Positions 1-64,000 of a DNA stretch of 64,000 nt are shown here, one piece after another (the stretch's first letter is position 1; each line of letters starts with the position of its first letter). The DNA comes from Streptomyces sp. PCS3-D2 (GTDB lineage Bacteria > Actinomycetota > Actinomycetes > Streptomycetales > Streptomycetaceae): NCBI RefSeq assembly GCF_000612545.2, contig NZ_CP097800.1, positions 3,511,001 through 3,575,000 on the forward strand, in the 5' to 3' direction. The position numbers were made by a program, and so were the translations under genes. The notes below the pieces were generated by a model. The model did no database searches. It saw only the letters and a list, made by a program, of their open reading frames with translations, and was not told the origin of the DNA.

Positions 1-524
1 TCGACTCCGGCACCGGTGAGCGGGCCGGCCTCACCGACCGCGACAGCGCGGGCAAGACCGGTACGACGGACTCCCGCTACAACGCCTGGTTCGTGGGCTA
101 CACCCCGAACGTCTCGGGCGCGGTGTGGGTCGGCTCCGGAGGCGCGAAGAAGATCACGATGGAGAACATCGTGATCGGCGGCAAGTCCTTCGCCAAGGTC
201 TTCGGCGGCGGTCTGCCCGGCCCGATCTGGAAGGACGCGATCACGGGCGCGCTGTCCGGCCGCGAGGCCCCGCGCTTCACCACCGTCCACATCGCGGAAC
301 CGAGCGTGCCCTCCGGCGGCTCCCGCGGCAACAAGCCGTCGACCGGCAACCCGAGCCGGCCCGGCAAGCCCGGCGGCGACGGCAAGCCCGGCGGACGGCC
401 GGACGGCCAGAACGCCGGCCAGACCGGCGGCCCCACGGGCGGCGGTGCGGGCCAGCCGGACATCCCCTTGCCCGGCATCTCCCTCGATCCGGGCACCGTG
501 ATCGGCGGCCCCGACGGCCCGTAG
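1..524 (+). CDS. Penicillin-binding protein (transglycosylase/transpeptidase), C-terminal part only
   Basis: This is the 3' end of a gene that begins before the window; the reading frame starts at base 3. The visible part contains the K-T-G-T-T box of the penicillin-binding transpeptidase fold, followed by the usual W-V-G segment and the end of the catalytic domain. In this family the enzyme crosslinks peptidoglycan outside the membrane, and the KTG box lines the active site. After about residue 95 of the visible part the chain becomes a low-complexity tail rich in Gly, Pro, Ser, Lys and Arg, typical of actinobacterial class A PBPs. The stop is TAG at 522-524 and a strong hairpin follows. The N-terminal transglycosylase domain is not visible, so class A is inferred from the tail style. 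Confidence 0.9.
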   Translation, partial: DSGTGERAGLTDRDSAGKTGTTDSRYNAWFVGYTPNVSGAVWVGSGGAKKITMENIVIGGKSFAKVFGGGLPGPIWKDAITGALSGREAPRFTTVHIAEPSVPSGGSRGNKPSTGNPSRPGKPGGDGKPGGRPDGQNAGQTGGPTGGGAGQPDIPLPGISLDPGTVIGGPDGP

Positions 525-558
525 CCGCAGCGGGCCGCACGCGGCGACCACATGAGGG

Positions 559-588
559 AGGGCCCCAGCCGACGCCGGCTGGGGCCCT
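559..588. terminator. Strong hairpin between convergent PBP and YqeY genes
   Basis: A 13-bp perfect stem (559-571 with 576-588) closes a 4-base loop, with further pairing outside it. It lies between the stop of the penicillin-binding protein gene and the stop of the convergent GatB/YqeY gene, so it can serve as a bidirectional terminator. Confidence 0.75.
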
Positions 589-611
589 CTCCCTTTCCGT
601 CTCCGGGGTTC

Positions 612-1073
612 CTACGCGAGCGCCTTCTTCACGGCGGCGGCGACCCGCCCGCCCTCCGCCAGTCCGGCCACCTTCGGGGTCACGATCTTCATGACGGCGC
701 CCATGGCCCGCGGGCCCTCGGCGCCCGCCGAGCGAGCCTCCTCCACGGCCTCCGCCACGATCCCGGCGAGCTCCTCGTCGGAGAGCTGCTTGGGCAGGTA
801 GGTGTCCAGGAACTCACCCTCCGCGCTCTCGCGCGCGGCCTGCTCGGGACGACCACCCTGCGCGAAGGCGTCCGCGGCCTCGCGGCGCTTCTTCGCCTCC
901 TTGGCGATCACCTTGAGGACCTCCTCGTCGGAGAGCGCACGGGCCTCCTTGCCCGCGACCTCCTCCTTGGTGATGGCGGCAAGGGTCAGGCGCAGCGTGG
1001 ACGAGTGCAGCTCGTCGCGCGCCTTGATGGCGGTGGTGAGGTCTTCCTGGAGCTTGGCCTTGAGCGTGGTCAT
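612..1073 (-). CDS. GatB/YqeY domain protein
   Basis: A 153-residue protein beginning MTTLKAKLQEDL and ending in the VAAAVKKALA helix typical of YqeY. The whole chain is the helical YqeY domain, which also forms the tail of the GatB amidotransferase subunit; the stand-alone protein has no settled function but is thought to bind tRNA. The ATG at 1073 was chosen because it is the conserved N-terminus; the open frame runs another 23 codons upstream but would overlap the divergent gene. The gene is convergent with the penicillin-binding protein and divergent from the metallophosphoesterase, with only 67 bases between the two starts for both promoters. Confidence 0.9.
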   Translation of the reverse strand: MTTLKAKLQEDLTTAIKARDELHSSTLRLTLAAITKEEVAGKEARALSDEEVLKVIAKEAKKRREAADAFAQGGRPEQAARESAEGEFLDTYLPKQLSDEELAGIVAEAVEEARSAGAEGPRAMGAVMKIVTPKVAGLAEGGRVAAAVKKALA

Positions 1074-1140
1074 GCAGGTGAGTCTGCCAGGTGCGGGGAC
1101 GGTGGCGCTCACCCGTTTTCCGGTCTGCGACGATGGGTCC

Positions 1141-2079
1141 ATGCGTGCGCGTTACGGAGTACCACTGAAGGCGGCTGCCGGTATCGCTGCGGTGGGGGCC
1201 GCGGGTGTGGCCTACGCCGCCGGTTTCGAGGCGCGGTCCTTCCGACTGCGCCGGGTCACGGTGCCGGTGCTGCCGCCGGGGACGCGCCCGCTGCGCGTAC
1301 TCCAGGTCTCGGACATCCACATGGTCGGCGGGCAGCGCAAGAAGCGCGCCTGGCTGCAGTCGCTGGCGGGCCTGCGCCCCGACTTCGTCGTGAACACCGG
1401 CGACAACCTCTCCGACACGGAAGGCGTCCCCGAGGTCTTGGACGCCCTGGGCCCGTTGATGTCCTTCCCCGGCGTGTACGTCTTCGGTTCCAACGACTAC
1501 TACGGACCGCGGCTGCGCAACCCCGGGCGCTACCTCATCGAGAAGGTCCAGGGCCGGCACGGCCTGAACGGCAACAAGCCGGTCGTCGGTGCCGTGCACA
1601 ACCCGTGGGAGGAGATGCGGGACGCCTTCGACGCGGCGGGCTGGCTGAACCTCACCAACACCCGGGCCCGGATGAAGCTCGACGGGCTGGAGCTCGCCTT
1701 CACCGGTCTCGACGACCCGCACATCAAGCGGGACCGCTACGAGAGCGTCGCCGGCGGACCCGAGACGGACGCGGACTTCTCGCTGGCCGTGGTGCACGCC
1801 CCGTACCTGAGGGTCCTCGAATCCTTCACCGCTGACCGGTACCCGCTGATCCTCGCCGGCCACACGCACGGCGGGCAGCTGTGCGTCCCCTTCTACGGGG
1901 CCCTGGTGACCAACTGCGACCTGGACACGAAGCGGGTGAAGGGGCTCTCCACCCACGAGGCGGCGGGCCACCGCTCCTACCTGCACGTCTCGGCCGGCTG
2001 CGGCACCAACCGCTTCACCCCGGTCCGTTTCGCCTGCCCGCCGGAGGCGACGCTCCTGACGCTGACACCGAAGGTCTAG
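1141..2079 (+). CDS. Metallophosphoesterase, membrane-anchored
   Basis: A 312-residue protein with a short N-terminal hydrophobic segment (about residues 8-23) followed by a calcineurin-like phosphoesterase domain. The motifs are in order: VSDIHM (D-x-H), NTGDN (G-D), GSNDYY in place of the usual G-N-H-[DE], VHAPY, and AGHTHGGQ (G-H-x-H). These residues bind the two metal ions in this family. In Streptomyces this gene commonly sits next to the yqeY-like gene and penicillin-binding protein, as here. The substrate is unknown; the anchor suggests it acts at the membrane surface. The start is the ATG at 1141, just after the divergent promoter region. Confidence 0.9.
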   Translation: MRARYGVPLKAAAGIAAVGAAGVAYAAGFEARSFRLRRVTVPVLPPGTRPLRVLQVSDIHMVGGQRKKRAWLQSLAGLRPDFVVNTGDNLSDTEGVPEVLDALGPLMSFPGVYVFGSNDYYGPRLRNPGRYLIEKVQGRHGLNGNKPVVGAVHNPWEEMRDAFDAAGWLNLTNTRARMKLDGLELAFTGLDDPHIKRDRYESVAGGPETDADFSLAVVHAPYLRVLESFTADRYPLILAGHTHGGQLCVPFYGALVTNCDLDTKRVKGLSTHEAAGHRSYLHVSAGCGTNRFTPVRFACPPEATLLTLTPKV

Positions 2080-2179
2080 GGGCCCCGCACCCCCTCCGCG
2101 AAAACCGGATTTCGTCTCCGGCGAGAGGTCCGCTAAAGTAATCGATGTCGCCAGGACAGCAACACTTCAGGGCGACGAT

Positions 2180-2253
2180 CGGGGTGTAGCGCAGCTTGGC
2201 AGCGCGCTTCGTTCGGGACGAAGAGGTCGTGGGTTCAAATCCCGCCACCCCGA
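2180..2253 (+). tRNA. tRNA-Pro, anticodon CGG
   Basis: A 74-nt cloverleaf: acceptor stem CGGGGTG/CACCCCG with discriminator A, D-arm stem GCGC/GCGC, anticodon stem CTTCG/CGAAG around the loop TTCGGGA (anticodon CGG, decodes CCG), and T-arm GTGGG/CCCGC around TTCAAAT. The 3' CCA is not encoded. The 3' part from the anticodon loop onward (from 2212) is repeated exactly at 31025, so this gene is the integration site of the island and was rebuilt intact by the insertion. Confidence 0.97.
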
Positions 2254-2271
2254 CTTCGTAAGACCAGGTCA
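2212..2271 (+). repeat. attL: 60-nt direct repeat within and after tRNA-Pro
   Basis: The stretch from the tRNA anticodon loop through 18 bases past the tRNA end is identical to 31025-31084. One mismatch (2272) follows and then 11 more matching bases. This is the core attachment site used by the tyrosine integrase. The crossover itself cannot be placed within the 60 bases from sequence alone. Confidence 0.93.
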
Positions 2272-2303
2272 GGGGCCTGATCCACTCAGTGGATCAGGCC
2301 CCT
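2271..2303 (+). terminator. Perfect hairpin directly after tRNA-Pro at attL
   Basis: A near-complete palindrome with at least 14 paired bases around a short loop begins at the last base of attL. It is carried on the island side. It replaces the host's own tRNA terminator, which has been displaced to 31084-31115 at the other end of the island. Its first arm shares sequence with that hairpin but the inner bases and second arm differ. Confidence 0.7.
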
Positions 2304-2324
2304 GAGTGGTTTCCGGAGATCGTT

Positions 2325-2364
2325 TGGGAGAAATCTGGGAGAAGATCTTGGTCCGCTTCTCCCA
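2325..2364. promoter_or_regulatory. Repeat cluster beside attL: candidate integrase arm-type sites
   Basis: Two direct copies of TGGGAGAA at 2325-2332 and 2336-2343 are spaced 11 bases apart, followed by an inverted copy TTCTCCCA at 2357-2364. The same set, with the same 11-base spacing, occurs near attR at 30901-30931. Lambda-type tyrosine integrases bind short repeated arm sites flanking the core, so these are the best candidates here. Between 2365 and 2674 I see no gene. Confidence 0.6.
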
Positions 2365-2674
2365 AGGGGTACCCGGTGACACCGTCTGACGTGCGGCGGC
2401 TGAGCGCACTCGGACCTGCCCGTTCCGCGAATGCGGCACCCGTAGTCGGCCGGGGCAGTCAGTCGGATCTCTAGGCGCGTGCGTGCAGGGCACGGTCCCC
2501 GTGGCCGACCGCATCAAGGATCTCAACCGTCATTCCTACAGCCGCTCCACCTTGACGCTGGTTGTTGTCGTGGCACCCTCACAGTGCTGCGCTCAGTCAC
2601 AACGCGCCCGATGCCCCACTGCGGGCACGGCACCATGGACGACCCCTCCCGGTATGACGGGATGCGGTGGCATC

Positions 2675-3583
2675 ATGCTGTCGGTGACGTGCAAGATTCG
2701 CCTGTCCGCAGCTGGTGTACACCTGTTCGATCGCGTCTCGGGAGTGAACGTACTGCTCGACGAGATCCTCGTTCCCGCTGCTCAATTCTCCCGGGCTCCC
2801 CGGTACCTGTCCGTCGCGCTGACTAACGCCTGCGAACTCCGCTGCGCCTACTGCTATGCACCCAAGCACGCCGCCGCTCTCGACAGGGAGCGTGTGCTGG
2901 CCTGGGCGATCGAACTGGATGCTGCCGGGTGCCTCGGTGTCGGCTTCGGAGGAGGAGAACCGACCGCGTACAGAAGGTTCGCCCAGCTGTGTTCGGACAT
3001 AGCCCAGTCCACGTCTATGGCGGTGACCTTCACGACTCATGGGCACCGGCTCACACCCGAACTCATCGAATCCCTGCGCGGGGCAGTGCACTTCGTCCGC
3101 CTGTCAGTCGACGGGGTCGGAGCCACCTACGAACGGCTCCGCGGCCGACCGTTCGCGGCCGTGGTCCAGGCGGCCGCGTTGCTCGGCTCCCTTGCCCCGT
3201 TCGGCATCAACGCCGTCATCAATGCCGACACGGTCGACGAACTCGATGACCTCGCCGAGTTCGCCGACAAGGTAGGCGCGTCGGAACTCCTCCTTCTGCC
3301 GGAGCAGCCGACCGCGGCAACTCCCGGCATCAGCGACGCCCACGCTCAGCACCTCGTCGAATGGGCCGCGAGCGCCAAGAACGGGGTTCGGCTCGCGATC
3401 TCCCGAACCGGCCTCGAAGCTGCGCTGCCCACGACGGCGGCCGTCCCAGGCGAGCACCCCCTCGACGCGCACATGCACGTCGACGCGGCCGGCGTCCTGC
3501 GCCCTCACGCCTACGCGCCCACGGGATTGCCAGTCGGAAGTTCCATCATGGAGGCCGTGCAGGCCTTGAGGGAGGCACGATGA
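2675..3583 (+). CDS. Radical SAM protein, first gene of candidate defence cassette
   Basis: A 302-residue protein with the radical SAM iron-sulfur motif C-x3-C-x2-C (Cys53, Cys57, Cys60; CELRCAYC), the downstream GGGEPT motif that contacts SAM, and an LSVDG strand typical of the MoaA/PqqE-like barrel. No Cys-rich SPASM/twitch tail is present, so there is no sign of extra clusters. It does not have the pattern I would expect of prokaryotic viperins. The ATG at 2675 was chosen because the open frame upstream is low quality; GGTGG precedes it. The next gene starts inside its stop codon (ATGA), and the third gene also overlaps, so the three are translationally coupled. The product of the reaction is unknown. 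Confidence 0.8.
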   Translation: MLSVTCKIRLSAAGVHLFDRVSGVNVLLDEILVPAAQFSRAPRYLSVALTNACELRCAYCYAPKHAAALDRERVLAWAIELDAAGCLGVGFGGGEPTAYRRFAQLCSDIAQSTSMAVTFTTHGHRLTPELIESLRGAVHFVRLSVDGVGATYERLRGRPFAAVVQAAALLGSLAPFGINAVINADTVDELDDLAEFADKVGASELLLLPEQPTAATPGISDAHAQHLVEWAASAKNGVRLAISRTGLEAALPTTAAVPGEHPLDAHMHVDAAGVLRPHAYAPTGLPVGSSIMEAVQALREAR

Positions 3584-4014
3584 GGATCTGGAACGGCTAC
3601 GGCTCGGAGCACTCGATGGACCTGGTCTTGATCGGCCGATTTCAGACGGTCACCGGTGCCAAGGCAGCAGAGGAGCGAATGGAGGCTCTGAAGGCTCTTG
3701 CCGAAAACGCGTGGTCCGATGACGACTGGCAGAGCCCAGGCGAGCGCATGCCTCGCGAACTCGGCGAAGCACTTGCCGAAATGAAGGCGTACGACATGGG
3801 GAGGTACGACGTCGACGTCTTCGCCTTTGACCACACTGTCACCCGCACCGGAGAGACGGTCCGGATCTGGACGGACGAGTCCGACGTCCAGGGATTCCTG
3901 AAGGCGCTTCTCCACTACGGTGCGAAAGTCGAGATCTTCTCCCGTCACGAATGGGATGAGGGCGCGATCACTCGGTCGGATGCAAGCACTCGGAGCGACA
4001 GTGGATCTGACTGA
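3580..4014 (+). CDS. Small protein of unknown function between radical SAM and NACHT genes (possibly DUF6375-like)
   Basis: A 144-residue protein starting MRIWNGYGSEHSMDLVLIGRF. The ATG overlaps the stop of the radical SAM gene. The fold is not recognisable from motifs: it looks like a soluble alpha/beta protein, with an acidic helical middle, a beta-rich stretch near residues 75-105, and a polar Ser/Thr/Asp tail of about 15 residues. The opening reminds me of the DUF6375 family, but I could not check this. Its position between a radical SAM enzyme and an NTPase suggests a substrate, adaptor or regulator of the pair. The tail overlaps the beginning of the next gene, so the tail may be under little constraint. 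Confidence 0.65.
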   Translation: MRIWNGYGSEHSMDLVLIGRFQTVTGAKAAEERMEALKALAENAWSDDDWQSPGERMPRELGEALAEMKAYDMGRYDVDVFAFDHTVTRTGETVRIWTDESDVQGFLKALLHYGAKVEIFSRHEWDEGAITRSDASTRSDSGSD

Positions 4015-7000
4015 GCTGGAACGTCTGCCCGGCGCCGCCGACCGGAACTTCGAAGCGCTCACACGGGCCATCGTCTCCCGCCGCTATGGCGCGCTGGGCA
4101 CGATGCGGGAACGCCGCAACCAGCCCGGCGTCGAGTTCTACCTGCACGTCGACCACGCCGGTGCTCTCGGCGACCCCGGCCGCGTCTGGGGTTGGTCGTG
4201 CAAGTGGTTCATCCTCAACAACAGGAATGAGCTCAGCGCAGACCAGCGCAAGCAGATCGAGGACTCGCTCTCTAAGGCTATCGAGCACGTCGTAGGGCTG
4301 ACCGACTTTGTGCTCTGCCTTCCAGAGCGGCCCGCCAAGAAGGACGAGACGTGGATCAACGCACTCGGTCAGCAGGCGGTCCGCGTCAAACTCTGGTCCA
4401 CCGAGAACTACGACGAACAACTCGCGGGACACGACGAGCTCCGCTCCACCTTCTTCGGTGAACTCGCCCTCACCGCAGACGTACTGGCGCAAGCCCACAA
4501 GCGATCTGTTGCACCCATCGAGGCTCGGTGGACGCCACGGCTGCACACCTCCCACCACGTGGAGCATCGCATCGACCGGGCCTTGCTGCGCCCGTCGTCC
4601 TTCGGGTGGCTGCAGGAGCGCACTGACGACATCGCAGCCCGGATCCAGGCACTACGCGGAGCCATCGACGGCCTCGACACCACCTTCCGCCAAAACGCCG
4701 TAGAGATTGCCGACGACCTGGACCGATTCGTCGACGACCTGCGGGAGGTCCTTGACGCTGGAAGGAGTCTCCGGCCCTGGGAGGTCCGCGAGCGCCTCGC
4801 CGGACAGCGACCGCCCGCAACCTCTCCACGAACGCTGCGACGCCTAGTCCTCAAACTGAGGCAGCGTCGCCTACCCGAGGCGCTGCTGGTTACCGGTCTC
4901 GGCGCGGAGATCCGCGACATCGTCCAGTGGCTGCACGACACACGGGCGGACACCGAAGCCCCGCTACTCGCCGTCATCGCCGCCGCAGGACAGGGCAAGA
5001 CGCACCTTGCCGCGCAGATGACCTCACCAAGCGACCAGCCCACGGCAGGAGTCTTCATCCAGGGAGGGAACCTGCGCGCCGGCTGGACCCTCCACGACCT
5101 CGCGCGAAGGATCCCCGGACTCAAGGTCGACTACTTCGAGGACCTGCTGGAAGCTCTCAACTCAGCCGGTCACCGCGCCGGCTGCCGGATTCCGTTGATC
5201 ATCGACGGCCTCAACGAGGCCGAACGGCCCTCGGAGTGGAAGCCACTCCTCGCCGGACTGACACCTGCCCTGGGCGCCTACCCCCACGTGGCGGTGATCG
5301 TCACCCTCCGCGAGGCGCTCGCCGACCAGGCCCTCCCGAAGGACACGGTGCACCTGGAGCTGGAGTGGCAGCGCGCGGAAGTCCAAGACATCCTCCGCGT
5401 CTACTTCCGTCACTACCTGATCAGCCCGGCTGACGCCTGGCTACCGATGGAAGAGTTCCGCAACCCGCTCTTCGTCCGCATGTACTGCGAGGCCGCAAAC
5501 CACGACCGCCGAGTGCCGGTGGGCGTGGAGGCGCTGCCTCAGTCTCTCATCGGTGTCTTCGAGTTGTACCGCAAGGGCGTGGTCGAGCGACTGGCCCAGG
5601 ATCCGGCTCGCATCCCGGTGCCGGCCGACCAGATCCAGCGCCGCCTCACGTCTCTGGCGAGACACATGTGGACACACAACGTCCGTCGGCTTCCGTTCGA
5701 CGAAGCGCGAACAATCCTCGACGCTGACCAGCCGAACTGGGACGAAAGCCTGCTCCGGCGCCTCGTAGAGGAGGGAGTGATCTTCCGCGAGGAGATCAGG
5801 GGTTCAGACGACACTGAGTGCGGATTCGTCTTTGACCGCCTCGCTGGATACTTGATCGCCGACGCGGTTCTGGTGCGCATTCCCCCCGCGGACGTCAGCG
5901 AGCAACTCGCGAAGACAGCTCTTTGGCAGTCCCTCCTGGGCGACCAAGCGCACCCCCTTGGCGAGGACATCGTCATCAGTCTCATCTCACTGCTGCCACG
6001 CCGTTTCACCCGGCACCACCTGTGGCGCGTCGCCCCAGATGAGCACCGTTCGTTGGTGCTCGCCCAGGAACTCACCACCGAGTCGGAATTCCTCGACGAC
6101 GAGACCGTCGACGCGCTCGCAACCGCGCTCGTTACCGCGCATCCCAGCAAGCGGAAGGGCCTACCAGCCTTCAGCCGTCTGTGGGAGATCCGCAGGTCTG
6201 CCCCACACCGCCTGAATGCCGCATTCCTCGACCGCGTCCTACGCCAGCTGCCCCTTCCGGAACGTGACCTGCGCTGGACCGAATGGGCTCGAGGCCAGGC
6301 TCCAGGCCGGCTGACGGCAGACCTGGAACGAGCAATCGTTAGGTGGTCCGGAAACAGCAATCGCGCCGAGACCGACGATCTGGACGCACTGGCCATCGCC
6401 TGGCTACTGACTTCCACGGACACGAGCTTGCGGGACCTGGCGACGAAAGCCCTGCAGCGCTACGGCCGGCCAGAACCCAAACGACTGTTCGACCTCGCCG
6501 CCCGGATGCTCGATATCGATGACCCCTACGTCGTCGAACGGGTGGTCGCCGCAGCGTTCGGCGCCGTCAGCGCCCACCAGATGCCAGATCCCGGTGGACC
6601 GCTCGAAGGCGCGCTGCGAGACTGGCTAGTGCAACTGCGCCGCTTCCTCGACGGCGGGACCACACCTACCTCCCATGAGCAACTGCGCGGCCACGTACGG
6701 GCCACCTATGAACTCGCCGGCGCTCTCCACCCTGCCGCCGTCCCGGACGAGGTCGACGCCTTCGCGCCTAGGTTCGCTGCCGTGGCGCCCGCTGAGGTGA
6801 TGGAGGACGACGACCCCAACGCCGGAGAGTGCGCCCGCACCTTCGGCATGGACTTCGAGAACTACATCATCGGGGCCGCCATCAACGGCAGGAACAACTA
6901 CGACTTCGCCCACCCGGACTACCGCAGGGCCCGCGCCGAGGTCATGGCCCGGGTCTGGGAACTGGGCTGGCGCGAGAAAGAATTCGGCAGCGTTGACCAG

Positions 7001-8005
7001 TCCATCGCTGCGAACGCCGAGCGGCCTTACAGCTCCAAGAGGAGGGTGGAGCGGTACGGCAAGAAGTATGGCTGGATCGCCTACCACGAAATGGTTGGCC
7101 GCCTCGTGGATGTCGGCCGCGCACCGGCCCCCTTCGGCGACGCAGAACGCTTGATGCCCGACATCGACCCGACCTTCCCCGACAGGCCCCCGGTGGCGCC
7201 CATGCCTCTTCCCTTGTGGGCCCCCGTGGAACCGACCGACGACCGGACTTGGCTTGCCTCGGGGACGGTGGATGTCCCAGACCAGCTGTGGTCACCCGAG
7301 GAGATCCACGGAGTGAAGGGCGGCTGGCTCCTAGTTGAGGGGTACTTGGACCACCGTCACGACGGGCGGACTGTGTTCGGGTTCTTCCGGACCCTCCTGC
7401 TGAAGCCGGAAAATGTGGAACCCGCCCAACAGCTCGCCAGCGAGCACGAGTATCCGGGAAACCACTTCTTCCCTCCCCTGCCGATGGTCCGCAACGTGCT
7501 GGCCGCTGAGATGCCGTGGAGCCCCCGGTTCGAGCTGCCCCTCGACGACGACGCCTCAGGCGTCTTCCCGTACCGAGCGCTGCGTCGCGACTGGCAGGAC
7601 GACGGCATCGGGCTCGACCAGATCGCTGTGGAGTTCGCCCCTGACAGCAATTCGGAAATCGGACTCGGCAGAAGCTTTGACGTGCCGTCGTTCGAGTTCG
7701 CTGCCAAGTTCGGTCTGCGCCAACTGCCTGGCACGGTCGACCTCGTAGGCCTGGATGGCCAGCGCGCCTCCGCAGTCCTCCGCGCGGACAAGCCCTGGCG
7801 CGGCCACCTGCTCTTCCTGCGCCGTGACCTTGTCGAGGCCTTCGCTGGTGATCGCCGGATCATGCAGGTGGCGTGGGGCGAGCGCGAGGTGGCCGCCGAC
7901 TGGAGCTCTGTTCCTTCCTGGATTAGCGCGGTGCACCGCAGCTACGCGCATGTATGGCGCCACATCCGAATGCTTGGGGCAGGTCAGCGCAGTGCGGGGA
8001 ACTAA
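4001..8005 (+). CDS. Large NACHT/STAND-type NTPase with N-terminal nuclease-like domain
   Basis: A protein of about 1334 residues. The first 110 residues look like a PD-(D/E)xK nuclease: Glu18 (NFEALT), Glu45 (PGVEFYL) and a W-S-C-K-W strand with Lys68. A helical linker follows, then a P-loop AAAGQGKT (Lys333) and a Walker B strand IIDGLNE (Asp402 to Glu406) and VIVTLRE, which is the NACHT pattern of STAND ATPases. The remaining 900 residues appear to be helical repeats and then a beta-rich C-terminal domain. This order (nuclease, NACHT, sensor repeats) is that of Avs-like antiphage sensors. The GTG at 4001 has GGAG at 3992-3995 at good spacing; an ATG at 3980 is an alternative. It is coupled to the two upstream genes. 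Confidence 0.8.
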   Translation: MDLTELERLPGAADRNFEALTRAIVSRRYGALGTMRERRNQPGVEFYLHVDHAGALGDPGRVWGWSCKWFILNNRNELSADQRKQIEDSLSKAIEHVVGLTDFVLCLPERPAKKDETWINALGQQAVRVKLWSTENYDEQLAGHDELRSTFFGELALTADVLAQAHKRSVAPIEARWTPRLHTSHHVEHRIDRALLRPSSFGWLQERTDDIAARIQALRGAIDGLDTTFRQNAVEIADDLDRFVDDLREVLDAGRSLRPWEVRERLAGQRPPATSPRTLRRLVLKLRQRRLPEALLVTGLGAEIRDIVQWLHDTRADTEAPLLAVIAAAGQGKTHLAAQMTSPSDQPTAGVFIQGGNLRAGWTLHDLARRIPGLKVDYFEDLLEALNSAGHRAGCRIPLIIDGLNEAERPSEWKPLLAGLTPALGAYPHVAVIVTLREALADQALPKDTVHLELEWQRAEVQDILRVYFRHYLISPADAWLPMEEFRNPLFVRMYCEAANHDRRVPVGVEALPQSLIGVFELYRKGVVERLAQDPARIPVPADQIQRRLTSLARHMWTHNVRRLPFDEARTILDADQPNWDESLLRRLVEEGVIFREEIRGSDDTECGFVFDRLAGYLIADAVLVRIPPADVSEQLAKTALWQSLLGDQAHPLGEDIVISLISLLPRRFTRHHLWRVAPDEHRSLVLAQELTTESEFLDDETVDALATALVTAHPSKRKGLPAFSRLWEIRRSAPHRLNAAFLDRVLRQLPLPERDLRWTEWARGQAPGRLTADLERAIVRWSGNSNRAETDDLDALAIAWLLTSTDTSLRDLATKALQRYGRPEPKRLFDLAARMLDIDDPYVVERVVAAAFGAVSAHQMPDPGGPLEGALRDWLVQLRRFLDGGTTPTSHEQLRGHVRATYELAGALHPAAVPDEVDAFAPRFAAVAPAEVMEDDDPNAGECARTFGMDFENYIIGAAINGRNNYDFAHPDYRRARAEVMARVWELGWREKEFGSVDQSIAANAERPYSSKRRVERYGKKYGWIAYHEMVGRLVDVGRAPAPFGDAERLMPDIDPTFPDRPPVAPMPLPLWAPVEPTDDRTWLASGTVDVPDQLWSPEEIHGVKGGWLLVEGYLDHRHDGRTVFGFFRTLLLKPENVEPAQQLASEHEYPGNHFFPPLPMVRNVLAAEMPWSPRFELPLDDDASGVFPYRALRRDWQDDGIGLDQIAVEFAPDSNSEIGLGRSFDVPSFEFAAKFGLRQLPGTVDLVGLDGQRASAVLRADKPWRGHLLFLRRDLVEAFAGDRRIMQVAWGEREVAADWSSVPSWISAVHRSYAHVWRHIRMLGAGQRSAGN

Positions 8006-8316
8006 CGGGTCATGCTGCAGCGGGCGCCGTACCAGTTCGACGGCTGCTGGCGCCGACGCACTAATCAGCGCTCCCGACATGCAGGCGTTCCGCGTACCGC
8101 GGACGGAGGAGTCAGCGACTCATCAGGTCGAGCGGCTGACGAGGGGGAGGTGCTGCCCAGCCTCTGACAAGCGATCCCGACGAGCCGGTGCCCGCTCGTC
8201 AGAAGCTCTGGGGAGAGCGGTCCAGTCGGAAGGTCCGGCGTTTGTCCGATTTCCTGCTCCCAGGGCGGGCTCCTAGGAGAGGATCTGTTTGTAGCCACAC
8301 GAAGGGGCCATCGCGC
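8006..8316. other. Intergenic stretch without a recognised gene
   Basis: About 310 bases between the NACHT gene and the next small gene. Open frames crossing it in several directions have no recognisable motif or ribosome site. It presumably holds the promoter of the following gene; I see no strong hairpin. Confidence 0.5.
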
Positions 8317-8805
8317 ATGATCGACCATTCAGACCGGACCTGCGGACGGCCGACCCGCTCGGGCAGCCCGTGCAAGATCCGGGTGTCAGGTTCGGATGTG
8401 GCATGCGGCACCCACGCCACCGCGCAGGACAAGGCAGTGGCCGAAGCCCATCGCCGTGGCTGGAGCGAAGGCTACCGATCGGGTAGCGAGAGCAGCGCCA
8501 GCCTGTCCAAGTCCCGCATCGAACGGCTGGAGCAACGCGTCAAGGATCTCGAGGAACAACTGGATGGCGCGCACCGTGTCTATGAGGTGGGCGGTCATCA
8601 GGTCGTCGAGGTCGGCAGGTACACGTACCGATGGCGTGGGAGCCGACCCCTCGCGGTGGGAGATCGCGTGCTGCTGCCTGAGAACTACGTAAGCCGGATG
8701 AAGGACGGCCCCGGCCCCACGACAGCCGTGGTGACAAAACTGGGCACCACCTATCGCGGCCCACTGTCCGACATCGTCGGCCGCGCGCCGGCGGCCGAGG
8801 GATAG
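8317..8805 (+). CDS. Small Cys-motif/coiled-coil protein of unknown function
   Basis: A 162-residue protein. The N-terminus contains CGRPTRSGSPCKI followed by C-G-T-H, a short Cys/His pattern seen in small actinobacterial zinc-knuckle-like proteins. Residues around 65-90 form a predicted coiled coil (RIERLEQRVKDLEEQLDG), and the C-terminal third is beta-rich (VLLPENYV and similar), possibly an SH3-like or OB-like fold. The ATG at 8317 has GAAGGGG nine bases upstream. It lies between the defence-like cassette and the convergent integrase gene, with no operon partner. The function is not recognised; it may be a DNA-binding accessory protein of the island. Confidence 0.65.
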   Translation: MIDHSDRTCGRPTRSGSPCKIRVSGSDVACGTHATAQDKAVAEAHRRGWSEGYRSGSESSASLSKSRIERLEQRVKDLEEQLDGAHRVYEVGGHQVVEVGRYTYRWRGSRPLAVGDRVLLPENYVSRMKDGPGPTTAVVTKLGTTYRGPLSDIVGRAPAAEG

Positions 8806-8873
8806 GACGCCTCAGGCCCCGGTCGCCCACCGAGGGGGGACCGGGCCGACGTGGCGCGGTCGGCCCCGCCCGG

Positions 8874-10382
8874 TCAGGGCACGGCCACCAGCAGGCGGTC
8901 GAGAGCAGCGACCGGCGACCTCGGGCTCATCGCTCGACGGGCATCGAGGGACGCCACCCACTGCTCGGTGAGGCCGAGCATGAGGCGCTGGCGCATGCCC
9001 GGGGTGACGTGGGCGTAGCGGGCGGAGACCGAGCCGTCGAGGTGGCCCATGCGCTCGTCCATGAGGACCTTCTCGGTGCCGAGGTCCTCCATCACGGTCC
9101 GGTGGGCGTGGCGCAGGCCGTGGGGAGTGAGTCCCTTGGCTATGGGCAGCCAGCAGGTGTCGGCGCGGCCCTGGGCGTTGCGGCCTCGGACGGGGATGCC
9201 GGGCCAGGGTTCGCCGACGATCGGAACCGGGCGGGCCTCCTGCGGAGCCTTCCTCGGGTACCAACCGTCGGCAGCCGGTCGGAAGAGCCAGGTGGCGAAG
9301 CCGTTGCGGCGCCAGTGGGCGGCCGGGTCGCCGGGGGCCGGCCCGTTGCGAATGAACCCAAGCTCGGCAACGGCGAGTTCGACGCGGACGCGGGTCTCCT
9401 CACGGACTCGGTCCGGGTGGTTGAGGACGTTCGAAACCGTGCCCGTGGAGACCCCGGCGTGACGAGCGACGTCGACGAGCTTCGCACCGTGGTGGCCGCC
9501 TGTGCGGGCGGTGCCGAGCCCGCGGTAGACGTAGGTCCTGCCGTGGCAAGAGCAGGGCTGCGGCTTCGTGCGGGCGATGTGGTCGGCGACCAGGGCGGAC
9601 AGCCCGTCCGGCGTGTCGATGGTCCGGTAGCTGTCGTCCTTCGGTGGGCAGCGCACGAACTCGCCGGTGTCCAGCTCGTACAACTGCCACTCGACGCGCA
9701 CGGAGCCGCGGCGGACGAACTCCGTCTCCAGTCCGACGATCTCGCCCCAGCGCATGCCGGTGTACCCCTTGTGCACCACGGCGACGAACTCGTCGTCACG
9801 GCCGGAGAGCAGGGCAGCCCGCTCAGCGGTCAGCAAGATGCCGAGGGCATCGGTGATGACCTTCTCCGGTCCTCGGTCCCGCGAGCGGCCGGCGCGCTTA
9901 CCTCGGCCGCGGCGCCTGGCCGCCGGGTTGGCCGTGATCAGGCCCTCGTCGATCGCGTCCTCGAAGATCAGGTGGAGGGTCGAGCGCCAGGTCTTGACGC
10001 TGGAGGCGGCGTACGTGGCCTTCTCGCTCTTCTCCCAGGCGTCTACGTCCCTGCGCAGGATTGCGGCGAGTGCCTTGTCCTCGAAGACGGGGAGCAGGTG
10101 CTCCTCGATGTGGCGGCGGTAGTTCTGCATGGTGGAGGCGGCCAGATCCTGGTCGTCGTACCAGCGGCTGGCGTACTCGCCGAACGTCTCCTGTCCGAGC
10201 GACGGGTCGCGCCAGCTGCCACGCCGGACCTTGGCCTCTTCCTCGTCAGCTGCCTGCTTCGCCTCCCGCTTGGTGGCGAACTTGATCACAGTGCCGCTCG
10301 GGTCGGCAACCGTGCCGTACTTACCGTCCTCGATCTTGTAGCGGCCCCGCCAGTAGCCGACGCGCCTTTCGCCGTACCCCAC
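8874..10382 (-). CDS. Tyrosine integrase of the island, with inserted LacI-type HTH
   Basis: A 502-residue tyrosine recombinase. Order: N-terminal arm-binding-like region (1-60), core-binding SAM-like domain (about 65-160), catalytic domain with Arg211 (TGMRWGE), His421-x2-Arg424 (HGLRH), His447 (MGHLDG) and nucleophile Tyr456 (RYAHVT). Between Arg211 and His421 there is an extra block (about residues 299-345, bases 9348-9488) that reads as a LacI-family helix-turn-helix: KLVDVARHAGVSTGTVSNVL. The catalytic residues are all present, so the enzyme should be active. Recombination at tRNA-Pro is inferred from the att repeats. The gene runs toward attL but is separated from it by cargo. The excisionase gene lies just upstream. 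Confidence 0.93.
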   Translation of the reverse strand: MGYGERRVGYWRGRYKIEDGKYGTVADPSGTVIKFATKREAKQAADEEEAKVRRGSWRDPSLGQETFGEYASRWYDDQDLAASTMQNYRRHIEEHLLPVFEDKALAAILRRDVDAWEKSEKATYAASSVKTWRSTLHLIFEDAIDEGLITANPAARRRGRGKRAGRSRDRGPEKVITDALGILLTAERAALLSGRDDEFVAVVHKGYTGMRWGEIVGLETEFVRRGSVRVEWQLYELDTGEFVRCPPKDDSYRTIDTPDGLSALVADHIARTKPQPCSCHGRTYVYRGLGTARTGGHHGAKLVDVARHAGVSTGTVSNVLNHPDRVREETRVRVELAVAELGFIRNGPAPGDPAAHWRRNGFATWLFRPAADGWYPRKAPQEARPVPIVGEPWPGIPVRGRNAQGRADTCWLPIAKGLTPHGLRHAHRTVMEDLGTEKVLMDERMGHLDGSVSARYAHVTPGMRQRLMLGLTEQWVASLDARRAMSPRSPVAALDRLLVAVP

Positions 10383-10429
10383 GGTTCTCCTCTCGCTGTG
10401 ATGGCTGTGTCGTGTGAGTCCCGGAGCGG

Positions 10430-10780
10430 CTACGCGGCGGTGTCGTACTGGGACTTGAGCGCGCGCCGCGGGGGCCGGGCCCTCAATCGCGTGGCGGGCA
10501 CGGTCGGGTCGGGCTTCCGCGGTGCCACGGCGGCCTTCGGTTGCGGGGCCGGATCAGCGGGGCGCCGTGAGGTGGCACGGGCGGGGCGCTCCTCGTGGAG
10601 CCGGACGATGTCGGCGAGGTGGTCTGCGGTGAAGCGGTACGAGCCGCCGACGTACGTGAACGGTATGAGGCGGCGGCGGGCCCGGTCCTTGACCCACCAG
10701 GCCGAGCAGCCGAGAGCGGCAGCGATCTCCTCGGGGCGGAACAGGCGGGGCAGAGCGGGCAGGCTGGCCTCTTGGGGCAA
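10430..10780 (-). CDS. xis: Excisionase-like helix-turn-helix protein
   Basis: A 116-residue protein with an N-terminal winged/MerR-like HTH: FRPEEIAAALGCSAWWVKD, then RLIPFTYVGGSYRFTADHL, the pattern of AlpA/Xis-type proteins. The second half is a basic, Pro/Arg-rich tail. The start is a TTG at 10780, preceded by GAAGGA at suitable spacing. It lies 47 bases upstream of the integrase gene on the same strand, the usual xis-int order of actinomycete integrative elements. Its expected role is to direct the integrase to excision. The gene symbol is by family only. Confidence 0.8.
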   Translation of the reverse strand: MPQEASLPALPRLFRPEEIAAALGCSAWWVKDRARRRLIPFTYVGGSYRFTADHLADIVRLHEERPARATSRRPADPAPQPKAAVAPRKPDPTVPATRLRARPPRRALKSQYDTAA

Positions 10781-10891
10781 AGGTGGTCCTTCTCTGATGT
10801 GTGACGGGATGGGGGCGGTCGCATCGGCGGCGAAGCTTCGGTGTGAACGTCGCCGACTACCTGCGGCATGGGGGTGCGCAGGCGCGGGTCG

Positions 10892-11143
10892 CTACGGGGT
10901 GCCGTGGAGCAGGGCGAGGGGGGAGACGCCGAGGGCAGCGGCGATGGCGACGAGGTCGTCGACGTCGCAACGGCGCCGGCGGCGTTCGATGCGGGAGATG
11001 GTCGTGACGGTCGTGGGGTGACCCAGCGCGGTGGCGCGGGCTGCCAGCTGGCGCTGGGCGACGCCGCGGGCGGTGCGGGCTCGCTCGATGGCGCGGGCAG
11101 CCCGCTTTCCGGCCGGACCGATTTCCAGAGGCGTTGGAGGCAT
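10892..11143 (-). CDS. XRE-family repressor-like protein
   Basis: An 83-residue protein: a short N-terminal tail, then a lambda-repressor-like HTH (ARTARGVAQRQLAARA, then TTVTTISRIERRRRRCDV and LVAIAAALGVSP). The start is the ATG at 11143 (MPPTPLEIG); the longer frame upstream would run through an operator-like palindrome. The gene points toward xis and int, and its promoter region faces the divergent replication/mobilization genes. This places it as the likely switch of the element. The 11162-11188 palindrome sits immediately upstream, which suggests autoregulation. Confidence 0.8.
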   Translation of the reverse strand: MPPTPLEIGPAGKRAARAIERARTARGVAQRQLAARATALGHPTTVTTISRIERRRRRCDVDDLVAIAAALGVSPLALLHGTP

Positions 11144-11161
11144 GGATATTTTGTAACTCCG

Positions 11162-11188
11162 GATCCCCGGTTTCGGTAACCGGGGATC
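11162..11188. promoter_or_regulatory. Palindromic operator upstream of XRE gene
   Basis: A perfect inverted repeat with 11-bp arms (GATCCCCGGTT/AACCGGGGATC) and a 5-base centre. Its half-site AACCGGGGAT occurs a third time at 11444-11453 and in shortened form (CCCGGTTGAC) at 11264-11273. It lies 19 bases upstream of the XRE start codon. Confidence 0.6.
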
Positions 11189-11725
11189 TGCTGCTATATT
11201 CCCCTGCTTTGTTGTCAGGTTCCCTACCCTGCCGCAGAAAATCGCGAAACATAGCACGGGTTTCCCGGTTGACCAAATAACGGATCGTCAGGCCGGTCGC
11301 TTGGTGGACGCGGGAGTGGGGCACGCCTCTGGCCTGCCCAGGGTGTCTGGCAGGTGGCACCGGAGAGCATGCCAGCAGTGCACACCGTCGAAGCGTTACG
11401 GCTTGCCCCAATTCATCCCTGAGATTTCCTACACTATTTCGTCAACCGGGGATTCGGGTCTACCGTTTTTATGCGGACGCAAGGACGTGTTCGCCGCGGG
11501 CTGTTTACCTTCGCGGCGGAATGCTGGACTTGCGCGAACGGATGTGGCTGTCTTGTCCATGCGCCCCGAACGCTGAATCCGGGGCACGGCAAGACCGGCA
11601 TGTCGAGCCCGGGGCTGAGCAGCGCGCGCCTCGTGCCGCAGCCTCACCGTCACCCGCACACTCCCCCTCCCCTCACCCCGAAGCGGGCTGCCCCCTGCCC
11701 GCCCTCACCAAGGAGCCGCCACCCG
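11189..11725. promoter_or_regulatory. Divergent control region between XRE and the replication/mobilization genes
   Basis: No gene is supported here. It holds a CCCGGTTGAC element at 11264-11273 and its exact inverse GTCAACCGGG at 11441-11450, the latter part of the AACCGGGGAT half-site at 11444-11453. This stretch is visibly A/T-richer than its surroundings near 11190-11280 and 11400-11470, as expected for promoters. Confidence 0.5.
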
Positions 11726-12151
11726 ATGAGTCACGACGCCCGCGCATGGGTGTGGGACCACAGCCGCAGCAAGGGCACCGCCCGCCTGATCCTCGTCCTG
11801 ATCGCCGATCGGTGCGTCGATGACCGCTGCATCGCGTACGCCTCGGTCACCGCCCTCATGAAGCGGGCCAACGCCTCCCGCAGCGCCGTCCGGGCCGCCC
11901 TCGACAAGCTGATCGACAGCGGCGAGCTGGTGTGGCTCGACGACCGCCAGGGCCCTCGCGGCGAGAGGTACTACCACCTCCCCGACGCGGCCCGGTTCCT
12001 CGCCAAGCAGGCCCTGGAGGGGGAGCGGATTCCGACCCCCGCAGGGTCGGAATCCGACCCTGCGAAGCCGCTTGAAGGGGGACCGGAATCCGGCCCGGGG
12101 GAGCGGAATCCGACCCGGGAGGGGGCCAGAATCCGACCCCCAGAACAGTAG
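11726..12151 (+). CDS. Helix-turn-helix protein, likely replication/partition-related
   Basis: A 141-residue protein starting MSHDARAWVWDHSRSKGTAR. Residues 1-90 form a winged HTH of the kind found at the N-terminus of plasmid and phage replication proteins: TARLILVLIADRCVDDRC, YASVTALMKRANASRSAVR, LDKLIDSGELVWL. From about residue 95 the chain is low complexity because it is encoded by a DNA repeat array (12026-12139). AAGGAG lies upstream of the ATG. The downstream frame (12162-12548) looks like the missing C-terminal domain, so the two may once have been one gene. It is the first gene of the rightward operon that runs to the relaxase. Confidence 0.75.
   Translation: MSHDARAWVWDHSRSKGTARLILVLIADRCVDDRCIAYASVTALMKRANASRSAVRAALDKLIDSGELVWLDDRQGPRGERYYHLPDAARFLAKQALEGERIPTPAGSESDPAKPLEGGPESGPGERNPTREGARIRPPEQ
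12026..12139 (+). repeat. Five iteron-like direct repeats
   Basis: Five copies of a 13-base unit close to CGGAATCCGACCC start at 12026, 12048, 12084, 12104 and 12127. Spacings of 22, 36, 20 and 23 bases place them in different reading frames of the host gene, so they are conserved as DNA rather than as peptide. This is the pattern expected of iterons or a multi-site operator. Confidence 0.65.
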
Positions 12152-12161
12152 TGAACCAAAG

Positions 12162-12548
12162 GTGAACGGTAGTAAGAGCAGCAGCAACTCTGCACTCATC
12201 CCCGCTACCCAGTGGCACATCGACGACGCCACCCAAGCGTGGCTGCGGCAACAAGGCCACCTCGACAGACTCGGCGAGCACGCCCTACGAGCCGCCGACG
12301 AGAAGTGGCGTACCTACCGGGCCGTCTGGGCACCACGCACCGCCGCAGCCTGGTCCGCCGACTGGCGCGAGTGGATCACCCGCGAACGCACCCCTGCTGC
12401 TGGCCGCCCGTACCTCCGCTCCCTGCCCGGCGGCGGCGCCTCCACCGCTCCTGCGGCGGGAAAGACCCGCGCCGAACAGCACGCCACCGCCCTGCTCAAC
12501 GCCCTCACCGAACTCGAAGCCCGCAACACCCCCACCGGAACGGAGTGA
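12162..12548 (+). CDS. Replication-like C-terminal domain protein, possibly split from upstream gene
   Basis: About 128 residues starting at GTG 12162 (the start is uncertain; the frame is open further upstream through the repeats). The core ATQAWLRQQGHLDRLG, then ADEKWRTYRAVWAPRTAAAW and WREWITRER resembles the tryptophan-rich C-terminal segment found behind HTH domains in plasmid and phage replication proteins. The upstream gene has such an HTH domain but stops at 12151, one frame away. A frameshift in the repeat tract could have split a single ancestral gene. Its end overlaps the next gene start (GTG 12545). Confidence 0.6.
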   Translation: MNGSKSSSNSALIPATQWHIDDATQAWLRQQGHLDRLGEHALRAADEKWRTYRAVWAPRTAAAWSADWREWITRERTPAAGRPYLRSLPGGGASTAPAAGKTRAEQHATALLNALTELEARNTPTGTE

Positions 12549-13297
12549 CCACCCTGGACCGCCGCGAAATCGCCGCCCTGCTCGCCTACATCGGGTGCCT
12601 CGACCCCCGCACCGCCCATACGGACACCGGCACTGCCCTTGACCGGATCGCGCAGTGGCACGAACTCCTGCATGACGTGCCCGCCACGACCGCCCACGGC
12701 TGGGACGCCCGCGAAGCGGTACGGGCCCATATCGTCGCCTCGCCCTATCCGGTCCTGCCTGTGGACGTCGCCCGCAAATGGGGCGCCTACCGCCGCGACC
12801 GCCTGGAGCGGCACACCGACCCCACCCCGGCCGCCGACCCGGACGACCCGGCCGCCTGGCGGTCCGAACTGCTCGGCACCCGGCACGCCGTCGCCGTCGG
12901 CCAGGCAGCGCCGTCCACCCTTCGCCAGCTCACCGCCGGCCCGCACCCCGATCTCGAGGCCCGCCTGCGCTCCGTCGGATCCGTGATCCCTCCGGCGGCA
13001 CGCGCGCAGCTCGCCCGGTACCGGCCCGCCCGCGCCGCCCGCGAAGCCGCCACCGCCGCAGGACAGCCCGACGCCCTCAGCGTCCCGTGCCCCTGGTGCC
13101 ACGCCCACGAAGGCGTGCCCTGCCGCAACCGACGCACCGGCCTCGACGGCGGCGCACGGAGCAACGCCCCACGCGCCATCCCCCACCCATCCCGCGTCGA
13201 CCTCGCCGCCGCATCCCACACCCGGCAAGTGGCTGTACCGCGCCCTGTCACCGTGCCGGGCGGTGCCAGCGCCCGCCGTACGGGCCCCGCTCGCTGA
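12545..13297 (+). CDS. Conserved island protein with C-terminal zinc-knuckle-like motif
   Basis: A 250-residue protein starting at GTG 12545, overlapping the stop of the previous frame (GTGA). The N-terminal 100 residues are helical (REIAALLAYIGCLDPRT and WDAREAVRAHIVASPYP). The C-terminal part has CPWCHAHEGVPCRNRRTG, a C-x2-C...C pattern typical of small zinc knuckles in Streptomyces mobile-element proteins. The function is unknown; the position inside the replication/mobilization operon suggests a DNA-handling role. It is followed by 173 bases without a gene before the membrane protein. Confidence 0.7.
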   Translation: MTTLDRREIAALLAYIGCLDPRTAHTDTGTALDRIAQWHELLHDVPATTAHGWDAREAVRAHIVASPYPVLPVDVARKWGAYRRDRLERHTDPTPAADPDDPAAWRSELLGTRHAVAVGQAAPSTLRQLTAGPHPDLEARLRSVGSVIPPAARAQLARYRPARAAREAATAAGQPDALSVPCPWCHAHEGVPCRNRRTGLDGGARSNAPRAIPHPSRVDLAAASHTRQVAVPRPVTVPGGASARRTGPAR

Positions 13298-13470
13298 ACC
13301 ACTTCTCCACACCTACGGTTCCGCCCGCCGCCTCCGCTCCGCCCGTGCTACCCGCCGCGCCCCTGGCCTCGTAGCTCCGGCCCCCGCAGGCGGCACCCAC
13401 CCACCTCACCGCCTTCACCACACCGCCCGCCCTCGCCCACACAGCGCGGCGGGTCTCTGGAGACCTCTGC

Positions 13471-14763
13471 ATGACACCACTCGCCCTGCCCGCACTCGGG
13501 CAATGGAACGCCACTTCCCTCACCCTCACCGCCTTCGCGCTGGCCTGCTCCGTGCTGCTGATCATGTGGCTGGTCAAGCAGCGCACCCGCCGGACCAGCG
13601 GCAGCCGCAAGCCCGGATCGCCCGCGGTCATCGTGGCCGCGCTGGCCGCGGTCGGCTGCACCGCCTACAGCGCCGACACCAGCTGGCGGTTCGCGGCCCA
13701 CTACCTGGACATGGGCGGCACAGCCGAACGCGCCGCCATGTTCGCCGCCGCGGAGTTCGCCCTGTTCGCCACGGCGCTGCTGGCGCGGCAGAACCTCCAC
13801 GGCCCCAAGCAGGCACCGGGCTTGCCGGGCACCCTGACCTGGGTGATCACCACTGTGCAGGTGATCCCCGCGTACGCCGAGTCCGGCCTGGTCGGCGGCA
13901 CGGTGCGAGCCTTCGTGGGCCCGGTTCTGGCCGCGGCGCTCTGGCACGAGGCCATGGGCATCGAACTGCGTCTCCGTAAGCCGGAAGCCGCGTCCCACAG
14001 CATCCTCGCAAAGATCGGCTGTGAGATACGCGAACGCCTCCTCTCCCGCCTCGGCATCGCCGTACGCGACCGGGACGCTGCACAGATCACCCGCGACCGC
14101 GCCACCCTCAAGGCCGTCGCCCTGGCCACCCGCCTCGCCGAACTCACCCCGGCCAAGCGCAACCGGTGGCGAGGCCGGCGCATCGCACGACGGCTGTCGC
14201 AGGCCGTCGCACAAGCCGCAGTGGGCATCGACGACCGCCAGCGCCAAGACCTGCTGCAGCAGCTCGCCGCCCGCCGTCACGCCACAGCGCTGGCGACCGT
14301 CGACCTGCCTTCGCCCTGGGCCGAACCCAAGCCGGCCGGGAACACCGAACCTCCCGCCGAGCCGGGGCATTCGCACAACCGGTCGGGCGCAAGCCAGAGC
14401 CGAGAAGACGCGGAAGTCCGGGAACACCCTGACCCCGACGTGCGTCCCGAGGGCCCGCCTCCACCATCCGTGCAGCCCCCACTCCCCCTGCACGAAACGG
14501 ATCCCACCGCAGAAGGCGCGGCGCCGTCCCCGGACGGAGGCGGTCCGACGGCACAACGCTACGGTCGCCCTCCCGGAGCTGACATGGATGAACTGCTGGC
14601 CATCTGCCGCCCGGCCGTCGCCCTGCACGGAAGTGTCACCCGCGCCGTCCTGCGGAACGCCGTGCGCGAGGCCGGCCTGCCCATCGCCGAGCACCGCCTC
14701 ACCGAGCTCAAGGCTCTCCTAGGCGCAGAACAAGACGCCGGCACCGGCGCATCCAGCGGCTGA
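13471..14763 (+). CDS. SpdB-like (DUF2637-type) membrane protein
   Basis: A 430-residue protein. Hydrophobic segments at about residues 17-36, 52-66, 85-105 and 120-155 form a four-helix membrane domain with the TAYSADTSWRFAAHY stretch typical of DUF2637 spread proteins. A basic helical region follows, then a long Pro/Glu-rich linker (about 275-365) and a small helical C-terminal domain resembling a winged HTH (AICRPAVALHGSVTRAVLR). In Streptomyces plasmids such proteins assist spread of the element between hyphal compartments. GGAG precedes the ATG at 13471. Its stop codon lies inside a perfect palindrome. Confidence 0.75.
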   Translation: MTPLALPALGQWNATSLTLTAFALACSVLLIMWLVKQRTRRTSGSRKPGSPAVIVAALAAVGCTAYSADTSWRFAAHYLDMGGTAERAAMFAAAEFALFATALLARQNLHGPKQAPGLPGTLTWVITTVQVIPAYAESGLVGGTVRAFVGPVLAAALWHEAMGIELRLRKPEAASHSILAKIGCEIRERLLSRLGIAVRDRDAAQITRDRATLKAVALATRLAELTPAKRNRWRGRRIARRLSQAVAQAAVGIDDRQRQDLLQQLAARRHATALATVDLPSPWAEPKPAGNTEPPAEPGHSHNRSGASQSREDAEVREHPDPDVRPEGPPPPSVQPPLPLHETDPTAEGAAPSPDGGGPTAQRYGRPPGADMDELLAICRPAVALHGSVTRAVLRNAVREAGLPIAEHRLTELKALLGAEQDAGTGASSG

Positions 14764-14833
14764 CCGGATATCCGGTCAGCCGCGGAACGCCGGAATGGGG
14801 GCCTTACGGACCAGCAGCTCGAGCTGGTCCGTA
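14759..14833. repeat. Two perfect palindromes after the SpdB-like gene
   Basis: The first is a 22-base uninterrupted palindrome (14759-14780) that contains the stop codon of the upstream gene. The second has 11-bp arms (14805-14815 and 14823-14833) around 7 bases. Together they could terminate transcription or bind a mobilization protein ahead of mobC. Bases 14834-14963 contain no other feature I can support. Confidence 0.55.
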
Positions 14834-14963
14834 GCCCTTCCACCCGCTCGGCCACGCCCGCAGCAGCCCCCGCACGCCTCCACTCGAACCACCTGAGTCG
14901 AGGCCTCCGTCGGGCTTTCTGCCCACCTCGCCCAATTCACCGCCGCAGCAAGGAGCTTCTTCC

Positions 14964-15629
14964 ATGTGCCTTCAGCCCGCTCTCACCACCTCCCGCGATC
15001 CGCATCAGGCGACCTCCACCCCAGCCACCGACCGGGCAGCAAGGTATGGCGTTGGACCGTCCAAGGGCCGGTCCAACGCAGCCTCCGCCCCGGGGGTGGC
15101 GGAGGCAGAACCCCGGCGCGAGGGCGCACCGGGGCAGGAGGAGGTGGCCGGTGCGGCCGACGCCGGGCTGCCAGCCGTCGTACGGGCCGCCGACGAGGCC
15201 GCGCTGTACCGCATCGCCCGCCGTCGTGCCCGTGACAGCAAGCAGCGCAAGATGCGCGTCGACGTCCGCTACAGCCTCGCCGAGCACACCGCGATCACCG
15301 CCGAGGCCCGCCGCCTGAATCTGGCCGGCGCACACCTCGTCGGCGCGATCGTCACGGCCTACCTCGCCGACGACCTCACTCTGCCCGGCCAGAGAACCTC
15401 CCACGATGACCTGATCGACGAGCTCGCCGCCCTGCGGTTCCAGGTCTCCGCTATCGGCAAGAACGTCAACCAGATCGCCTTCAAACTGAACTCCGGCGGC
15501 CATCCACACCCTGGGGACAGCGCAGTCCTCGCGGAAGCAGAACGGGTCCTCGGCGTAGCGCGTGTCGCCGCCGCATCGATCGATGCGGCGGCTGCCAAGA
15601 CCGCCACCGCAAAGCGAGCCGCCACATGA
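14964..15629 (+). CDS. mobC: MobC-like mobilization accessory protein
   Basis: A 221-residue protein whose C-terminal half carries the MobC signature: RVDVRYSLAEHTAITAEA, then a ribbon-helix-helix-like stretch, then IGKNVNQIAFKLNSGG. MobC proteins help the relaxase open oriT DNA. AAGGAG precedes the ATG at 14964. The first 75 residues are low complexity and overlap two strong DNA hairpins (15049-15106), so a later start is possible; GTG codons at 15096 and near 15144 are in frame. The stop overlaps the relaxase start (ATGA), so the two genes are coupled. Confidence 0.8.
   Translation: MCLQPALTTSRDPHQATSTPATDRAARYGVGPSKGRSNAASAPGVAEAEPRREGAPGQEEVAGAADAGLPAVVRAADEAALYRIARRRARDSKQRKMRVDVRYSLAEHTAITAEARRLNLAGAHLVGAIVTAYLADDLTLPGQRTSHDDLIDELAALRFQVSAIGKNVNQIAFKLNSGGHPHPGDSAVLAEAERVLGVARVAAASIDAAAAKTATAKRAAT
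15049..15106. promoter_or_regulatory. Two adjacent strong inverted repeats at the mobC 5' end, oriT candidate
   Basis: The first has perfect 11-bp arms (15049-15059 and 15069-15079) around 9 bases. The second has perfect 9-bp arms (15081-15089 and 15098-15106). oriT sites of MobC/relaxase systems usually lie just upstream of or within the start of mobC and contain such repeats. No nic sequence could be recognised. Confidence 0.4.
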
Positions 15630-17296
15630 TTGCGAAGATCGGAACCGGCGCCGACACCCGCGGCGTCCTGAAGTACCTGTACGACACCGTGCGCGCCAAG
15701 GATCACGTTGACCCCCACCTCGTGGCGTCCTTCGACGGCTTCGCCCCCGACCCCGGCCGCAACGAGACCGCCACACTCACCCAGCTCGCCACCGTCCTCG
15801 ACCTGCGCGTCAAGCAGGCTGGTGAAGACGCCCCCGACCAGCACGTGTGGCACTGCTCAGTCAGGGCGGCGCCCGAGGACCGGATCCTGACGGACGACAA
15901 GTGGGCGGTGATCGCCCGCCGGGTCCTGAACGCCACTGGCATCGCCCCCGCCGGCGACCCCGACGCCTGCCGGTGGGTCGCCGTCCGCCACGCCGACGAC
16001 CACATCCACATCGTCGCCACCAAAGTCCGCGGCGACCTCCGCCAACCCCGCAACTGGAACGACTACCCGCGCGCCGACAAGGAGCTCGCCGCCATCGAGA
16101 AGGAATACGGGCTCCGCCAAGTCGTACGCGGCGACCGCACCGCAGCCAAGCGCCCCACCCGCGCCGAGCAGGAGAAGGCCCGCCGCACCGGCCACGCCGT
16201 CACGCCCCGGGAGAGGCTGCGCACCACCGTCCGCACCTCGGTGGCGGCTGCCACCGACACCGAGGAGTTCTTCACCATCCTCCGTGGGGCGGGCGTGCTG
16301 GTGGACATCCAGCGCTTTCCCTCCGGTGACATCCGCGGCTACAAGGTCGCCCTCGACGGAGACACCAATAAGGACGGCGAGCCGGTGTGGTTCTCCGGCT
16401 CCGCCCTGGCCCCGGACCTGTCCTACCCCAAGATCAGCGAACGCCTCGCACACGCCGGGCCCGCCGCCACGGATGCTCCCTCCGGCCGTCGGCGTGCGGC
16501 CTGGCAGCAGCTCACCGACGCGGCCACCCGTATCCCCGACATTCTCGACCAAGCCGACGACGCCGCCGCGCAGGCACACATCGCCGTCCTCGCCGAGACC
16601 CTCGACGCACTCCCCCTCATCGCCCCCACCGACTACAAGCCCCAGCTGGCCCAGGCGTCCGCAGCCTTCGAGCGGGCCAGCCGCTCCCGGATCCACACCC
16701 GCCACCAGCAGGCCGAGTCCACACGCCGAGCGATCAAGGCGATCGTTCGTGAACCCGCACCGAAGGACGGGGCCCTCCTCGTGTTCCTCCTCGACGCCCT
16801 CCTCCTGGCCGTCATCGCAGCACAGCACTGGCACCGCACCCGCCACCACGACCAGCAAGCCGAAGCCGCCCGCCAGACAGCCGAGCACCTGCGCGCCGCC
16901 TACCAGGCCCAGCCCCTGACCGCTATCCACGAGCGCGGCCTCCGCCTCGCCGTCTCGGTTGCTCAGCAGCAGGCCGTCATCGTTCGCCAAGCACTACCGG
17001 ACCTGGCCGGGCAGATCGTCGCCGAGCCCGGCTGGCCGGCCCTCGCCGCCACCCTCGCTGACGCACAGACCGCAGGCCTCGACCCCACGCCCCTCCTCGC
17101 CCAAGCCGCCCGCCACCGCGAACTCGACACCGCCACCTCGATCAGCGGCGTCCTTACATGGCGGCTGCACCGCCTGATCGGCATGGCAGGTGAAGGGCCT
17201 ACTCGCCCCGACTCCGCAAGCACCGTCCGCCCGGGCTCGAGCACAGCCGTCCTTGGTGACTCCCGACGGCCGGGATCCCGACGAAGCGGCCGGTAG
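15626..17296 (+). CDS. Relaxase (MobA-like mobilization protein)
   Basis: A 556-residue protein. The N-terminal relaxase domain has candidate tyrosines near residues 17-19 (LKYLYD) and the metal-binding three-histidine motif in RHADDHIHIVATK (His122, His126, His128). Family knowledge: it nicks oriT and attaches to the 5' end for transfer. Residues 195-290 follow the conserved accessory part (VTPRERLRTTVRTSV, GVLVDIQRFPSGDIRGYKVA). Around 380-400 there is a hydrophobic stretch (LLVFLLDALLLAVIAAQHW) that could touch the membrane. The tail is Arg/Ser-rich. It overlaps mobC by four bases and is followed after 31 bases by the palindrome array. Confidence 0.85.
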   Translation: MIAKIGTGADTRGVLKYLYDTVRAKDHVDPHLVASFDGFAPDPGRNETATLTQLATVLDLRVKQAGEDAPDQHVWHCSVRAAPEDRILTDDKWAVIARRVLNATGIAPAGDPDACRWVAVRHADDHIHIVATKVRGDLRQPRNWNDYPRADKELAAIEKEYGLRQVVRGDRTAAKRPTRAEQEKARRTGHAVTPRERLRTTVRTSVAAATDTEEFFTILRGAGVLVDIQRFPSGDIRGYKVALDGDTNKDGEPVWFSGSALAPDLSYPKISERLAHAGPAATDAPSGRRRAAWQQLTDAATRIPDILDQADDAAAQAHIAVLAETLDALPLIAPTDYKPQLAQASAAFERASRSRIHTRHQQAESTRRAIKAIVREPAPKDGALLVFLLDALLLAVIAAQHWHRTRHHDQQAEAARQTAEHLRAAYQAQPLTAIHERGLRLAVSVAQQQAVIVRQALPDLAGQIVAEPGWPALAATLADAQTAGLDPTPLLAQAARHRELDTATSISGVLTWRLHRLIGMAGEGPTRPDSASTVRPGSSTAVLGDSRRPGSRRSGR

Positions 17297-17327
17297 CCGG
17301 AAACCCACCAGCATTGCCGACCGGCAC

Positions 17328-17543
17328 GTTCCTCAAGGGAACACCGTCGGTGTTCCCTTGAGGAACGCCCGACTCGTTCCCTGAGGGAACGGGGCTCATC
17401 CAGTTCAGTTTCTGAACGGCGGTCGTGTTCAGTCGCTGAACGGTCTCTCTGTTCAGTAACTGAACTGAGCGACCAGGACTGTTCACTCGGTGAACAGCTG
17501 GCCCGTTCACCGAGTGAACGGCCACCCAGTTCACTGAGTGAAC
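17328..17543. repeat. Array of nine 15-bp palindromes GTTC-N7-GAAC in three sets of three
   Basis: Nine units start at 17328, 17352, 17376, 17403, 17427, 17451, 17481, 17505 and 17529. Pitch is 24 within a set and 27 or 30 between sets. Set 1 is GTTCCC-N3-GGGAAC-like, set 2 GTTCAG-N3-CTGAAC, set 3 GTTCAC-N3-GTGAAC: base changes in one arm are matched in the other. Units 1 and 2 are exact reverse complements and form an 18-bp stem (17328-17366); units 7 and 8 are also reverse complements. It lies between the convergent relaxase and dehydrogenase genes. On the minus strand it reads in frame behind the dehydrogenase stop as an 8-residue periodic peptide. Confidence 0.9.
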
Positions 17544-17567
17544 AAGTTGGTTGATCGCCTGCTGCGG

Positions 17568-18407
17568 TCAGCTGCCGGGCTTGCGCAGGTGGGCGAGGAC
17601 GTCTGCGACCGACAGGTCGTACCGGTCCTTGTCCCGCTCCCAGCGCGACATGACAGTCACCGCGGCCTCGGCCATGTCCGGCGGCAGGTCGGCCGCGCGG
17701 AGCGTGTCGGCGATGTCCTCCATCTCCGGAGCCCAGCGCCAGGCGCGTGCGGCCACGCTGGGCAGGTATCCGGGATCGGAGAGGATGTTGGACGCCATCG
17801 TCTGCGCCTCGGCCGTGAGCTCGTCTCCGACGCCGTGGGCGTCGGCCAGCGCGTGGGCCACGCCCGCGAGGGTCCGGGCGGCCTTCTGGTAGCTGGCGAA
17901 CGCCATCTTCAACGCGGAGGCGGAGCCGATGCCGCCGCTCGCGCGGCGAACGTGCAACGCGGTGTCCTTGAACAGGGGTTCCACCATGTCCGCGGCCTGG
18001 GCTTCGCCGGCGAGGTAGAGACGGGCAGCCCGCCGGCCGCCGGGCGGCGGGCCGAAGATCGCTCCGTCGAGGACCGTGGCGCCCGGCCTGATCTCTTCCG
18101 CGATGCGCCGCACGCGCTGGGGGTTGATCGCGTTGGCGTCGACGTACACCCCTGTGAAGGCGTGGCCGGCGACCGTGGTCGCCACGTCTTCGGCGGCCTG
18201 GGGCGGACAGATCGACAGGACGACCTCGCTACGGGCCAGTGCCTCGTCGAGCGAGTCACACGCGGTGGCTCCGGCGTCCTCCGCGCGTCGGCGGGTGGCC
18301 TCGCTCCGGCCCTCCGGTACCCACAGCACCTCGTGTCCCGCAGCCGCGGCCTGGGCGGCGACGGCGGATCCCATGGCGCCGGGGTGCAAGACGGTCACGG
18401 TGGTCAC
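17568..18407 (-). CDS. NAD(P)-dependent 6-phosphogluconate/hydroxyisobutyrate dehydrogenase-like protein
   Basis: A 279-residue protein beginning with a Rossmann dinucleotide fold (TVTVLHPGAMGSAVAAQA) and the SICPPQAAEDVA strand typical of the beta-hydroxyacid dehydrogenase group. The C-terminal half is the helical domain (IGSASALKMAFASYQKAAR), here of the DUF1932-like type. In this family the Lys in the ALKMAFASYQK helix is catalytic. The start is the GTG at 18407, preceded by AGGAGG, and overlaps the stop of the upstream regulator gene (GTGA). The substrate is unknown. It is the second gene of a leftward pair that is divergent from the glycosyl cluster, so it may belong to the same pathway. 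Confidence 0.8.
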   Translation of the reverse strand: MTTVTVLHPGAMGSAVAAQAAAAGHEVLWVPEGRSEATRRRAEDAGATACDSLDEALARSEVVLSICPPQAAEDVATTVAGHAFTGVYVDANAINPQRVRRIAEEIRPGATVLDGAIFGPPPGGRRAARLYLAGEAQAADMVEPLFKDTALHVRRASGGIGSASALKMAFASYQKAARTLAGVAHALADAHGVGDELTAEAQTMASNILSDPGYLPSVAARAWRWAPEMEDIADTLRAADLPPDMAEAAVTVMSRWERDKDRYDLSVADVLAHLRKPGS

Positions 18408-19771
18408 GGGTGGCCTCCTGGCGGGAGTTCGGCGATGGTGCGTTCCTGATGGGCAATGATCGACTCTCGCAGGCCGATCGCGACAGGTGCCCCCGCGCCG
18501 GGGTGGAGCGCCAGCTGGCGGGTGAAGTGGCCGATGCGGCGGTCCACGCTCTCGGTGCGACGTCGGGCGCTGGTGACGAGGACCGTGTGGATCTGGGCCG
18601 CGGCACCGTCCAGGTCGCCCCGGCCGAGGCGGGCCATGGCCAGGTCCATGCGGGCCAGGGACATCTCGCCGAGCCGCTGCCGCTCCGGTGGGGCGGCCTG
18701 GAACATCTCCACCGCCTCGTCGGCGCGGGCCTCGGCGTCGGCCAGGTGCTGGGCCCCGGCCAGCCAGAGGTGGGTGCTGCTGGCGTAGAAGAGCTGCTTC
18801 TCGACGGGGAAGGCCATCATGCCGCCCGGTAGCTCGTCCCCTTCGGCGAGGCGCTCGCGCAGGTGGTCGGCGGCACCAAGGGCGGCGAGGGCATCGCCGG
18901 GCCGGTTCAGCTGACCGTAGGCGCGTGCCTTGATGCTCTCCAGCCTGATCTGCGCGGTACCCGACTCTGGCGTGAAGGCCGAGCCTGACTCGGCGAGGCG
19001 TACGGCGTCGGCCGGGCGCCCGTCCCAGTACGAGATCAGCGCTTGGAGTCCGCGTACCCAGGAGCGGAGGCCGTTGTGGCCGGCCAGCTCGCCGAAGAGG
19101 AAGGCGGTCCGGGCCTGGGTCTCGGCGGCGTCGTAGCGGCCGAGGTCGAAGCTGGCGTTCGCCAGAACGCCGCACAGCACGCCGGCGCCGACGTAAAGGT
19201 CGCGGGTGTACTGCGGCGGCTGGCGCCCTTCGAGGAGTTCGAAGGCGCGGTCGCGCAGGGCGCGCACCTCGCGGAACAACGGCCCTACAGGGCGGTTTGG
19301 GTACGAATCGACTATCCGGCGGATGTCAGCTTCCAGCTGCTCCAGCGTGTGCGGTCCCACGTTGCTGCTCTCTGCCCTGGCGGCGAACCGCGCCGACTCG
19401 TTGGCCGCCGCCGTCACCACGTCCTCAAGGCCGTACTCGAACGGCTCCACTGCAAGGTGTTGCTCTGCCGCGGGATGGCGCGGCGCGGACTCGTGCCCGG
19501 ACGGCACGGGCCCGAGGAGCCGTGCCGCCGGGATCCCGGGGAACATGAACTCCAGAATCCGGCGGGCGACGGTCTGCGGGGTGCGGACCTCGCCGTGCGC
19601 GTACCGGAAGAACTGACGCTTCTCGATCGTTGCGGTCGAGATCGAGGGCGGGCCCTCCAGCTCGGCTAACTGCTTGGCCGCCTGCTCGTACCGTCTCTTG
19701 AAGACCTGGTAGTCCTGCCAGCCCCGCTGGTTGATCAGGGTCTGGAAGAGGGTCGGTCCTGTCCGTTCCAC
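18404..19771 (-). CDS. TPR-containing regulator of Streptomyces type
   Basis: A 455-residue protein starting at GTG 19771 (VERTGPTLFQTLINQRGW), with AAGGGAG upstream. The first 90 residues look like a divergent helix-turn-helix (YEQAAKQLAELE...ISTATIEKRQFFRYAHG), and the rest is helical with TPR-like repeats (YVGAGVLCGVLANASFDLGRYD and similar). This layout is common in Streptomyces regulators located beside specialized-metabolite genes. It is divergently transcribed from the DUF6415/glycosyltransferase operon, with about 260 bases between them. The ligand and targets are unknown; the neighbouring operon is the natural candidate. Confidence 0.75.
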   Translation of the reverse strand: MERTGPTLFQTLINQRGWQDYQVFKRRYEQAAKQLAELEGPPSISTATIEKRQFFRYAHGEVRTPQTVARRILEFMFPGIPAARLLGPVPSGHESAPRHPAAEQHLAVEPFEYGLEDVVTAAANESARFAARAESSNVGPHTLEQLEADIRRIVDSYPNRPVGPLFREVRALRDRAFELLEGRQPPQYTRDLYVGAGVLCGVLANASFDLGRYDAAETQARTAFLFGELAGHNGLRSWVRGLQALISYWDGRPADAVRLAESGSAFTPESGTAQIRLESIKARAYGQLNRPGDALAALGAADHLRERLAEGDELPGGMMAFPVEKQLFYASSTHLWLAGAQHLADAEARADEAVEMFQAAPPERQRLGEMSLARMDLAMARLGRGDLDGAAAQIHTVLVTSARRRTESVDRRIGHFTRQLALHPGAGAPVAIGLRESIIAHQERTIAELPPGGHP

Positions 19772-20035
19772 AGCGGCTCCCTTGCGCCGGCCTCTGCCTC
19801 CGGCGACCACGCTATGCACCAACCGCGACTGTGCGCAGAGGTGTTGTCGAGAAATCTCGCGCAGGCCGCGAATAGACATCCGTTGGGCACGAAAGGGCCA
19901 CGTTAGACAGCGCTTGGGGCCTCGTTCAGGCCGGTTGGGCGGAGAACACTGCGACTTCGCCCCGGCAGGGCGGTGACCGCACGAGGTCGCAGATTCGCCC
20001 CCTGCTCCACAGCCTGGCGCTCAGGAGGCTCGCTC

Positions 20036-20419
20036 GTGACAGCGCAACACCAGCTCGGCTTTCCCGACATCGGTTCAGCCGCGATCAGCAGCGAGGCGGC
20101 ATCGCCCACGTCCGCGACCGCCTCCGTCGCCGGGGACGTCGAGGCCGCCCTCAGTCTCGCCGACCACCACCCGGCCGGGCAGGTCGCCGTACAGCTGCGG
20201 GAGCGGCTGCGCGGGCACATCCGGACCTTGGCGGTACCCGCCGAGCAGTACGCGGATCTGCTGCCGGAAAGCCGAGAAAAGGACATCGCGGCCAGCACCG
20301 TGCGGTTCGCCCTCAAGGTCGCCGGCGGCTGCGGGAGCGATCCCGCCATAGCGCTGCGCCTGCTGGCCAAGTCGGTGGCACACCTCGCGCGCAACACCGA
20401 CCTCCTGCGGTCCGCCTGA
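20036..20419 (+). CDS. DUF6415-like natural-product-associated protein
   Basis: A 127-residue protein starting at GTG 20036 with AGGAGG nine bases upstream. After a low-complexity start, residues 40-127 form the conserved helical stretch VQLRERLRGHIRTLAVPAEQ...IALRLLAKSVAHLARNTD. I recognise this as the DUF6415 type found at the head of Streptomyces gene clusters; no biochemical role is known to me. It is the first gene of the rightward operon and lies opposite the TPR regulator. The next gene starts after 102 bases, where a GGTACC-rich inverted repeat is seen. Confidence 0.65.
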   Translation: MTAQHQLGFPDIGSAAISSEAASPTSATASVAGDVEAALSLADHHPAGQVAVQLRERLRGHIRTLAVPAEQYADLLPESREKDIAASTVRFALKVAGGCGSDPAIALRLLAKSVAHLARNTDLLRSA

Positions 20420-20521
20420 GCCGCTTCCGGTACCGGCCTGCCTGGGGGCACCGGTACCGGGAGCACTTCGTCCGCCCGGCCCGGCGCCGGGCCCCGTCGA
20501 CCCTCCCCTGGAGGCACCCTC

Positions 20522-21382
20522 GTGTACGCGATCGGCATGTGCGTCGACGCCCGCTACCTGTTGCCCGCCCTGGTCACCCTTGGGTCCGTCGCCGACCACC
20601 TGCCGGCGGCCGACCGCCGCGAGAGCGCGGTACGGGTACTGACCAACGGCCTGTCCCCCGGGCAGGCCGCCGTGATGGAGTCCTTCTCCCGCCGCTGCGG
20701 GTTCGGCTCCTTCAACCTGGCCTGGCAGGCCCCGCCGCGCGAGAGCGTCATGGCGGACAGCGCCTACATCTCCGTCGCCACCTACCTGAGGTTCGGGTTC
20801 ACCACCGGCTTCCTCGACCGGCCGTTCCTGATCTACGTGGACGCCGACGTGCACGTACGCGGCGACATCTCCGCGCCGCTGTCCGGTCTTCCCGAGGATC
20901 GGGTCGGGGCGGTGCAGGACGAGTTCAACCCGGCCGTCGGCCAGTGCCCAGCCCTGCCCGGCCTCGCCGAACGGTGGCCACACCTGGTGGGGCGGCCCTA
21001 CTTCAACGCCGGGATGCTGTGGGCGCCCACCGGGATACTCGCCCCCATGCGGGTCGGGGTCCAGCGGGCCCTGATCGGCGGCCGGAAGTACATCAAGCAC
21101 AACGACCAGTGCGCCCTGAACCTGTGGCTGCTGTCCTCCGGCGCCGCCCACCCGGTGGAGCCGGTGTTCAACCAGTTCGAGGTGGACCGGTTCCTCGATC
21201 GCGGGGACTGGGTCCGGCGGGTCCTTCGCCGCCCAGTCAGCCGCCGCGACGGGCGCGTGGTGCACTTCGTCGGCTCGCAGAAGCCGTGGATGCGCTCGTG
21301 CCCCTGTACAGAGGACGTCAGGGTCTACCGGCGGCAGATGCGCCGCACGCTCGCGCACCTGGGCCGGGTGGGTGCCAGGTGA
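20522..21382 (+). CDS. Glycosyltransferase, GT8-like
   Basis: A 286-residue protein with the GT8 (retaining, GT-A fold) pattern: N-terminal MYAIGMCVDARYLLPALVTL, the metal-binding D-x-D in VDADVHV (residues 106-112), and YFNAGMLW with IKHNDQCALN downstream. Such enzymes move a sugar from a nucleotide donor onto an acceptor in the cytoplasm. The GTG at 20522 has GGAGG at good spacing. The stop overlaps the start of the next gene (GTGA at 21379), the first of a chain of such junctions that runs through most of the operon. Donor and acceptor cannot be read from the sequence. Confidence 0.85.
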   Translation: MYAIGMCVDARYLLPALVTLGSVADHLPAADRRESAVRVLTNGLSPGQAAVMESFSRRCGFGSFNLAWQAPPRESVMADSAYISVATYLRFGFTTGFLDRPFLIYVDADVHVRGDISAPLSGLPEDRVGAVQDEFNPAVGQCPALPGLAERWPHLVGRPYFNAGMLWAPTGILAPMRVGVQRALIGGRKYIKHNDQCALNLWLLSSGAAHPVEPVFNQFEVDRFLDRGDWVRRVLRRPVSRRDGRVVHFVGSQKPWMRSCPCTEDVRVYRRQMRRTLAHLGRVGAR

Positions 21383-22287
21383 CCGGCGGCACGGTTCTGG
21401 CGGTGGAGCGGGCCTGTACGGAGCTGGCCGGGTCAGCTCCGGCCGAGACGGTCCGGGTCCGCACCGGGCCGAAGACGGCCGTCTACCGGGTCCGGCTGGC
21501 CGACGGCCGTCGCGTGGTGGTGAAGCTGTTCGCGGCTGACGTCTCCCACAGCGCGGCCGACGAGGCCCGGCTCCTGGTCGCCGTGACGGAGGCCGGACGG
21601 GTGCGGGTACCGGCCGTGATCAGGCACGGGCCCGTCCCCGGGCTGACCGTCTCCGCTCTGATCACCGCCGACGTCGGGACCAGAACCCTCAGCGACGCCG
21701 TGCGGGCCGGGCAGATGCCGCGTCCGGCGGCCCTGCTGCGGCTCGCGCTGCTGATGGCGGCGTTCCACGCCATCGAGCCCCCGGCCGGGGTTCGCCTGGC
21801 ACCAGGCATCGGCCAGCAGGTCAGTGCCATGGCCGCCCACTGCCCCCGACAGGTCTTCGTCCGGCTCGCGCCCGCGCTGGAGGTCATCGCGGGTGGGGCC
21901 CGCCGGGAACGTCTGGTGTGGTGCCACGGAGACCTCCACCTGGAGAACGTGATCCGCGGAGGTGACCGGCACCTCATCGCCGGCGCAGGCGGCGAGCCTC
22001 ATCTGCCCGAGTACGTCGTGGACTTCGAGGCCGCGACCGTGGAGGTCCCCGAGTACGACCTCGCCCAGACCCTTGTGACATGCGACGCCCTGGAACCGTC
22101 CGACCGGATGTTCATGGCCGCCGCCTACGGGCGACCCCTCGACACCCGCCTCCTGGACGCCTACGTGGCCTTCCAGGCCGTACGCGGCTGGACCTACGCC
22201 GCCCAACGGGAAGGCCGCGACCGCGAAGCCTGGGCGGCCCGCCTGCACCTTGCCCTGTCCCCGCAACCAGGAAGGACCGTGCTGTGA
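21379..22287 (+). CDS. Aminoglycoside-phosphotransferase-like kinase
   Basis: A 302-residue APH-fold protein: VVVKLF in the N-lobe (Lys49), the catalytic loop WCHGDLHLENV (Asp185), and the metal-binding VDFEAATVE, here D-F-E. Members phosphorylate small molecules such as aminoglycosides, choline or sugars. In this position it could phosphorylate a pathway intermediate or give self-protection. It starts at GTG 21379 overlapping the GT8 stop and ends overlapping the GT2 start at 22284. A second, different APH-like kinase closes the cluster on the opposite strand (25592-26614). Confidence 0.8.
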   Translation: MTGGTVLAVERACTELAGSAPAETVRVRTGPKTAVYRVRLADGRRVVVKLFAADVSHSAADEARLLVAVTEAGRVRVPAVIRHGPVPGLTVSALITADVGTRTLSDAVRAGQMPRPAALLRLALLMAAFHAIEPPAGVRLAPGIGQQVSAMAAHCPRQVFVRLAPALEVIAGGARRERLVWCHGDLHLENVIRGGDRHLIAGAGGEPHLPEYVVDFEAATVEVPEYDLAQTLVTCDALEPSDRMFMAAAYGRPLDTRLLDAYVAFQAVRGWTYAAQREGRDREAWAARLHLALSPQPGRTVL

Positions 22288-23015
22288 CCGATCCCGATCT
22301 GTCGGTGATCATCCCCGCATACAACGAGGCCAAGTACCTGCCCCGCTACCTGCCCACCGTCTTCGCTTCCCTCCGGGCCTGGGTATCCGTCTCAGGCCTC
22401 GTCGGAGAGGTGATCGTGGTGGACAACGCCTCCACCGACGACACCGCGACCGTCGCGAAGGAGCTGGGGGCCAAGGTGGTGACGGAGCTGGTCCGCAGCA
22501 TCGGCCTGGCCCGCAACACCGGAGCCCGCGCGGCCGGGGGGCGAATGCTGTTCTTCGTCGACGCCGACGTGGCCCTGCCTCTGGAGGGCATCACGGCCGC
22601 CGTCGCCGCAATGGACGCCGGGGCCGTCGGCGGGGCTATCCCGCCGCTCTACACCCCCGCCCGGTTCGGGGCCCGCCTGCTGTGCGCCTACTGGGACCAC
22701 CACCGCTCCCGCCACGGCGGCGCCCAGGGCGTCAACCAGTTCTGCACCCGGGACGCCTTCAAGGCCGTGCACGGGTACCGGCCGGACTACTTCATGAGCG
22801 AGGACATGGAGTTCTTCGCCCGCCTGACCGCATACGGACGCAGCACGGGCGGGCCGGTCGCAGTCCTCGAAGACCTCCGCGTGCGGCCCTCCACCCGCCG
22901 CTACGACGCCTGGTCCACGGCCCGGATGCTCTGGTGGCAGAACCCCGTGGTCGTCCGCATCGGTCTGACCTCGCCCCGCTTCTGGCGCAACTGGTATGCC
23001 ACCACCGTCCGATGA
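22284..23015 (+). CDS. Glycosyltransferase family 2
   Basis: A 243-residue GT-A protein: LSVIIPAYNEAKYLP at the N-terminus, VVDNASTDDTA around residue 47, D-A-D at 93-95 for metal and nucleotide binding, and MSEDMEFFARL near residue 175 as the acceptor-activating region. No membrane segment is visible, so it acts in the cytoplasm or at the inner face. The GTG start overlaps the kinase stop (GTGA). The next gene follows within about 15 bases or overlaps, depending on its start. Confidence 0.87.
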   Translation: MTDPDLSVIIPAYNEAKYLPRYLPTVFASLRAWVSVSGLVGEVIVVDNASTDDTATVAKELGAKVVTELVRSIGLARNTGARAAGGRMLFFVDADVALPLEGITAAVAAMDAGAVGGAIPPLYTPARFGARLLCAYWDHHRSRHGGAQGVNQFCTRDAFKAVHGYRPDYFMSEDMEFFARLTAYGRSTGGPVAVLEDLRVRPSTRRYDAWSTARMLWWQNPVVVRIGLTSPRFWRNWYATTVR

Positions 23016-23029
23016 TCGGAGAACCCCAG

Positions 23030-23905
23030 GTGACTCGCCTTCCCCTGCCGGACGCCGACGGCATCTACACCTTCCCTACCGACCTCCTGACCGCGCACCG
23101 GGCCTGGATGGACTCCCTGACCGGGGCGAAGGAGATCACGACGCTGACCGCGCCGCTGACCCTGTCGCCGTACTGGATCGAACCGCGCAGGCCCTCCGGG
23201 CGGCCGGTCGTGGTCATCGAGCCCCACCACGACGACTTCGTCCTGTCTGCCTCCGGGACCTTCCTGGCCCGTCCCCGGCCGCTGACCGTGGTCACCGTCT
23301 TCACCCGCTCCCGTAGCGTCCACCCCTCCCTCGAGAACACCTACAACAGCGTGGAGACCGTCTCCGAACTCCGCGACCGCGAGGCCGCCCAGTCCCTGTT
23401 ACCCCTGGGGGCCGCCCGGGTCGGGCTCGGGCACAAGGACGCCGAGAAGCCCTACCGGGCACCCGAGCCCGCCCAGGTGGACCGGATCACCGCCGAGCTC
23501 GCGGAGGTGCTCGACGGGATGGAGGACGCCGAGTTGCTCGCCCCAGCCGCCGTCACCCGCCACCCCGACCACCTCGCCGTCCACGAGGCCGCACGCCGCC
23601 TGGGCTGCCGGTGGTTCTGGGAGGACGCCGCCTTCTGGTCCACCTACGGCCTGTCCGGGTGCGACCGGCAACTGTTCCAGCAGCGGACCGGCGACGTCTT
23701 CGAACCAGAGCTGGAGGACATCACCGCCACCGTCCTGGACAAGGTGACCCTGCTGCACATGCACGGATCCCAGATGCACCCCGCGCGGAAGATGTACCGG
23801 CCGATCCGGCACGCCTACACCGTCGCCGCCAACTTGCTGCCCGACCCGGACGGCCGTCCGCGCGGCCAGTTCGCCGAGCGCTACTACCGGCTCGGGGGGT
23901 CGTGA
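23030..23905 (+). CDS. PIG-L/LmbE-family deacetylase
   Basis: A 291-residue protein with the zinc-binding P-H-x-D-D motif (EPHHDDFVLSASGT, residues 64-77) and the second motif RHPDHLAVHEAAR. Known members remove the acetyl group from N-acetylglucosaminyl compounds (mycothiol, bacillithiol, aminoglycoside and GPI precursors). The combination with a GT4 and other glycosyltransferases suggests a GlcNAc-containing intermediate that is deacetylated. The GTG at 23030 has GGAG eight bases upstream; an ATG at 23012 overlapping the GT2 stop is an alternative without a visible ribosome site. Confidence 0.85.
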   Translation: MTRLPLPDADGIYTFPTDLLTAHRAWMDSLTGAKEITTLTAPLTLSPYWIEPRRPSGRPVVVIEPHHDDFVLSASGTFLARPRPLTVVTVFTRSRSVHPSLENTYNSVETVSELRDREAAQSLLPLGAARVGLGHKDAEKPYRAPEPAQVDRITAELAEVLDGMEDAELLAPAAVTRHPDHLAVHEAARRLGCRWFWEDAAFWSTYGLSGCDRQLFQQRTGDVFEPELEDITATVLDKVTLLHMHGSQMHPARKMYRPIRHAYTVAANLLPDPDGRPRGQFAERYYRLGGS

Positions 23906-24519
23906 TGATCCTCGGTCTGGAAGGCCCCTCGTACGGAGGCAAGACCTCCGCCCGGGGGCAGCTGCGCCGGGTGCCGGCGATGCAGGACGCGATGTTCTTC
24001 TCCTGCTACGTGAAGTCGTTCGCGCGCCGCGAGGACATCCCCACCCCCTCCACCCGGTCGGCCGCCGAGCAGGTCGAGGCGTTCATGACGTTCATGGAGA
24101 TCGAGGGCGAGCGCGTACGCGCCGCCCGCCGGCACGGTGGACTGGTGGTCCTGGACCGGACCGTCGACACCCTCCTCGCCCATGCCCACGCCATGGACGA
24201 GATCCACGGCTTCGGCGTCCTGCCGGAACTGCGCCAGCGGGTGGAGGAGATGCCGCACCTGCGGCCGGACCACACCCTGTACCTGGACGTGACGCCCGAA
24301 CTGTTGCACCTGCGGCGCAAGGCCGCCGGGCACCACGAGGTGGAGCCGGAGTACTTCCTCCACGACCCCGGCTTCCTCACACACTTCCGCGACTACTTCT
24401 GCAGCCCCGCCCGACGCCCGGCGGCCAAGGAGATAGCCATCGCCTCCGGGGACGGCGACCGGCAGGAGACGGCCGCGGTCGTGCAGGCCCTCTTCACGTA
24501 CTGGGCGGGTGGCCGGTGA
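23905..24519 (+). CDS. P-loop nucleotide-kinase-like protein
   Basis: A 204-residue protein with a P-loop at the very N-terminus (GLEGPSYGGKTS, residues 4-15), VVLDRTVDT near residue 75 and YLDVTPELLHLRRK near residue 128, the order seen in thymidylate and deoxynucleoside kinases. It probably phosphorylates a nucleotide or a small pathway molecule. The ATG at 23905 was chosen because GGGGGG lies at suitable spacing; a GTG one codon earlier is possible. The stop overlaps the GT4 start (GTGA at 24516). Confidence 0.75.
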   Translation: MILGLEGPSYGGKTSARGQLRRVPAMQDAMFFSCYVKSFARREDIPTPSTRSAAEQVEAFMTFMEIEGERVRAARRHGGLVVLDRTVDTLLAHAHAMDEIHGFGVLPELRQRVEEMPHLRPDHTLYLDVTPELLHLRRKAAGHHEVEPEYFLHDPGFLTHFRDYFCSPARRPAAKEIAIASGDGDRQETAAVVQALFTYWAGGR

Positions 24520-25595
24520 CCGCGCCGACGGCGGTGTTCGCATGGCGGCGGACCCCGCCGCCACTGCTGATCGGCGGCGCGGAGGTCTCCCAGCAGCTCC
24601 TGGCGGAAGAGTTCGCCCGCGCCGGATGGCGGGTCGTCTACCTCGGCAGCCACGAGGCGCCCTGGAACGGGTCCGCACAGGTCGGACACCTGCGGGCCCA
24701 TCTCCAAGCCCACGGCATTGAGTGGGAGGAAGCCGGCGAGGAACTCCGTTACCGATGGAACGGCGTCTCATGCCGGGCCGTAACGCAGGACCGACTGGAG
24801 AAGACCCTGCGGGAAGTCCTGAGCGAGGTACGACCGGCGTTGGTGGTGACGTCACAGGAAGGGGCGGCCGACATCGCCGCCCTCGCCCGCCGCACGTCCA
24901 GGGTGGCCGGATGGCTGCACTCCGTCTCCGCCAACAGCCACGGGGTCCTACACGGCAGGCCACACGTCGCCCTCGCCACGTCGAAGTTCGTCGCCGGACG
25001 GGCGCAGACCCCGGCCGGGACACAAACCGTGGTCTTCTACCCGCCCTTCGCCCCCGCGGAAGGTAACCCGTCCCTCCCCACCGGCCTCGCCGGACCCGAT
25101 CACGCTCCGGGGGGTGTGCTGATGGTCAACCCCATCCCTGCCAAGGGATCGGTCCTCCTTCACCAGCTGATCCACCGGCTCCCCGGCCGCCGGTTCACGC
25201 TCGTCGAAGGGTGGTGGGACACCGCCCGGGAGTTCACCGGATACCCGAACGTCCGCTGGGTGCCACGCACCTACGCCATGGGCTCCCTGTACTCCGGAAG
25301 CGACCTACTGCTGGTTCCCTCACAGGTCGAGGATGCGTTCCCCAGGGTGATCGTGGAGGCCGGGCTCCACAGCGTCGCCACGGTCGGCTCGTCCCGGGGC
25401 GGCATTCCCGAGGCTGTCGGGGAGGGCGGTGTGATCCTCGACCCGGACGATGTGGACGCCTGGGTGAAGGCCATCGAGTCCGCCGACCGGACCAGCCTCG
25501 GTGCGAAGGCCCGCACACGGGCGGTGCCACTGGTCCGGCCGTGCCTGCCCGAGCTGGCTGCCGCTGGTCTGATCCCGGCGGCAGCCGCCGGCTAG
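24516..25595 (+). CDS. Glycosyltransferase family 4
   Basis: A 359-residue GT-B protein: N-terminal LIGGAEVSQQLLAEEFARAG, and the C-terminal nucleotide-sugar site VPSQVEDAFPRVIVEAGL with SSRGGIPEAVGEGG, the E-x7-E pattern of GT4. GT4 enzymes such as MshA make GlcNAc-containing compounds that PIG-L enzymes then deacetylate, a pairing also present here. It is the last gene of the operon. It overlaps by four bases with the convergent kinase gene, so no terminator separates them. Confidence 0.87.
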   Translation: MTAPTAVFAWRRTPPPLLIGGAEVSQQLLAEEFARAGWRVVYLGSHEAPWNGSAQVGHLRAHLQAHGIEWEEAGEELRYRWNGVSCRAVTQDRLEKTLREVLSEVRPALVVTSQEGAADIAALARRTSRVAGWLHSVSANSHGVLHGRPHVALATSKFVAGRAQTPAGTQTVVFYPPFAPAEGNPSLPTGLAGPDHAPGGVLMVNPIPAKGSVLLHQLIHRLPGRRFTLVEGWWDTAREFTGYPNVRWVPRTYAMGSLYSGSDLLLVPSQVEDAFPRVIVEAGLHSVATVGSSRGGIPEAVGEGGVILDPDDVDAWVKAIESADRTSLGAKARTRAVPLVRPCLPELAAAGLIPAAAAG

Positions 25596-26614
25596 CGGGC
25601 CGCGTAGGCGGCCTGGACTTCGTCGGCGCGGTCGGTCCACCAGTTCAGCAGTGCCTCGTCCGTCAGGAACATCTCGCCGAAGGTGGGGTCCTGGCGGTCG
25701 AGGTAGAATTCCAGCTGCCAGAAGTCTGTCAGCCGCTTCCACCACAACCGCTTCACGGCGTCGGCGAGGTCCCCCTCGGACAGATCGATCACGGACCGGT
25801 AGCCGGCGCAGAAGGCGGCGATGCGGTCGAGGTCGAAGAGGCCACCCACCCCGAACTGCACCTGCGCGGTCCGCGCGACCTCCTCCCCGTACGGGCGGAC
25901 ACCCAGCCGGTCCCAGTCCAGGACCGCCACCACCTGGCCGCCCTGACACAGCAGGTTGCGGTACTGAAAGTCACCGTGCGTCCACCCGTACGGCCCAGCC
26001 GGCGTCTCGCCCTCCGGCCGGACATCGGCGTACCGCACGAGGAGGCCACGCCGTTGGTGGAGAGCCTCGATGGCGCCTTTGTCGAAGTCAGTCACCGGAT
26101 CGGCCGGGAGGCGGCCCAGGAGAGCGGCGGCTGCCCGGTCGGCCTCGTCCACGCCGCGGACCTTCGTAGCCGGTACCTGTTTCGGAACCGGGCCGGGGCC
26201 GTACCGGCGCAAGCCCTCGTGGAGGCGTGCCAGGAGAGCACCGAGATCGCGAACCTGGTCGAGGGTAAGGTCGGTCCCCTGAACGTGCTCGCCGCCCATC
26301 CAAGGCAGGACGCAATAGCCGCGACCATCGATCTCCGCCACCAGATCGCCCTCATCGGAGGGCAGCGGTGCTGGAACCGGGATCCCCTCGCGGGCCAGGT
26401 CCGCCAGGACCGCTAGGTTCCTGCGAACCTTGGGCAGGGGGACGTCGGTGATCTCCTTCACCGCATACGTTCCGGCGGTTGTCTCCAACCGCCAGTTCCG
26501 GTTCATCAGGCCGTGGGCGAGGAACTGCCGGGAGCGCACCTCGCCCAGCCCAAAGGCCCGGGACAAGGTCGGCAGAGCCGCCAGAAGATCGTTTTCTCGG
26601 GTCGTATCCGTCAC
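25592..26614 (-). CDS. APH/homoserine-kinase-like phosphotransferase
   Basis: A 340-residue APH-fold kinase: N-lobe lysine in YAVKEI (Lys53), ATP/hinge stretch VLPWMGGEHVQG, catalytic loop WTHGDFQYRN (Asp215) and metal site AVLDWDRL (Asp233). It resembles homoserine kinase type II and choline-kinase-like enzymes. The start is uncertain: the GTG at 26614 was chosen over upstream codons. It is convergent with the GT4 gene. Together with the APH-like kinase inside the operon it makes two kinases of one superfamily in one cluster, consistent with modification plus self-protection. Confidence 0.8.
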   Translation of the reverse strand: MTDTTRENDLLAALPTLSRAFGLGEVRSRQFLAHGLMNRNWRLETTAGTYAVKEITDVPLPKVRRNLAVLADLAREGIPVPAPLPSDEGDLVAEIDGRGYCVLPWMGGEHVQGTDLTLDQVRDLGALLARLHEGLRRYGPGPVPKQVPATKVRGVDEADRAAAALLGRLPADPVTDFDKGAIEALHQRRGLLVRYADVRPEGETPAGPYGWTHGDFQYRNLLCQGGQVVAVLDWDRLGVRPYGEEVARTAQVQFGVGGLFDLDRIAAFCAGYRSVIDLSEGDLADAVKRLWWKRLTDFWQLEFYLDRQDPTFGEMFLTDEALLNWWTDRADEVQAAYAAR

Positions 26615-27217
26615 CCCCAGCACGGTACGCCGACGCCGGCCCACCCCCATCTGAATTCGTCATCCGCGCCCCATCCAAGAGCAGGTCACCTCTCCCTGGG
26701 AAGCTTCGCCCAGCAAGGCCATGCAGGATCGGCAGATCGAAGAAGCCCCGGCTTTCGGCAGAGGCCCGGTGAAGCAGAGGCCCGGTGAAACAGAGGCGCC
26801 AGATCCCCAGAAGTCACCCTCTGCAATCACTGAACCCGAATGGAGACGCCATCTCCGATCACATGAGTGATGGAGAATCACCGCTTCGACGCGCGCCTCA
26901 TGCGATGGGGCGGGGTGCCTCAGAACCCCACACCTCTTGATCAACAGCCGGTTTTGCGCCTCTTTTGCGAAGATCAGACACCCAGTCGGCGCGGCTGATT
27001 TTCAAGATCCGCCACTGGAAGGCCGCCCCGTGCCCTGCAGATCCCTAGATCAAAACACTCCCGATAACACCTACGCCACTGTCAAACCTTGGCGAAATTC
27101 GCGCGTGGCGTGCATTGCTGTTTCTGGATGGCGCAAGCACTTTCGATTGCCGCGTTCGGTCGAGTTCTCCACTCTGTGCTGACGAAACCGTCACGGATCT
27201 TCATGGGGGAGTCACTC
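26615..27217. other. Gene-poor stretch between glycosyl cluster and NTPase operon
   Basis: About 600 bases without a supported gene. It contains a 16-base tandem repeat (unit GCAGAGGCCCGGTGAA) at 26758-26789 with a third partial copy. It is visibly less G+C-rich than the flanks around 26860-27120 and probably holds the promoter of the NTPase operon. A short open frame at 26937-27182 has no motif and no good ribosome site. Confidence 0.5.
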
Positions 27218-27658
27218 GTGAGCGATGCGCTCGATGTTGTGCAGGTGGCCACGGGCGGGGCTGCCGTCTTCGTGGCAGAAATGGCGAAGAGCGGCTGGGA
27301 TGCGTTCCGCCGGGCAGTCGTCCATTTCTTCCGTCTCGGCGGCGAGGAGAACGCGGAGGAGGAGCTCCGTCTGGTCGACGCCGCGCGGGTGCGCCTGCTG
27401 GAGAGCCCGGACGGAGAGCGGGACACGGTGATGCAGGCGCTGCAACAGCAGCTGCTGATCCAGCTCGCCGCGTTCCTGCAGAAACACCCGGATGGCGCTG
27501 TGGAGCTCCAGGCCCTGGTCGACCGGTCGGAGGAGTCCGGCAGCAAGGTCGGCGCGCAGGTGAACGTGCATCACAACACCGGCAGCCAGGTGCTCCTCGC
27601 GGGCCACGATGTCAACGCCGGCGACTTCACGTACCGGGCACCGGAGAACGAGAAGTGA
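27218..27658 (+). CDS. Small candidate effector with C-terminal motif shared with the next protein
   Basis: About 146 residues. GTG 27218 was chosen because GGGGGAG lies 5-6 bases upstream; ATG 27203 is an alternative. Residues 10-35 form an amphipathic or weakly hydrophobic helix (GGAAVFVAEMAKSGWDAFRRA), followed by a helical acidic/Gln-rich segment. Near the C-terminus residues 120-133 read NTGSQVLLAGHDVN, and the next protein has NDRSQIIIAGRDVN near its N-terminus. This arrangement, effector with a C-terminal motif beside an NTPase with an N-terminal motif, matches what is known of bacterial amyloid-signalling pairs. The stop overlaps the NTPase start (GTGA). Confidence 0.65.
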   Translation: MSDALDVVQVATGGAAVFVAEMAKSGWDAFRRAVVHFFRLGGEENAEEELRLVDAARVRLLESPDGERDTVMQALQQQLLIQLAAFLQKHPDGAVELQALVDRSEESGSKVGAQVNVHHNTGSQVLLAGHDVNAGDFTYRAPENEK

Positions 27659-29760
27659 GCGACCAGACCGGCTACGGCCCGGTTCCGCCGCCAGTACCTC
27701 CTTCCCCTCCCGCCGCCGCCGTGGTCCCTGCAGGGTTCGCGGGCCGGAGCCTGGAGGTTCGCGACAACGACCGATCGCAGATCATCATTGCGGGTCGCGA
27801 CGTGAACATGACGGGGAAGCAGCCGCTGTCTGCGGCGGACATCCCCGAGTCCGAGCTCGACGTGGTACGCCGAGCATGGGTGGATGTCAGCTCCGACGGG
27901 GGTGCCGTGACGACTGCGGCCGATGCCGTCCGTCTGCTTGTCGCCGACGATCAGGGGCTCGCGGTGCTTGCCGGGCCGACTGGTTACGGCAAGCGCACAG
28001 CCGGGATCCGAGCCTTATGGGAGCTATCGCAGGCCGAGTCGGCTCGTGGCGAGAAACCGTTGGGCCTTTCGGAGATCAAGCCGGACTGGGACGACCCCGA
28101 GTCCCCGGACATCTCGTCACTGCCGGAGCGGCCGGGCACCGGGTACCTGCTGGACATCGCGGCGGAGATGAGCGGCTGGGAGCAGCCCAGTCAGATCGCT
28201 CAATCGTTGGTGACTCATGCCGAGAAGCTGCGGCGCATCGGTTCGTACCTGGTAGTGGTCGCCGACGAGCACGGGTGGCCGGAGGAGCTGTCCGGGGCGC
28301 TGGGCCGAGTCGTGGTCAGGACCAAGGCGAGGCCATCCGCCCGCCGGGTGGCCAGAAGGCACCTTGAAGACCTGTACGGAAAACCGGAGCGAGTCCGGTG
28401 GATCAACCCCGCGCCCAGCCCTACCGGTCAGGGAGACGCCGGCGAGGCCTCGCATCTGCTGACCAAGGAGTCCAGTCCCAGCGACGCCGCGCGGCTGGCT
28501 GCCTTGCTGGCCCATGCCGAGGACTCGGACGAGGGACTCAAATCAGCGCTAGCCGCCTTCCAGCAGTGGCGCACGGACGTCACCAGGGTCTTCAAGGAGA
28601 CCGAGGGCAAGGCCGGCGACCGGGCACTGCTGATCGCCGCGCTTTTCCTGAGCGGCGACACGGCGCTCGAGATCCAGGAAGCGAGCCAGTATCTACTGGG
28701 CAAGCCCCCGGAGACCGATGTCGAGGTCATCCTGACCGGTCCCGACCTGACGACCCGGCTCCGCAGCGTGGGCGCGAAGGTCACCGGCCGCCACGCCACC
28801 GTCGACCACAAACCCGGATACGCCCAGGCCGTTCTGAACCATCTGTGGCGCCAGCGCCCCGACATCCATCTGCCCCTGCTGAAGTGGCTCGATCACATCA
28901 CCGCTCCTGAGCAACCCGGTGCCGCCCGTCTCCCGGCCATCAGCGACCTTCTGGTCGAACTGGCCATCACGGAGAACGACATCAAGGTCATCGAGCAGAT
29001 CCGTACCTGGATCGACAACGGGGCCGACACCGACGAGCATCGCCGGCTGATTGCCGGAGTCTTCACCAAGGCCGCCGACGCCGAAGCCCTGGGCCCCAAA
29101 GTGCGCGCCAAACTCCTGGACTGGTCCCACGGGACAACGGAATCCGTGGCGACGGTGATCGCGCTGGTCTGCAAGAGCGAATTCGCCGACCAATACCCTC
29201 AGCAGACACTGGTCCGCCTGCGCCACATCCTCGACCGCCCAGAGCGGGACAACGCCGTCCAAACAGCCGAGGAGGCGCTGCGCGCCATCGCGTCCCACGC
29301 GGGACAACTCCCACGGGTCTGGAAGACGGTCATCAAATGGGCCACCGAGAGCCGTTACCTCGCCGGCTACCGCGGCTTCCTCAGCCTGCTCGATCCGCAG
29401 GAAGATCCGTACGTCCTTCAGGTGATGCTGGAGGCGGCCGACCAGAACCCGGAGGTCAAGGCTGCTCTCTTGCGCGGCTGGAGGTCGGTCCTGGCCGACA
29501 CCCGCGTCACGACCCAGTCCCGTGACCTGATGATCGCGTGGGCGCATGCCCTTGCCGACGACCTGGTTCCGAGCGACCTCACTGTCGACATCCTCCGCCA
29601 GGTCACCAGGGAGCACATCTACACCAGCCCGGTGGCTGCCTTCGTCTTCGGCGAGGCGGGCGTGCAGTACGACGAGCCCGTCATCGCCCTGCGCAGGCAG
29701 CTGCAGTTGCCGATGCTCGCGGACACTTCTCCCTCCAGTCCCGAGCCCGCGGAGTCCTGA
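27655..29760 (+). CDS. STAND-like P-loop NTPase with N-terminal shared motif
   Basis: A 701-residue protein. Residues 1-30 are Pro-rich, residues 38-51 carry the motif NDRSQIIIAGRDVN, and a P-loop follows at AGPTGYGKRT (about residues 107-116). A strand YLVVVADEHGWPEE around residue 205 resembles Walker B, and VVVRTKARPS may be a sensor strand. From residue 260 to the end it looks like helical repeats (HEAT/ARM or TPR-like), the usual sensor part of STAND proteins. No enzymatic effector domain is fused, which fits an upstream partner as effector. It starts at GTG 27655 overlapping that partner. The last gene pairs of the operon follow closely. Confidence 0.75.
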   Translation: MSDQTGYGPVPPPVPPSPPAAAVVPAGFAGRSLEVRDNDRSQIIIAGRDVNMTGKQPLSAADIPESELDVVRRAWVDVSSDGGAVTTAADAVRLLVADDQGLAVLAGPTGYGKRTAGIRALWELSQAESARGEKPLGLSEIKPDWDDPESPDISSLPERPGTGYLLDIAAEMSGWEQPSQIAQSLVTHAEKLRRIGSYLVVVADEHGWPEELSGALGRVVVRTKARPSARRVARRHLEDLYGKPERVRWINPAPSPTGQGDAGEASHLLTKESSPSDAARLAALLAHAEDSDEGLKSALAAFQQWRTDVTRVFKETEGKAGDRALLIAALFLSGDTALEIQEASQYLLGKPPETDVEVILTGPDLTTRLRSVGAKVTGRHATVDHKPGYAQAVLNHLWRQRPDIHLPLLKWLDHITAPEQPGAARLPAISDLLVELAITENDIKVIEQIRTWIDNGADTDEHRRLIAGVFTKAADAEALGPKVRAKLLDWSHGTTESVATVIALVCKSEFADQYPQQTLVRLRHILDRPERDNAVQTAEEALRAIASHAGQLPRVWKTVIKWATESRYLAGYRGFLSLLDPQEDPYVLQVMLEAADQNPEVKAALLRGWRSVLADTRVTTQSRDLMIAWAHALADDLVPSDLTVDILRQVTREHIYTSPVAAFVFGEAGVQYDEPVIALRRQLQLPMLADTSPSSPEPAES

Positions 29761-29763
29761 CCT

Positions 29764-30531
29764 GTGATCACCACCCGATGGTCGCGCCGCCGTACTCGTC
29801 GAGCGCTGCGGCGCGGCCTCACCCGGTTCGAGGTCCGCCTCTCCAGCAACGTACCTGGCATCGCCTTCACGGCCCGGATCACCGCCACCGTCCACACCGG
29901 GCCGCCGTACCCGCAGAGCCCGGACGAGATGGCGGGAGCCATACGGGCGACCCTGCGCAAGGCGGCGGCTGACGTGGCGCACGAGTGCGACCCTGCCGAC
30001 CTCGGATCCGCCCGCGACGCCTGCGGAAGTCACCTCGCCCGCCGACGCACCCTCCCCACCGAACCACCCGTCGAGTACACGGCCAAGGTCGCTCTCGATC
30101 TGTCCCCCGACGATCAAGCTGCCGTGGCGTCCCTACTCACCGCCCAGCGCCGCCAGGCCGTAACCGACGCCCTGCGTCGCCAGCGGACCCATGCCATGGC
30201 CAAGGAACTCACCGAGCCCGCCGCGGTACTCGTGCGGTGGATCGAGCAGCAGCCCGATGGCTGGAGCAGCCCTCCGGAGCGCAAGGTCATCGACGAGATC
30301 GCGGCCGCCTTCACCCAGTACCGCCCCGACCATGAGCGCGCCATCGAGTATGCGGCCCTGGAGGTCATCAGAGAATTCCTGGACAGCTTCCAGGACCCTC
30401 CCCAAAGACGGGCGATCTACGAGGTGCTCGCCGCCGGCATGCGCCACGCCAAACGTCCCGACCACGCCGCCAGGACAGAAGCCCTCATCGGCGGCCATCC
30501 GTTATCGACCGATCCGGCGAGCGGCACATGA
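29764..30531 (+). CDS. Unknown protein of the NTPase operon
   Basis: A 255-residue protein starting at GTG 29764, three bases after the NTPase stop. The N-terminus is very basic (WSRRRTRRALRRGLTRFEV), then a beta-rich stretch (residues 20-50) and a long, mostly helical region to residue 240. No recognised catalytic motif. The proximity implies co-translation with the NTPase. It may be a further component or a regulator. The stop is at 30531 and the small frame that follows begins about 20 bases later. Confidence 0.6.
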   Translation: MITTRWSRRRTRRALRRGLTRFEVRLSSNVPGIAFTARITATVHTGPPYPQSPDEMAGAIRATLRKAAADVAHECDPADLGSARDACGSHLARRRTLPTEPPVEYTAKVALDLSPDDQAAVASLLTAQRRQAVTDALRRQRTHAMAKELTEPAAVLVRWIEQQPDGWSSPPERKVIDEIAAAFTQYRPDHERAIEYAALEVIREFLDSFQDPPQRRAIYEVLAAGMRHAKRPDHAARTEALIGGHPLSTDPASGT

Positions 30532-30553
30532 GCGCCCCGTATCGTCCGACAGG

Positions 30554-30763
30554 GTGGGAGAGCGGGTTCCGCTGGTGAGGACGATCCTCTGGCGTTGGCT
30601 GCTCTCCCCTCGTACCAGCTGGCGCGCCCGCCGTCTGGCCCGAGCCAGCTACGGCAACACCTCCTTCGACGCCGCGTGGCGGCACACCCGCGTCCGCACC
30701 CACCCCGACGAACTGCCCTACCAACAGCGTGGGCACTTGCCCGACCGAGACCCGAGCGAATGA
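30554..30763 (+). CDS. Small basic protein, end of NTPase operon
   Basis: Up to 69 residues from GTG 30554, or 62 from GTG 30575. The sequence has one hydrophobic-basic helix (LVRTILWRWLLSPRTSWRAR) followed by a conserved-looking polar tail. A short helix with Trp and Arg could attach to membranes. It lies 22 bases after the 255-residue gene and overlaps the next tiny frame by four bases, so it is probably real. The function is unknown. Confidence 0.5.
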   Translation: MGERVPLVRTILWRWLLSPRTSWRARRLARASYGNTSFDAAWRHTRVRTHPDELPYQQRGHLPDRDPSE

Positions 30764-30879
30764 CCGGCCCTTCGGTGTTCTCGGTCCCGTGCGAGCGTGA
30801 CTTCATCGCACGGATCGACGGCACCCACCAGCTCCTCAGGGCGGCCATGCACAAGCAACGCGACGGGCAGCGCAAGTAA
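30760..30879 (+). CDS. Very small ORF (39 residues), last in NTPase operon
   Basis: A 39-residue frame starting with an ATG inside the stop of the previous gene (ATGA). It encodes a mostly polar helix (RDFIARIDGTHQLLRAAMHK). The coupling and its position before the att repeats support translation, but no family is recognised and it could be spurious. Confidence 0.4.
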   Translation: MTGPSVFSVPCERDFIARIDGTHQLLRAAMHKQRDGQRK

Positions 30880-30900
30880 ACCTCGCGAGCACTCCCGGGC

Positions 30901-30931
30901 TGGGAGAAATCTGGGAGAAGAACTTCTCCCA
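30901..30931. promoter_or_regulatory. Repeat cluster near attR: candidate integrase arm-type sites
   Basis: TGGGAGAA at 30901-30908 and 30912-30919 (11-base spacing), then TTCTCCCA at 30924-30931, forming a direct and inverted set. It matches the set at 2325-2364 beside attL. Bases 30932-31024 show no gene. Confidence 0.6.
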
Positions 30932-31024
30932 GAGACCCCGCGAGACCGCCACAGACCCACCCACCCCAACGCCCTGACCTGCGCAAATGCCATTCACGCT
31001 GATGAGGATCTTGGTTGGACGTTC

Positions 31025-31084
31025 TTCGGGACGAAGAGGTCGTGGGTTCAAATCCCGCCACCCCGACTTCGTAAGACCAGGTCA
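31025..31084 (+). repeat. attR: 60-nt copy of tRNA-Pro 3' end
   Basis: Identical to 2212-2271. It holds the anticodon loop, T-arm and 3' acceptor strand of tRNA-Pro but no 5' half: the bases upstream (from 31024) do not pair as a D-arm or acceptor strand. It is therefore an att remnant, not a functional tRNA. Confidence 0.93.
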
Positions 31085-31115
31085 AGGGCCTGATCCGCAT
31101 CGCGGATCGGGCCCT
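31084..31115 (+). terminator. Displaced chromosomal tRNA terminator hairpin
   Basis: A 15-bp stem with one G-T pair and a 3-base loop begins at the last base of attR and is followed by a short pyrimidine run. Before integration this hairpin would have followed tRNA-Pro directly. Confidence 0.7.
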
Positions 31116-31135
31116 TCCTGCGTTCCCGGGGCCCG

Positions 31136-31414
31136 TCAGTAGGGGCGGGGTGACATGATGTGGGGCTCTGTGGCCGGGGCCTCGAAGACGCAGCGGGGGA
31201 TGCCCGGGCCGGGGGTGGCACGGACGGAGACCTTCGTCGGGGGGTCCGTCGGCAGCTCGACGCGGACGGTCACGGGGTGGTCGTGGTGGGTCGTCGCATG
31301 GCCCGTCTCCTTGCCGTCGACCAGGACCTCGACGACCGCGGTGCGGCCGGTCTGGACCGTGGCGCTGACCGAGTGGCCTGCGTGGTCGATGTGGAAGTGA
31401 TGCCGCCGCCTCAT
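31136..31414 (-). CDS. Small hypothetical protein, His-rich start
   Basis: A 92-residue protein starting MRRRHHFHIDHAGHSVSATV. The chain appears to be beta-stranded with several alternating hydrophobic stretches (VEVLVDGKET, VTVRVELP, KVSVRAT) and no membrane segment. The first gene outside the island on the right, it is transcribed toward attR. Two Cys are absent except one near the C-terminus. The function is not recognised; it may be a small beta-sandwich protein. The ATG at 31414 was chosen over a longer frame because it begins the conserved-looking part. Confidence 0.6.
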   Translation of the reverse strand: MRRRHHFHIDHAGHSVSATVQTGRTAVVEVLVDGKETGHATTHHDHPVTVRVELPTDPPTKVSVRATPGPGIPRCVFEAPATEPHIMSPRPY

Positions 31415-31464
31415 GGGACCGCCTCCCGCCGCTGCCCCCACCGTTCCAGCGTAGCCAACACCCG

Positions 31465-31959
31465 CTACGCGCTCTCGTGGAGCGCTGCCAGTTCGGTGCG
31501 GGCCAGCGACGGGACGTCAGGGGAGGGGGCCGCCGCGGCCAGGGCGTCGAGGTGGTCGAGGACCGCCGCGACCGTGGTGAACGGGCCGACCGGGCGGAGC
31601 AGCCAGAGGCGGCCCCGGGGGCGGGGCGGGAGCCCGAGCGCGGCGAGGGCCTCGTCGGTCTCCCGGTCCAGGTCGCGCAGGTCGGGTTCGGGGAGCGGGG
31701 CGCACTCCACGCCGGTGATGTGGCCGTGACCGTCGAGTGCGGTGTCCACGGCCCAGTGGGTGGAACGGTCGGGGATCCAGGTGCGGGCCGCGGGGGGCCA
31801 GACGTACGGGAGGAAGATCCAGCGCAGGTCCTCGGGGGCCGGCTCCCAGCCGAGTGCCTCCAGCTCCCGCATCTCGGGCAGCCGGTCGGCCTCCAGTTCG
31901 CTGCGGCCGCTGCGGCGCTGTGCGAGCGGGTGCGGTGTTCCGTCCTCGTCCCACGACAT
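31465..31959 (-). CDS. Hypothetical protein, 164 residues
   Basis: A soluble protein starting MSWDEDGTPHPLAQRRSG. It is rich in Trp, Pro, Leu and acidic residues (RWIFLPYVWPPAARTWIP, WLLRPVGPFTTVAAVLDHL). No known motif or membrane segment. It lies between the small His-rich protein and the HD-domain gene on the same strand, 50-60 bases from each, so a shared transcript is possible. It looks like a conserved Streptomyces protein of unknown role. Confidence 0.65.
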   Translation of the reverse strand: MSWDEDGTPHPLAQRRSGRSELEADRLPEMRELEALGWEPAPEDLRWIFLPYVWPPAARTWIPDRSTHWAVDTALDGHGHITGVECAPLPEPDLRDLDRETDEALAALGLPPRPRGRLWLLRPVGPFTTVAAVLDHLDALAAAAPSPDVPSLARTELAALHESA

Positions 31960-32018
31960 GCGGGCACGCTATCCGAAGCGGTGGCGGATCCACGTGACCT
32001 GCGCGGCGGGCGTCCCCG

Positions 32019-32603
32019 TCAGGCGTCCAGGGGGTTGGCCGCGATACGGGTGGCCGCGCCGCCCGCGACGTAGGCGGCGGCCGCGCAGCCGGGCTTGCGC
32101 TCCGCCTGGTCCTGGACGAGGGCGGTGAAGGCGGGGCCGAAGCCGGCGCGCGGGTGGGCGGCGAGGAGCTGGGCGGTGAAGGCCGGGGCGAACTCGGCGA
32201 GGCGCAGGCCGGAGACGTCGGCGCTGGTGCCCACCTGGAGGAGGTGGCTCTCGGCGTCCTGCGCCGCGCTGACGTCGTCCCGCATGTGCCGGACGATGAT
32301 CTCCTCGGCGCGGGCCCGGCGGTCCGCCGGCCAGCCCAGGCCCGCCGTCAGCACGCGCGCCACGTGGCCGCCCGCCTCCTCGAAGGGCAGGGTGTGGCTG
32401 TCGAACGGCGCGGTCAGGCCCAGGTCGTGCAGGAGGGCCGCCACGTAGAAGAGCTCCCGGTCGTACTCCAGGCCGTGGTCCTGCGCGTACCGCGCGCCGA
32501 AGGCGTAGGAGCGCACGCTGTGGTTGAGCAGCGCCGTGTCCGCGTACTCCGAAGCGATCTCCAGGGCGGCACGGGCCGATGTGGTGTCGAGGGTCCACGT
32601 CAT
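32019..32603 (-). CDS. HD-domain phosphohydrolase-like protein
   Basis: A 194-residue protein with the HD pattern: NHSVRSYAFGARYA (first His), AALLHDLGLT (the H-D pair), and VRHMRDDV further on. HD proteins use these residues to bind metal and hydrolyse phosphate esters; some relatives act as cyanamide hydratases. The order and spacing here resemble the latter group. It follows the cytosine deaminase gene by six bases and is probably co-transcribed with it, which suggests a nitrogen-compound salvage role. The substrate is not certain. Confidence 0.8.
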   Translation of the reverse strand: MTWTLDTTSARAALEIASEYADTALLNHSVRSYAFGARYAQDHGLEYDRELFYVAALLHDLGLTAPFDSHTLPFEEAGGHVARVLTAGLGWPADRRARAEEIIVRHMRDDVSAAQDAESHLLQVGTSADVSGLRLAEFAPAFTAQLLAAHPRAGFGPAFTALVQDQAERKPGCAAAAYVAGGAATRIAANPLDA

Positions 32604-32609
32604 GGCACG

Positions 32610-33911
32610 TCAGCGTAGGCGGCGGGTGAAGTCGACGTCCGCCGGGGGCTCCCCGGGCCAGGACAGCCGGGTCGGCACGGTCGGGGTCTCGGCGAGTACG
32701 GAGCCGCGCGAGACCACGTAACGGGGCCGCACCTGGCGGCGAATCGCCTCCTCGGGCGTGGGCGCGGGCAGCAGCACGAAGGAGGCGGGGGCTCCGGCGG
32801 TGATGCCGTACGCATCGGCGCCGAGGCCGAGCACGCGTGCCGCACGGTCCGTCACCATCGAGAAGGCCACCGGGATGTCGTCGGCGCCGGTGAGCTGGGC
32901 GGCGTACAGGCCGACGAGGGCGGTCTGCAGCGGGTTGGCGGTGCCGAGGGCGTTCCAGGGGTCCATCACGTCGTCGTGGCCGAAGGCCACGTTGACCCCG
33001 GCCGCCAGCATCTCCCGGACCTGGGTGAGGCCGCGCCGCTTGGGGTAGGCGTCGAAGCGGCCCTGGAGGTTGAGGTTGGCGAAGGGGTTGGCGATCAGGT
33101 TGATGCCCGAACGGGACAGCAGCCGCTGGAGTTTGAAGCTGTAGGCGCCGTTGTAGGAGCCCATGGCCGTGGTGTGGGAGGCGGTGGCCCGCTCGCGCAG
33201 GCCCGAGCGCAGGGCGAGGGTGGCGAGCACCTCCACGAAGCGGGACTGCTCGTCGTCGATCTCGTCGCAGTGGGCGTCCACCCGCAGGCCGTGTTCCTCG
33301 GCCAGTGCGAAGGCGGTGTGCAGCGAGGCGACACCGTCCTCGCGGGTGTCCTCGAAGTGCGGGATCGCGCCGACGACGTCCGCCCCGCGGGAGACGGCCT
33401 CGCGCAGCAGTGCCTCGCCGTCCGGGTAGGAGACGATGCCCTCCTGGGGGAAGGCGACGATCTGCAGGTCCATGACGTCCCGCACCCGGTCGCGGACCTC
33501 CAGCAGCGCGTCGAGCGCGGTGAGGGACGGGTCGGTGACGTCGCAGTGGGTACGGACGTGCAGGACGCCGTGGGCAGCCTGCCAGCGCAGCACCTCGGTG
33601 GCCCGCGCGACCACGTCCTCACGGGTCAGGGTGCGCTTGCGCTCGCTCCAGCAGGCGATGCCCTCCCACAGGGTGCCGGAGGTGTTGGGGCGCGGCTCGC
33701 CGGCGGTCAAAGCCGTGTCGAGGTGGATGTGCGGTTCGACGAAGGGTGCGGTGAGCAGGCTGCCGTGCGCCTCGACGAGGACGCCGGTGGCCGGCGGTTC
33801 CTTCTGGTCGTCGTGGGGGACCACCCGCGCGATGCGGCCGTCCTCCCCGACCTCGACGTCGGACAGGCCTGGTGTGTGGAGCAGCCGGGCGCCCCGGACG
33901 ATCATCCGCAT
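32610..33911 (-). CDS. codA: Cytosine deaminase-like amidohydrolase
   Basis: A 433-residue amidohydrolase-superfamily enzyme with the CodA pattern: metal ligands in FVEPHIHLDTAL, HVRTHCDV, a catalytic VDAHCDEIDD, ASHTTAMGSYN and the final FGHDDVMDPW. Cytosine deaminase converts cytosine to uracil in pyrimidine salvage; isoguanine and creatinine relatives have similar motifs. The start is the ATG at 33911 (MRMIVRGARLL). The HD-domain gene follows six bases downstream. No transporter gene lies beside it. Confidence 0.85.
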   Translation of the reverse strand: MRMIVRGARLLHTPGLSDVEVGEDGRIARVVPHDDQKEPPATGVLVEAHGSLLTAPFVEPHIHLDTALTAGEPRPNTSGTLWEGIACWSERKRTLTREDVVARATEVLRWQAAHGVLHVRTHCDVTDPSLTALDALLEVRDRVRDVMDLQIVAFPQEGIVSYPDGEALLREAVSRGADVVGAIPHFEDTREDGVASLHTAFALAEEHGLRVDAHCDEIDDEQSRFVEVLATLALRSGLRERATASHTTAMGSYNGAYSFKLQRLLSRSGINLIANPFANLNLQGRFDAYPKRRGLTQVREMLAAGVNVAFGHDDVMDPWNALGTANPLQTALVGLYAAQLTGADDIPVAFSMVTDRAARVLGLGADAYGITAGAPASFVLLPAPTPEEAIRRQVRPRYVVSRGSVLAETPTVPTRLSWPGEPPADVDFTRRLR

Positions 33912-33950
33912 GGCGCCAGCGTACGGACGAAGGCGGTCGGCCGCGCGCGT

Positions 33951-34118
33951 TCAGCCGCGCCTGGCCTGGGCCTTCTGCTGCATGCCGCGGGTCTTCGCCG
34001 CCGTGGAGTGCGGGTCCTTGACCGCGGCCTTCGCACGGGCCTCGGCAGCCGTGTTCTTCGCCAGCGCGCGTTCGGAGTCCTGGTGCATGTGGTGGCCGGT
34101 GCGGGCCTTCTTGGCCAT
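33951..34118 (-). CDS. Small Lys/Ala-rich protein
   Basis: A 55-residue basic protein (MAKKARTGHHMHQDSERAL...) with an unusually strong ribosome site, AAGGAGGAACG, before the ATG at 34118. It has no hydrophobic segment and is rich in Lys, Ala, Arg and Gln. Such short basic proteins are often highly expressed in Streptomyces, but no function is recognised. The longer open frame upstream would run into the divergent peptidase promoter region, so it was not used. Confidence 0.65.
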   Translation of the reverse strand: MAKKARTGHHMHQDSERALAKNTAAEARAKAAVKDPHSTAAKTRGMQQKAQARRG

Positions 34119-34206
34119 GATCGTTCCTCCTTGGAGTACGGGTTCCACTGTGCGCCCGTTCGGAGCAGTCGGCACCCCGGGGGGGCGCTGCGGCCACAAT
34201 GGGCGC

Positions 34207-36018
34207 ATGACCAGCGACAGCGAGATCACCCCCGACATGCCCGACTGGGAGAAGCGGTTCCGCGCACCGCGCGTCGGGCTGCCCGAATGGGCCGAGGACG
34301 CCCCGGACCGTTCGCTCTTCGTCTCCAACGCGACCGGCACCTTCGAGATCTACGCCTGGGACCGCGCCACGGGTGCGCAGCGGCAGGCCACCGACCGCCC
34401 CAACGGCACCACCGACGGCACCCTCTCCCCCGACGGCGAGTGGATCTGGTGGTTCTCCGACACCGACGGCGACGAGTTCGGAACCTGGGTGCGCCAGCCC
34501 TTCGCCGGCGGCCCCGACGAGCCCGCCACTCCGGGCCTCGAACCCTCCTACCCGGCGGGGCTGGCCATCGGGCGCGACGGCACCACGGTCGTCGGGCGCT
34601 CCACGGACGAGGACGGCTCGACCGTCCACGTGGTCCGCCCGGACGGCTCGGAGCCCGCGGTGATCTACCGGCACCGGGAGTCCGCGGGCGTGGGCGACCT
34701 GTCGCGCGACGGCACCCTGCTGGCCATCGAGCACACCGAGCACGGCGACGCCATGCACTCCGCCCTGCGCGTCCTCACCCTGGACGGGAGCACCGTCGCC
34801 GAGCTGGACGACTCCCGCGGCGGGACGGAGGAGCTCGGTCTGGAGGTGCTCGGCTTCGCCCCGGTCGCGGGCGACACCCGGCTGCTCATCGGCCACCAGC
34901 GGCGCGGCCGCTGGGAGCCGCTGGTGTGGGACGTGGCCACGGGGGCCGAGCAGGAGCTCGCGATCGACCTGCCGGGCGACGTCAGCGCCGAGTGGTGCCC
35001 GGACGGATCCGCGCTGCTGGTCGCGCACAGCTTCGAGGCGCGCACCGAGCTGTGGCGCTACGACCTGGCCGCGGGGGAGCTCGTACGCGTGGACACGCCG
35101 CCGGGGACGGTGTCCGGGGCCACCGCGCGGCCCGATGGGACGGTGGAGTACCTGTGGTCCTCGGCCGCCGAGCCGCCGGCGGTGCGGTCCACCGCGGGCG
35201 GGGCCGTCCTGGATCCGCCGGGCCTGCGGCCGCCGGGCTCGCTGCCGGTGGAGGACGCCTGGGTGGAGGGTCCGGGCGGCCGGATCCACGCGCTCGTCCA
35301 GCGTCCGTCGGGGCACGGCGACGGCCCCTTCCCGACGATCTTCGAGATCCACGGCGGGCCGACCTGGCACGACAGCGACGCCTTCGCCGCGACCCCGGCG
35401 GCCTGGCTGGACCACGGCTTCGCGGTGGTCCGGGTCAACTACCGGGGCTCGACGGGATACGGCCGCGAGTGGACCGACGCCCTCAAGCACCGGGTCGGTC
35501 TGATCGAGCTGGAGGACATCGGGGCGGTCCGCGCGTGGGCGGTCGCGTCGGGCCTCGCGGACCCGGAGCGGCTCGTCCTGTCGGGCGGCTCCTGGGGTGG
35601 CTACCTGACGCTGCTGGGCCTGGGCACGCAGCCGGAGGCCTGGGCCGTGGGCCTGGCCGCCGTGCCGGTCGCGGACTACGTGACGGCCTACCACGACGAG
35701 ATGGAGGCGCTGAAGGCCCTGGACCGCACCCTCTTCGGCGGTACCCCGCAGGAGGTCCCGGACCGGTACGAGGTCTCCTCCCCGCTGACCTATGTGGACC
35801 GGGTGAAGGCCCCGGTCCACATTGCGGCCGGCGTGAACGACCCGCGCTGCCCGATCCGGCAGATCGACACCTACGTGGACCGGCTCGTGGCGCGCGGGGC
35901 GGTGCACGAGGTGTACCGGTACGACGCCGGGCACGGCTCGCTGGTCGTGGAGGAGCGGATCAAGCAGGTACGGATGGACCTGGAGTTCGCGCTGAAGCAC
36001 CTGCCCGCCCGACCCTGA
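34207..36018 (+). CDS. S9-family (prolyl oligopeptidase-like) peptidase
   Basis: A 603-residue protein. Residues 30-350 form a beta-propeller (repeats such as LSPDGEWIWWFSDTDGDE), and the C-terminal 250 residues are an alpha/beta hydrolase with nucleophile Ser462 (SGGSWGGY), Asp in GVNDPRCPI and His in DAGHGSLV. This is the acylaminoacyl-peptidase/dipeptidyl-peptidase type of family S9, which trims short peptides. No signal peptide is visible, so it is cytoplasmic. The ATG at 34207 is the first plausible start. SURF1 follows 37 bases downstream. Confidence 0.9.
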   Translation: MTSDSEITPDMPDWEKRFRAPRVGLPEWAEDAPDRSLFVSNATGTFEIYAWDRATGAQRQATDRPNGTTDGTLSPDGEWIWWFSDTDGDEFGTWVRQPFAGGPDEPATPGLEPSYPAGLAIGRDGTTVVGRSTDEDGSTVHVVRPDGSEPAVIYRHRESAGVGDLSRDGTLLAIEHTEHGDAMHSALRVLTLDGSTVAELDDSRGGTEELGLEVLGFAPVAGDTRLLIGHQRRGRWEPLVWDVATGAEQELAIDLPGDVSAEWCPDGSALLVAHSFEARTELWRYDLAAGELVRVDTPPGTVSGATARPDGTVEYLWSSAAEPPAVRSTAGGAVLDPPGLRPPGSLPVEDAWVEGPGGRIHALVQRPSGHGDGPFPTIFEIHGGPTWHDSDAFAATPAAWLDHGFAVVRVNYRGSTGYGREWTDALKHRVGLIELEDIGAVRAWAVASGLADPERLVLSGGSWGGYLTLLGLGTQPEAWAVGLAAVPVADYVTAYHDEMEALKALDRTLFGGTPQEVPDRYEVSSPLTYVDRVKAPVHIAAGVNDPRCPIRQIDTYVDRLVARGAVHEVYRYDAGHGSLVVEERIKQVRMDLEFALKHLPARP

Positions 36019-36055
36019 GGACCGGTGGCCGGTGCACCCCCCGTACCGTGGTGGG

Positions 36056-36898
36056 GTGCACCGGTTTCTCCTGACCCCGCGCTGGTGGGGGATCAACGTC
36101 TTCGTCGCGCTCGCGGTCCCCTTCTGCCTGTTCATGGGGTCCTGGCAGCTCGGCCGGTTCGAGGCGCGGGTGGACAGCCACCGGGAAGCGACCGCAGAAC
36201 GGCCCGTCGACCGGGCGGCCGCGCCCCTGGACTCGCTGCTCCCGGTCGACACGGAGACCTCCGGGCGGATGGCTTCTGCGTCCGGGGAGTACGGCGAGCA
36301 GATGCTGGTGCCCGAGCGGCGGCTCGACGGCGCGACCGGTTTCTACGTCCTGACGCTGCTGAAGACCGACTCCGGCAAGGCCCTGCCGGTGGTCCGGGGC
36401 TGGCTGCCCGGTGCCGCGGACCCCGCGAAGGCGCCGGCCGCGCCGACGGGCCGGGTCGAGGTGACCGGCGCCCTGCAGGCCTCGGAGAACTCGGGGACGA
36501 AGGGGGTCCACGCCCAGGGGGGCCTGCCCGCCGGACAGCTCGGCGTGATCGCCGCGGCCACTCTGGTCAACATCGTCCCGCACGACCTGTACGACGCGTG
36601 GCTGACCGTGCAGACCCCGGTGGACGGGATGCTCCCGGTGCCTGCGCAGGCGCCGACCAACACCGGGCTCGACCTCAAGGCCTTCCAGAACCTCGGCTAC
36701 ACGGGCGAGTGGTTCGTCTTCGTCGCCTTCGTGCTCTTCATGTGGTTCCGGCTCTACCGCCGCGAGGTGGAAACCCTGCGCGACGCGGAGGCGGGCCTGC
36801 TCGACCCCGCCGACCCCGCCAAGCCCGCCGACCCGGCCGACCCGGCCGACCCGCCTGCGCAGGATCAGTCGTCGACCGGGATCGCACCCGTCCGGTAG
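36056..36898 (+). CDS. SURF1-family cytochrome oxidase assembly protein
   Basis: A 280-residue protein starting at GTG 36056. It has an N-terminal membrane helix (WWGINVFVALAVPFCLFMGSWQLGRFE), an extracytoplasmic domain with the SURF1 elements GFYVLTLLKT and LPVVRGWLP, and a C-terminal membrane helix (GEWFVFVAFVLFMWFRLYRR). SURF1 assists heme insertion into cytochrome c oxidase. The tail is a Pro/Asp repeat (PADPADPADP). Its 3' end overlaps by 34 bases with the convergent anti-sigma-like gene. Confidence 0.87.
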   Translation: MHRFLLTPRWWGINVFVALAVPFCLFMGSWQLGRFEARVDSHREATAERPVDRAAAPLDSLLPVDTETSGRMASASGEYGEQMLVPERRLDGATGFYVLTLLKTDSGKALPVVRGWLPGAADPAKAPAAPTGRVEVTGALQASENSGTKGVHAQGGLPAGQLGVIAAATLVNIVPHDLYDAWLTVQTPVDGMLPVPAQAPTNTGLDLKAFQNLGYTGEWFVFVAFVLFMWFRLYRREVETLRDAEAGLLDPADPAKPADPADPADPPAQDQSSTGIAPVR

Positions 36899-37959
36899 AC
36901 CGTGCCGCCGCAGGCGTCGGGGATCGACGTCCGCGTCGTCGGCGCGGCGCTGGTCCGAGGGGTGTGGGACACCTCGACGACGCTCGGCGCCTGGGGCGTG
37001 CCCGTCTGGGGCTCCGACGCGGCACCGCTGCCCGGGGCGCCCGAGGTGCCCGCCGAACCGGTCTGCGGCGGCTTGCCGCCGCCGTCCGAGCCGTTCGCGG
37101 CACAGGGCTCGCCCGGCGGCACCCACGCGAAGCGGACCTCGTAGGACTTGTTCGGCGCGAGCACCACCACCGAAGGCTGCGCCGACGGGTCGGGCAGCAG
37201 ACCGCTGCCCGGGTCGCCCGCCGCGTGGTCGACCACGGCGACCCCGGAGCCCGGGACCAGCGTCGCCACGGGCGCGGAGGCCGCGGTCACGTTGTCCCGG
37301 CCGGTGACGGCGCAGCCCCGGGAGGAGACGTTGGTGACCCGGAAGCCGCCGGCCACCCGGCCGTCGCCCTCCGGGTTGCGCACGTAGCCCACGACGCCCA
37401 GTTGCTCGGCGCCGCATCCGGGGACGCCCGGCGAAGCCACCGGCGGCAGCGGGCCGGTGCCCGCCGCCGGGTCCGACGCGGAACCTGCCGGGCCGCCCGG
37501 GTCGCCGGTGCCCGCCGGGCCCGATGCCGGTCCTCCTGTCGTGGCACCGCCCTGCGAGGTGTCGGGCTGCCCGGTGGCACCGCCCGCGTCCACGGAGCCG
37601 CTGAGGGAGCCGCCGGCCTTCGGGTAGGCGCCGTATCCGTTCTGGTGCGGGTCGGAGGCGCCGCTGTGTTCGTCACCGGAGTGCGCCTCGTGCCCGGCCA
37701 CGGTCCGGCGGTCCGCGTCCGTGCCCTCGCCGCCCGCGAGGTGCAGCGCGGCCGGGATCGCGGTCCCCGCGATCAGCGCGGCCGCGGCCGCGCCGACGAC
37801 GGCCCGGCGCCTGCGGGCCCGGCGTCGCGCGGGTACGGCGTGCAGGATCCGCTCCAGCGCGTCCCCGGAGGGCCGGATGCCCTCGACGGCGCCGCGCAGC
37901 AGGATCCGCAGCTCGTCCTCGCCGCTCGCGCCGTCCGGCGCGGTGTGGTCGTCCCTCAT
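36865..37959 (-). CDS. Membrane protein with extracellular DUF4232-like domain, partner of ECF factor
   Basis: A 364-residue protein: a 50-residue cytoplasmic part with a short conserved stretch (LRILLRGAVEGIRPSGDALERILHAVP), one membrane helix (about 52-70), a long Gly/Ser/Pro-rich linker, and an extracellular beta-domain with several Cys (CGAEQLGVVGYVRN, GCAVTGRDNVT, GEPCAANG, DACGG). It overlaps the sigma gene by four bases (ATGA). The position is that of an anti-sigma factor, but the cytoplasmic part is short and lacks a zinc-binding HxxxCxxC, so this is inference. Its 3' end overlaps SURF1. Confidence 0.7.
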   Translation of the reverse strand: MRDDHTAPDGASGEDELRILLRGAVEGIRPSGDALERILHAVPARRRARRRRAVVGAAAAALIAGTAIPAALHLAGGEGTDADRRTVAGHEAHSGDEHSGASDPHQNGYGAYPKAGGSLSGSVDAGGATGQPDTSQGGATTGGPASGPAGTGDPGGPAGSASDPAAGTGPLPPVASPGVPGCGAEQLGVVGYVRNPEGDGRVAGGFRVTNVSSRGCAVTGRDNVTAASAPVATLVPGSGVAVVDHAAGDPGSGLLPDPSAQPSVVVLAPNKSYEVRFAWVPPGEPCAANGSDGGGKPPQTGSAGTSGAPGSGAASEPQTGTPQAPSVVEVSHTPRTSAAPTTRTSIPDACGGTVYRTGAIPVDD

Positions 37960-38738
37960 GACTGCGCAGCCTCCATCGCCACCCGCAGCGCGGCAATGCC
38001 CCGCGATCCGTACGCCTTGACCGAGCCGAGCGACACTCCCAGCGTCTCGGCGACCTGGGCTTCCGTCATGTCCGCGAAGTAGCGCAGCACCAGCACCTCG
38101 CGCTGGCGGCGCTGGAGTCCCCGCATCGCCTTGATCAGATCGTCCCGTTCCAGTTGGTCGTAGGCGCCCTCTTCGGCGCTCGCCATGTCCGGCATGGGCT
38201 TCGACAGCAGCTTGAGGCCGAGGATGCGGCGGCGCAGAGCGGAACGCGAGAGGTTCACGACGGTCTGGCGCAGGTACGCCAGGGTCTTCTCGCGGTCGCG
38301 GACCCGGTTGCGCGCCGAGTGCACCCGGATGAACGCCTCCTGCACCACGTCCTCGCAGGAGGCGGTGTCGTCGAGGAGCAGCGCGGCGAGGCCGAGGAGT
38401 GAGCGGTAGTGCGCCTGGTAGGTGGCCGTGAGGTGGTCGACGGTGGTGCCGGCCACCACGTCGGCCGCTCCGGCCGCTCCGGCCTCGTCGGCTCTGTCGG
38501 CCTCGTCGGCCCTGTCGTGGGCCCCGTCGTGGGCCTTGCCGTTCGCTTCCGCGTCACCGCTGTCGCGCTGTTCGGGCACGAGACCGCCGGGGGTCCGTGC
38601 GGGGGCCTGTGGGGTCCCCGTCGGAGGGACGGGAACGATCACGGGAAGACCGCCGCCGGGCGTGAGGACGTCCCGGCGCGACGGGAGGACCCCCGTGCGT
38701 GCCGGCAGGACGGCCGATTCGAGCAGTGCCTGTGCCAC
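37956..38738 (-). CDS. ECF RNA polymerase sigma factor, SigE-family type
   Basis: A 260-residue protein. After a low-complexity N-terminal extension of about 100 residues (Asp/Ala/Glu-rich), region 2 (LLGLAALLLDDTASCEDVVQEAFIRV), linker, and region 4 (GLQRRQREVLVLRYFADMTEAQVAETLGVSLGSVKAYGSRG) are clear. The YFADMTEAQVAETLGVSLG stretch is typical of the actinobacterial SigE family. The ATG at 38738 was used; a start nearer to residue 95 would give the usual ECF size. It is coupled to the membrane partner downstream. Confidence 0.85.
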   Translation of the reverse strand: MAQALLESAVLPARTGVLPSRRDVLTPGGGLPVIVPVPPTGTPQAPARTPGGLVPEQRDSGDAEANGKAHDGAHDRADEADRADEAGAAGAADVVAGTTVDHLTATYQAHYRSLLGLAALLLDDTASCEDVVQEAFIRVHSARNRVRDREKTLAYLRQTVVNLSRSALRRRILGLKLLSKPMPDMASAEEGAYDQLERDDLIKAMRGLQRRQREVLVLRYFADMTEAQVAETLGVSLGSVKAYGSRGIAALRVAMEAAQS

Positions 38739-38907
38739 GCCTGTAGGACACGCGTCCCCCGGTCAGGGTTGTACGCGCGCAGAGGCCTCGGCAGGGAACT
38801 CCGTATTGTCCTCATGCGTACCCGCTCTTCCCGATTGCCCCGTCCAGCGAAACGGCAGTCGGGCCATCACCTTGATCAAGGGATCGGCACCGATCCTACA
38901 AAGCGAA

Positions 38908-39984
38908 TTACGCACATTCACCTGCGATCAGTTCCGCGATCTGTGTGGCGTTCAGCGCCGCGCCCCGGCGGAGATTGTCGGCGCACACGAAGAACTCCAG
39001 CGCGTACGGGTCGTCGAGCGCGGCCCGTACGCGCCCCACCCAGGCCGGATCCGTCCCGGCGGCGTCCACGGGGGTGGGGAACTCCCCCGTCCCGGGATCG
39101 TCCACCAGCACCACGCCGGGCGCGGTCTCCAGGATCTCCCGGGCGTGCGCCGCCTTGACCTCGTTCTCGAAGCCGGCCCGCACCGTCAGCGAGTCACCGG
39201 TCAGGACCGGCACCCGCACGCAGGTCACCGACACCGGGAGCGCCTCCAGTTGAAGAATCCGGCGGGTCTGCGCGCGTACGGCCAGCTCGTGCGAGGACCA
39301 GCCGTCCTCGTTCAGCTCGCCGCACCACGGCACCACGTTCAGGGCCAGGGGAGCCGCGAACGGTCCGGTGTCCTCGCCCACGGCACGGCGCACGTCGCCG
39401 GGCTGCTCGCCCAGGGAGGTCCCCGCGACCAGCGACAGCTGGCGGCGCAGCGCCTCGGAGCCGGCCCGGCCGGCCGCGCTCGCGGCCTGGTACGTGGAGA
39501 CGGCCAGCTCGGTCAGGCCGTACTCGGCGTGCAGCGCCCCCAGCGAAGCGATCATCGCGGCGGTGACGGTGTCCGGGCTGGCGACGATCCCGCGCGGCCT
39601 GATGCGTGCCGCGTGGGCGTTGATCTCGGGCACCACGAGCGGTACCTCGGGATCCTCCCGGAAGGCGGCGGACTGGTCGACGACGACCGCGCCGCGCGCG
39701 GTGGCGACGGGCGCCCAGCGGGCCGAGACCTCGGCCGGGGTGAGGAAGAGCGCGACATCGCCCGCCCCGAGGCCGTCGAAGGCGTCCTCGGTGAGGGCGA
39801 GCACCTCGCACTCCTGTCCTCGGACGGACAGCATGCGGCCGGCCGACCGCCCGGAGGCGATCAGCCGTATGTCGCCCCAGACGTCAGCCCGCTCGGACAG
39901 CATCCGGAGCAGGACCGAGCCGACTGCTCCGGTCGCCCCGACGACGGCGAGAGCCGGAGCCGGGGCCGACCGGGCGGCGGTCAT
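38908..39984 (-). CDS. Aspartate-semialdehyde-dehydrogenase-like protein lacking catalytic residues
   Basis: A 358-residue protein of the ASADH family: [14 protein letters not shown] nucleotide-binding loop, [27 protein letters not shown]. However, the active-site N-P-N-C-T-T is replaced by SPDTVT (the Cys position is Thr139), and the catalytic His of the usual G-H-S is Asp264 (TGDSLTV). The conserved E-T-x-K-I is QTRRIL. It overlaps the aspartate kinase gene by four bases. Unless a second copy exists, lysine/threonine synthesis cannot depend on it; it is likely an inactive paralogue or has another activity. Confidence 0.85.
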
Positions 39985-41255
39985 CGTCCGGTGCCTCCGT
40001 AGACGACGGCCTCGTCGCTGTCGGAGTCGAGGCCGAAGGCCGTGTGCACGGCGCGGACGGCCTCGTTGACGTCGTCCTGGCGGGTCACGACCGAGATGCG
40101 GATCTCCGAGGTGGAGATCAGCTCGATGTTGACGCCCGCGTCGGACAGCGCCTGGAAGAACGAGGCGGTGACGCCCGGGTTCGTCTTCATACCGGCCCCG
40201 ACCAGGGAGATCTTGCCGATCTGGTCGTCATAGCGCAGGGAGTCGAAGCCGATCGCGCTCTTCGCCTTCTCCAGGGCGTCGATGGCCTTGTGGCCCTCGG
40301 CCTTGGGAAGCGTGAAGGAGATGTCGGTGAGGCCCGTGGAGGCCGCCGAGACGTTCTGCACGATCATGTCGATGTTGATCTCGGCGTCCGCGATGGCGCG
40401 GAAGATCGCCGCGGCCTCACCCGGCTTGTCCGGGACGCCGACGACCGTGATCTTGGCTTCGGAGACGTCGTGAGCGACTCCGGAGATGATGGCGTGCTCC
40501 ACCTGCTCGTCCCCTTGCGGATTCTCGTTGCTGACCCAGGTGCCCGGCAGTCCCGAGAAGGACGAGCGGACGTGGATCGGGATGTTGTATCGGCGTGCGT
40601 ACTCGACACAGCGGTGCAGCAGCACCTTGGAACCGGAAGCCGCCAGCTCCAGCATGTCCTCGGAGGAGATCCAGTCGATCTTCCGGGCCTTCTTCACGAC
40701 GCGGGGGTCGGCGGTGAAGACGCCGTCGACGTCGGTGTAGATCTCGCAGACCTCGGCGTCCAGTGCCGCGGCGAGCGCCACGGCGGTGGTGTCCGAGCCT
40801 CCGCGGCCCAGCGTGGTGATGTCCTTGGAGTCCGCGGACACGCCCTGGAAACCGGCGACGATGGCGATGTTGCCCTCGTCCAGCGCGGTGCGGATCCGGC
40901 CCGGCGTGACATCGATGATGCGCGCTTTGTTGTGCACCGAGTCGGTGATGACGCCTGCCTGGCTGCCGGTGAACGACTGGGCCTCGTGGCCCAGGTTTTT
41001 GATCGCCATGGCCAACAGGGCCATGGAGATCCGCTCTCCCGCGGTCAGCAGCATGTCGAATTCGCGTCCGGCAGGCATCGGCGAAACCTGCTCGGCGAGA
41101 TCGATCAGCTCGTCCGTCGTGTCGCCCATCGCGGACACCACCACGACCACTTGGTGGCCGTTCTTCTTGGCGTCCACGATCCGCTTGGCGACACGCTTGA
41201 TGCCCTCGGCATCGGCTACGGAGGAGCCTCCGTACTTCTGCACGACAAGGCCCAC
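39981..41255 (-). CDS. lysC: Aspartate kinase
   Basis: A 424-residue protein with the kinase motif [14 protein letters not shown], the [12 protein letters not shown] region, FTADPRVV, and two C-terminal ACT domains ([19 protein letters not shown] and [19 protein letters not shown]) that bind lysine and threonine. It performs the first step of the aspartate pathway. GTG 41255 has GAGGAG at suitable spacing. An internal GTG at 40502, preceded by AAGGGG, begins at [12 protein letters not shown], the point where the smaller beta subunit starts in corynebacterial lysC, so an alpha2-beta2 enzyme from one gene is plausible. It overlaps the asd-like gene by four bases. Confidence 0.95.
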
Positions 41256-41374
41256 GTGCGCTCCTCGGTCAGTCCGTCTCATTGCGGGTGCAGTCTAACG
41301 AGCGACCGGGATCCGACCTCCTCGTACCGCATCATGAGACGAAAAGATCACAATCCGGGTTCCGTGCCGGAGGG

Positions 41375-42022
41375 TCACGTGCGGCCCAGGCCGCCGAGCT
41401 CCTCCGCCATGACCTTCCCCGCCTGCTCCGCCAGGTCGTCCTCGGTCAGGTCCTCGTCCGTGTCCAGGCCGTCCAGGGCCGCCAGCGGCTGGTTCAGGCG
41501 CACGTGCGAGATCAGGGACTGCAGGGCGCGCAGGGTCGCCGAGGCCGTCGGGCCCCAGTTGGTGAAGTACGAGAACTGCCACCACCACAGCGCCTCGGTG
41601 ATGCGACCCGCCTGGTGGTGGATGAGGCCGTGGCGCAGGTCGGCGACCACGTCGGCCAGGTCGTCGGAGATCCGGTGGGCCACCGGGGCCTTGCGCGGCT
41701 CGTACGGGTCGAAGACCTCGGAGTAGACGTCGACCGGCTCCAGCATGATCGCAAACCGCTCGCGCAGGTCGTCGACGTCCGGTTCCGGGCCGAGATCGGG
41801 CTCGTAGCGCTCTTCGGGCAGCACGTCCTGGTACGCGCCCAGTCGCCCGCCCGCCAGCAGCAGCTGGGACACCTCCAGGAGGAGGAAGGGCACCGCACTG
41901 TCCGGATCCTCGCCCTTGGCGACCTCGGTGACCGCGACGATGAACGACTCGATCTGGTCCGCGATCGAGGCGGCGAAGTCGTCCGGATCCTGGCCGAGAG
42001 CGTGCAGCGTTGCGTCAGACAT
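41375..42022 (-). CDS. DUF5063-domain protein
   Basis: A 215-residue acidic, helical protein ([22 protein letters not shown]...) with the conserved stretch [21 protein letters not shown] and [25 protein letters not shown] that I recognise as DUF5063. The role is unknown. The ATG at 42022 was chosen; its 5' end overlaps the recR stop by eight bases, so it is translationally coupled to recR in the order ybaB-recR-DUF5063, a common Streptomyces arrangement. The aspartate kinase gene lies downstream with 119 bases between. Confidence 0.87.
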
Positions 42023-42614
42023 CGAGAAGTCGCCTTCCTTCAAAGGCCCGCCCCAGCGTGACCTCGTCCGCGTACTCCAGATCTCCCCCGACGGGGAGCC
42101 CGCTGGCCAGGCGGGTGACCTTCAGGCCCATGGGCTTGATCATGCGGGCGAGGTAGGTGGCGGTCGCCTCGCCCTCCAGGTTGGGGTCGGTGGCGAGGAT
42201 CAGCTCGGTCACCTCACCGTCCGCCAGCCGCGCCAGCAGCTCGCGGATGCGCAGGTCGTCCGGGCCGACGCCCTCGATCGGGCTGATCGCGCCGCCGAGG
42301 ACGTGGTACTTGCCCCGGAACTCACGCGTCCGCTCGATCGCGACCACGTCCTTCGGCTCCTCGACGACACAGATGACCGTCGCGTCCCGGCGCGGGTCGC
42401 GGCAGATGCCGCAGCGCTCCTCCTGCGCCACGTTCCCGCACACGGCACAGAACCGGACCTTGTCCTTCACTTCGAGCAGCGCGTGCGCGAGGCGGCGGAC
42501 GTCGGTGGGCTCGGCCTGCAGGACGTGGAAGGCGATCCGCTGCGCGCTCTTGGGCCCGACGCCGGGCAGCCTGCCCAGTTCGTCGATCAGGTCCTGGACC
42601 ACGCCTTCGTACAA
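42015..42614 (-). CDS. recR: Recombination mediator RecR
   Basis: A 199-residue protein with the RecR layout: N-terminal helix-hairpin-helix ([20 protein letters not shown]), C4 zinc finger (CAVCGN...CGICRD), Toprim domain ([16 protein letters not shown]...[19 protein letters not shown]) and C-terminal [25 protein letters not shown]. With RecO/RecF it loads RecA on gapped DNA. The ATG at 42614 follows the ybaB stop by 63 bases on the same strand. Confidence 0.97.
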
Positions 42615-42677
42615 CGGACTGCCTTCTTTCGTCTTTCGTGGGATGGGTCGAGCGGGGAGGAAGGAGGGAGAGTACTG

Positions 42678-43022
42678 CTAGAATGGCAGGCCGGGAATCC
42701 CGCTGCCACCGCCCAGGCCCTGCGCGAGGGGGCCCAGCTTCTGCTGCTGGAGCGCCTGGGCGTTCTCGCCCGCCGCCTGGACCGCCGCGACCACGAGGTC
42801 GGCCAGCGTCTCCGTGTCCTCCGGATCCACGGCCTTCGGGTCGATCACCAGGGCGCGCAGCTCACCGGAGCCGGTGACGGTCGCCTTGACCAGGCCGCCG
42901 CCGGCCTGGCCCTCGACCTCGGTCCGCGCCAGCTCCTCCTGCGCGGCGGCGAGGTCCTGCTGCATCTTCTGGGCCTGCTGGAGCAGCTGCTGCATGTTGG
43001 GCTGGCCACCACCGGGAATCAC
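42678..43022 (-). CDS. ybaB: YbaB/EbfC nucleoid-associated protein
   Basis: A 114-residue protein: [23 protein letters not shown] coiled helix, then the beta-hairpin core ([28 protein letters not shown]) and a second helix ([18 protein letters not shown]). It binds DNA as a dimer. The start is the GTG at 43022 ([10 protein letters not shown]); the frame is open further upstream without a plausible start. It is upstream of recR, as in most bacteria. The 290 bases upstream of it to the SLATT gene hold the divergent promoters. Confidence 0.93.
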
Positions 43023-43312
43023 AGGGCACTCACTTCCGTACGTCGGTACCGTCGGGACCTTTCGCGACCCGAGACCTGCGGAACGCTTGGTCAATCCGAG
43101 CCTACGTGCTCCCCGGGCGCCGCGCCCTACGCCGTGAGGACCAACTCTTTCGAGTGAGAGTCGGGGCCTGCGCGTACCTGATGGAGCCCTCCTTGCGAGC
43201 GGAAATCCCGGGATTCGTTGCCCATCGCCCGCCATTCGAAGGTAGGAAGAGCATGCGCATCATTGCGCACACGCGCACCACCACACGTCAGCGCAGGCAG
43301 AGGGAGTGCCGG

Positions 43313-44062
43313 GTGAGCCAACCGGAGATGCAGCCCGAGGGGCCACCCCGGGATCCCCGGGAGGAGGGCGGCGGGCCGATGGCGGCGGGCGATCTGACCG
43401 GCCGGCCCTTCCCCCTCGGGGACTGGGGGGAGCCCGCCGAGCGGCTCGACGAGCTCTACCGGCGGGTCGAGGCGGACGCGCTGCGCACGGCCGAGTGGTA
43501 CCTGTCCGACCGGGCGTGGAAGCGCCGCGGAGCGCGCGTGCTGCGCGTCGGCGCCGCCCTGGGGGCCGTCACGGGCGCCGCGATGCCGGTACTGGAACTG
43601 ACCGGCTCGGCGCCGGGCGGATCGGCGTACGGGTACCTGGCGCTGCTGCTGGGCGCGGCCGCGCTGGCCTGCGACCGGTTCTTCGGACTGACGTCGGGTT
43701 GGATGCGGGACGTGGCCACGGCCCAGGCGGTGCAGCGCCGGCTCCAGACCCTGCAGTTCGACTGGGCCTCGGAGAACGTCCGCGAGGTGCTCGGGCCCAC
43801 CGAGGGCACCGCCAGCGAGGCCGCCGAGCGGTGCCTGACCGTGCTGCGGCGCTTCTCCGAGGACATCACGGAGCTGGTGCGGTCGGAGACCGCGGACTGG
43901 ATGGTGGAGTTCCGTTCCGGTCCCGCTCCGCTGGTGATGCAGTCGCTGGGGGCCTCCGGGGCGCGCGGCGCTGACGCGTACGTCCCGCCGGCCCGCTTCC
44001 CGCTGCCGCCGGGCACCCGCCCCAACATGCCGCGCCAGCGGCCCCCCGAGCAGCCGCGCTGA
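43313..44062 (+). CDS. SLATT-domain membrane protein
   Basis: A 249-residue protein. Residues 40-170 are a SLATT-type domain: RLDELYRRVEADALRTAEWY, then two adjacent membrane helices (VGAALGAVTGAAMPVLELTG and YGYLALLLGAAALACDRFFG) and a long cytoplasmic helix. Some family members act as pore-forming effectors in nucleotide-signalling conflict systems, but no cyclase or similar partner is next to this one, so it may be a core-genome member. GTG 43313 has AGGGAG upstream; ATG 43253 with AGGAAG is an alternative start. It is convergent with the next gene. Confidence 0.85.
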   Translation: MSQPEMQPEGPPRDPREEGGGPMAAGDLTGRPFPLGDWGEPAERLDELYRRVEADALRTAEWYLSDRAWKRRGARVLRVGAALGAVTGAAMPVLELTGSAPGGSAYGYLALLLGAAALACDRFFGLTSGWMRDVATAQAVQRRLQTLQFDWASENVREVLGPTEGTASEAAERCLTVLRRFSEDITELVRSETADWMVEFRSGPAPLVMQSLGASGARGADAYVPPARFPLPPGTRPNMPRQRPPEQPR

Positions 44063-44065
44063 CCC

Positions 44066-44102
44066 GGTGGAGGGGGCGGGGGCGGGGCCGCCCCCGCCCA
44101 CC
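44066..44102. terminator. G+C-rich hairpin between convergent genes
   Basis: A perfect 10-bp stem (44074-44083 with 44090-44099) with additional outer pairing follows the SLATT stop. The following 45 bases contain a run of GGTAC-type short repeats. It serves as a terminator between the convergent genes. Confidence 0.6.
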
Positions 44103-44159
44103 GGCCCGGGCAGCAGGTACGAGCACAGGTACAGGTACGGGTACGGGTCTGCAGGCAGC

Positions 44160-44810
44160 TCAGCTGAAGATGATCATCGATCCCTGTCCGAGACTGCGCG
44201 TCGCCGCCGCGTGCAGTCCCAGCCAGACGTGCCGCTCGCGGGCGAAGGGGCTGCCGTCGTACGGGATCGGTCCCGCCGGCTCCTCCAGCGAGGTCGGCCG
44301 CCCCGGCGGCGCGGGCGCCGCCGGCGGGTTCCCCGGGTCTATCCCGATGGAGGGAGCGACGAACACCAGCTCCCGCAGCAGCCCCTGCGCGGACCCCAGC
44401 GGCCCGCCTCCGGCCAGCAGCTCCTCGTTCGCCAGGGGCGCCGGGAAGTCGACGGGCACATAGGCGCCCGCGTGGTCGTAGTGCCACACCAGGTGCGACT
44501 GCTGAGCGGTGGGCTCGAACATCTCCAGCAGCTGTTCGTAGTCCCCGCCCAGCTCGTCCACCGGGGTCACCGGCAGGCCGCAGAGCTGGAGCAGGTAGGC
44601 GCGCCTCAGGAAGTGCAGGGCGTCGTAGTCGAAACCGGCGACCGGGGCGACGTCCCCGCTCAGACCCGGCATGTACGCGAACACGGGCACGGACGGGAGC
44701 CCGGCCTGGCCCAGCGCCTTGTCGTACGAGGCGATCTCTTCCGCGAAGGGGTTGTCGGGGCTGTGGCACAGCACGTCGACAAGGGGGACCAGCCACAGGT
44801 CACAGGCCAC
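44160..44810 (-). CDS. Hypothetical protein, 216 residues
   Basis: A soluble protein starting at GTG 44810 (VACDLWLVPLVDVLCHSPDNPF) with GGAGG four bases upstream. Other conserved-looking stretches are FAYMPGLSGDVAPVAGFDYDALHFLRR and HLVWHYDHAGAYVPVDFP. It ends with a hydrophobic SMIIFS. No membrane segment and no recognised family. The conserved acidic and His residues near 115 would suit an enzyme or a binding protein. The gene is convergent with the SLATT gene and its upstream side faces the GntR gene on the same strand. Confidence 0.7.
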   Translation of the reverse strand: MACDLWLVPLVDVLCHSPDNPFAEEIASYDKALGQAGLPSVPVFAYMPGLSGDVAPVAGFDYDALHFLRRAYLLQLCGLPVTPVDELGGDYEQLLEMFEPTAQQSHLVWHYDHAGAYVPVDFPAPLANEELLAGGGPLGSAQGLLRELVFVAPSIGIDPGNPPAAPAPPGRPTSLEEPAGPIPYDGSPFARERHVWLGLHAAATRSLGQGSMIIFS

Positions 44811-44918
44811 ACGGCCTCCGATCAGTCGTTGTCGCCGATCAGGCCAGCGTAGTGCGCCGGACACCCTCCGCGAAGGGGTGCGCGGAACTGCGGCCGCCCC
44901 CAGGGGCCCGGCAGGGGT

Positions 44919-45584
44919 TCAGAGGCGCTCGGCCCAGGCCAGCGCGTGCTCGTTGTAGCCGTGCACGATGCGGCGGACGGCATCGGCGTCCGCCCGGGTC
45001 ACGGCGTCCACCAGATCGCTGTGCCCGTCCCAGAGGGCTTCCCGCAGCTGCGGGTCGCGCTGGAGGTGGGGGACGGCGAAGACCCAGCACTGCACGCGGA
45101 TGCGGTGCAGGAACTCGGTGATGTACGGGTTGGCGACGAGCCCGCTGAGTTCCCGCCAAAAACGCAGGTCGTAGCCGATCAGCACCTCCAGGGAGCCGCT
45201 CCGGGCCGCCCTGCGCGCCTCCTCGCCCCGGCGGCGCACCGACACCAGCATCTCGCCGAAGCCCGGGGTGGTGCCCCGCTCGGCGAGCCGGCGGAAGATG
45301 CCGTCCACGACCAGCGAACGGGCCTCGATCATGCCGCGGAAGTCGTCGACCGAGAAGACCCGCACCCGGAAACCCCGGTGCTGGACCAGTTCCAGCAGCC
45401 CCTGGGCCGAGAGGTCCACGAGCGCCTCGCGCACCGGAGTCGCGGAGACCTCGTACTGCTCGGCGATCTGCTTCACGGTGAACTCGGTCCCCGGGGGCAA
45501 GCGTCCCGCGAGCACCTCGTCACGCAGCGCGTCCGCGATCTGCTGGCGAAGCGTGTTGCGGGTGACAGCGCCGCTGCCTGGCAT
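44919..45584 (-). CDS. GntR-family transcriptional regulator (FCD type)
   Basis: A 221-residue protein: N-terminal winged HTH (LRQQIADALRDEVLAGRLPPGTEFTVKQIAEQYEVSATPVREALVDL) and a helical FCD ligand domain (FRGMIEARSLVVDGIFRRLAE...RFWRELSGLVANPYITEFLHRI...ALWDGHSDLVDAV). The FCD domain usually binds a carboxylic acid with a metal. It lies immediately downstream of the class III aminotransferase gene, separated by about 100 bases on the same strand, so it may control it; the paired palindromes at 47152-47186 are possible targets. The ATG at 45584 was used. Confidence 0.87.
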   Translation of the reverse strand: MPGSGAVTRNTLRQQIADALRDEVLAGRLPPGTEFTVKQIAEQYEVSATPVREALVDLSAQGLLELVQHRGFRVRVFSVDDFRGMIEARSLVVDGIFRRLAERGTTPGFGEMLVSVRRRGEEARRAARSGSLEVLIGYDLRFWRELSGLVANPYITEFLHRIRVQCWVFAVPHLQRDPQLREALWDGHSDLVDAVTRADADAVRRIVHGYNEHALAWAERL

Positions 45585-45681
45585 AGGGGTCCGTCTCCTG
45601 TCGTAGAGCTTCGGACACCATAGGCCAGACAGCGAGGCCGAAACCGGTCGGTCGGTGGGGATTGTGTGGTGACTGTCCCGG

Positions 45682-47040
45682 CTACCCGGTGGTGTGCCGG
45701 TCGGCGACCGTGAGCGCCTCGTCCAGCAGGGCCAGGCCCTCCTTGGCCTCGGCCTCCGTGATGGTGCAAGCGGGGACGACATGGGTCCGGTTCATGTTGA
45801 CGAAGGGCCACAGCCCGCCGGCCTTGCAGGCCGCCGCGAACTCGGCCATCGGGGTGTTGTCCGCCCCGGCCGCGTTGTACGGGACGAGCGGCTCGCGCGT
45901 CTCCTTGTCCCGTACGAGTTCCAGGGCCCAGAAGGCACCGAGGCCGCGGACCTCGCCGACCGACGGGTGGCGCTCGGCGATCTCGGCGAGCGCCGGGCCG
46001 ATCACGTTCTCGCCCAGGTGGGCGGCATGCTCGACGACGCCCTCCTCCTCCATCGCGTTGATCGTCGCAACGGCGGCGGCGCAGGCCAAGGGGTGTCCGG
46101 AGTACGTCAGTCCGCCCGGGTAGGGGCGGGTCGCGAACGTCTCGGCGATGGCGGCCGAGATGGCCACGCCGCCGAGCGGCACGTAGCCGCTGTTGACGCC
46201 CTTGGCGAAGGTGATCAGGTCCGGCGTGACGTCCCAGTGGTCGGCGGCGAACCACGCACCGGTGCGGCCGAAGCCGGCCATGACCTCGTCGAGGACGAAG
46301 ACGATGCCGTAGCGGTCGCAGAGCTCGCGGACGCCCGCGAGGTAGCCCGCGGGCGGGACCATGATGCCCGCCGTGCCCGGCACGGTCTCCAGGATGATCG
46401 CCGCGATCGACTGCGGGCCCTCGAAGGCGATGGTGTCGGCGAGGTGGGTGAGGGCGCGCTCGCACTCCTCGGCCTCGGTGGTCGCGTGGAAGGCGGAACG
46501 GTAGAGGTACGGACCCCAGAAGTGCACGACGCCGGCCGCGGCGGTGTCGGACGGCCAGCGGCGCGGGTCCCCGGTGAGGTTGATCGCGGCGGCGGTGGCC
46601 CCGTGGTACGAGCGGTAGGTGGAGAGCACCTTGGCGCGGCCCGTGTGCAGACGGGCCATGCGAACGGCGTTCTCGACGGCTTCGGCGCCCCCGTTGGTGA
46701 AGAAGATCTTGTCCAGGTCGCCGGGGGTCCGCTCGGCGATGAGGCGGGCGGCCTCGGAGCGGACGTCGACGGCGAAGCCGGGCGCGAGGGTGCAGAGCCG
46801 GGCGGCCTGCTCCTGGATCGCGGCCACGACCTTGGGGTGCTGGTGGCCGATGTTGGTGTTGACCAGCTGGGAGGAGAAGTCGAGGTAGCGCTTGCCCTCG
46901 TAGTCCCAGAAGAAGGAGCCCTCGGCCCCCGCGACGGCGAGCGGGTCGATCAGGGCCTGGGCGGACCAGGAATGGAAGACATGCTTCCGATCTGCGTCCT
47001 TCACGGCGGCAAGGGTGTGCGGGGTGACATGAGGGGTCAT
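45682..47040 (-). CDS. Class III (omega-type) PLP aminotransferase
   Basis: A 452-residue protein: YLDFSSQLVNTNIGHQHPKVV N-terminal region, FFTNGGAEAVENAVRMAR, SYHGAT, DEVMAGFGRTG and the PLP lysine in ITFAKGVNSGYVPLGG. This group transfers amino groups from omega-amino acids such as GABA, beta-alanine or taurine. The GntR gene follows. Upstream, at 47152-47186, lie two inverted repeats of the TGACA type. The substrate is not determined. Confidence 0.88.
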   Translation of the reverse strand: MTPHVTPHTLAAVKDADRKHVFHSWSAQALIDPLAVAGAEGSFFWDYEGKRYLDFSSQLVNTNIGHQHPKVVAAIQEQAARLCTLAPGFAVDVRSEAARLIAERTPGDLDKIFFTNGGAEAVENAVRMARLHTGRAKVLSTYRSYHGATAAAINLTGDPRRWPSDTAAAGVVHFWGPYLYRSAFHATTEAEECERALTHLADTIAFEGPQSIAAIILETVPGTAGIMVPPAGYLAGVRELCDRYGIVFVLDEVMAGFGRTGAWFAADHWDVTPDLITFAKGVNSGYVPLGGVAISAAIAETFATRPYPGGLTYSGHPLACAAAVATINAMEEEGVVEHAAHLGENVIGPALAEIAERHPSVGEVRGLGAFWALELVRDKETREPLVPYNAAGADNTPMAEFAAACKAGGLWPFVNMNRTHVVPACTITEAEAKEGLALLDEALTVADRHTTG

Positions 47041-47151
47041 GGCGCCACGCTAGAAGTGCGCAGGTGGGGAGGGATATCGGCGGACTGTATGGGGGTGGCG
47101 GGCCGGTCTCGGCAGTCTGTCGGCACCTCCCGGGCGCCCCTGCGCCATATT

Positions 47152-47186
47152 GACAGCATCCTGTCGTTATGACAGTCTCTTGTCAT
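47152..47186. promoter_or_regulatory. Two adjacent TGACA-type inverted repeats upstream of aminotransferase
   Basis: First, GACAG-N4-CTGTC at 47152-47165; second, ATGACA-N6-TGTCAT at 47169-47186. They lie in the 307-base gap between the divergent aminotransferase gene and the DJ-1 gene; this stretch has no supported gene. They may be targets of the GntR or MarR regulators nearby. Confidence 0.5.
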
Positions 47187-47347
47187 AGGTGCTTTTTGTG
47201 GAAGCCCTCGCGGAGGCCGCTACGGACGGCTTGCGCGGCACATCCCACGAGCATCGCCCAACCCGCCGACACCACGCTCACCACACCTTTCGGACGCGGT
47301 GAGCGCCGACGGCACCTGGCACCATCCGACGCTGGAGGCGAACCACC

Positions 47348-47977
47348 ATGAGCGAGACCGCACGCAAGCCCGTCCACCTCGCGGTCTACGACACGTACGC
47401 GGACTGGGAGACCGGCCACACCACCGCGCACCTCACCCAGCGAGGCCACGCCGTGCGGACCGTCGGCCTCACCGCCGGAGCGCCGGTCACCACCATGGGC
47501 GGCATCCGCATCCAGCCTGACCTGGGCCTGGCCGATCTGCGACCGGAGGACTCCTCGCTGCTGATCCTGACCGGGGCCTCCCTGTGGGACGCGGGCGACG
47601 AACTGGGGCCCTTCGCGGCGAAGGCCCGGGAGTTCCTGGCCGCCGGCGTACCGGTCGCGGCGATCTGCGGAGCCACCGCCGGCCTCGCCCGCGAGGGACT
47701 GCTGGACGACCGCAGGCACACCAGCGCGGTCTCCTTCTACCTGGCCGAACAGCCGGGCTACCAAGGCTCCGAGCACTACGTCGAGGCCGATGCGGTCACC
47801 GACGGGGACCTGATCACGGCGGGCCCGACGGAACCGGTCGCCTTCGCCCGCGAGGTCTTCGCCCGCCTGGACGTCTACAAGCCGGAGGTCTTGGACGCCT
47901 GGTACGGGCTCTTCCACCACTCGGACGAGAGCGCCTACCCGGTCCTGATGGCGGCATCGGCGGCGGGCGATGCTTGA
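47348..47977 (+). CDS. DJ-1/PfpI-family protein
   Basis: A 209-residue protein of the class I glutamine-amidotransferase-like fold: LAVYDTYADWETGHTT, LLILTGASLWDAGDE, and the nucleophile-elbow VAAICGATAGLAREG with Cys. Family members act as chaperone, glyoxalase or protease-like proteins, often in stress. The gene overlaps the following MarR gene by eight bases, so the two form an operon. A longer frame from upstream has no start consistent with the family. Confidence 0.85.
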   Translation: MSETARKPVHLAVYDTYADWETGHTTAHLTQRGHAVRTVGLTAGAPVTTMGGIRIQPDLGLADLRPEDSSLLILTGASLWDAGDELGPFAAKAREFLAAGVPVAAICGATAGLAREGLLDDRRHTSAVSFYLAEQPGYQGSEHYVEADAVTDGDLITAGPTEPVAFAREVFARLDVYKPEVLDAWYGLFHHSDESAYPVLMAASAAGDA

Positions 47978-48464
47978 GCCGACGTCACCCGCGTCCTCCC
48001 GGACCCGGCAGGACCTGCTGAGCCGCACCGCGCTCGGGGTGTTCCGACTGAACGGCCAGTTCCTCTCCCTCTCCGAGGAGCTGGCGCGCCCCGCCGGGCT
48101 GACCGCCGCCTGGTGGCAGGTGCTGGGCGCGGTGCTGCGGGAGCCGCTGCCCGTCGCCGGGATCGCCCGCAGCATGGGGATCACCCGGCAGAGCGTCCAA
48201 CGCATCGCGGACCTGCTCGTCGCCAAGGGCCTCGCCGAGTACGCGCCGAACCCGGCGCACCGGCGGGCCAAGCTGCTGCGCCCGACGGAGGAGGGCCGCG
48301 CGGCGGTGGACCGGATCGGCCCGGGCCACTCGGCGATGGCCGCCCGCCTCGCGTCCGAGCTGGGGGACGCCGCCTTCGCGGAGACGGTCCGGGTCCTGGA
48401 GCGGCTCGCCGCGGCCCTGGACACGCTGCCCGCGCCGCGTGACCCGGCCGGCCCGGCGGCCTGA
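47970..48464 (+). CDS. MarR-family transcriptional regulator
   Basis: A 164-residue protein with the MarR winged HTH: LTAAWWQVLGAVLREPLPVAGIARSMGITRQSVQRIADLLVAKGLAEYA and the wing RRAKLLRPTEEGRAAVDRI. It overlaps the DJ-1 gene by eight bases and is its likely autoregulator. Inducer unknown. The ATG at 47970 was used; the first 15 residues are variable. The gene is followed by 253 bases without a gene that contain a strong hairpin. Confidence 0.88.
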   Translation: MLEPTSPASSRTRQDLLSRTALGVFRLNGQFLSLSEELARPAGLTAAWWQVLGAVLREPLPVAGIARSMGITRQSVQRIADLLVAKGLAEYAPNPAHRRAKLLRPTEEGRAAVDRIGPGHSAMAARLASELGDAAFAETVRVLERLAAALDTLPAPRDPAGPAA

Positions 48465-48588
48465 GTCCCCCGGGCCGGCCGTGCGGGGTCCGACTCGGCC
48501 CAGGGGCCGGGGTGGGGGTCGGCGTCGAGGTTCAGGTGAGCGTCGAGGGCGGGGCCGGATGCGCGCCCGGGCAGGGGTCGGGTCGGGG

Positions 48589-48624
48589 CCCGGGCAGGGG
48601 CCCGGGCCAAGGCCCCTGCCCGGG
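48589..48624. terminator. Strong 14-bp hairpin after MarR gene
   Basis: A perfect 14-bp stem (48589-48602 with 48611-48624) with an 8-base loop in a very G/C-rich stretch. It lies between the MarR gene and the kinase-like gene and probably ends the DJ-1/MarR transcript. Confidence 0.5.
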
Positions 48625-48717
48625 TCCGGCGGCGCTGACCGGGAGGCAACCGGTCGGCGTCCCCACCCGTCTTTCCCGGCGGAGCTGTTCGGCCAGCAGG
48701 GGAAGGACCGCCCGGCC

Positions 48718-50328
48718 ATGGAACAATTGCATCCGCACGACCCGCACCACGTCGGCCCGTACCAGCTGCTGTCCCGGCTCGGCAGCGGTCGCACGGGGCG
48801 GGTGTACCTCGCCCGGTCCGACGGCGGCCGTACCGTCGCGGTCACGCTGGCCCACCCCGGACTCGCCGCCCGCGAGGAATTCCGCATCCGCTTCCGCCAG
48901 GAGCTCGCCGCGGCCCGCCGGGTGGTCGGCGAGTGGGCCGTCCCGATCACGGACGCCGACACCGAGGCCGCCACCCCCTGGTTCGCCACGGACCACGTCG
49001 TCGGACCGAGCCTGCGGCGGGTCGTCGCCCACGACTTCGGCCCGCTGCCGGAACGGTCCGTACGCGTTCTGGCGGCGGGCCTCGCACACGCTCTCCAGGA
49101 CATCCACCGGGCTGACGTCGTCCATGGCGACCTGACGCCCTCGAAGGTGCTGATCACCCTCGACGGCCCGCGCGTCATCGACTTCGGCATCACCCGCGCC
49201 CCCACCGGGTGCGAAACAGGCCCGCCCCGGGCGGGCGACGCCATCGACTCCCCCGGCTTCACGGCCCCCGAGCGGATCCGCAGCGAGCCGGTGAGCGCAG
49301 CCTGCGACGTGTTCCGCCTCGGCACGGTCCTGGCGTACGCGACCACGGGACGGGTGCCCTTCGGGAGCGCGGAACGCCCCGGCGGCCACGCGGCACCCCC
49401 GCCGCGCGGCGCTGGAGTCGCCGCATCCGAACTGGCCGGCGTACCGGCCGGGTTGCTCGACCTCATACGGGACTGCCTGCACCGGGATCCAGGTGCGCGG
49501 CCGGGGCCGGCCGAGGTGCTGGCCCGGCTCGGCGCCGAGGAGACCGTGGCCGACGGGAGGGCCCTGGAGCCCTGGCTGCCGGCGCCGCTGGTGGCCGGGC
49601 TCGGCCGGCGCACCCTACGACTGCTGGACCGCGAGGACGCCGGGCCGGACCGCGCGGCGCCGGCACCGCCTCCGCCTCCGCCTCCGGTGCCGCCCTCCTG
49701 CTCCGCGTACCCCCCGCTGGAACCGGAACGTCCGCCCAGGCCCTGGACGGCGTCCACCGCCCTGCTCCTCGCGGTCGCCGCGGTCGTCGCAGCCCTGTCC
49801 GTCGGCACCGTGTACGCGGTGATGAGCGGGGCAGAGAGTCCGCGGCCGCCCGTCCCGAGCCCCGGTCCGCCAGCGCCGACGGGCTCCGGTCAGGCCTCCG
49901 CTTCGGCTCCGGGTTCCGCTTCGGGTTCGGGTTCCGCTTCCGGGTCGGGTTCCGCTTCGGGTTCGGCTTCGGGCGCTGCCCCGGGTTCCGCGTCGGCTCC
50001 GGTGGGCGGCGGCCTGCCGGAGGCGTACACCGGCACCTGGCAGGCCGTCCGCGCCGGCCAGACCTGGTGGCTCACCCTCACGCACGGCGGGGTCGGCGAG
50101 CAGGTGATGTCCCTGACCGTCCATGACCCCGGATTCACCTGCTCCTGGACAGCGGCCCTGCGCGGCGCTTCCGACCCCGTGGAGCTGGACGCCTCCACCG
50201 TCACCTCCGGCGCTCCGCCGACCTGCACGGCGGGCGGCCGGAGCCGACTGCGGCTGCTGCCCGACGGCGCGCTGCGCAGAGAACTCGCGGGGCGCGGCAG
50301 TCCCCCGCTCGACTACCGCAGACAGTGA
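48718..50328 (+). CDS. Predicted Ser/Thr pseudokinase, membrane-anchored
   Basis: A 536-residue protein with a Hanks-type kinase domain (about 10-270), one membrane helix (about 343-370), a Gly/Ser/Ala repeat linker, and an extracellular domain (LPEAYTGTWQAVRAGQTWW). The ATP-anchoring Lys of V-A-V-K is Thr43 (VAVTLA), and the catalytic loop reads HGDLTPSK (136-143) instead of H-R-D-L-K-P-x-N: the Arg, Lys and Asn are changed, while Asp138 and D155-F-G remain. This suggests little or no catalysis. It may sense at the surface and signal through partners. The ATG at 48718 was used; ribosome site GGAAGG lies some 12 bases upstream. Confidence 0.85.
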   Translation: MEQLHPHDPHHVGPYQLLSRLGSGRTGRVYLARSDGGRTVAVTLAHPGLAAREEFRIRFRQELAAARRVVGEWAVPITDADTEAATPWFATDHVVGPSLRRVVAHDFGPLPERSVRVLAAGLAHALQDIHRADVVHGDLTPSKVLITLDGPRVIDFGITRAPTGCETGPPRAGDAIDSPGFTAPERIRSEPVSAACDVFRLGTVLAYATTGRVPFGSAERPGGHAAPPPRGAGVAASELAGVPAGLLDLIRDCLHRDPGARPGPAEVLARLGAEETVADGRALEPWLPAPLVAGLGRRTLRLLDREDAGPDRAAPAPPPPPPPVPPSCSAYPPLEPERPPRPWTASTALLLAVAAVVAALSVGTVYAVMSGAESPRPPVPSPGPPAPTGSGQASASAPGSASGSGSASGSGSASGSASGAAPGSASAPVGGGLPEAYTGTWQAVRAGQTWWLTLTHGGVGEQVMSLTVHDPGFTCSWTAALRGASDPVELDASTVTSGAPPTCTAGGRSRLRLLPDGALRRELAGRGSPPLDYRRQ

Positions 50329-50655
50329 CCCGCTCGTCCGCGCCGAGGCCGAGGGGCCCGCAGCCACAGTTCGTCGCACGGAGCGGCGCTGCCGGACACC
50401 GTGGCACGCCTTCGGTCGCTCCCCTGAGCGGCTCCCGTCCGGCTCCCGCCCAAGTGGCGTGTCGGCAAGGAGTTCCGGATGGTTCACCGGAGCGCGGCCA
50501 GATGGGCCGATGTGCCTCTGGCGTATGGCCCGTCAGACCTGGGAGCTACACGCGGACACGGCTCCGTGGCGGGACGCGGACCAGGGGCTCGGATATCTAA
50601 CTTCGTTGACGGAGAAGGGCACTGACGGCTCTTCCGGGACACGGGGGAAGAAGCC
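50329..50655. other. Intergenic stretch without a gene
   Basis: About 327 bases. Open frames crossing it have no motif. It should carry the promoter of the hydrolase gene, which has GGGGGAAG before its ATG. No strong hairpin was seen. Confidence 0.5.
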
Positions 50656-51699
50656 ATGACGACGGGGACGGCCGAAACGGCGGACAGGGCAGCGGCGGCC
50701 GGTACGGCGCGGGAAACCGGGGCGGTTGAGGCCGCGCTCGCGACGGGGAAGGGCGGCGGGCGTGGCGGACGCCTGCGCCGCACGCTGCTGGCTTCGCTGG
50801 TCGCGGCGGCCGTGGTCGTCCCCGTGTCGGCCGCCGCCTCCGCGCGGGTGCCCGCGCCTTCGCCCGCCGTGTTCGCCGAGGACGCCCCTCCCCGGAGCCG
50901 CTATGCGGCCAATCGCGACAACATCTCGGAGGCGCTCCGGATGGCCCATGACGCGGGCCGTTCCGGCCGGGCCGACCGGCTGCGGGCCATGGCCGCAACC
51001 GGTGCGACGCAGTTCCTGGCCTTCGACGGCCGCGGCAGGGGCCGTGCCGTCGAGGTGTTCGGCGAGCTGGAGACCGCCGACCGGATCGCCGTCCTGGTAC
51101 CGGGGTCCGACACCACACTCGACACGTACGAGAGGTTCCGGTCCGGGGCGGTCGCCCTCCAGCAGCGGCTCCGGGCGGACTATCCGCGCACGGCCGTGGT
51201 CGCCTGGCTCGGGTACGACACCCCGAGCACGGTCAGCACGACCGTGCTGACGGTCGGCCGGGCCGACGATGCCGCCGCCGAACTGGCACCGTTCCTGCAC
51301 TGGTTGGGGGATCTGGCCGCACCCGGCGCGCGGCTCTCGCTGCTGTGCCACTCCTACGGCTCGGTCGTCTGCTCACGGACCGTCACCGGCCCCGCCGTCG
51401 GCGACGTGGTCCTCTTCGGCAGTCCGGGCACGGGGACCGGATCGGCCCGGGAGCTGCCGACCTCGGCCCGGGTCTGGGCCGGCAGGGGCGACGCCGACTG
51501 GATAGCCGGTGTACCGCACGTCCGGCTCGGCGGGCTCGGCTTCGGCACCGACCCGGTCGACCCCGCCTTCGGAGCGCGGGCCTTCGCCGCCGGGGGCGGC
51601 GGCCACAGCGATTACCTCAAGCCGGGCACCGTGTCCCTCGACGCCCTGGCCGCCATCGTCCTCGGCTGTGGTCCCGCCCAGGAGGCCGGCCATGCGTGA
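50656..51699 (+). CDS. Exported alpha/beta hydrolase (DUF1023-like)
   Basis: A 347-residue protein: a low-complexity N-terminus, then a membrane anchor or signal-like segment (about 40-65, LRRTLLASLVAAAVVVPVSAAA), then an alpha/beta hydrolase domain with IAVLVPGSDTTLDTYERF, AWLGYDTP and the nucleophile elbow LLCHSYGSVVC. This matches the DUF1023 type common in actinobacteria. It probably acts outside the membrane on an ester. The next gene, an acyltransferase, overlaps by eight bases, so the two are coupled and may act on the same molecule. Confidence 0.8.
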   Translation: MTTGTAETADRAAAAGTARETGAVEAALATGKGGGRGGRLRRTLLASLVAAAVVVPVSAAASARVPAPSPAVFAEDAPPRSRYAANRDNISEALRMAHDAGRSGRADRLRAMAATGATQFLAFDGRGRGRAVEVFGELETADRIAVLVPGSDTTLDTYERFRSGAVALQQRLRADYPRTAVVAWLGYDTPSTVSTTVLTVGRADDAAAELAPFLHWLGDLAAPGARLSLLCHSYGSVVCSRTVTGPAVGDVVLFGSPGTGTGSARELPTSARVWAGRGDADWIAGVPHVRLGGLGFGTDPVDPAFGARAFAAGGGGHSDYLKPGTVSLDALAAIVLGCGPAQEAGHA

Positions 51700-52882
51700 G
51701 CTCCGCGCCCGCTGGTCCGCCCTGGCGGCGGGCATCGACACGGCCACCCCGGCCGACCGAGACCGGGCCGTGGACGCCCTCCGAGCTCTCGCGATCCTCG
51801 GGGTGGTCCTCGGCCACTGGCTGGTCACCTCCCTGGCCGCGGCGGACGGCGGTCTGCGCGGCACGAGTCCTCTGACGCACATCCCCTGGCTGACGCCGCT
51901 GACCTGGGTGTTCCAGACACTGGCCGTCTTCTTCCTGGTGGGCGGCCACGTCGCCGCCCGCGGGTACGCCTCGGCGCGCGAGCGGGGCGTCCCGTACACG
52001 GTGTGGGTCGGACAGCGGCTCGGCCGGCTGTTCCTCCCGGTCTCCGCGGTGATTGTCCTCTGGACGGTCGTCGTGGCGGGCATGCTGGTCGGCGGGGCGG
52101 AGCTCGGCACCGTACGGACGCTGGTCAAGCTGGTCCTGTCGCCGCTGTGGTTCCTGCTGGTGTTCGCCGCGCTCACCGCCGCGACTCCGCTGGTGTCCCG
52201 GATCGGCCCGGCGTGGCCGGCGGCAGTGGTGGCGGGCGTCGACCTGTGGCGCTTCTGGCTGGGCGGGCCGGAATGGATCGGCTGGGTCAATGTGGCCGCG
52301 GGCTGGCTCGTTCCCTTCACGTTGGGCGCCACTTGGTCGCGCGGAGCCCTCGCCCGGCGCGGCCGGCTCCGGCTCCTCGCCGGCGGTGCCGCGGCAGCCA
52401 CCACCGCGCTGGTCCTGTGGGGCGGGTATCCGGCATCCATGGTGGGCGTTCCTGGGGCTGGCGTCTCGAATCTCAACCCGCCGACGCTGGCCGCGGTCAC
52501 GTTCGGGCTGGCCCAGTGCGCCCTGGCCCTGCTGGCCCGCGACCGGCTGGCCCGACGCATGCGCAGGCCGGCGGCCTGGGCGAAGGCGGCTCTGCTGAAC
52601 AGCTCCGCCATGACGGTCTTCCTGTGGCACCAGACCGCCATGATGGCCGTCACCTCGCTCGGGCTCCTCGTCCCCGCGCGGCTGCCCGGGCTGCACACCC
52701 CACCCGACTCGGCGGGATGGATAGCCGCCCGGGTGGTGTGGCTGCCGGTGTTCGCGGCCGCGCTGGGGCTGTGCTGGGCGGCGTTCCGCAACCACGAACA
52801 GGTCCGGCGTCCCCCGTCGACCGGAGTCCCCGCCGCGCATTCCGTTCCGGCCGCATCCGCCGGGGAGTTCATCCGTGCCTAG
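51692..52882 (+). CDS. Membrane acyltransferase (acyltransferase 3 family)
   Basis: A 396-residue multi-helix membrane protein of the OafA/acyltransferase-3 type: VDALRALAILGVVLGHWLV at the N-terminus with the conserved R...H, then about nine more hydrophobic segments and FLWHQTAMMAVTSLG near the C-terminus. Such enzymes transfer acyl groups to sugars or polyketides at the membrane. It overlaps the hydrolase by eight bases and the histidine kinase by about eight, so these three may be one transcript. Confidence 0.85.
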   Translation: MRELRARWSALAAGIDTATPADRDRAVDALRALAILGVVLGHWLVTSLAAADGGLRGTSPLTHIPWLTPLTWVFQTLAVFFLVGGHVAARGYASARERGVPYTVWVGQRLGRLFLPVSAVIVLWTVVVAGMLVGGAELGTVRTLVKLVLSPLWFLLVFAALTAATPLVSRIGPAWPAAVVAGVDLWRFWLGGPEWIGWVNVAAGWLVPFTLGATWSRGALARRGRLRLLAGGAAAATTALVLWGGYPASMVGVPGAGVSNLNPPTLAAVTFGLAQCALALLARDRLARRMRRPAAWAKAALLNSSAMTVFLWHQTAMMAVTSLGLLVPARLPGLHTPPDSAGWIAARVVWLPVFAAALGLCWAAFRNHEQVRRPPSTGVPAAHSVPAASAGEFIRA

Positions 52883-54260
52883 GCTGACCGGCGTGAACGA
52901 ACAGCGCGTGCCGACGGCCAAGCCGAAGCCCTCCGGCCCCGTCAAGGACGTCGCGCCGCGGCTGGCGTCGGTCATGGAGCCGGCCCTGGAGCTGTTCACG
53001 CTCCGGCGCGACCCGCTCCCCCGGATGGGCCGGCCGCTGCCGCGGTGGCTGGCTCGGCTTCCGCATGTGCTCGTCGCCTACGCGGCGGTGTTCTTCGGGT
53101 TCCTGACCACCGAGCAGCTCATGGACCACTACCACGTCAAAGGCGGCCCGCCGCTGGCCGTCGCGCTCCTGACGGCGCTGTCGATCTGGCTCGCGATGTT
53201 CCGCCCGATCGCCGCCTGGTGGCTGGCGCTGCTCGCCGCGGGCTGGATCGCCTCGATGATCCGCCACAGCGTCGGGCCGGGTCAGTGGTGGCCGTGGACG
53301 CCCGGCGGGATCCTCGCGTTCGCCCTCGTGCTGCTGCTGGTCTCCCTCCGGGTACCGCCCCGGGTGACGATCTGGGTCGTCACCGTCTCCCTCGCCCTCA
53401 CCGGGACGGCCGAGCTGACCTCCCGTCCGGACGGAAGCCAGATCTCCTCCATGGAAGCCGCGGTCCTCTTCGGCTTCGTCGGGCTCCTCGGGTACGCGCT
53501 TCGCGCCCTGCGGCTGGCACGGGGCGAACTGGTCGAGCAGGAGACCCTCACCGCGGAGGAGCGGGCACGGCGCACCGTGCTGGAGGAACGCAGCCGCATC
53601 GCCCGCGAGCTGCACGACGTCGTCGCGCACCACATGTCCGTGATCTCCATCCAGGCGCAGGTCGCCCCGCACCTCGTGGACAACCCGTCGGAGGAGCTCA
53701 AGGAGAACCTGGCGGGCATCCGGGAGAACGCGCTGGAGGCCCTCACGGAGCTGCGTCGGGTGCTGGGCGTGCTGCGCTCCGAACAGGGCGGTGATCTCGC
53801 GGCCCCGAAGCATCCGCAGCCGACCCTCGCCGAGCTGGACGGTCTCGTGGACAACGTGCGGGGAGCCGGACTGGACGTCACCACCGAAGTCGCGGGCATC
53901 CGCCGGCCGCTGGCCCCCGGAGTCGAGCTGACCGCATACCGGATCGTGCAGGAGGCCCTGAGCAACTGCCTTCGCCACGCGCCCGGCTCACGGGTGGAGG
54001 TGGGCGTCGCGTACGGGCCGCGCGAACTGTACCTGTGCGTCGCCAACAGCGCGCCGAGCCGGCCGGCAGCGCCCTCGCAGGGGGCGGGGCACGGGATGCT
54101 CGGAATGCGGGAGCGGGCGGGCATGCTGGGAGGCGAACTGGCTGCGGGCCCACGTCCCGACGGCGGGTACGAGGTCAGCGCGGTGCTCCCGACGGCTCCG
54201 CAGACCCCGCCCGCCGACACCGACACCAGCTCCCGCACCGAGACGAGGAAGGCACCATGA
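52875..54260 (+). CDS. Sensor histidine kinase, NarL-partner type (copy 1)
   Basis: A 461-residue protein. Hydrophobic segments from about 60 to 210 form a membrane domain of five to six helices; then the HisKA_3 motif RIARELHDVVAHHMSVI (His247) and the HATPase domain (YRIVQEALSNCLRHA, GHGMLGMRERAGML). GTG 52875 has GGGGAG at good spacing; GTG 52893 is an alternative. The stop overlaps the regulator start (ATGA). It is closely similar to the kinase at 55017-56351, so the two pairs look like a duplication. The signal is unknown. Confidence 0.9.
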   Translation: MPRLTGVNEQRVPTAKPKPSGPVKDVAPRLASVMEPALELFTLRRDPLPRMGRPLPRWLARLPHVLVAYAAVFFGFLTTEQLMDHYHVKGGPPLAVALLTALSIWLAMFRPIAAWWLALLAAGWIASMIRHSVGPGQWWPWTPGGILAFALVLLLVSLRVPPRVTIWVVTVSLALTGTAELTSRPDGSQISSMEAAVLFGFVGLLGYALRALRLARGELVEQETLTAEERARRTVLEERSRIARELHDVVAHHMSVISIQAQVAPHLVDNPSEELKENLAGIRENALEALTELRRVLGVLRSEQGGDLAAPKHPQPTLAELDGLVDNVRGAGLDVTTEVAGIRRPLAPGVELTAYRIVQEALSNCLRHAPGSRVEVGVAYGPRELYLCVANSAPSRPAAPSQGAGHGMLGMRERAGMLGGELAAGPRPDGGYEVSAVLPTAPQTPPADTDTSSRTETRKAP

Positions 54261-54928
54261 GCACCCCGATCAGGGTGATGATCGCCGACGACCAGATGAT
54301 GGTGCGGCAGGGCTTCACCGTGCTGCTCAACGCCCAGCCCGACATCGAGGTGGTGGGGCAGGCGGTGGACGGGGCGGACGCCGTCGCCCAGGCCGCCGAG
54401 CTGGCCCCGGACGTGGTGCTGATGGACATCCGGATGCCGGGCATGGGCGGCATCGAAGCCACCTCCGTGATCACACGTGTTCCCCGTGCCACGGTGAAAG
54501 TGCTCGTGCTGACCACCTTCGACCTCGACGAGTACGTGTACGAGGCGCTGCGGGCCGGGGCCTCCGGCTTCCTGCTGAAGGACGCGTCCGCCGATCAGCT
54601 CGCCGAGGCGGTACGGGTGGTGGCGGCGGGTGAGGCGCTGCTCTCACCGAACATCACGAAGCGGCTGATCACGGAGTTCTCCCGGCTGGGGGCGCCGCGT
54701 GCGCCGTCGCGGGCCCGGATCGAGGCGCTCACCGAGCGGGAGACGGAGGTGCTGTCGCTGATCGCCCAGGGCCTGTCGAACGCGGAGATCTCCGAGCACC
54801 TGGTCCTGGCCGAGCAGACGGTGAAGACCCACGTGAGCCGGATCCTGGTGAAGCTGGGCCTGCGGGACCGCACACAGGCGGCAGTGTTCGCCTACGAGAG
54901 CGGTCTGATCCGTCCGGCGGGCTACTGA
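54257..54928 (+). CDS. LuxR/NarL response regulator (copy 1)
   Basis: A 223-residue protein: receiver domain with Asp57 (VVLMDIRMPGM) as the phosphorylation site, Lys in FLLKDAS, and a C-terminal LuxR HTH (LTERETEVLSLIAQGLSNAEISEHLVLAEQTVKTHVSRIL). It overlaps its kinase by four bases. The regulator is nearly identical in the HTH to copy 2 at 56348-57007, so cross-talk at DNA sites is likely. Confidence 0.93.
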   Translation: MSTPIRVMIADDQMMVRQGFTVLLNAQPDIEVVGQAVDGADAVAQAAELAPDVVLMDIRMPGMGGIEATSVITRVPRATVKVLVLTTFDLDEYVYEALRAGASGFLLKDASADQLAEAVRVVAAGEALLSPNITKRLITEFSRLGAPRAPSRARIEALTERETEVLSLIAQGLSNAEISEHLVLAEQTVKTHVSRILVKLGLRDRTQAAVFAYESGLIRPAGY

Positions 54929-55016
54929 CGGCCCCGTGTAGTACTTGAGAGGGACGCGGCGAAATCCCCATCAGCGGCGACGCGGGTGCAGGCGGCACAG
55001 ACCTACGGTTGTGCCT

Positions 55017-56351
55017 ATGACCGAGACGACCACCGGGGGGACAGCCCGGACGCCTGAATTCCGACTGGCATCGGAGGTGATCGCGACCCTTCGCCAGGAC
55101 CTCCTCACCGATGCCTTCGCCTATCGGCCGCTGCCCCTGGTGGGGGCTCCGGGGCGCTTCTCCCGACGGCTCCCCAAAGCGATACGCCCGTATGCGCCGT
55201 GGCGGCGGCATGCGGCCGTGGGATTCCTGGCCTTCGTCGCCGTGCTCGTCACGGTGGACGGGCAGTCGGGCTATCTCGGTGATCTCGGCGGGCTCGTCAT
55301 GGGGCTGATGGCCGCGGCTCCCGTCCTCATGACGCTGGTGCGGCCGGTCGGCGCATGGTGGGCGGCCGTCGCGATGACCGTGGTGCTGGGCGCCCTCGGC
55401 GGGGGCGGCAGCTGGCCCTGGACCCCGGGCGCCTTCTTCTCCTACATCGCGGTCATGGTCCTCGTGACGCTGCGGACCGGGCCCCGGGTGGCGGCCTGGA
55501 TGTGGGCGCTGACCCTCGCGCTGGGCGTTGTCCTCTCCGTGATGCTCAGCGGCCAGTGGGGGTCGAACGCGTCGGAGATGGCGGTGGCCTCCGCCTTCGC
55601 ACTGGTGATCGCCGGAAGCATCCAGATACGCCGGCACGCCAGGGCGGAGGTGAGCGCGCAGCAGGAGGTCACGGCCGTCGAGCGGGACAAGCGGACGCTA
55701 TTGGAGGAGCGGACGACGATCGCGCGGGAACTGCACGACGTGGTGGCACACCACATGTCGGTGGTGGCGATCCAGGCCGAGGCCGCGCCGTACCGGGTGA
55801 AGAACCCGCCGCCCGAGCTGGAGGCGGCGTTCGTCACCATCAGGGAGAACGCGGTGGCGGCCCTGACGGAGCTGCGGCGGGTGCTGGGTGTGGTGCGCTC
55901 CGCGGACTACGAGGCTCCGGAGGCCCCGCAGCCGACGCTGGACTCGCTGGACGGGCTGCTGGCCAATGTGCGCGAGGCAGGGCTGAGTGTGGAGAAGACG
56001 GTCACGGGTGCGGTGCGGGAGCTGCCGCAGGGCGTGGAGCTGTCGGCGTATCGGATCATCCAGGAGGCCCTGAGCAACGCGCTGCGGCATGCGCCGGGTG
56101 CGGCGGCCGGGGTGGAAGTGTCGTACGTGCTGGGCGGCTTGGGCATACGGGTCGTCAACGAGGCGCCGACCGGGGATGTGCGGCCTTCGCCGGGGGCCGG
56201 TCACGGGATCACCGGGATGCGGGAGCGGGTGGCCATGCTGGAGGGGGAGATGACGGCGGCGCGGACGGAATCGGGAGGGTACGAAGTCGCGGTGTTCATC
56301 CCGGTGCACAGCCGTCCCGAGCCGGTGCCGCCGCAGGAGGCAACGGCATGA
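55017..56351 (+). CDS. Sensor histidine kinase, NarL-partner type (copy 2)
   Basis: A 444-residue protein from ATG 55017. Hydrophobic segments between about 60 and 205, then HisKA_3 motif TIARELHDVVAHHMSVV (His240) and HATPase (YRIIQEALSNALRHA, GHGITGMRERVAML). It has the same layout as copy 1 but differs in the membrane part, so it may sense something else. The start has no clear ribosome site; TACGGT lies about 10 bases upstream, so a leaderless transcript is possible. The stop overlaps the regulator gene (ATGA). Confidence 0.9.
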   Translation: MTETTTGGTARTPEFRLASEVIATLRQDLLTDAFAYRPLPLVGAPGRFSRRLPKAIRPYAPWRRHAAVGFLAFVAVLVTVDGQSGYLGDLGGLVMGLMAAAPVLMTLVRPVGAWWAAVAMTVVLGALGGGGSWPWTPGAFFSYIAVMVLVTLRTGPRVAAWMWALTLALGVVLSVMLSGQWGSNASEMAVASAFALVIAGSIQIRRHARAEVSAQQEVTAVERDKRTLLEERTTIARELHDVVAHHMSVVAIQAEAAPYRVKNPPPELEAAFVTIRENAVAALTELRRVLGVVRSADYEAPEAPQPTLDSLDGLLANVREAGLSVEKTVTGAVRELPQGVELSAYRIIQEALSNALRHAPGAAAGVEVSYVLGGLGIRVVNEAPTGDVRPSPGAGHGITGMRERVAMLEGEMTAARTESGGYEVAVFIPVHSRPEPVPPQEATA

Positions 56352-57007
56352 CGATCAGGGTGCTGATCGTCGACGACCAGATGATGGTCCGCGAGGGGTT
56401 CTCGGTTCTCCTGAACGCCATGGACGGCATCGAGGTGGTGGGCGAGGCGGTCGACGGCCGCGAGGCCATCGCGCAGGTGGCGGCGCTGCGGCCGGACGTG
56501 GTGCTGATGGACATCCGGATGCCCCACATGAACGGCCTGGAGGCGACACGGGAGATCGTGGCCGCGGACACGGACGCGAAGGTGCTGGTGCTGACGACCT
56601 TCGACCTCGACGAGTACGTGTATCAGGCGCTACGGGCGGGCGCCTCCGGGTTCCTGCTGAAGGATGCGTCGGCCCGTCAGCTTGCGGACGGGGTGAGGGT
56701 GGTGGCAGCCGGCGAGGCGCTGCTGGCGCCCTCGGTGACCAAGCGGCTGATCTCGGAGTTCTCGAAGATCTCCGAGGTGCGCAAGCTCGCGGACCCGGCG
56801 GGAGTGGGCGAGCTGACGGAGCGGGAGACGGAGGTGCTGATCCTGATCGCGCAGGGGCTGTCCAATGCGGAGATGGCAGACCGGCTGATCGTCGCGGAGT
56901 CCACGATCAAGACCCATGTGAGCCGGATCCTGGTGAAGCTGGGCCTGCGGGACCGGACACAGGCGGCGGTGTTCGCCTACGAGACCCGCCTGGTGACTCC
57001 GGCCTGA
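56348..57007 (+). CDS. LuxR/NarL response regulator (copy 2)
   Basis: A 219-residue protein: Asp55 (VVLMDIRMPHM), FLLKDAS, and LuxR HTH (LTERETEVLILIAQGLSNAEMADRLIVAESTIKTHVSRIL). The stretch KVLVLTTFDLDEYVY is the same as in copy 1. It overlaps its kinase by four bases. The P450 gene follows after 29 bases on the same strand and may share its transcript. Confidence 0.93.
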   Translation: MTIRVLIVDDQMMVREGFSVLLNAMDGIEVVGEAVDGREAIAQVAALRPDVVLMDIRMPHMNGLEATREIVAADTDAKVLVLTTFDLDEYVYQALRAGASGFLLKDASARQLADGVRVVAAGEALLAPSVTKRLISEFSKISEVRKLADPAGVGELTERETEVLILIAQGLSNAEMADRLIVAESTIKTHVSRILVKLGLRDRTQAAVFAYETRLVTPA

Positions 57008-57036
57008 TCCGGGGGCGGAGCGCATAGTCTGCGGTC

Positions 57037-58245
57037 ATGGGCTTTGATCCGTGGGATGCCGCGTTCGTCGCCGATCCGTACCCGGCCTACCGGGAGTTGA
57101 GGCAGCAGGGGCGGGCCGTCTGGTCTGAGGCCACCGGCCAGTGGCTGGTGCCGCACTACGCCGATGTGAGCGCGCTGCTGCGGGACCGGCGGCTGGGGCG
57201 GACCTACCTCCACCGCTTCTCGCACGAGGAGTTCGGGCGCCCGGCACCGCCGGCGGCGCACGAGCCCTTCCACGTGCTCAACGGCAACGGCCTGCTGGAC
57301 CTGGAGGATCCCGCTCACGCACGGGTGCGCAGGCTGGTGGCGAAGGCCTTCACGCCACGGACGGTGGAACGGCTGGTGCCCGCCGTGCAGCGGCTGGCCG
57401 GGGAACTGGTGGGGCGGCTGCTCGCGGACGGTGGCGGCGATCTGCTCGCCACGGTCGCCGAGCCGCTGCCGGTGGCCGTGATCGCGGAGCTGCTGGGCGT
57501 CCCCGAGGGGGACCGGGGGCTGCTGCGGCCCTGGTCGGCGGACATCTGCGGAATGTTCGAGCTCCGGCCGGACGAGGAGACGGCGCGGCGCGCGGTGCGC
57601 GCGAGCATCGACTTCAGCGCGTACCTGCGGGAGTTGATCGCCCAGCGGCGCGCGCGCCCCGGCGAGGATCTGATCTCCGGCCTGATCGCCGCCCATGACG
57701 AGGAGGGGCGGCTCAGCGAGCAGGAGATGATCTCCACCTGCGTCCTCCTGCTGAACGCCGGGCACGAGGCCACCGTCAACACCACGGTCAATGGGTGGTG
57801 GGCGCTGTTCCGCAACCCCGATCAGCTCGCCGCGCTCCGCGAAGGCCGCGATCCCGAGAAGTTGTCCACAGCTGTGGATGAACTGATGCGGTACGACACT
57901 CCCCTGCAGATGTTCGAACGCTGGGTGCTCGACGACATCCGCGTCGGCGGTACCGACATCCCCCGCGGGTCGGAGGTGGCGCTGCTCTTCGGATCGGCGA
58001 ACCGGGATCCCGCGCGTTTCGAGGACCCCGACGCGCTGGACCTCGGGCGGGCCGACAATCCGCATCTGGCCTTCGGCGCGGGGATCCACTACTGCCTGGG
58101 GGCACCGCTGGCGCGGCGCGAGCTGGAGGCCTCCTTCGGGGCGCTGCTGGCGGACGGCGTGCCCCCACTGCGGCTCGTCGAGGAGCCGCAGTGGCAGGAC
58201 GGGTACGTCATCCGCGGGCTGAAGAACCTGCTGGTGGAGTTCTAG
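57037..58245 (+). CDS. Cytochrome P450
   Basis: A 402-residue P450. Heme-binding motif HLAFGAGIHYCLGAPLARREL with Cys353; I-helix AGHEATVN with the unusual Glu-Ala (AGHEAT in place of AGxDTT); E-x-x-R helix VDELMRYD. The size and sequence suit bacterial class I P450s (CYP107/105-like), needing ferredoxin; no ferredoxin gene lies beside it. The substrate is unknown. It follows the regulator gene by 29 bases and is convergent with the ABC permease gene. Confidence 0.92.
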   Translation: MGFDPWDAAFVADPYPAYRELRQQGRAVWSEATGQWLVPHYADVSALLRDRRLGRTYLHRFSHEEFGRPAPPAAHEPFHVLNGNGLLDLEDPAHARVRRLVAKAFTPRTVERLVPAVQRLAGELVGRLLADGGGDLLATVAEPLPVAVIAELLGVPEGDRGLLRPWSADICGMFELRPDEETARRAVRASIDFSAYLRELIAQRRARPGEDLISGLIAAHDEEGRLSEQEMISTCVLLLNAGHEATVNTTVNGWWALFRNPDQLAALREGRDPEKLSTAVDELMRYDTPLQMFERWVLDDIRVGGTDIPRGSEVALLFGSANRDPARFEDPDALDLGRADNPHLAFGAGIHYCLGAPLARRELEASFGALLADGVPPLRLVEEPQWQDGYVIRGLKNLLVEF

Positions 58246-58265
58246 GAGGTTGGCTCCTCCGCAGT

Positions 58266-59849
58266 TCAGGTGGTCATGTCGCGGCGGCGCAGGGCGGTGA
58301 GGCCGACCGCCGTCAGGGCCGCCGCCAGGGCGGTCAGGGCCAGGAGTGGGGTCCACACCAGGGGCTCGGCGCCCGGGAGCCTGGGCATATGGGCGAAGGG
58401 CGAGAGGTCCAGGGCGGTCTGGGGGAGGTTCAGCGCCGGACCGATCCAGCCCAGGACCAGGGCGCCACCGGCCACGGCCCAGGCGGCCGCCGCGTACGCC
58501 GGTATCGCGCCGTGGAGGAGCGCCGCCACGGCCCCGATGACCCAGACCGCCGGAAGCTGGGCGAGAGTGGCCGCGACCGTCGCCCCCACCTCGCCGCCGT
58601 GCCCGATGCCGAGACCGAGCCCCGCCAGCAGCAGTATCAGTGCCGAGCCGCCGAAGGCGACGGCCAGGTGGCCGCCGGCCCAGCGGAGCCGGCCGACCGC
58701 GTTCGCGAGGAGCGGTTCCGCCCGCTGTCCCGCCTCCTCACCGCTCAGGCGCAGGACGGCCGACACCGCGTACAGGGCGGCGACCATGCCGAACATGCCG
58801 GCCATCGCGGCGAGGAAGGCGTCGGTGAGTCCGCTCTGCCCGCCCATCCGCTCGATGATCTCCCGCGTCCGGTCGTTGCCGCCGACCAGGTCCGCGGCAC
58901 CGTCCGCCATACCGCCGAAGACCACGCCGGCCGTCAGGAAGCCCGCGCTCCAGCCCGTGAGGGTGCCTCGCTGCAGCCGCCAGGCCAGCGCGCCCGCCGT
59001 GCCGAGCCGCCCTTCGGCCGGCCCCGGCCGGGACGGCAGGAAGCTCATCCCGACGTCGCGGCGACCGGCCAGCAGGTAGCCGGCGGCCACCTGCACCACG
59101 ACGGCGGCGGCGAGCAGCAGGAGCACCCACCAGCGCTCGCCGGCGAAGGCTCGTACGTTCTCCACCCAGCCGAGGGGTGAGACCCAGGTCAGAGCGGAGC
59201 CTCCGCCCGTGGTACCGGCGTCGCCCGCGGCTTTCAGGACGAAGGCCGCGCCGAGCAGCGTGGCCGTGACCCCCTTGGCGGCCCGGGCGCTCTCGGTCAG
59301 CTGGGCGGTTACGGCGGCCGCGCCGGCGAAGAGCATGCCGGTGCCGGCGAGGGCCAGGGCGAGCGCGACCGCGCCCGGCGCTCCCTGCCCGGCGAGGCCG
59401 CCGGCGACGAGCAGGGCGGTGCACGTGTTGGCCACGAGGGCGGCGAGGAGCGCCGCGGTCAGTGGGGCCTGGCGGCCCACCATGGCGGCGGAGAGCAGTT
59501 CCTGACGTCCCGTCTCCTCTTCCTCCCGGGTGTGTCGGACCACGATGATCAGGCTCATGACAGCCGCGAGGACCGCGCCGAAGACGCCGGCGCGCCAGGC
59601 CGTCAGGGCGCCGAGGGAGTCCCCGAAGACCGGTCCGTACAGGGCGCGCAGGGAGTCGTTGGCGTTCATCGTGGCCGCGGCACGGGCGCGTTCGGCGGCG
59701 GTGGCGTACACGCTGCCGAGCGATCCGGGCATGCTCACCACCAGGAGCGCGGTGAGCAGGACCCAGACCGGCATCATCACCCGGTCGCGGCGCAGGGCCA
59801 GACCCAGCAGTGCGCCGGTGCCCGCGAGGCCGTTCGGTCGTCGCTTCAT
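58266..59849 (-). CDS. ABC exporter permease
   Basis: A 527-residue membrane protein with about 12 hydrophobic segments, as in the type that pairs with a single ATPase in Gram-positive drug or peptide exporters (two permease halves of six helices fused: [22 protein letters not shown] and [22 protein letters not shown]). It starts at ATG 59849 inside the ATPase stop (ATGA). The ATPase is upstream and a MarR-like regulator is divergent. Transported compound unknown. Confidence 0.87.
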
Positions 59850-60748
59850 CGCGTGCCCGCCTCGCGGCCGTCGGTGTAGTGGCGCAGGAAGAGCTCTTCG
59901 AGGGTGGGCGGGGTCGCGGTCAGCGAGCGCACTCCGGCCTCGGTGAGGGAGCGCAGTACGGCGTCCAGCTTGTCGGTGTCGGCCTGGAGCCGGACCTTGA
60001 GCCCGCGCACCTCCACGTCGTGCACGCCCGGCAGGCGGGCCATGCCGTTCGGCGGGCCGGCGAGCTCGGCGCTGATCGACGTACGGGTGAGGTGGCGGAG
60101 TTCGGCGAGGGTCCCGGTCTCCACGGTGCGGCCCTGGCGGACGATGCTGACGCGGTCGCACAGCGACTCGACCTCGCTGAGGATGTGCGAGCTGAGCAGG
60201 ACGGTGCGGCCGGCGGAGCGGGCCTCGGCGACGCAGCTCTGGAAGACCCCCTCCATCAGCGGGTCGAGGCCGGAGGTGGGTTCGTCGAGGATGAGCAGTT
60301 CGGCGTCGGAGGCGAAGGCGGCGACGAGGGCGACCTTCTGCCGGTTGCCCTTGGAGTAGGTGCGCCCCTTCTTGGTGGGGTCCAGTTCGAACCGCTCCAG
60401 GAGCTCGGCGCGGCGCGCCGGGTCGAGGCCGCCGCGAAGCCGTCCGTACAGGTCGATGACCTCGCCGCCGGAGAGGTTGCGCCACAGTGTGACGTCTCCG
60501 GGGACGTAGGCGACACGACGGTGGAGGGGCACCGCGTCGGCCCACGGGTCGCCGCCGAGGAGTTCGGCGGTCCCGGCGTCCGCGCGCAGCAGTCCGAGCA
60601 GGATCCGGATGGCGGTGGACTTGCCGGCGCCGTTGGGTCCGAGGAAGCCGTGTACTTCGCCGGTGGTGACCGCGAGGTCGAGTCCGTCCAGTGCGCGGGT
60701 GCGGCCGAAGGCCTTGTGGAGGCCGACGGCACTGATTGCCTTCGTCAT
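59846..60748 (-). CDS. ABC transporter ATP-binding protein
   Basis: A 300-residue ATPase: Walker [11 protein letters not shown]-loop region [18 protein letters not shown], signature [15 protein letters not shown] (variant of LSGGQ), Walker [14 protein letters not shown] and H-loop [11 protein letters not shown]. It is the DrrA/CcmA-type subfamily of drug exporters. It is followed by the permease gene (overlap) and is divergent from the regulator gene, with 84 bases between. Confidence 0.95.
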
Positions 60749-60767
60749 GCTTCCGAACGTACGCTTC

Positions 60768-60784
60768 TTTCATAAATCTGTGAA
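60768..60784. promoter_or_regulatory. Inverted repeat in the divergent promoter of ABC exporter and regulator
   Basis: TTTCA-N8-TGAA in the A/T-rich 84-base gap between the ABC ATPase gene and the MarR-like regulator gene. Likely operator for that regulator. Confidence 0.4.
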
Positions 60785-60832
60785 GATTGGGAACCACAAG
60801 AATCGCGTAAAGTCGGGAGGGTGGCGAACGGC

Positions 60833-61354
60833 ATGGTGCGGACGGACGGGCACGGGGACGGGGCTGCCGACTCGGCCGCCGGACGCGACGCGGGAGCCGT
60901 CTCCCGGTTCGTGGAGCGGTTCGCGGCGCAGCTGACCGAAGCGGGGATGCAGCGGATGGCCGCCCGGGTCTTCGCGCAGCTGCTGGCCAGCGATGGCGGC
61001 TCGATGACCTCGGCGGAGCTGAGCGACGCGCTCCGGATCAGCCCGGCCGCGGTCTCGGGGGCCGTGTCCTACCTGGCACAGGTCAACATGGTCAGCCGCG
61101 AACGAGAACCGGGCTCACGGCGGGACCGGTACGTCCTGCACAACGAGCTCTGGTACGAGACCTTCACCCGGCGCGACCAGGTCCTGACCCAGTGGGGGAA
61201 GACCCTGCGCGAGGGCGCGGCCGGACTCGGTACGGATTCGCCCGCCGGGGCGCGGGTCGCCGAGACGGCGGCCTTCTTCGAGTTCATGCAGGGAGAGATG
61301 CTGAGCCTGATGGACCGCTGGCGCGCCCACCGGGCCACCCTCGGCCTCGACTAG
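60833..61354 (+). CDS. GbsR/MarR-type transcriptional regulator
   Basis: A 173-residue protein from ATG 60833 (MVRTDGHGDG...); a GTG at 60821 follows GGGAGG directly and is an alternative. It carries a winged HTH (MQRMAARVFAQLLASDGGSMTSAELSDALRISPAAVSGAVSYLAQVNMVSR) and a C-terminal helical part (YETFTRRDQVLTQWGKTLREG). It is divergent from the ABC exporter and likely represses it; the ligand is then likely the exported compound. Confidence 0.85.
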   Translation: MVRTDGHGDGAADSAAGRDAGAVSRFVERFAAQLTEAGMQRMAARVFAQLLASDGGSMTSAELSDALRISPAAVSGAVSYLAQVNMVSREREPGSRRDRYVLHNELWYETFTRRDQVLTQWGKTLREGAAGLGTDSPAGARVAETAAFFEFMQGEMLSLMDRWRAHRATLGLD

Positions 61355-61373
61355 GGCCGGGGGGCCGTGCGGC

Positions 61374-61456
61374 GGTGAACCTTCCGGTCGGTGAAACCTT
61401 CGGTCGGTGAAACCTTCCGGTCGGTGAAACCTTCCGGTCGGTGGACCCTTCCGGTC
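61374..61456 (+). repeat. Five tandem 16-17-nt repeats
   Basis: Five units close to GGTGAAACCTTCCGGTC (lengths 16, 16, 17, 17, 17) follow the MarR-like gene by 20 bases. The rest of 61457-61608 shows no other feature I can support. Confidence 0.75.
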
Positions 61457-61608
61457 ACAGCACGAGCGGCCGCACCACCTGTCCGGCGGCGCCGGATCCC
61501 GCCGCGCGACCCCGCACCCGGCGGACCGCGCGAAGCCCCGCACCCCGAACACCACCGGGGGCAGTGGCACCACCAGCACCACCGAACGCGTGAGCCGCGC
61601 CGCCTCCG

Positions 61609-62472
61609 TCACCGCGGCAGGGTGAGCATCCAGGACCCGGGGCGCAGCGTCCACGTACGGCGGCGAACCGGGCCGGTCATCGCGCCGTCGGCCCGGTAGC
61701 GGAAGTCCGCGCCCGAGACCGTCACCGTCTTCGCCCGGGCCGTCACCGTCGAGCCGGCGAAGCCGCCGCCCGTGCGCACCGCGACCTCCGCCGGTTCGCC
61801 GTCGCGCCGCGTGCGCACCGAGACGTCCGCCACGGGCTGGTCCACATCCGCCAGCACGACCCCGTCGGCCTCCACCCGGAGCCGGTGGTGACCGCCGCCC
61901 GCACCGCCCGCCGCCACCACCGGCCGGACCAGCGTCCGCACCAGCGAGCGGTAGGCGCTCCACACCGACGGCCCGGCCGGCCTGGGGATCCCCCGCTCCG
62001 GGCCGCGCAGCGGCGAAATCCGCAGCGCGCCGAGGACCACCCCGTCACTGTCGTCGACCAGCAGGTCACACGTCCGCACCGACCCGTCGAGCACCGCCCG
62101 GGCCGCCGCGACGGTGGACTGGGGAACCCCCAGGGACATCGCCAGCGCCAGGGACCCCACCGGCCCCACCGGGACCAGGGCCAGAGCGCTCTCGCCCAGC
62201 CCCCGCTCCCGGTGCAGCAGTCCCACCGCCCGCACCAGGGCACCGTCGTCACCCACGATCACCGGCTGCCGTTGACCCCGGCGGGCAAGCGCCCGCGCAA
62301 ACTCCTCCTGCGAATCCGGGAGGCAGATCTTCGCCGCCGCGCCCGCTGACAACACATCCTTCGCGATCCGCACGGACTCGCCGTCGAGACGGCGGGCGAC
62401 CGGGTCGACGAGCACCAGCAGACCGCCTACCGGCGCGCCCGCTTCGCTCATGGTGGGCTCTGGAGCCGACAC
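61609..62472 (-). CDS. Diacylglycerol-kinase-like catalytic domain protein
   Basis: A 287-residue protein from GTG 62472 with AAGGA at suitable spacing. It shows a lipid-kinase-like fold: GGLLVLVDPVARRLDGES, VIVGDDGALVRAVGLLHR (equivalent of G-G-D-G), ALALVPVGPVGSLALAMSLGV and a beta-rich second half. The family phosphorylates diacylglycerol or ceramide, but the G-G-D-G glycine differs (G-D-D-G), so activity is uncertain. It is divergent from purA. Confidence 0.7.
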   Translation of the reverse strand: MSAPEPTMSEAGAPVGGLLVLVDPVARRLDGESVRIAKDVLSAGAAAKICLPDSQEEFARALARRGQRQPVIVGDDGALVRAVGLLHRERGLGESALALVPVGPVGSLALAMSLGVPQSTVAAARAVLDGSVRTCDLLVDDSDGVVLGALRISPLRGPERGIPRPAGPSVWSAYRSLVRTLVRPVVAAGGAGGGHHRLRVEADGVVLADVDQPVADVSVRTRRDGEPAEVAVRTGGGFAGSTVTARAKTVTVSGADFRYRADGAMTGPVRRRTWTLRPGSWMLTLPR

Positions 62473-62506
62473 CTCGGTCCTTCCTCGGGTAGCATCTTTG
62501 TGCAAG

Positions 62507-62534
62507 AGGCCCTTGCGCTATTGCGCCAGGGCCT
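62507..62534 (+). promoter_or_regulatory. Hairpin in the purA leader
   Basis: A 12-bp stem with one mismatch and a 4-base loop lies about 100 bases upstream of the purA start, shortly after TAGCAT that could be a -10 box. It may attenuate or stabilise the transcript. No purine riboswitch pattern was recognised. Confidence 0.35.
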
Positions 62535-62634
62535 TCGTCTATTCCGGGGCAACCCGTCCGACGGCTCAGCCCGCGTACATCGTCGTACGCGCCCCTGACC
62601 TTGGACATGCCCCATCCGGAAGAGGTGTACGCCT

Positions 62635-63918
62635 GTGCCCGCTCTTGTGCTGCTCGGAGCTCAGTGGGGTGACGAGGGCAAGGGAAAGGCCACCGACCTG
62701 CTCGGTGGATCCGTTGACTATGTAGTGCGCTACCAGGGCGGCAACAACGCCGGCCACACGGTCGTCGTCGGCGACCAGAAGTACGCGCTGCACCTTCTCC
62801 CTTCCGGCATCCTCTCCCCCGGATGCACCCCGGTCATCGGTAACGGCGTCGTCGTCGACCCGGCCGTCCTGCTCTCCGAGCTGCGCGGTCTCAACGAGCG
62901 CGGCATCGACACCTCCAAGCTGCTCATCAGCGGCAACGCTCATCTGATCACGCCCTACAACGTCACCCTCGACAAGGTCGGCGAGCGCTTCCTCGGCAAG
63001 CGCAAGATCGGTACCACCGGTCGCGGCATCGGCCCGACCTACGCGGACAAGATCAACCGCGTCGGCATCCGCGTCCAGGACCTCTACGACGAGTCGATCC
63101 TCTCCCAGAAGGTCGAGGCGGCGCTGGAGGGCAAGAACCAGCTCCTCGCGAAGCTCTACAACCGCCGCGCGATCGAGTCCGCGGCCATCGTCGAGGAAAT
63201 GCTCCAGTACGCGGAGCAGATCAAGCCGTACGTCGCCGACACCACCCTGATCCTCAACAACGCGCTGGACGAGGACAAGGTCGTGCTCTTCGAGGGCGGC
63301 CAGGGCACCCTGCTCGACGTCGACCACGGCACCTACCCCTTCGTCACCTCGTCGAACCCGACCGCGGGCGGCGCCTGCACCGGCACCGGCGTCGGCCCCA
63401 CGAAGATCAGCCGTGTCATCGGCATCCTCAAGGCCTACACCACCCGCGTCGGCGCGGGCCCGTTCCCGACCGAGCTGTTCGACCAGGACGGCGAGGACCT
63501 GCGCCGCATCGGCGGCGAGCGCGGCGTGACCACCGGCCGCGACCGTCGCTGCGGCTGGTTCGACGCGCCGATCGCACGGTACGCCACCCGCGTGAACGGC
63601 CTCACCGACTTCTTCCTCACGAAGCTGGACGTACTGACCGGCTGGGAGCAGATCCCGGTCTGCGTCGCCTACGAGATCGACGGCAAGCGCGTCGAGGAGC
63701 TGCCCTACTCGCAGAGCGACTTCCACCACGCGAAGCCGATCTACGAGTACCTCCCCGGCTGGTCCGAGGACATCACCAAGGCCAAGACCTTCTCGGACCT
63801 GCCGGCGAACGCCCAGGCCTACGTGAAGGCCCTGGAGGAGATGTCGGGCGCCCCGATCTCCGCGATCGGCGTCGGCCCCGGCCGCACCGAGACGATCGAG
63901 ATCAACTCGTTCCTGTAG
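62635..63918 (+). CDS. purA: Adenylosuccinate synthetase
   Basis: A 427-residue enzyme that joins IMP and aspartate with GTP in AMP synthesis. Motifs: [19 protein letters not shown] (P-loop and catalytic Asp), [11 protein letters not shown] (catalytic His), [34 protein letters not shown] and [14 protein letters not shown]. The start is the GTG at 62635. Full length and intact. The diacylglycerol-kinase-like gene is divergent. A perfect hairpin follows the stop. Confidence 0.97.
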
Positions 63919-63937
63919 GCAGCGCCCGCAGCGGCAC

Positions 63938-63971
63938 GAAGGGGCGGGCGCCGTACGGCGCCCGCCCCTTC
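63938..63971. terminator. Terminator after purA
   Basis: A 34-base perfect palindrome (17-base arms) 20 bases after the purA stop. It is extremely G/C-rich and has no U tract, as usual for Streptomyces terminators. Confidence 0.8.
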
Positions 63972-64000
63972 CCGCACGTACGGGCGCGTGCCCGCGGCGG

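Follow-up and report, generated by a model that had tools for sequence, protein, structure and literature searches.

A radical SAM-DUF6375 gene pair in near-obligate linkage with an Avs2-like sensor gene: a candidate three-gene immune system on a Streptomyces island

In most descriptions, an Avs sensor acts as a single protein and recognises its phage protein directly. The question raised by the present locus is what a radical SAM (rSAM) enzyme and a small protein would do when encoded in one operon with a sensor of this kind. The locus lies in a stretch of 64,000 nucleotides from Streptomyces sp. PCS3-D2, here called the window, in which the original prediction placed three overlapping genes as a candidate antiphage cassette. 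The analysis suggests that a likely immune sensor relies here on a partner which the rSAM enzyme makes or modifies.

Gene structure and island setting

The three genes overlap as had been predicted (Table 1), by 4 bases between the rSAM and DUF6375 genes and by 14 bases between the DUF6375 gene and the large gene, and the claim of one coupled operon extends well outside the window, since the tight operon is kept in 79 of 80 loci read, with the same rSAM/DUF6375 overlap of 4 bases in 60 of 79. With dN/dS values of 0.07-0.32 for each of the three genes in six comparisons, the whole cassette is under purifying selection. Within the 28.8-kb island, which is integrated in tRNA-Pro, it is the cargo that follows attL directly, in agreement with its earlier placement at the island's left end; the 26-bp core of the att repeats has only two copies genome-wide when up to 2 mismatches are allowed.

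Table 1. Features of the cassette and of the island carrying it (positions within the window)
Feature	Position	Strand	Details
tRNA-Pro(CGG), island integration site	2180..2254	+	
attL	2212..2271	+	exact 60-bp direct repeat
Radical SAM (rSAM) enzyme gene	2675..3583	+	302 aa; CxxxCxxC = Cys53/57/60
DUF6375 (PF19902) gene	3580..4014	+	144 aa; conserved N-terminal tail MRIWNGYGSEHS, then predicted ferredoxin-like domain
Avs2-like STAND/NACHT gene	4001..8005	+	1334 aa; GTG start
Island integrase	8874..10382	-	tyrosine-recombinase-type; internal LacI-type HTH match
Island relaxase	15626..17296	+	MobA/VirD2-type
attR	31025..31084	+	exact 60-bp direct repeat

Linkage of the three genes across genomes

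The co-occurrence of the three-gene synteny, proposed earlier as a check on the cassette, was borne out: all three genes are found in the same 9 of 296 same-genus genomes, and among the best 80 of 99 confirmed DUF6375 loci, which span 14 phyla, the rSAM gene lies upstream in 79 and the Avs2-like gene downstream in 79, both misses being contig ends. Retrieval of these loci relied on the pattern G[ST]EHS[MA][ND]LV (DUF6375 residues 8-16), by which diverged members such as L151 are missed; one genome at least is represented twice (L057, L058), and several of the loci (e.g., L048, L028) coincide with regions of the surveyed genomes. Deinococcota plasmids likewise carry the linked genes; the plasmid records hit by the rSAM protein and by the DUF6375 protein are identical, 16 in number, of which 12 come from one Vibrio lineage, and defence-type genes adjoin the cassette on the Vibrio and Picosynechococcus plasmids. 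The recurrence of the linkage in 14 phyla and on the Deinococcota plasmids, its presence in 79 of 80 loci and the coincidence of the nine genomes rule out chance adjacency. Broken copies, with one gene damaged, also occur (e.g., L066, L080, L087).

The three proteins diverge in step, with r of 0.90-0.95 over the 59 loci having all three frames at the expected length and of 0.89-0.94 over 43 distant loci, and in a tree the Avs2-like proteins of the cassette form a clade separate from Avs2; both the tree and the divergence test used loci picked via DUF6375 and are hence silent on the absence of the pair. That question bears on the condition which had been named as a refutation, namely that homologues of the large protein regularly occur without the other two genes. 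In the close clade this does not happen: within the genus a close homologue occurs in nine genomes, the very nine that have both partners, and 5 of 5 genomes in a sample of the order (the window's own included) carry both as well. Among more distant Avs2 relatives it does, for five other same-genus genomes and the nearest sister found (in G483) lack the pair, which rules out that every Avs2 carries it; the architecture can therefore exist without the rSAM-DUF6375 pair. As for other relatives of the large protein, L148 has the pair, L149 starts at a contig end, and in L150 (25% identity) no partner was seen. In viral contigs the only other context of the pair was L151, where a diverged pair has DUF2971 and type III restriction genes as neighbours, the Avs2-like gene being absent from the 16 kb fetched; no DUF6375 was found in the phage collection. 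The three genes are one conserved unit, with near-obligate linkage.

Identity of the three proteins

The large protein combines a nuclease domain (residues ~1-115, with E18, E45 and K68), a NACHT domain (G330-K333, D402-E406) and a C-terminal sensor-like region (~600-1334, limits set by eye). The Avs-type identity assigned to it earlier is upheld by PADLOC, which calls it Avs2 (PDLC02164, 380 bits, E 6.5e-114; six models match, all Avs2, in a tool that shows no cut-off), and by its alignment with the solved Avs2 9o4e over profile positions 160-966 and 977-1312 of 1348. No Pfam match exceeds the cut-off, and membership of the NCBI Avs2 equivalog is ruled out, the score against NF041813 being 260.8 bits versus a curated cut-off of 1000. 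The N-terminus of 9o4e is unmatched by the large-protein profile; the N-terminal profile instead matches Avs4 (PDB 8dgf) via common FE, GvE and GWQxK motifs, at E 9.8e-5 for the chain and 6.6e-4 for the stretch, with E18, E45 and K68 aligned. PADLOC Avs4 matches 19 of 39 large-protein N-termini, for which a Pfam scan gave nothing useful on the nuclease family. We take this Avs4-homologous domain, an N-terminal effector of known Avs type, to be an Mrr-type nuclease. The alignment of 66 rows (the window and 65 of the 80 loci, picked for length, with a few near-duplicates) leaves Glu18, Glu45, the Walker A lysine Lys333, D402 and E406 invariant in all 66, and position 68 holds K in 56 rows and R in the other 10, so that the STAND/NACHT core has intact Walker A and B motifs and the predicted nuclease-NACHT architecture holds. 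By homology the protein is likely a phage sensor of the Avs2 kind, and the earlier identity may be sharpened to an Avs2-like body with an Avs4-like nuclease and a DUF6375 partner. A search for a clade-specific DUF6375-binding surface yielded no single patch, the 94 conserved columns absent from the outgroup being spread over the full length.

The rSAM protein belongs to its superfamily (PF04055, E 1.4e-17, 64.8 bits versus a threshold of 29.5), with Cys53/57/60 invariant in 51 of 51 rows (the window and 50 of the 80 loci). The window protein has no cysteine past residue 106 and therefore no SPASM/twitch auxiliary cluster, so membership of the SPASM/twitch maturases is ruled out. The best PDB sequence match of its profile is SkfB (4.7e-17), and SkfB and SuiB, the latter also in complex with its precursor peptide, come first in the Foldseek E-value ranking of the model (1.5e-15). 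By geometry the order is different, the rmsd being 3.0-4.7 for viperins versus 5.5-6.7 for SkfB/SuiB and the target-normalised TM 0.59-0.73 versus 0.50-0.57. The top defence-library match is PADLOC pVip (57.5 bits), and the best NCBIfam matches include MoaA (57.7 of 284 bits) and viperin (NF038283, 48.6 bits against a curated cut-off of 180, by which viperin membership is ruled out). The enzyme is about equally like RiPP maturases and viperins.

The small protein is a member of DUF6375 (PF19902, E 5.5e-58, 195.7 bits against a gathering threshold of 27.5). Its tail carries the conserved motif MKIWxxYGSEHS, and in 19 rows found without using that motif the invariant residues number 6 among the first 12 versus 9 among the next 118 (p 5e-4), or 5 of 11 without Met1 (p 0.002), the limit at residue 12 having been set post hoc. 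The strand following the tail (L15, V16, G19, F21) is equally conserved, and the conserved N-terminal stretch may be structural; E10, otherwise invariant, is G in L151. Residues 1-10 are modelled at a pLDDT of ~52, a low confidence that is not in itself proof of a flexible tail. The remainder is predicted to adopt a ferredoxin-like fold, which would also suit small-molecule binding. The PDB sequence search gave no match below E 0.67 and Foldseek none at E<=0.001, its very weak matches including PstA and CutA1, and the naming of the family by sequence or fold was accordingly dropped.

Competing explanations and relation to known systems

In the explanation that we favour, tentatively and at slightly less than even confidence for the whole of it, the three genes would form an immune system in which rSAM-modified DUF6375 licenses or guards the Avs2-like protein or serves it as an adaptor. 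The Avs2-like STAND protein would recognise a protein of the phage, probably one belonging to its DNA-packaging machinery, by analogy with Avs1-Avs4, which sense terminase or portal proteins according to the available text of PMC12931631. It would then assemble with ATP, and the putative Mrr-type nuclease would destroy DNA and abort the infection. The rSAM enzyme would act on DUF6375, most likely at the conserved N-terminal tail, and the modified protein would join the Avs2-like protein in one of the three roles named. We infer defence, phage trigger, nuclease activity, tail modification and licensing alike. The enzyme-substrate relation is favoured by the presence of DUF6375 beside rSAM wherever the contig reached far enough, by the conservation of the tail in spite of its low pLDDT, and by SkfB/SuiB ranking top by E-value; the missing auxiliary-cluster cysteines, the better fit of viperins to the model by rmsd and TM, and pVip as the top defence-library match (57.5 bits) speak against it. 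The three-gene system as a whole is favoured by the linkage, the rSAM/DUF6375 overlap, the matched divergence and the make-up of the large protein, while the Avs2 relatives lacking the pair and the broken copies count against it. A possible but doubtful elaboration is that the NLR-like sensor reads the radical-modified tail as a guarded partner or co-receptor, the pair being a portable module for other effectors, such as the DUF2971 and type III restriction genes of L151.

The same features of the enzyme may be read as small-molecule chemistry, with rSAM producing a compound such as a modified nucleotide, in the manner of viperin and MoaA, and DUF6375 acting as carrier, subunit or receptor whose ligand-bound form gates the Avs2-like protein. 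The pVip, MoaA and viperin matches, the lower rmsd of viperins than of RiPP maturases, the absent auxiliary-cluster cysteines and the predicted ferredoxin-like fold with its very weak PstA and CutA1 matches would suit this, but the viperin and MoaA scores stay far under the curated cut-offs, no DUF6375 fold match is significant, and conservation peaks at the N-terminus rather than at a visible pocket, which makes this account rather unlikely. L151 and the Avs2 relatives lacking the pair would suit another account, by which rSAM and DUF6375 make up a module of their own, for antiviral defence or self-protection, that travels with the Avs2-like gene without gating it. This is improbable: such a free module should turn up in many settings, whereas in 79 of 80 loci the pair stays in a tight operon with one Avs2-like clade, and the divergence of the three proteins is matched. 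Finally, the mobile island and a defence role predicted from sequence leave room for non-defence or hitch-hiking cargo without joint function, which the Avs2/Avs4 homology, the linkage in 14 phyla, the purifying selection on the three genes and the defence-type neighbours on Vibrio and Picosynechococcus plasmids render highly improbable.

Returning to the favoured licensing, adaptor or guard system, its nearest relatives each cover a part of the cassette. Avs2 (AVAST type II; PADLOC Avs2, NF041813, 9o4e) shares the NACHT/STAND core together with the greater part of the C-terminal body, whereas the present protein falls under the NCBI cut-off, forms its own clade, leaves the 9o4e N-terminus unmatched and is encoded with rSAM and DUF6375; the likeness to Avs4 (8dgf) covers the ~115 N-terminal residues of the effector domain only, the remainder being Avs2-like. 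SkfB and SuiB resemble the enzyme in sequence and in Foldseek E-value, but the cassette rSAM has 302 aa without the auxiliary-cluster cysteines, and its partner is a predicted 144-aa fold rather than a short precursor peptide. Prokaryotic viperins share the radical SAM core, the overall fold and the antiviral context, yet the rSAM score is far below their cut-off and a DUF6375 partner is present; this likeness of sequence and model does not imply nucleotide chemistry. In the available text of PMC12799240, the Avs1a/Avs1b nuclease-protease pairs are described as acquired by AVAST, Hachiman and other systems, and they resemble the proposed pair in joining an enzyme gene and a substrate gene to an Avs-type sensor and in recurring in other systems, but there a protease activates a pro-nuclease, in place of rSAM and DUF6375. 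For the FtsH ternary conflict systems, the accessible part of PMC7159879 proposes that an rSAM domain modifies a peptide from another gene, the conflict system being NTP-dependent; those systems are of vWA-MoxR/FtsH type, not Avs, and no DUF6375 is described in that part.

Among the matches listed, no description of an Avs-type sensor combined with rSAM and DUF6375 was present in the open literature, and to this extent the novelty claimed for the coupling of an rSAM enzyme and a small partner to a nuclease-NACHT protein stands. The Avs kind itself is known; the partner pair is the new element of the cassette. PADLOC 2.0.0 has no model matching DUF6375 and sees the rSAM enzyme just as a weak viperin, so that catalogues of this type would record the large gene alone. 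If the proposed system is true, bacterial NLR-type immunity would gain a licensing or guard step in a clade found across 14 phyla, radical SAM chemistry would have a defence role other than that of viperin, and the orphan family DUF6375 would receive its first function.

Gene structure and the host island

The radical SAM (rSAM) gene, the DUF6375 (PF19902) gene and the gene of a large Avs2-like STAND/NACHT protein are co-oriented and overlapping, and form the first cargo at the left end of an integrated island of 28.8 kb bounded by 60-bp repeats, whose 26-bp core has just two copies genome-wide. A tRNA-Pro(CGG) was found 0.4-2 kb upstream of the cassette in 3 of the 88 related loci scanned for tRNAs (L028, L048 and L049), L028 and L048 being one region sampled twice. 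The island APH-type phosphotransferase was identified by Pfam PF01636 (98.8 bits). The two open frames at the right end, with no Pfam match above cut-off and no PADLOC match at E<=0.01, are possibly further cargo. Flanked by its core-binding and catalytic matches, residues 302-346 of the integrase strongly match a LacI-type helix-turn-helix (59.5 bits).

Features of the cassette and its island
Feature	Coordinates	Strand	Remarks
tRNA-Pro(CGG)	2180-2254		cassette starts 421 bp downstream
Direct repeat, exact	2212-2271 and 31025-31084		60 bp; borders of island
Radical SAM gene	2675-3583	+	302 aa
DUF6375 gene	3580-4014	+	144 aa
Large protein gene	4001-8005	+	GTG start; 1334 residues
Integrase	8874-10382	-	tyrosine type
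Relaxase	15626-17296		
Two glycosyltransferase genes, one APH-type phosphotransferase gene	20522-21382, 24516-25595, 25592-26650	+, +, -	island cargo
Open frames of 881 and 255 residues	27115-30531	+	right end of island; lower-GC stretch

Linkage, co-divergence and selection

The co-occurrence of the three genes, named as a check in the original prediction, holds for the close homologues of the large protein, but not for its wider relatives. Among 296 same-genus genomes, the large protein is matched at E<=1e-20 in 14, nine of which carry close homologues (36-100% identity; one aligned only up to residue 1176, one in two pieces); DUF6375 and the rSAM orthologues (50-100% identity) are present in exactly the same nine, and the cassette genes adjoin one another in all eight besides the window's own. 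At E<=1e-12 the rSAM matches 44 of these genomes, the best beyond the nine showing 36% identity over 175 residues. The remaining five genomes have Avs2 relatives with open frames of 1488-1722 residues and no rSAM or DUF6375 match within 14.8-16 kb around them. In an order sample of 312 genomes (E<=1e-60), the large-protein homologue was found in five, including the window's own, with both partners present in 5/5, one large gene carrying an in-frame stop and another being internally deleted. In a phylum sample of 396 genomes, DUF6375 is above cut-off in the window's genome only, and the large-protein profile at E<=1e-20 matches five; the genome G483 of this sample holds a sister of the cassette-borne large proteins (703 bits), with the rSAM-DUF6375 pair not found in 19 kb around it. 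Two further very large open frames (1247 and 1438 aa) come after this sister gene in L133 (reverse-complement 5489-18568); inspection by eye showed P-loop-like motifs in them, and they perhaps belong to an array of STAND-like proteins.

In contigs sampled by one genome per species, the best 80 of 99 confirmed DUF6375 relatives span 14 phyla (one locus lacks a phylum assignment), with the rSAM upstream in 79/80 and the Avs2-like gene downstream in 79/80, both exceptions (L097, L091) being contig ends. A 4-base overlap links the stop of rSAM to the start of DUF6375 in 60/79 loci, the gap is <=30 bases in 74/79, and the median spacing from DUF6375 to the Avs2-like gene is 13 bases, some larger gaps being broken or mis-called frames (e.g. 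L060, L070, L080). Across the 59 loci with all frames of expected length, the distances between loci computed from each of the three proteins show correlations of 0.90-0.95, and of 0.89-0.94 among the 43 distant loci. The dN/dS against six relatives is 0.14-0.22 for rSAM, 0.07-0.32 for DUF6375 and 0.18-0.24 for the Avs2-like gene. In a tree with midpoint rooting, the 66 rows of cassette-borne large proteins group in a single clade (support 0.948), G483 being its sister and the remaining 11 rows more distant. Since the cassette-borne rows were picked via DUF6375, the tree speaks for a shared origin of the copies sampled and not for the pair's absence elsewhere. Two loci (L065:10422-13029 and L122:10434-12531) contain large genes internally deleted with both ends kept, lacking residues ~402-867 and ~528-1155, although their rSAM and DUF6375 frames have the usual length; G688 (L155), which carries a deletion identical to that of L065, may represent the same genome.

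On plasmids, DUF6375 and rSAM match an identical set of 16 of 72,556 records, 12 of which are Vibrio with identical identity values. The large protein matches 21 records, among them 15 of the 16, and six more that are weak relatives or a fragment. The remaining one of the 16, from Deinococcus peraridilitoris (L046:11198-13519), keeps rSAM and DUF6375, with an IS3 transposase directly 3' of DUF6375 and no Avs2-like gene found in the L046 stretch. In the six of 16 neighbourhoods examined, the Vibrio copies lie near BREX genes, a SIR2 protein and NYN proteins, and the Picosynechococcus copy near DUF1156 and helicase genes, that is, other defence-type genes. An IMG/VR contig (L151:6886-15344, +) places a diverged DUF6375 gene (45.7 bits, above cut-off), followed by an rSAM with 35% identity to the window's, between a DUF2971 gene, which weakly matches PDC-S31, a PADLOC candidate, and type III restriction/methylase genes, with no Avs2-like match in the 16 kb examined of 31.7 kb; this single case points to a portable rSAM-DUF6375 module.

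Homologies of the proteins and conservation of the DUF6375 tail

The large protein is called Avs2 by PADLOC (380 bits), but on the NCBIfam Avs2 equivalog it reaches 260.8 bits where the cut-off is 1000, and it is therefore termed Avs2-like rather than a member of that equivalog. Its 39-homologue profile aligns with the solved Avs2 (9o4e) at positions 160-966 and 977-1312 of 1348. For the first ~115 residues the match is to the N-terminal domain of Avs4 (8dgf, E 9.8e-5), in which the motifs FE, GvE and GWQxK line up, and the PADLOC Avs4 model matches the N-termini of 19/39 homologues. In a 66-row alignment (the window and 65 of the 80 loci), E18, E45, K333, D402, E406 and R437 are invariant, and residue 68 is K in 56 rows and R in 10. 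Given this match, its motifs in register and the conserved residues, the nuclease-like N-terminus predicted originally is borne out by homology, on which its reading as a putative nuclease rests.

The rSAM model (mean pLDDT 92.9) has SkfB and SuiB, including SuiB with bound precursor peptide, as its top structure matches by E-value; viperins and MoaA rank behind, though viperins fit with lower rmsd. The protein has no cysteine beyond residue 106 and hence lacks auxiliary clusters.

Modelled from 56 sequences (mean pLDDT 80.6), DUF6375 is predicted to arrange its strands and helices as in a ferredoxin-like fold, plus two extra helices; Foldseek returned nothing at E<=0.001, the top matches being designed ferredoxin-fold proteins. 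Residues 1-10 average a pLDDT of 52 and belong to a conserved tail (about residues 1-12), whose invariance in the 80 loci is partly by construction because the retrieval pattern covered residues 8-16. Searches independent of that pattern (by Pfam profile, tblastn and the large-protein profile) yielded 19 rows, in all of which M1, W4, G8, E10, H11 and S12 are invariant, which makes 6/12 N-terminal residues vs 9/118 next (p 5e-4), or 5/11 without Met1 (p 0.002), and 5/11 vs 10/118 in the eight rows <=60% alike (p 0.003), for a tail limit at residue 12 picked after the data were seen and with the following strand conserved too. The diverged L151 protein, found via a pattern over residues 1-9, has the tail MRIWRSYGSGHS, with E10 altered.

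Precedents and a proposed mechanism

In the main texts of 5.39 million open papers, a set without the two founding AVAST papers, no mention was found of DUF6375 or of Avs2 together with radical SAM; radical SAM and AVAST were co-mentioned in a single paper, in unrelated sentences, and no title or abstract among the matches listed concerned such a cassette. The main text of PMC13092281 contains neither 'radical' nor DUF6375, and the portion seen of PMC10853773 is unrelated to this system. A nuclease-protease module provides, in the part consulted, a published precedent for an enzyme-substrate pair coupled to Avs (PMC12799240). A second precedent, in a passage of PMC7159879, is an rSAM domain of a conflict system whose proposed target is the peptide of a neighbouring gene.

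A conserved stretch at the fold edge of a protein that accompanies a radical SAM enzyme is as expected for a substrate segment; it may just as well be a binding peptide. The main rival to modification of the tail is small-molecule synthesis by the rSAM, with DUF6375 as the carrier or receptor. Nuclease Avs proteins are described, in the section consulted of PMC12931631, as sensing terminase or portal protein and then cleaving DNA. By analogy with the Avs family, the large protein would sense phage, assemble in an ATP-driven manner and cleave DNA. From the anatomy of the cassette, the rSAM may modify the DUF6375 tail, and the product of this action would license or guard the large protein.
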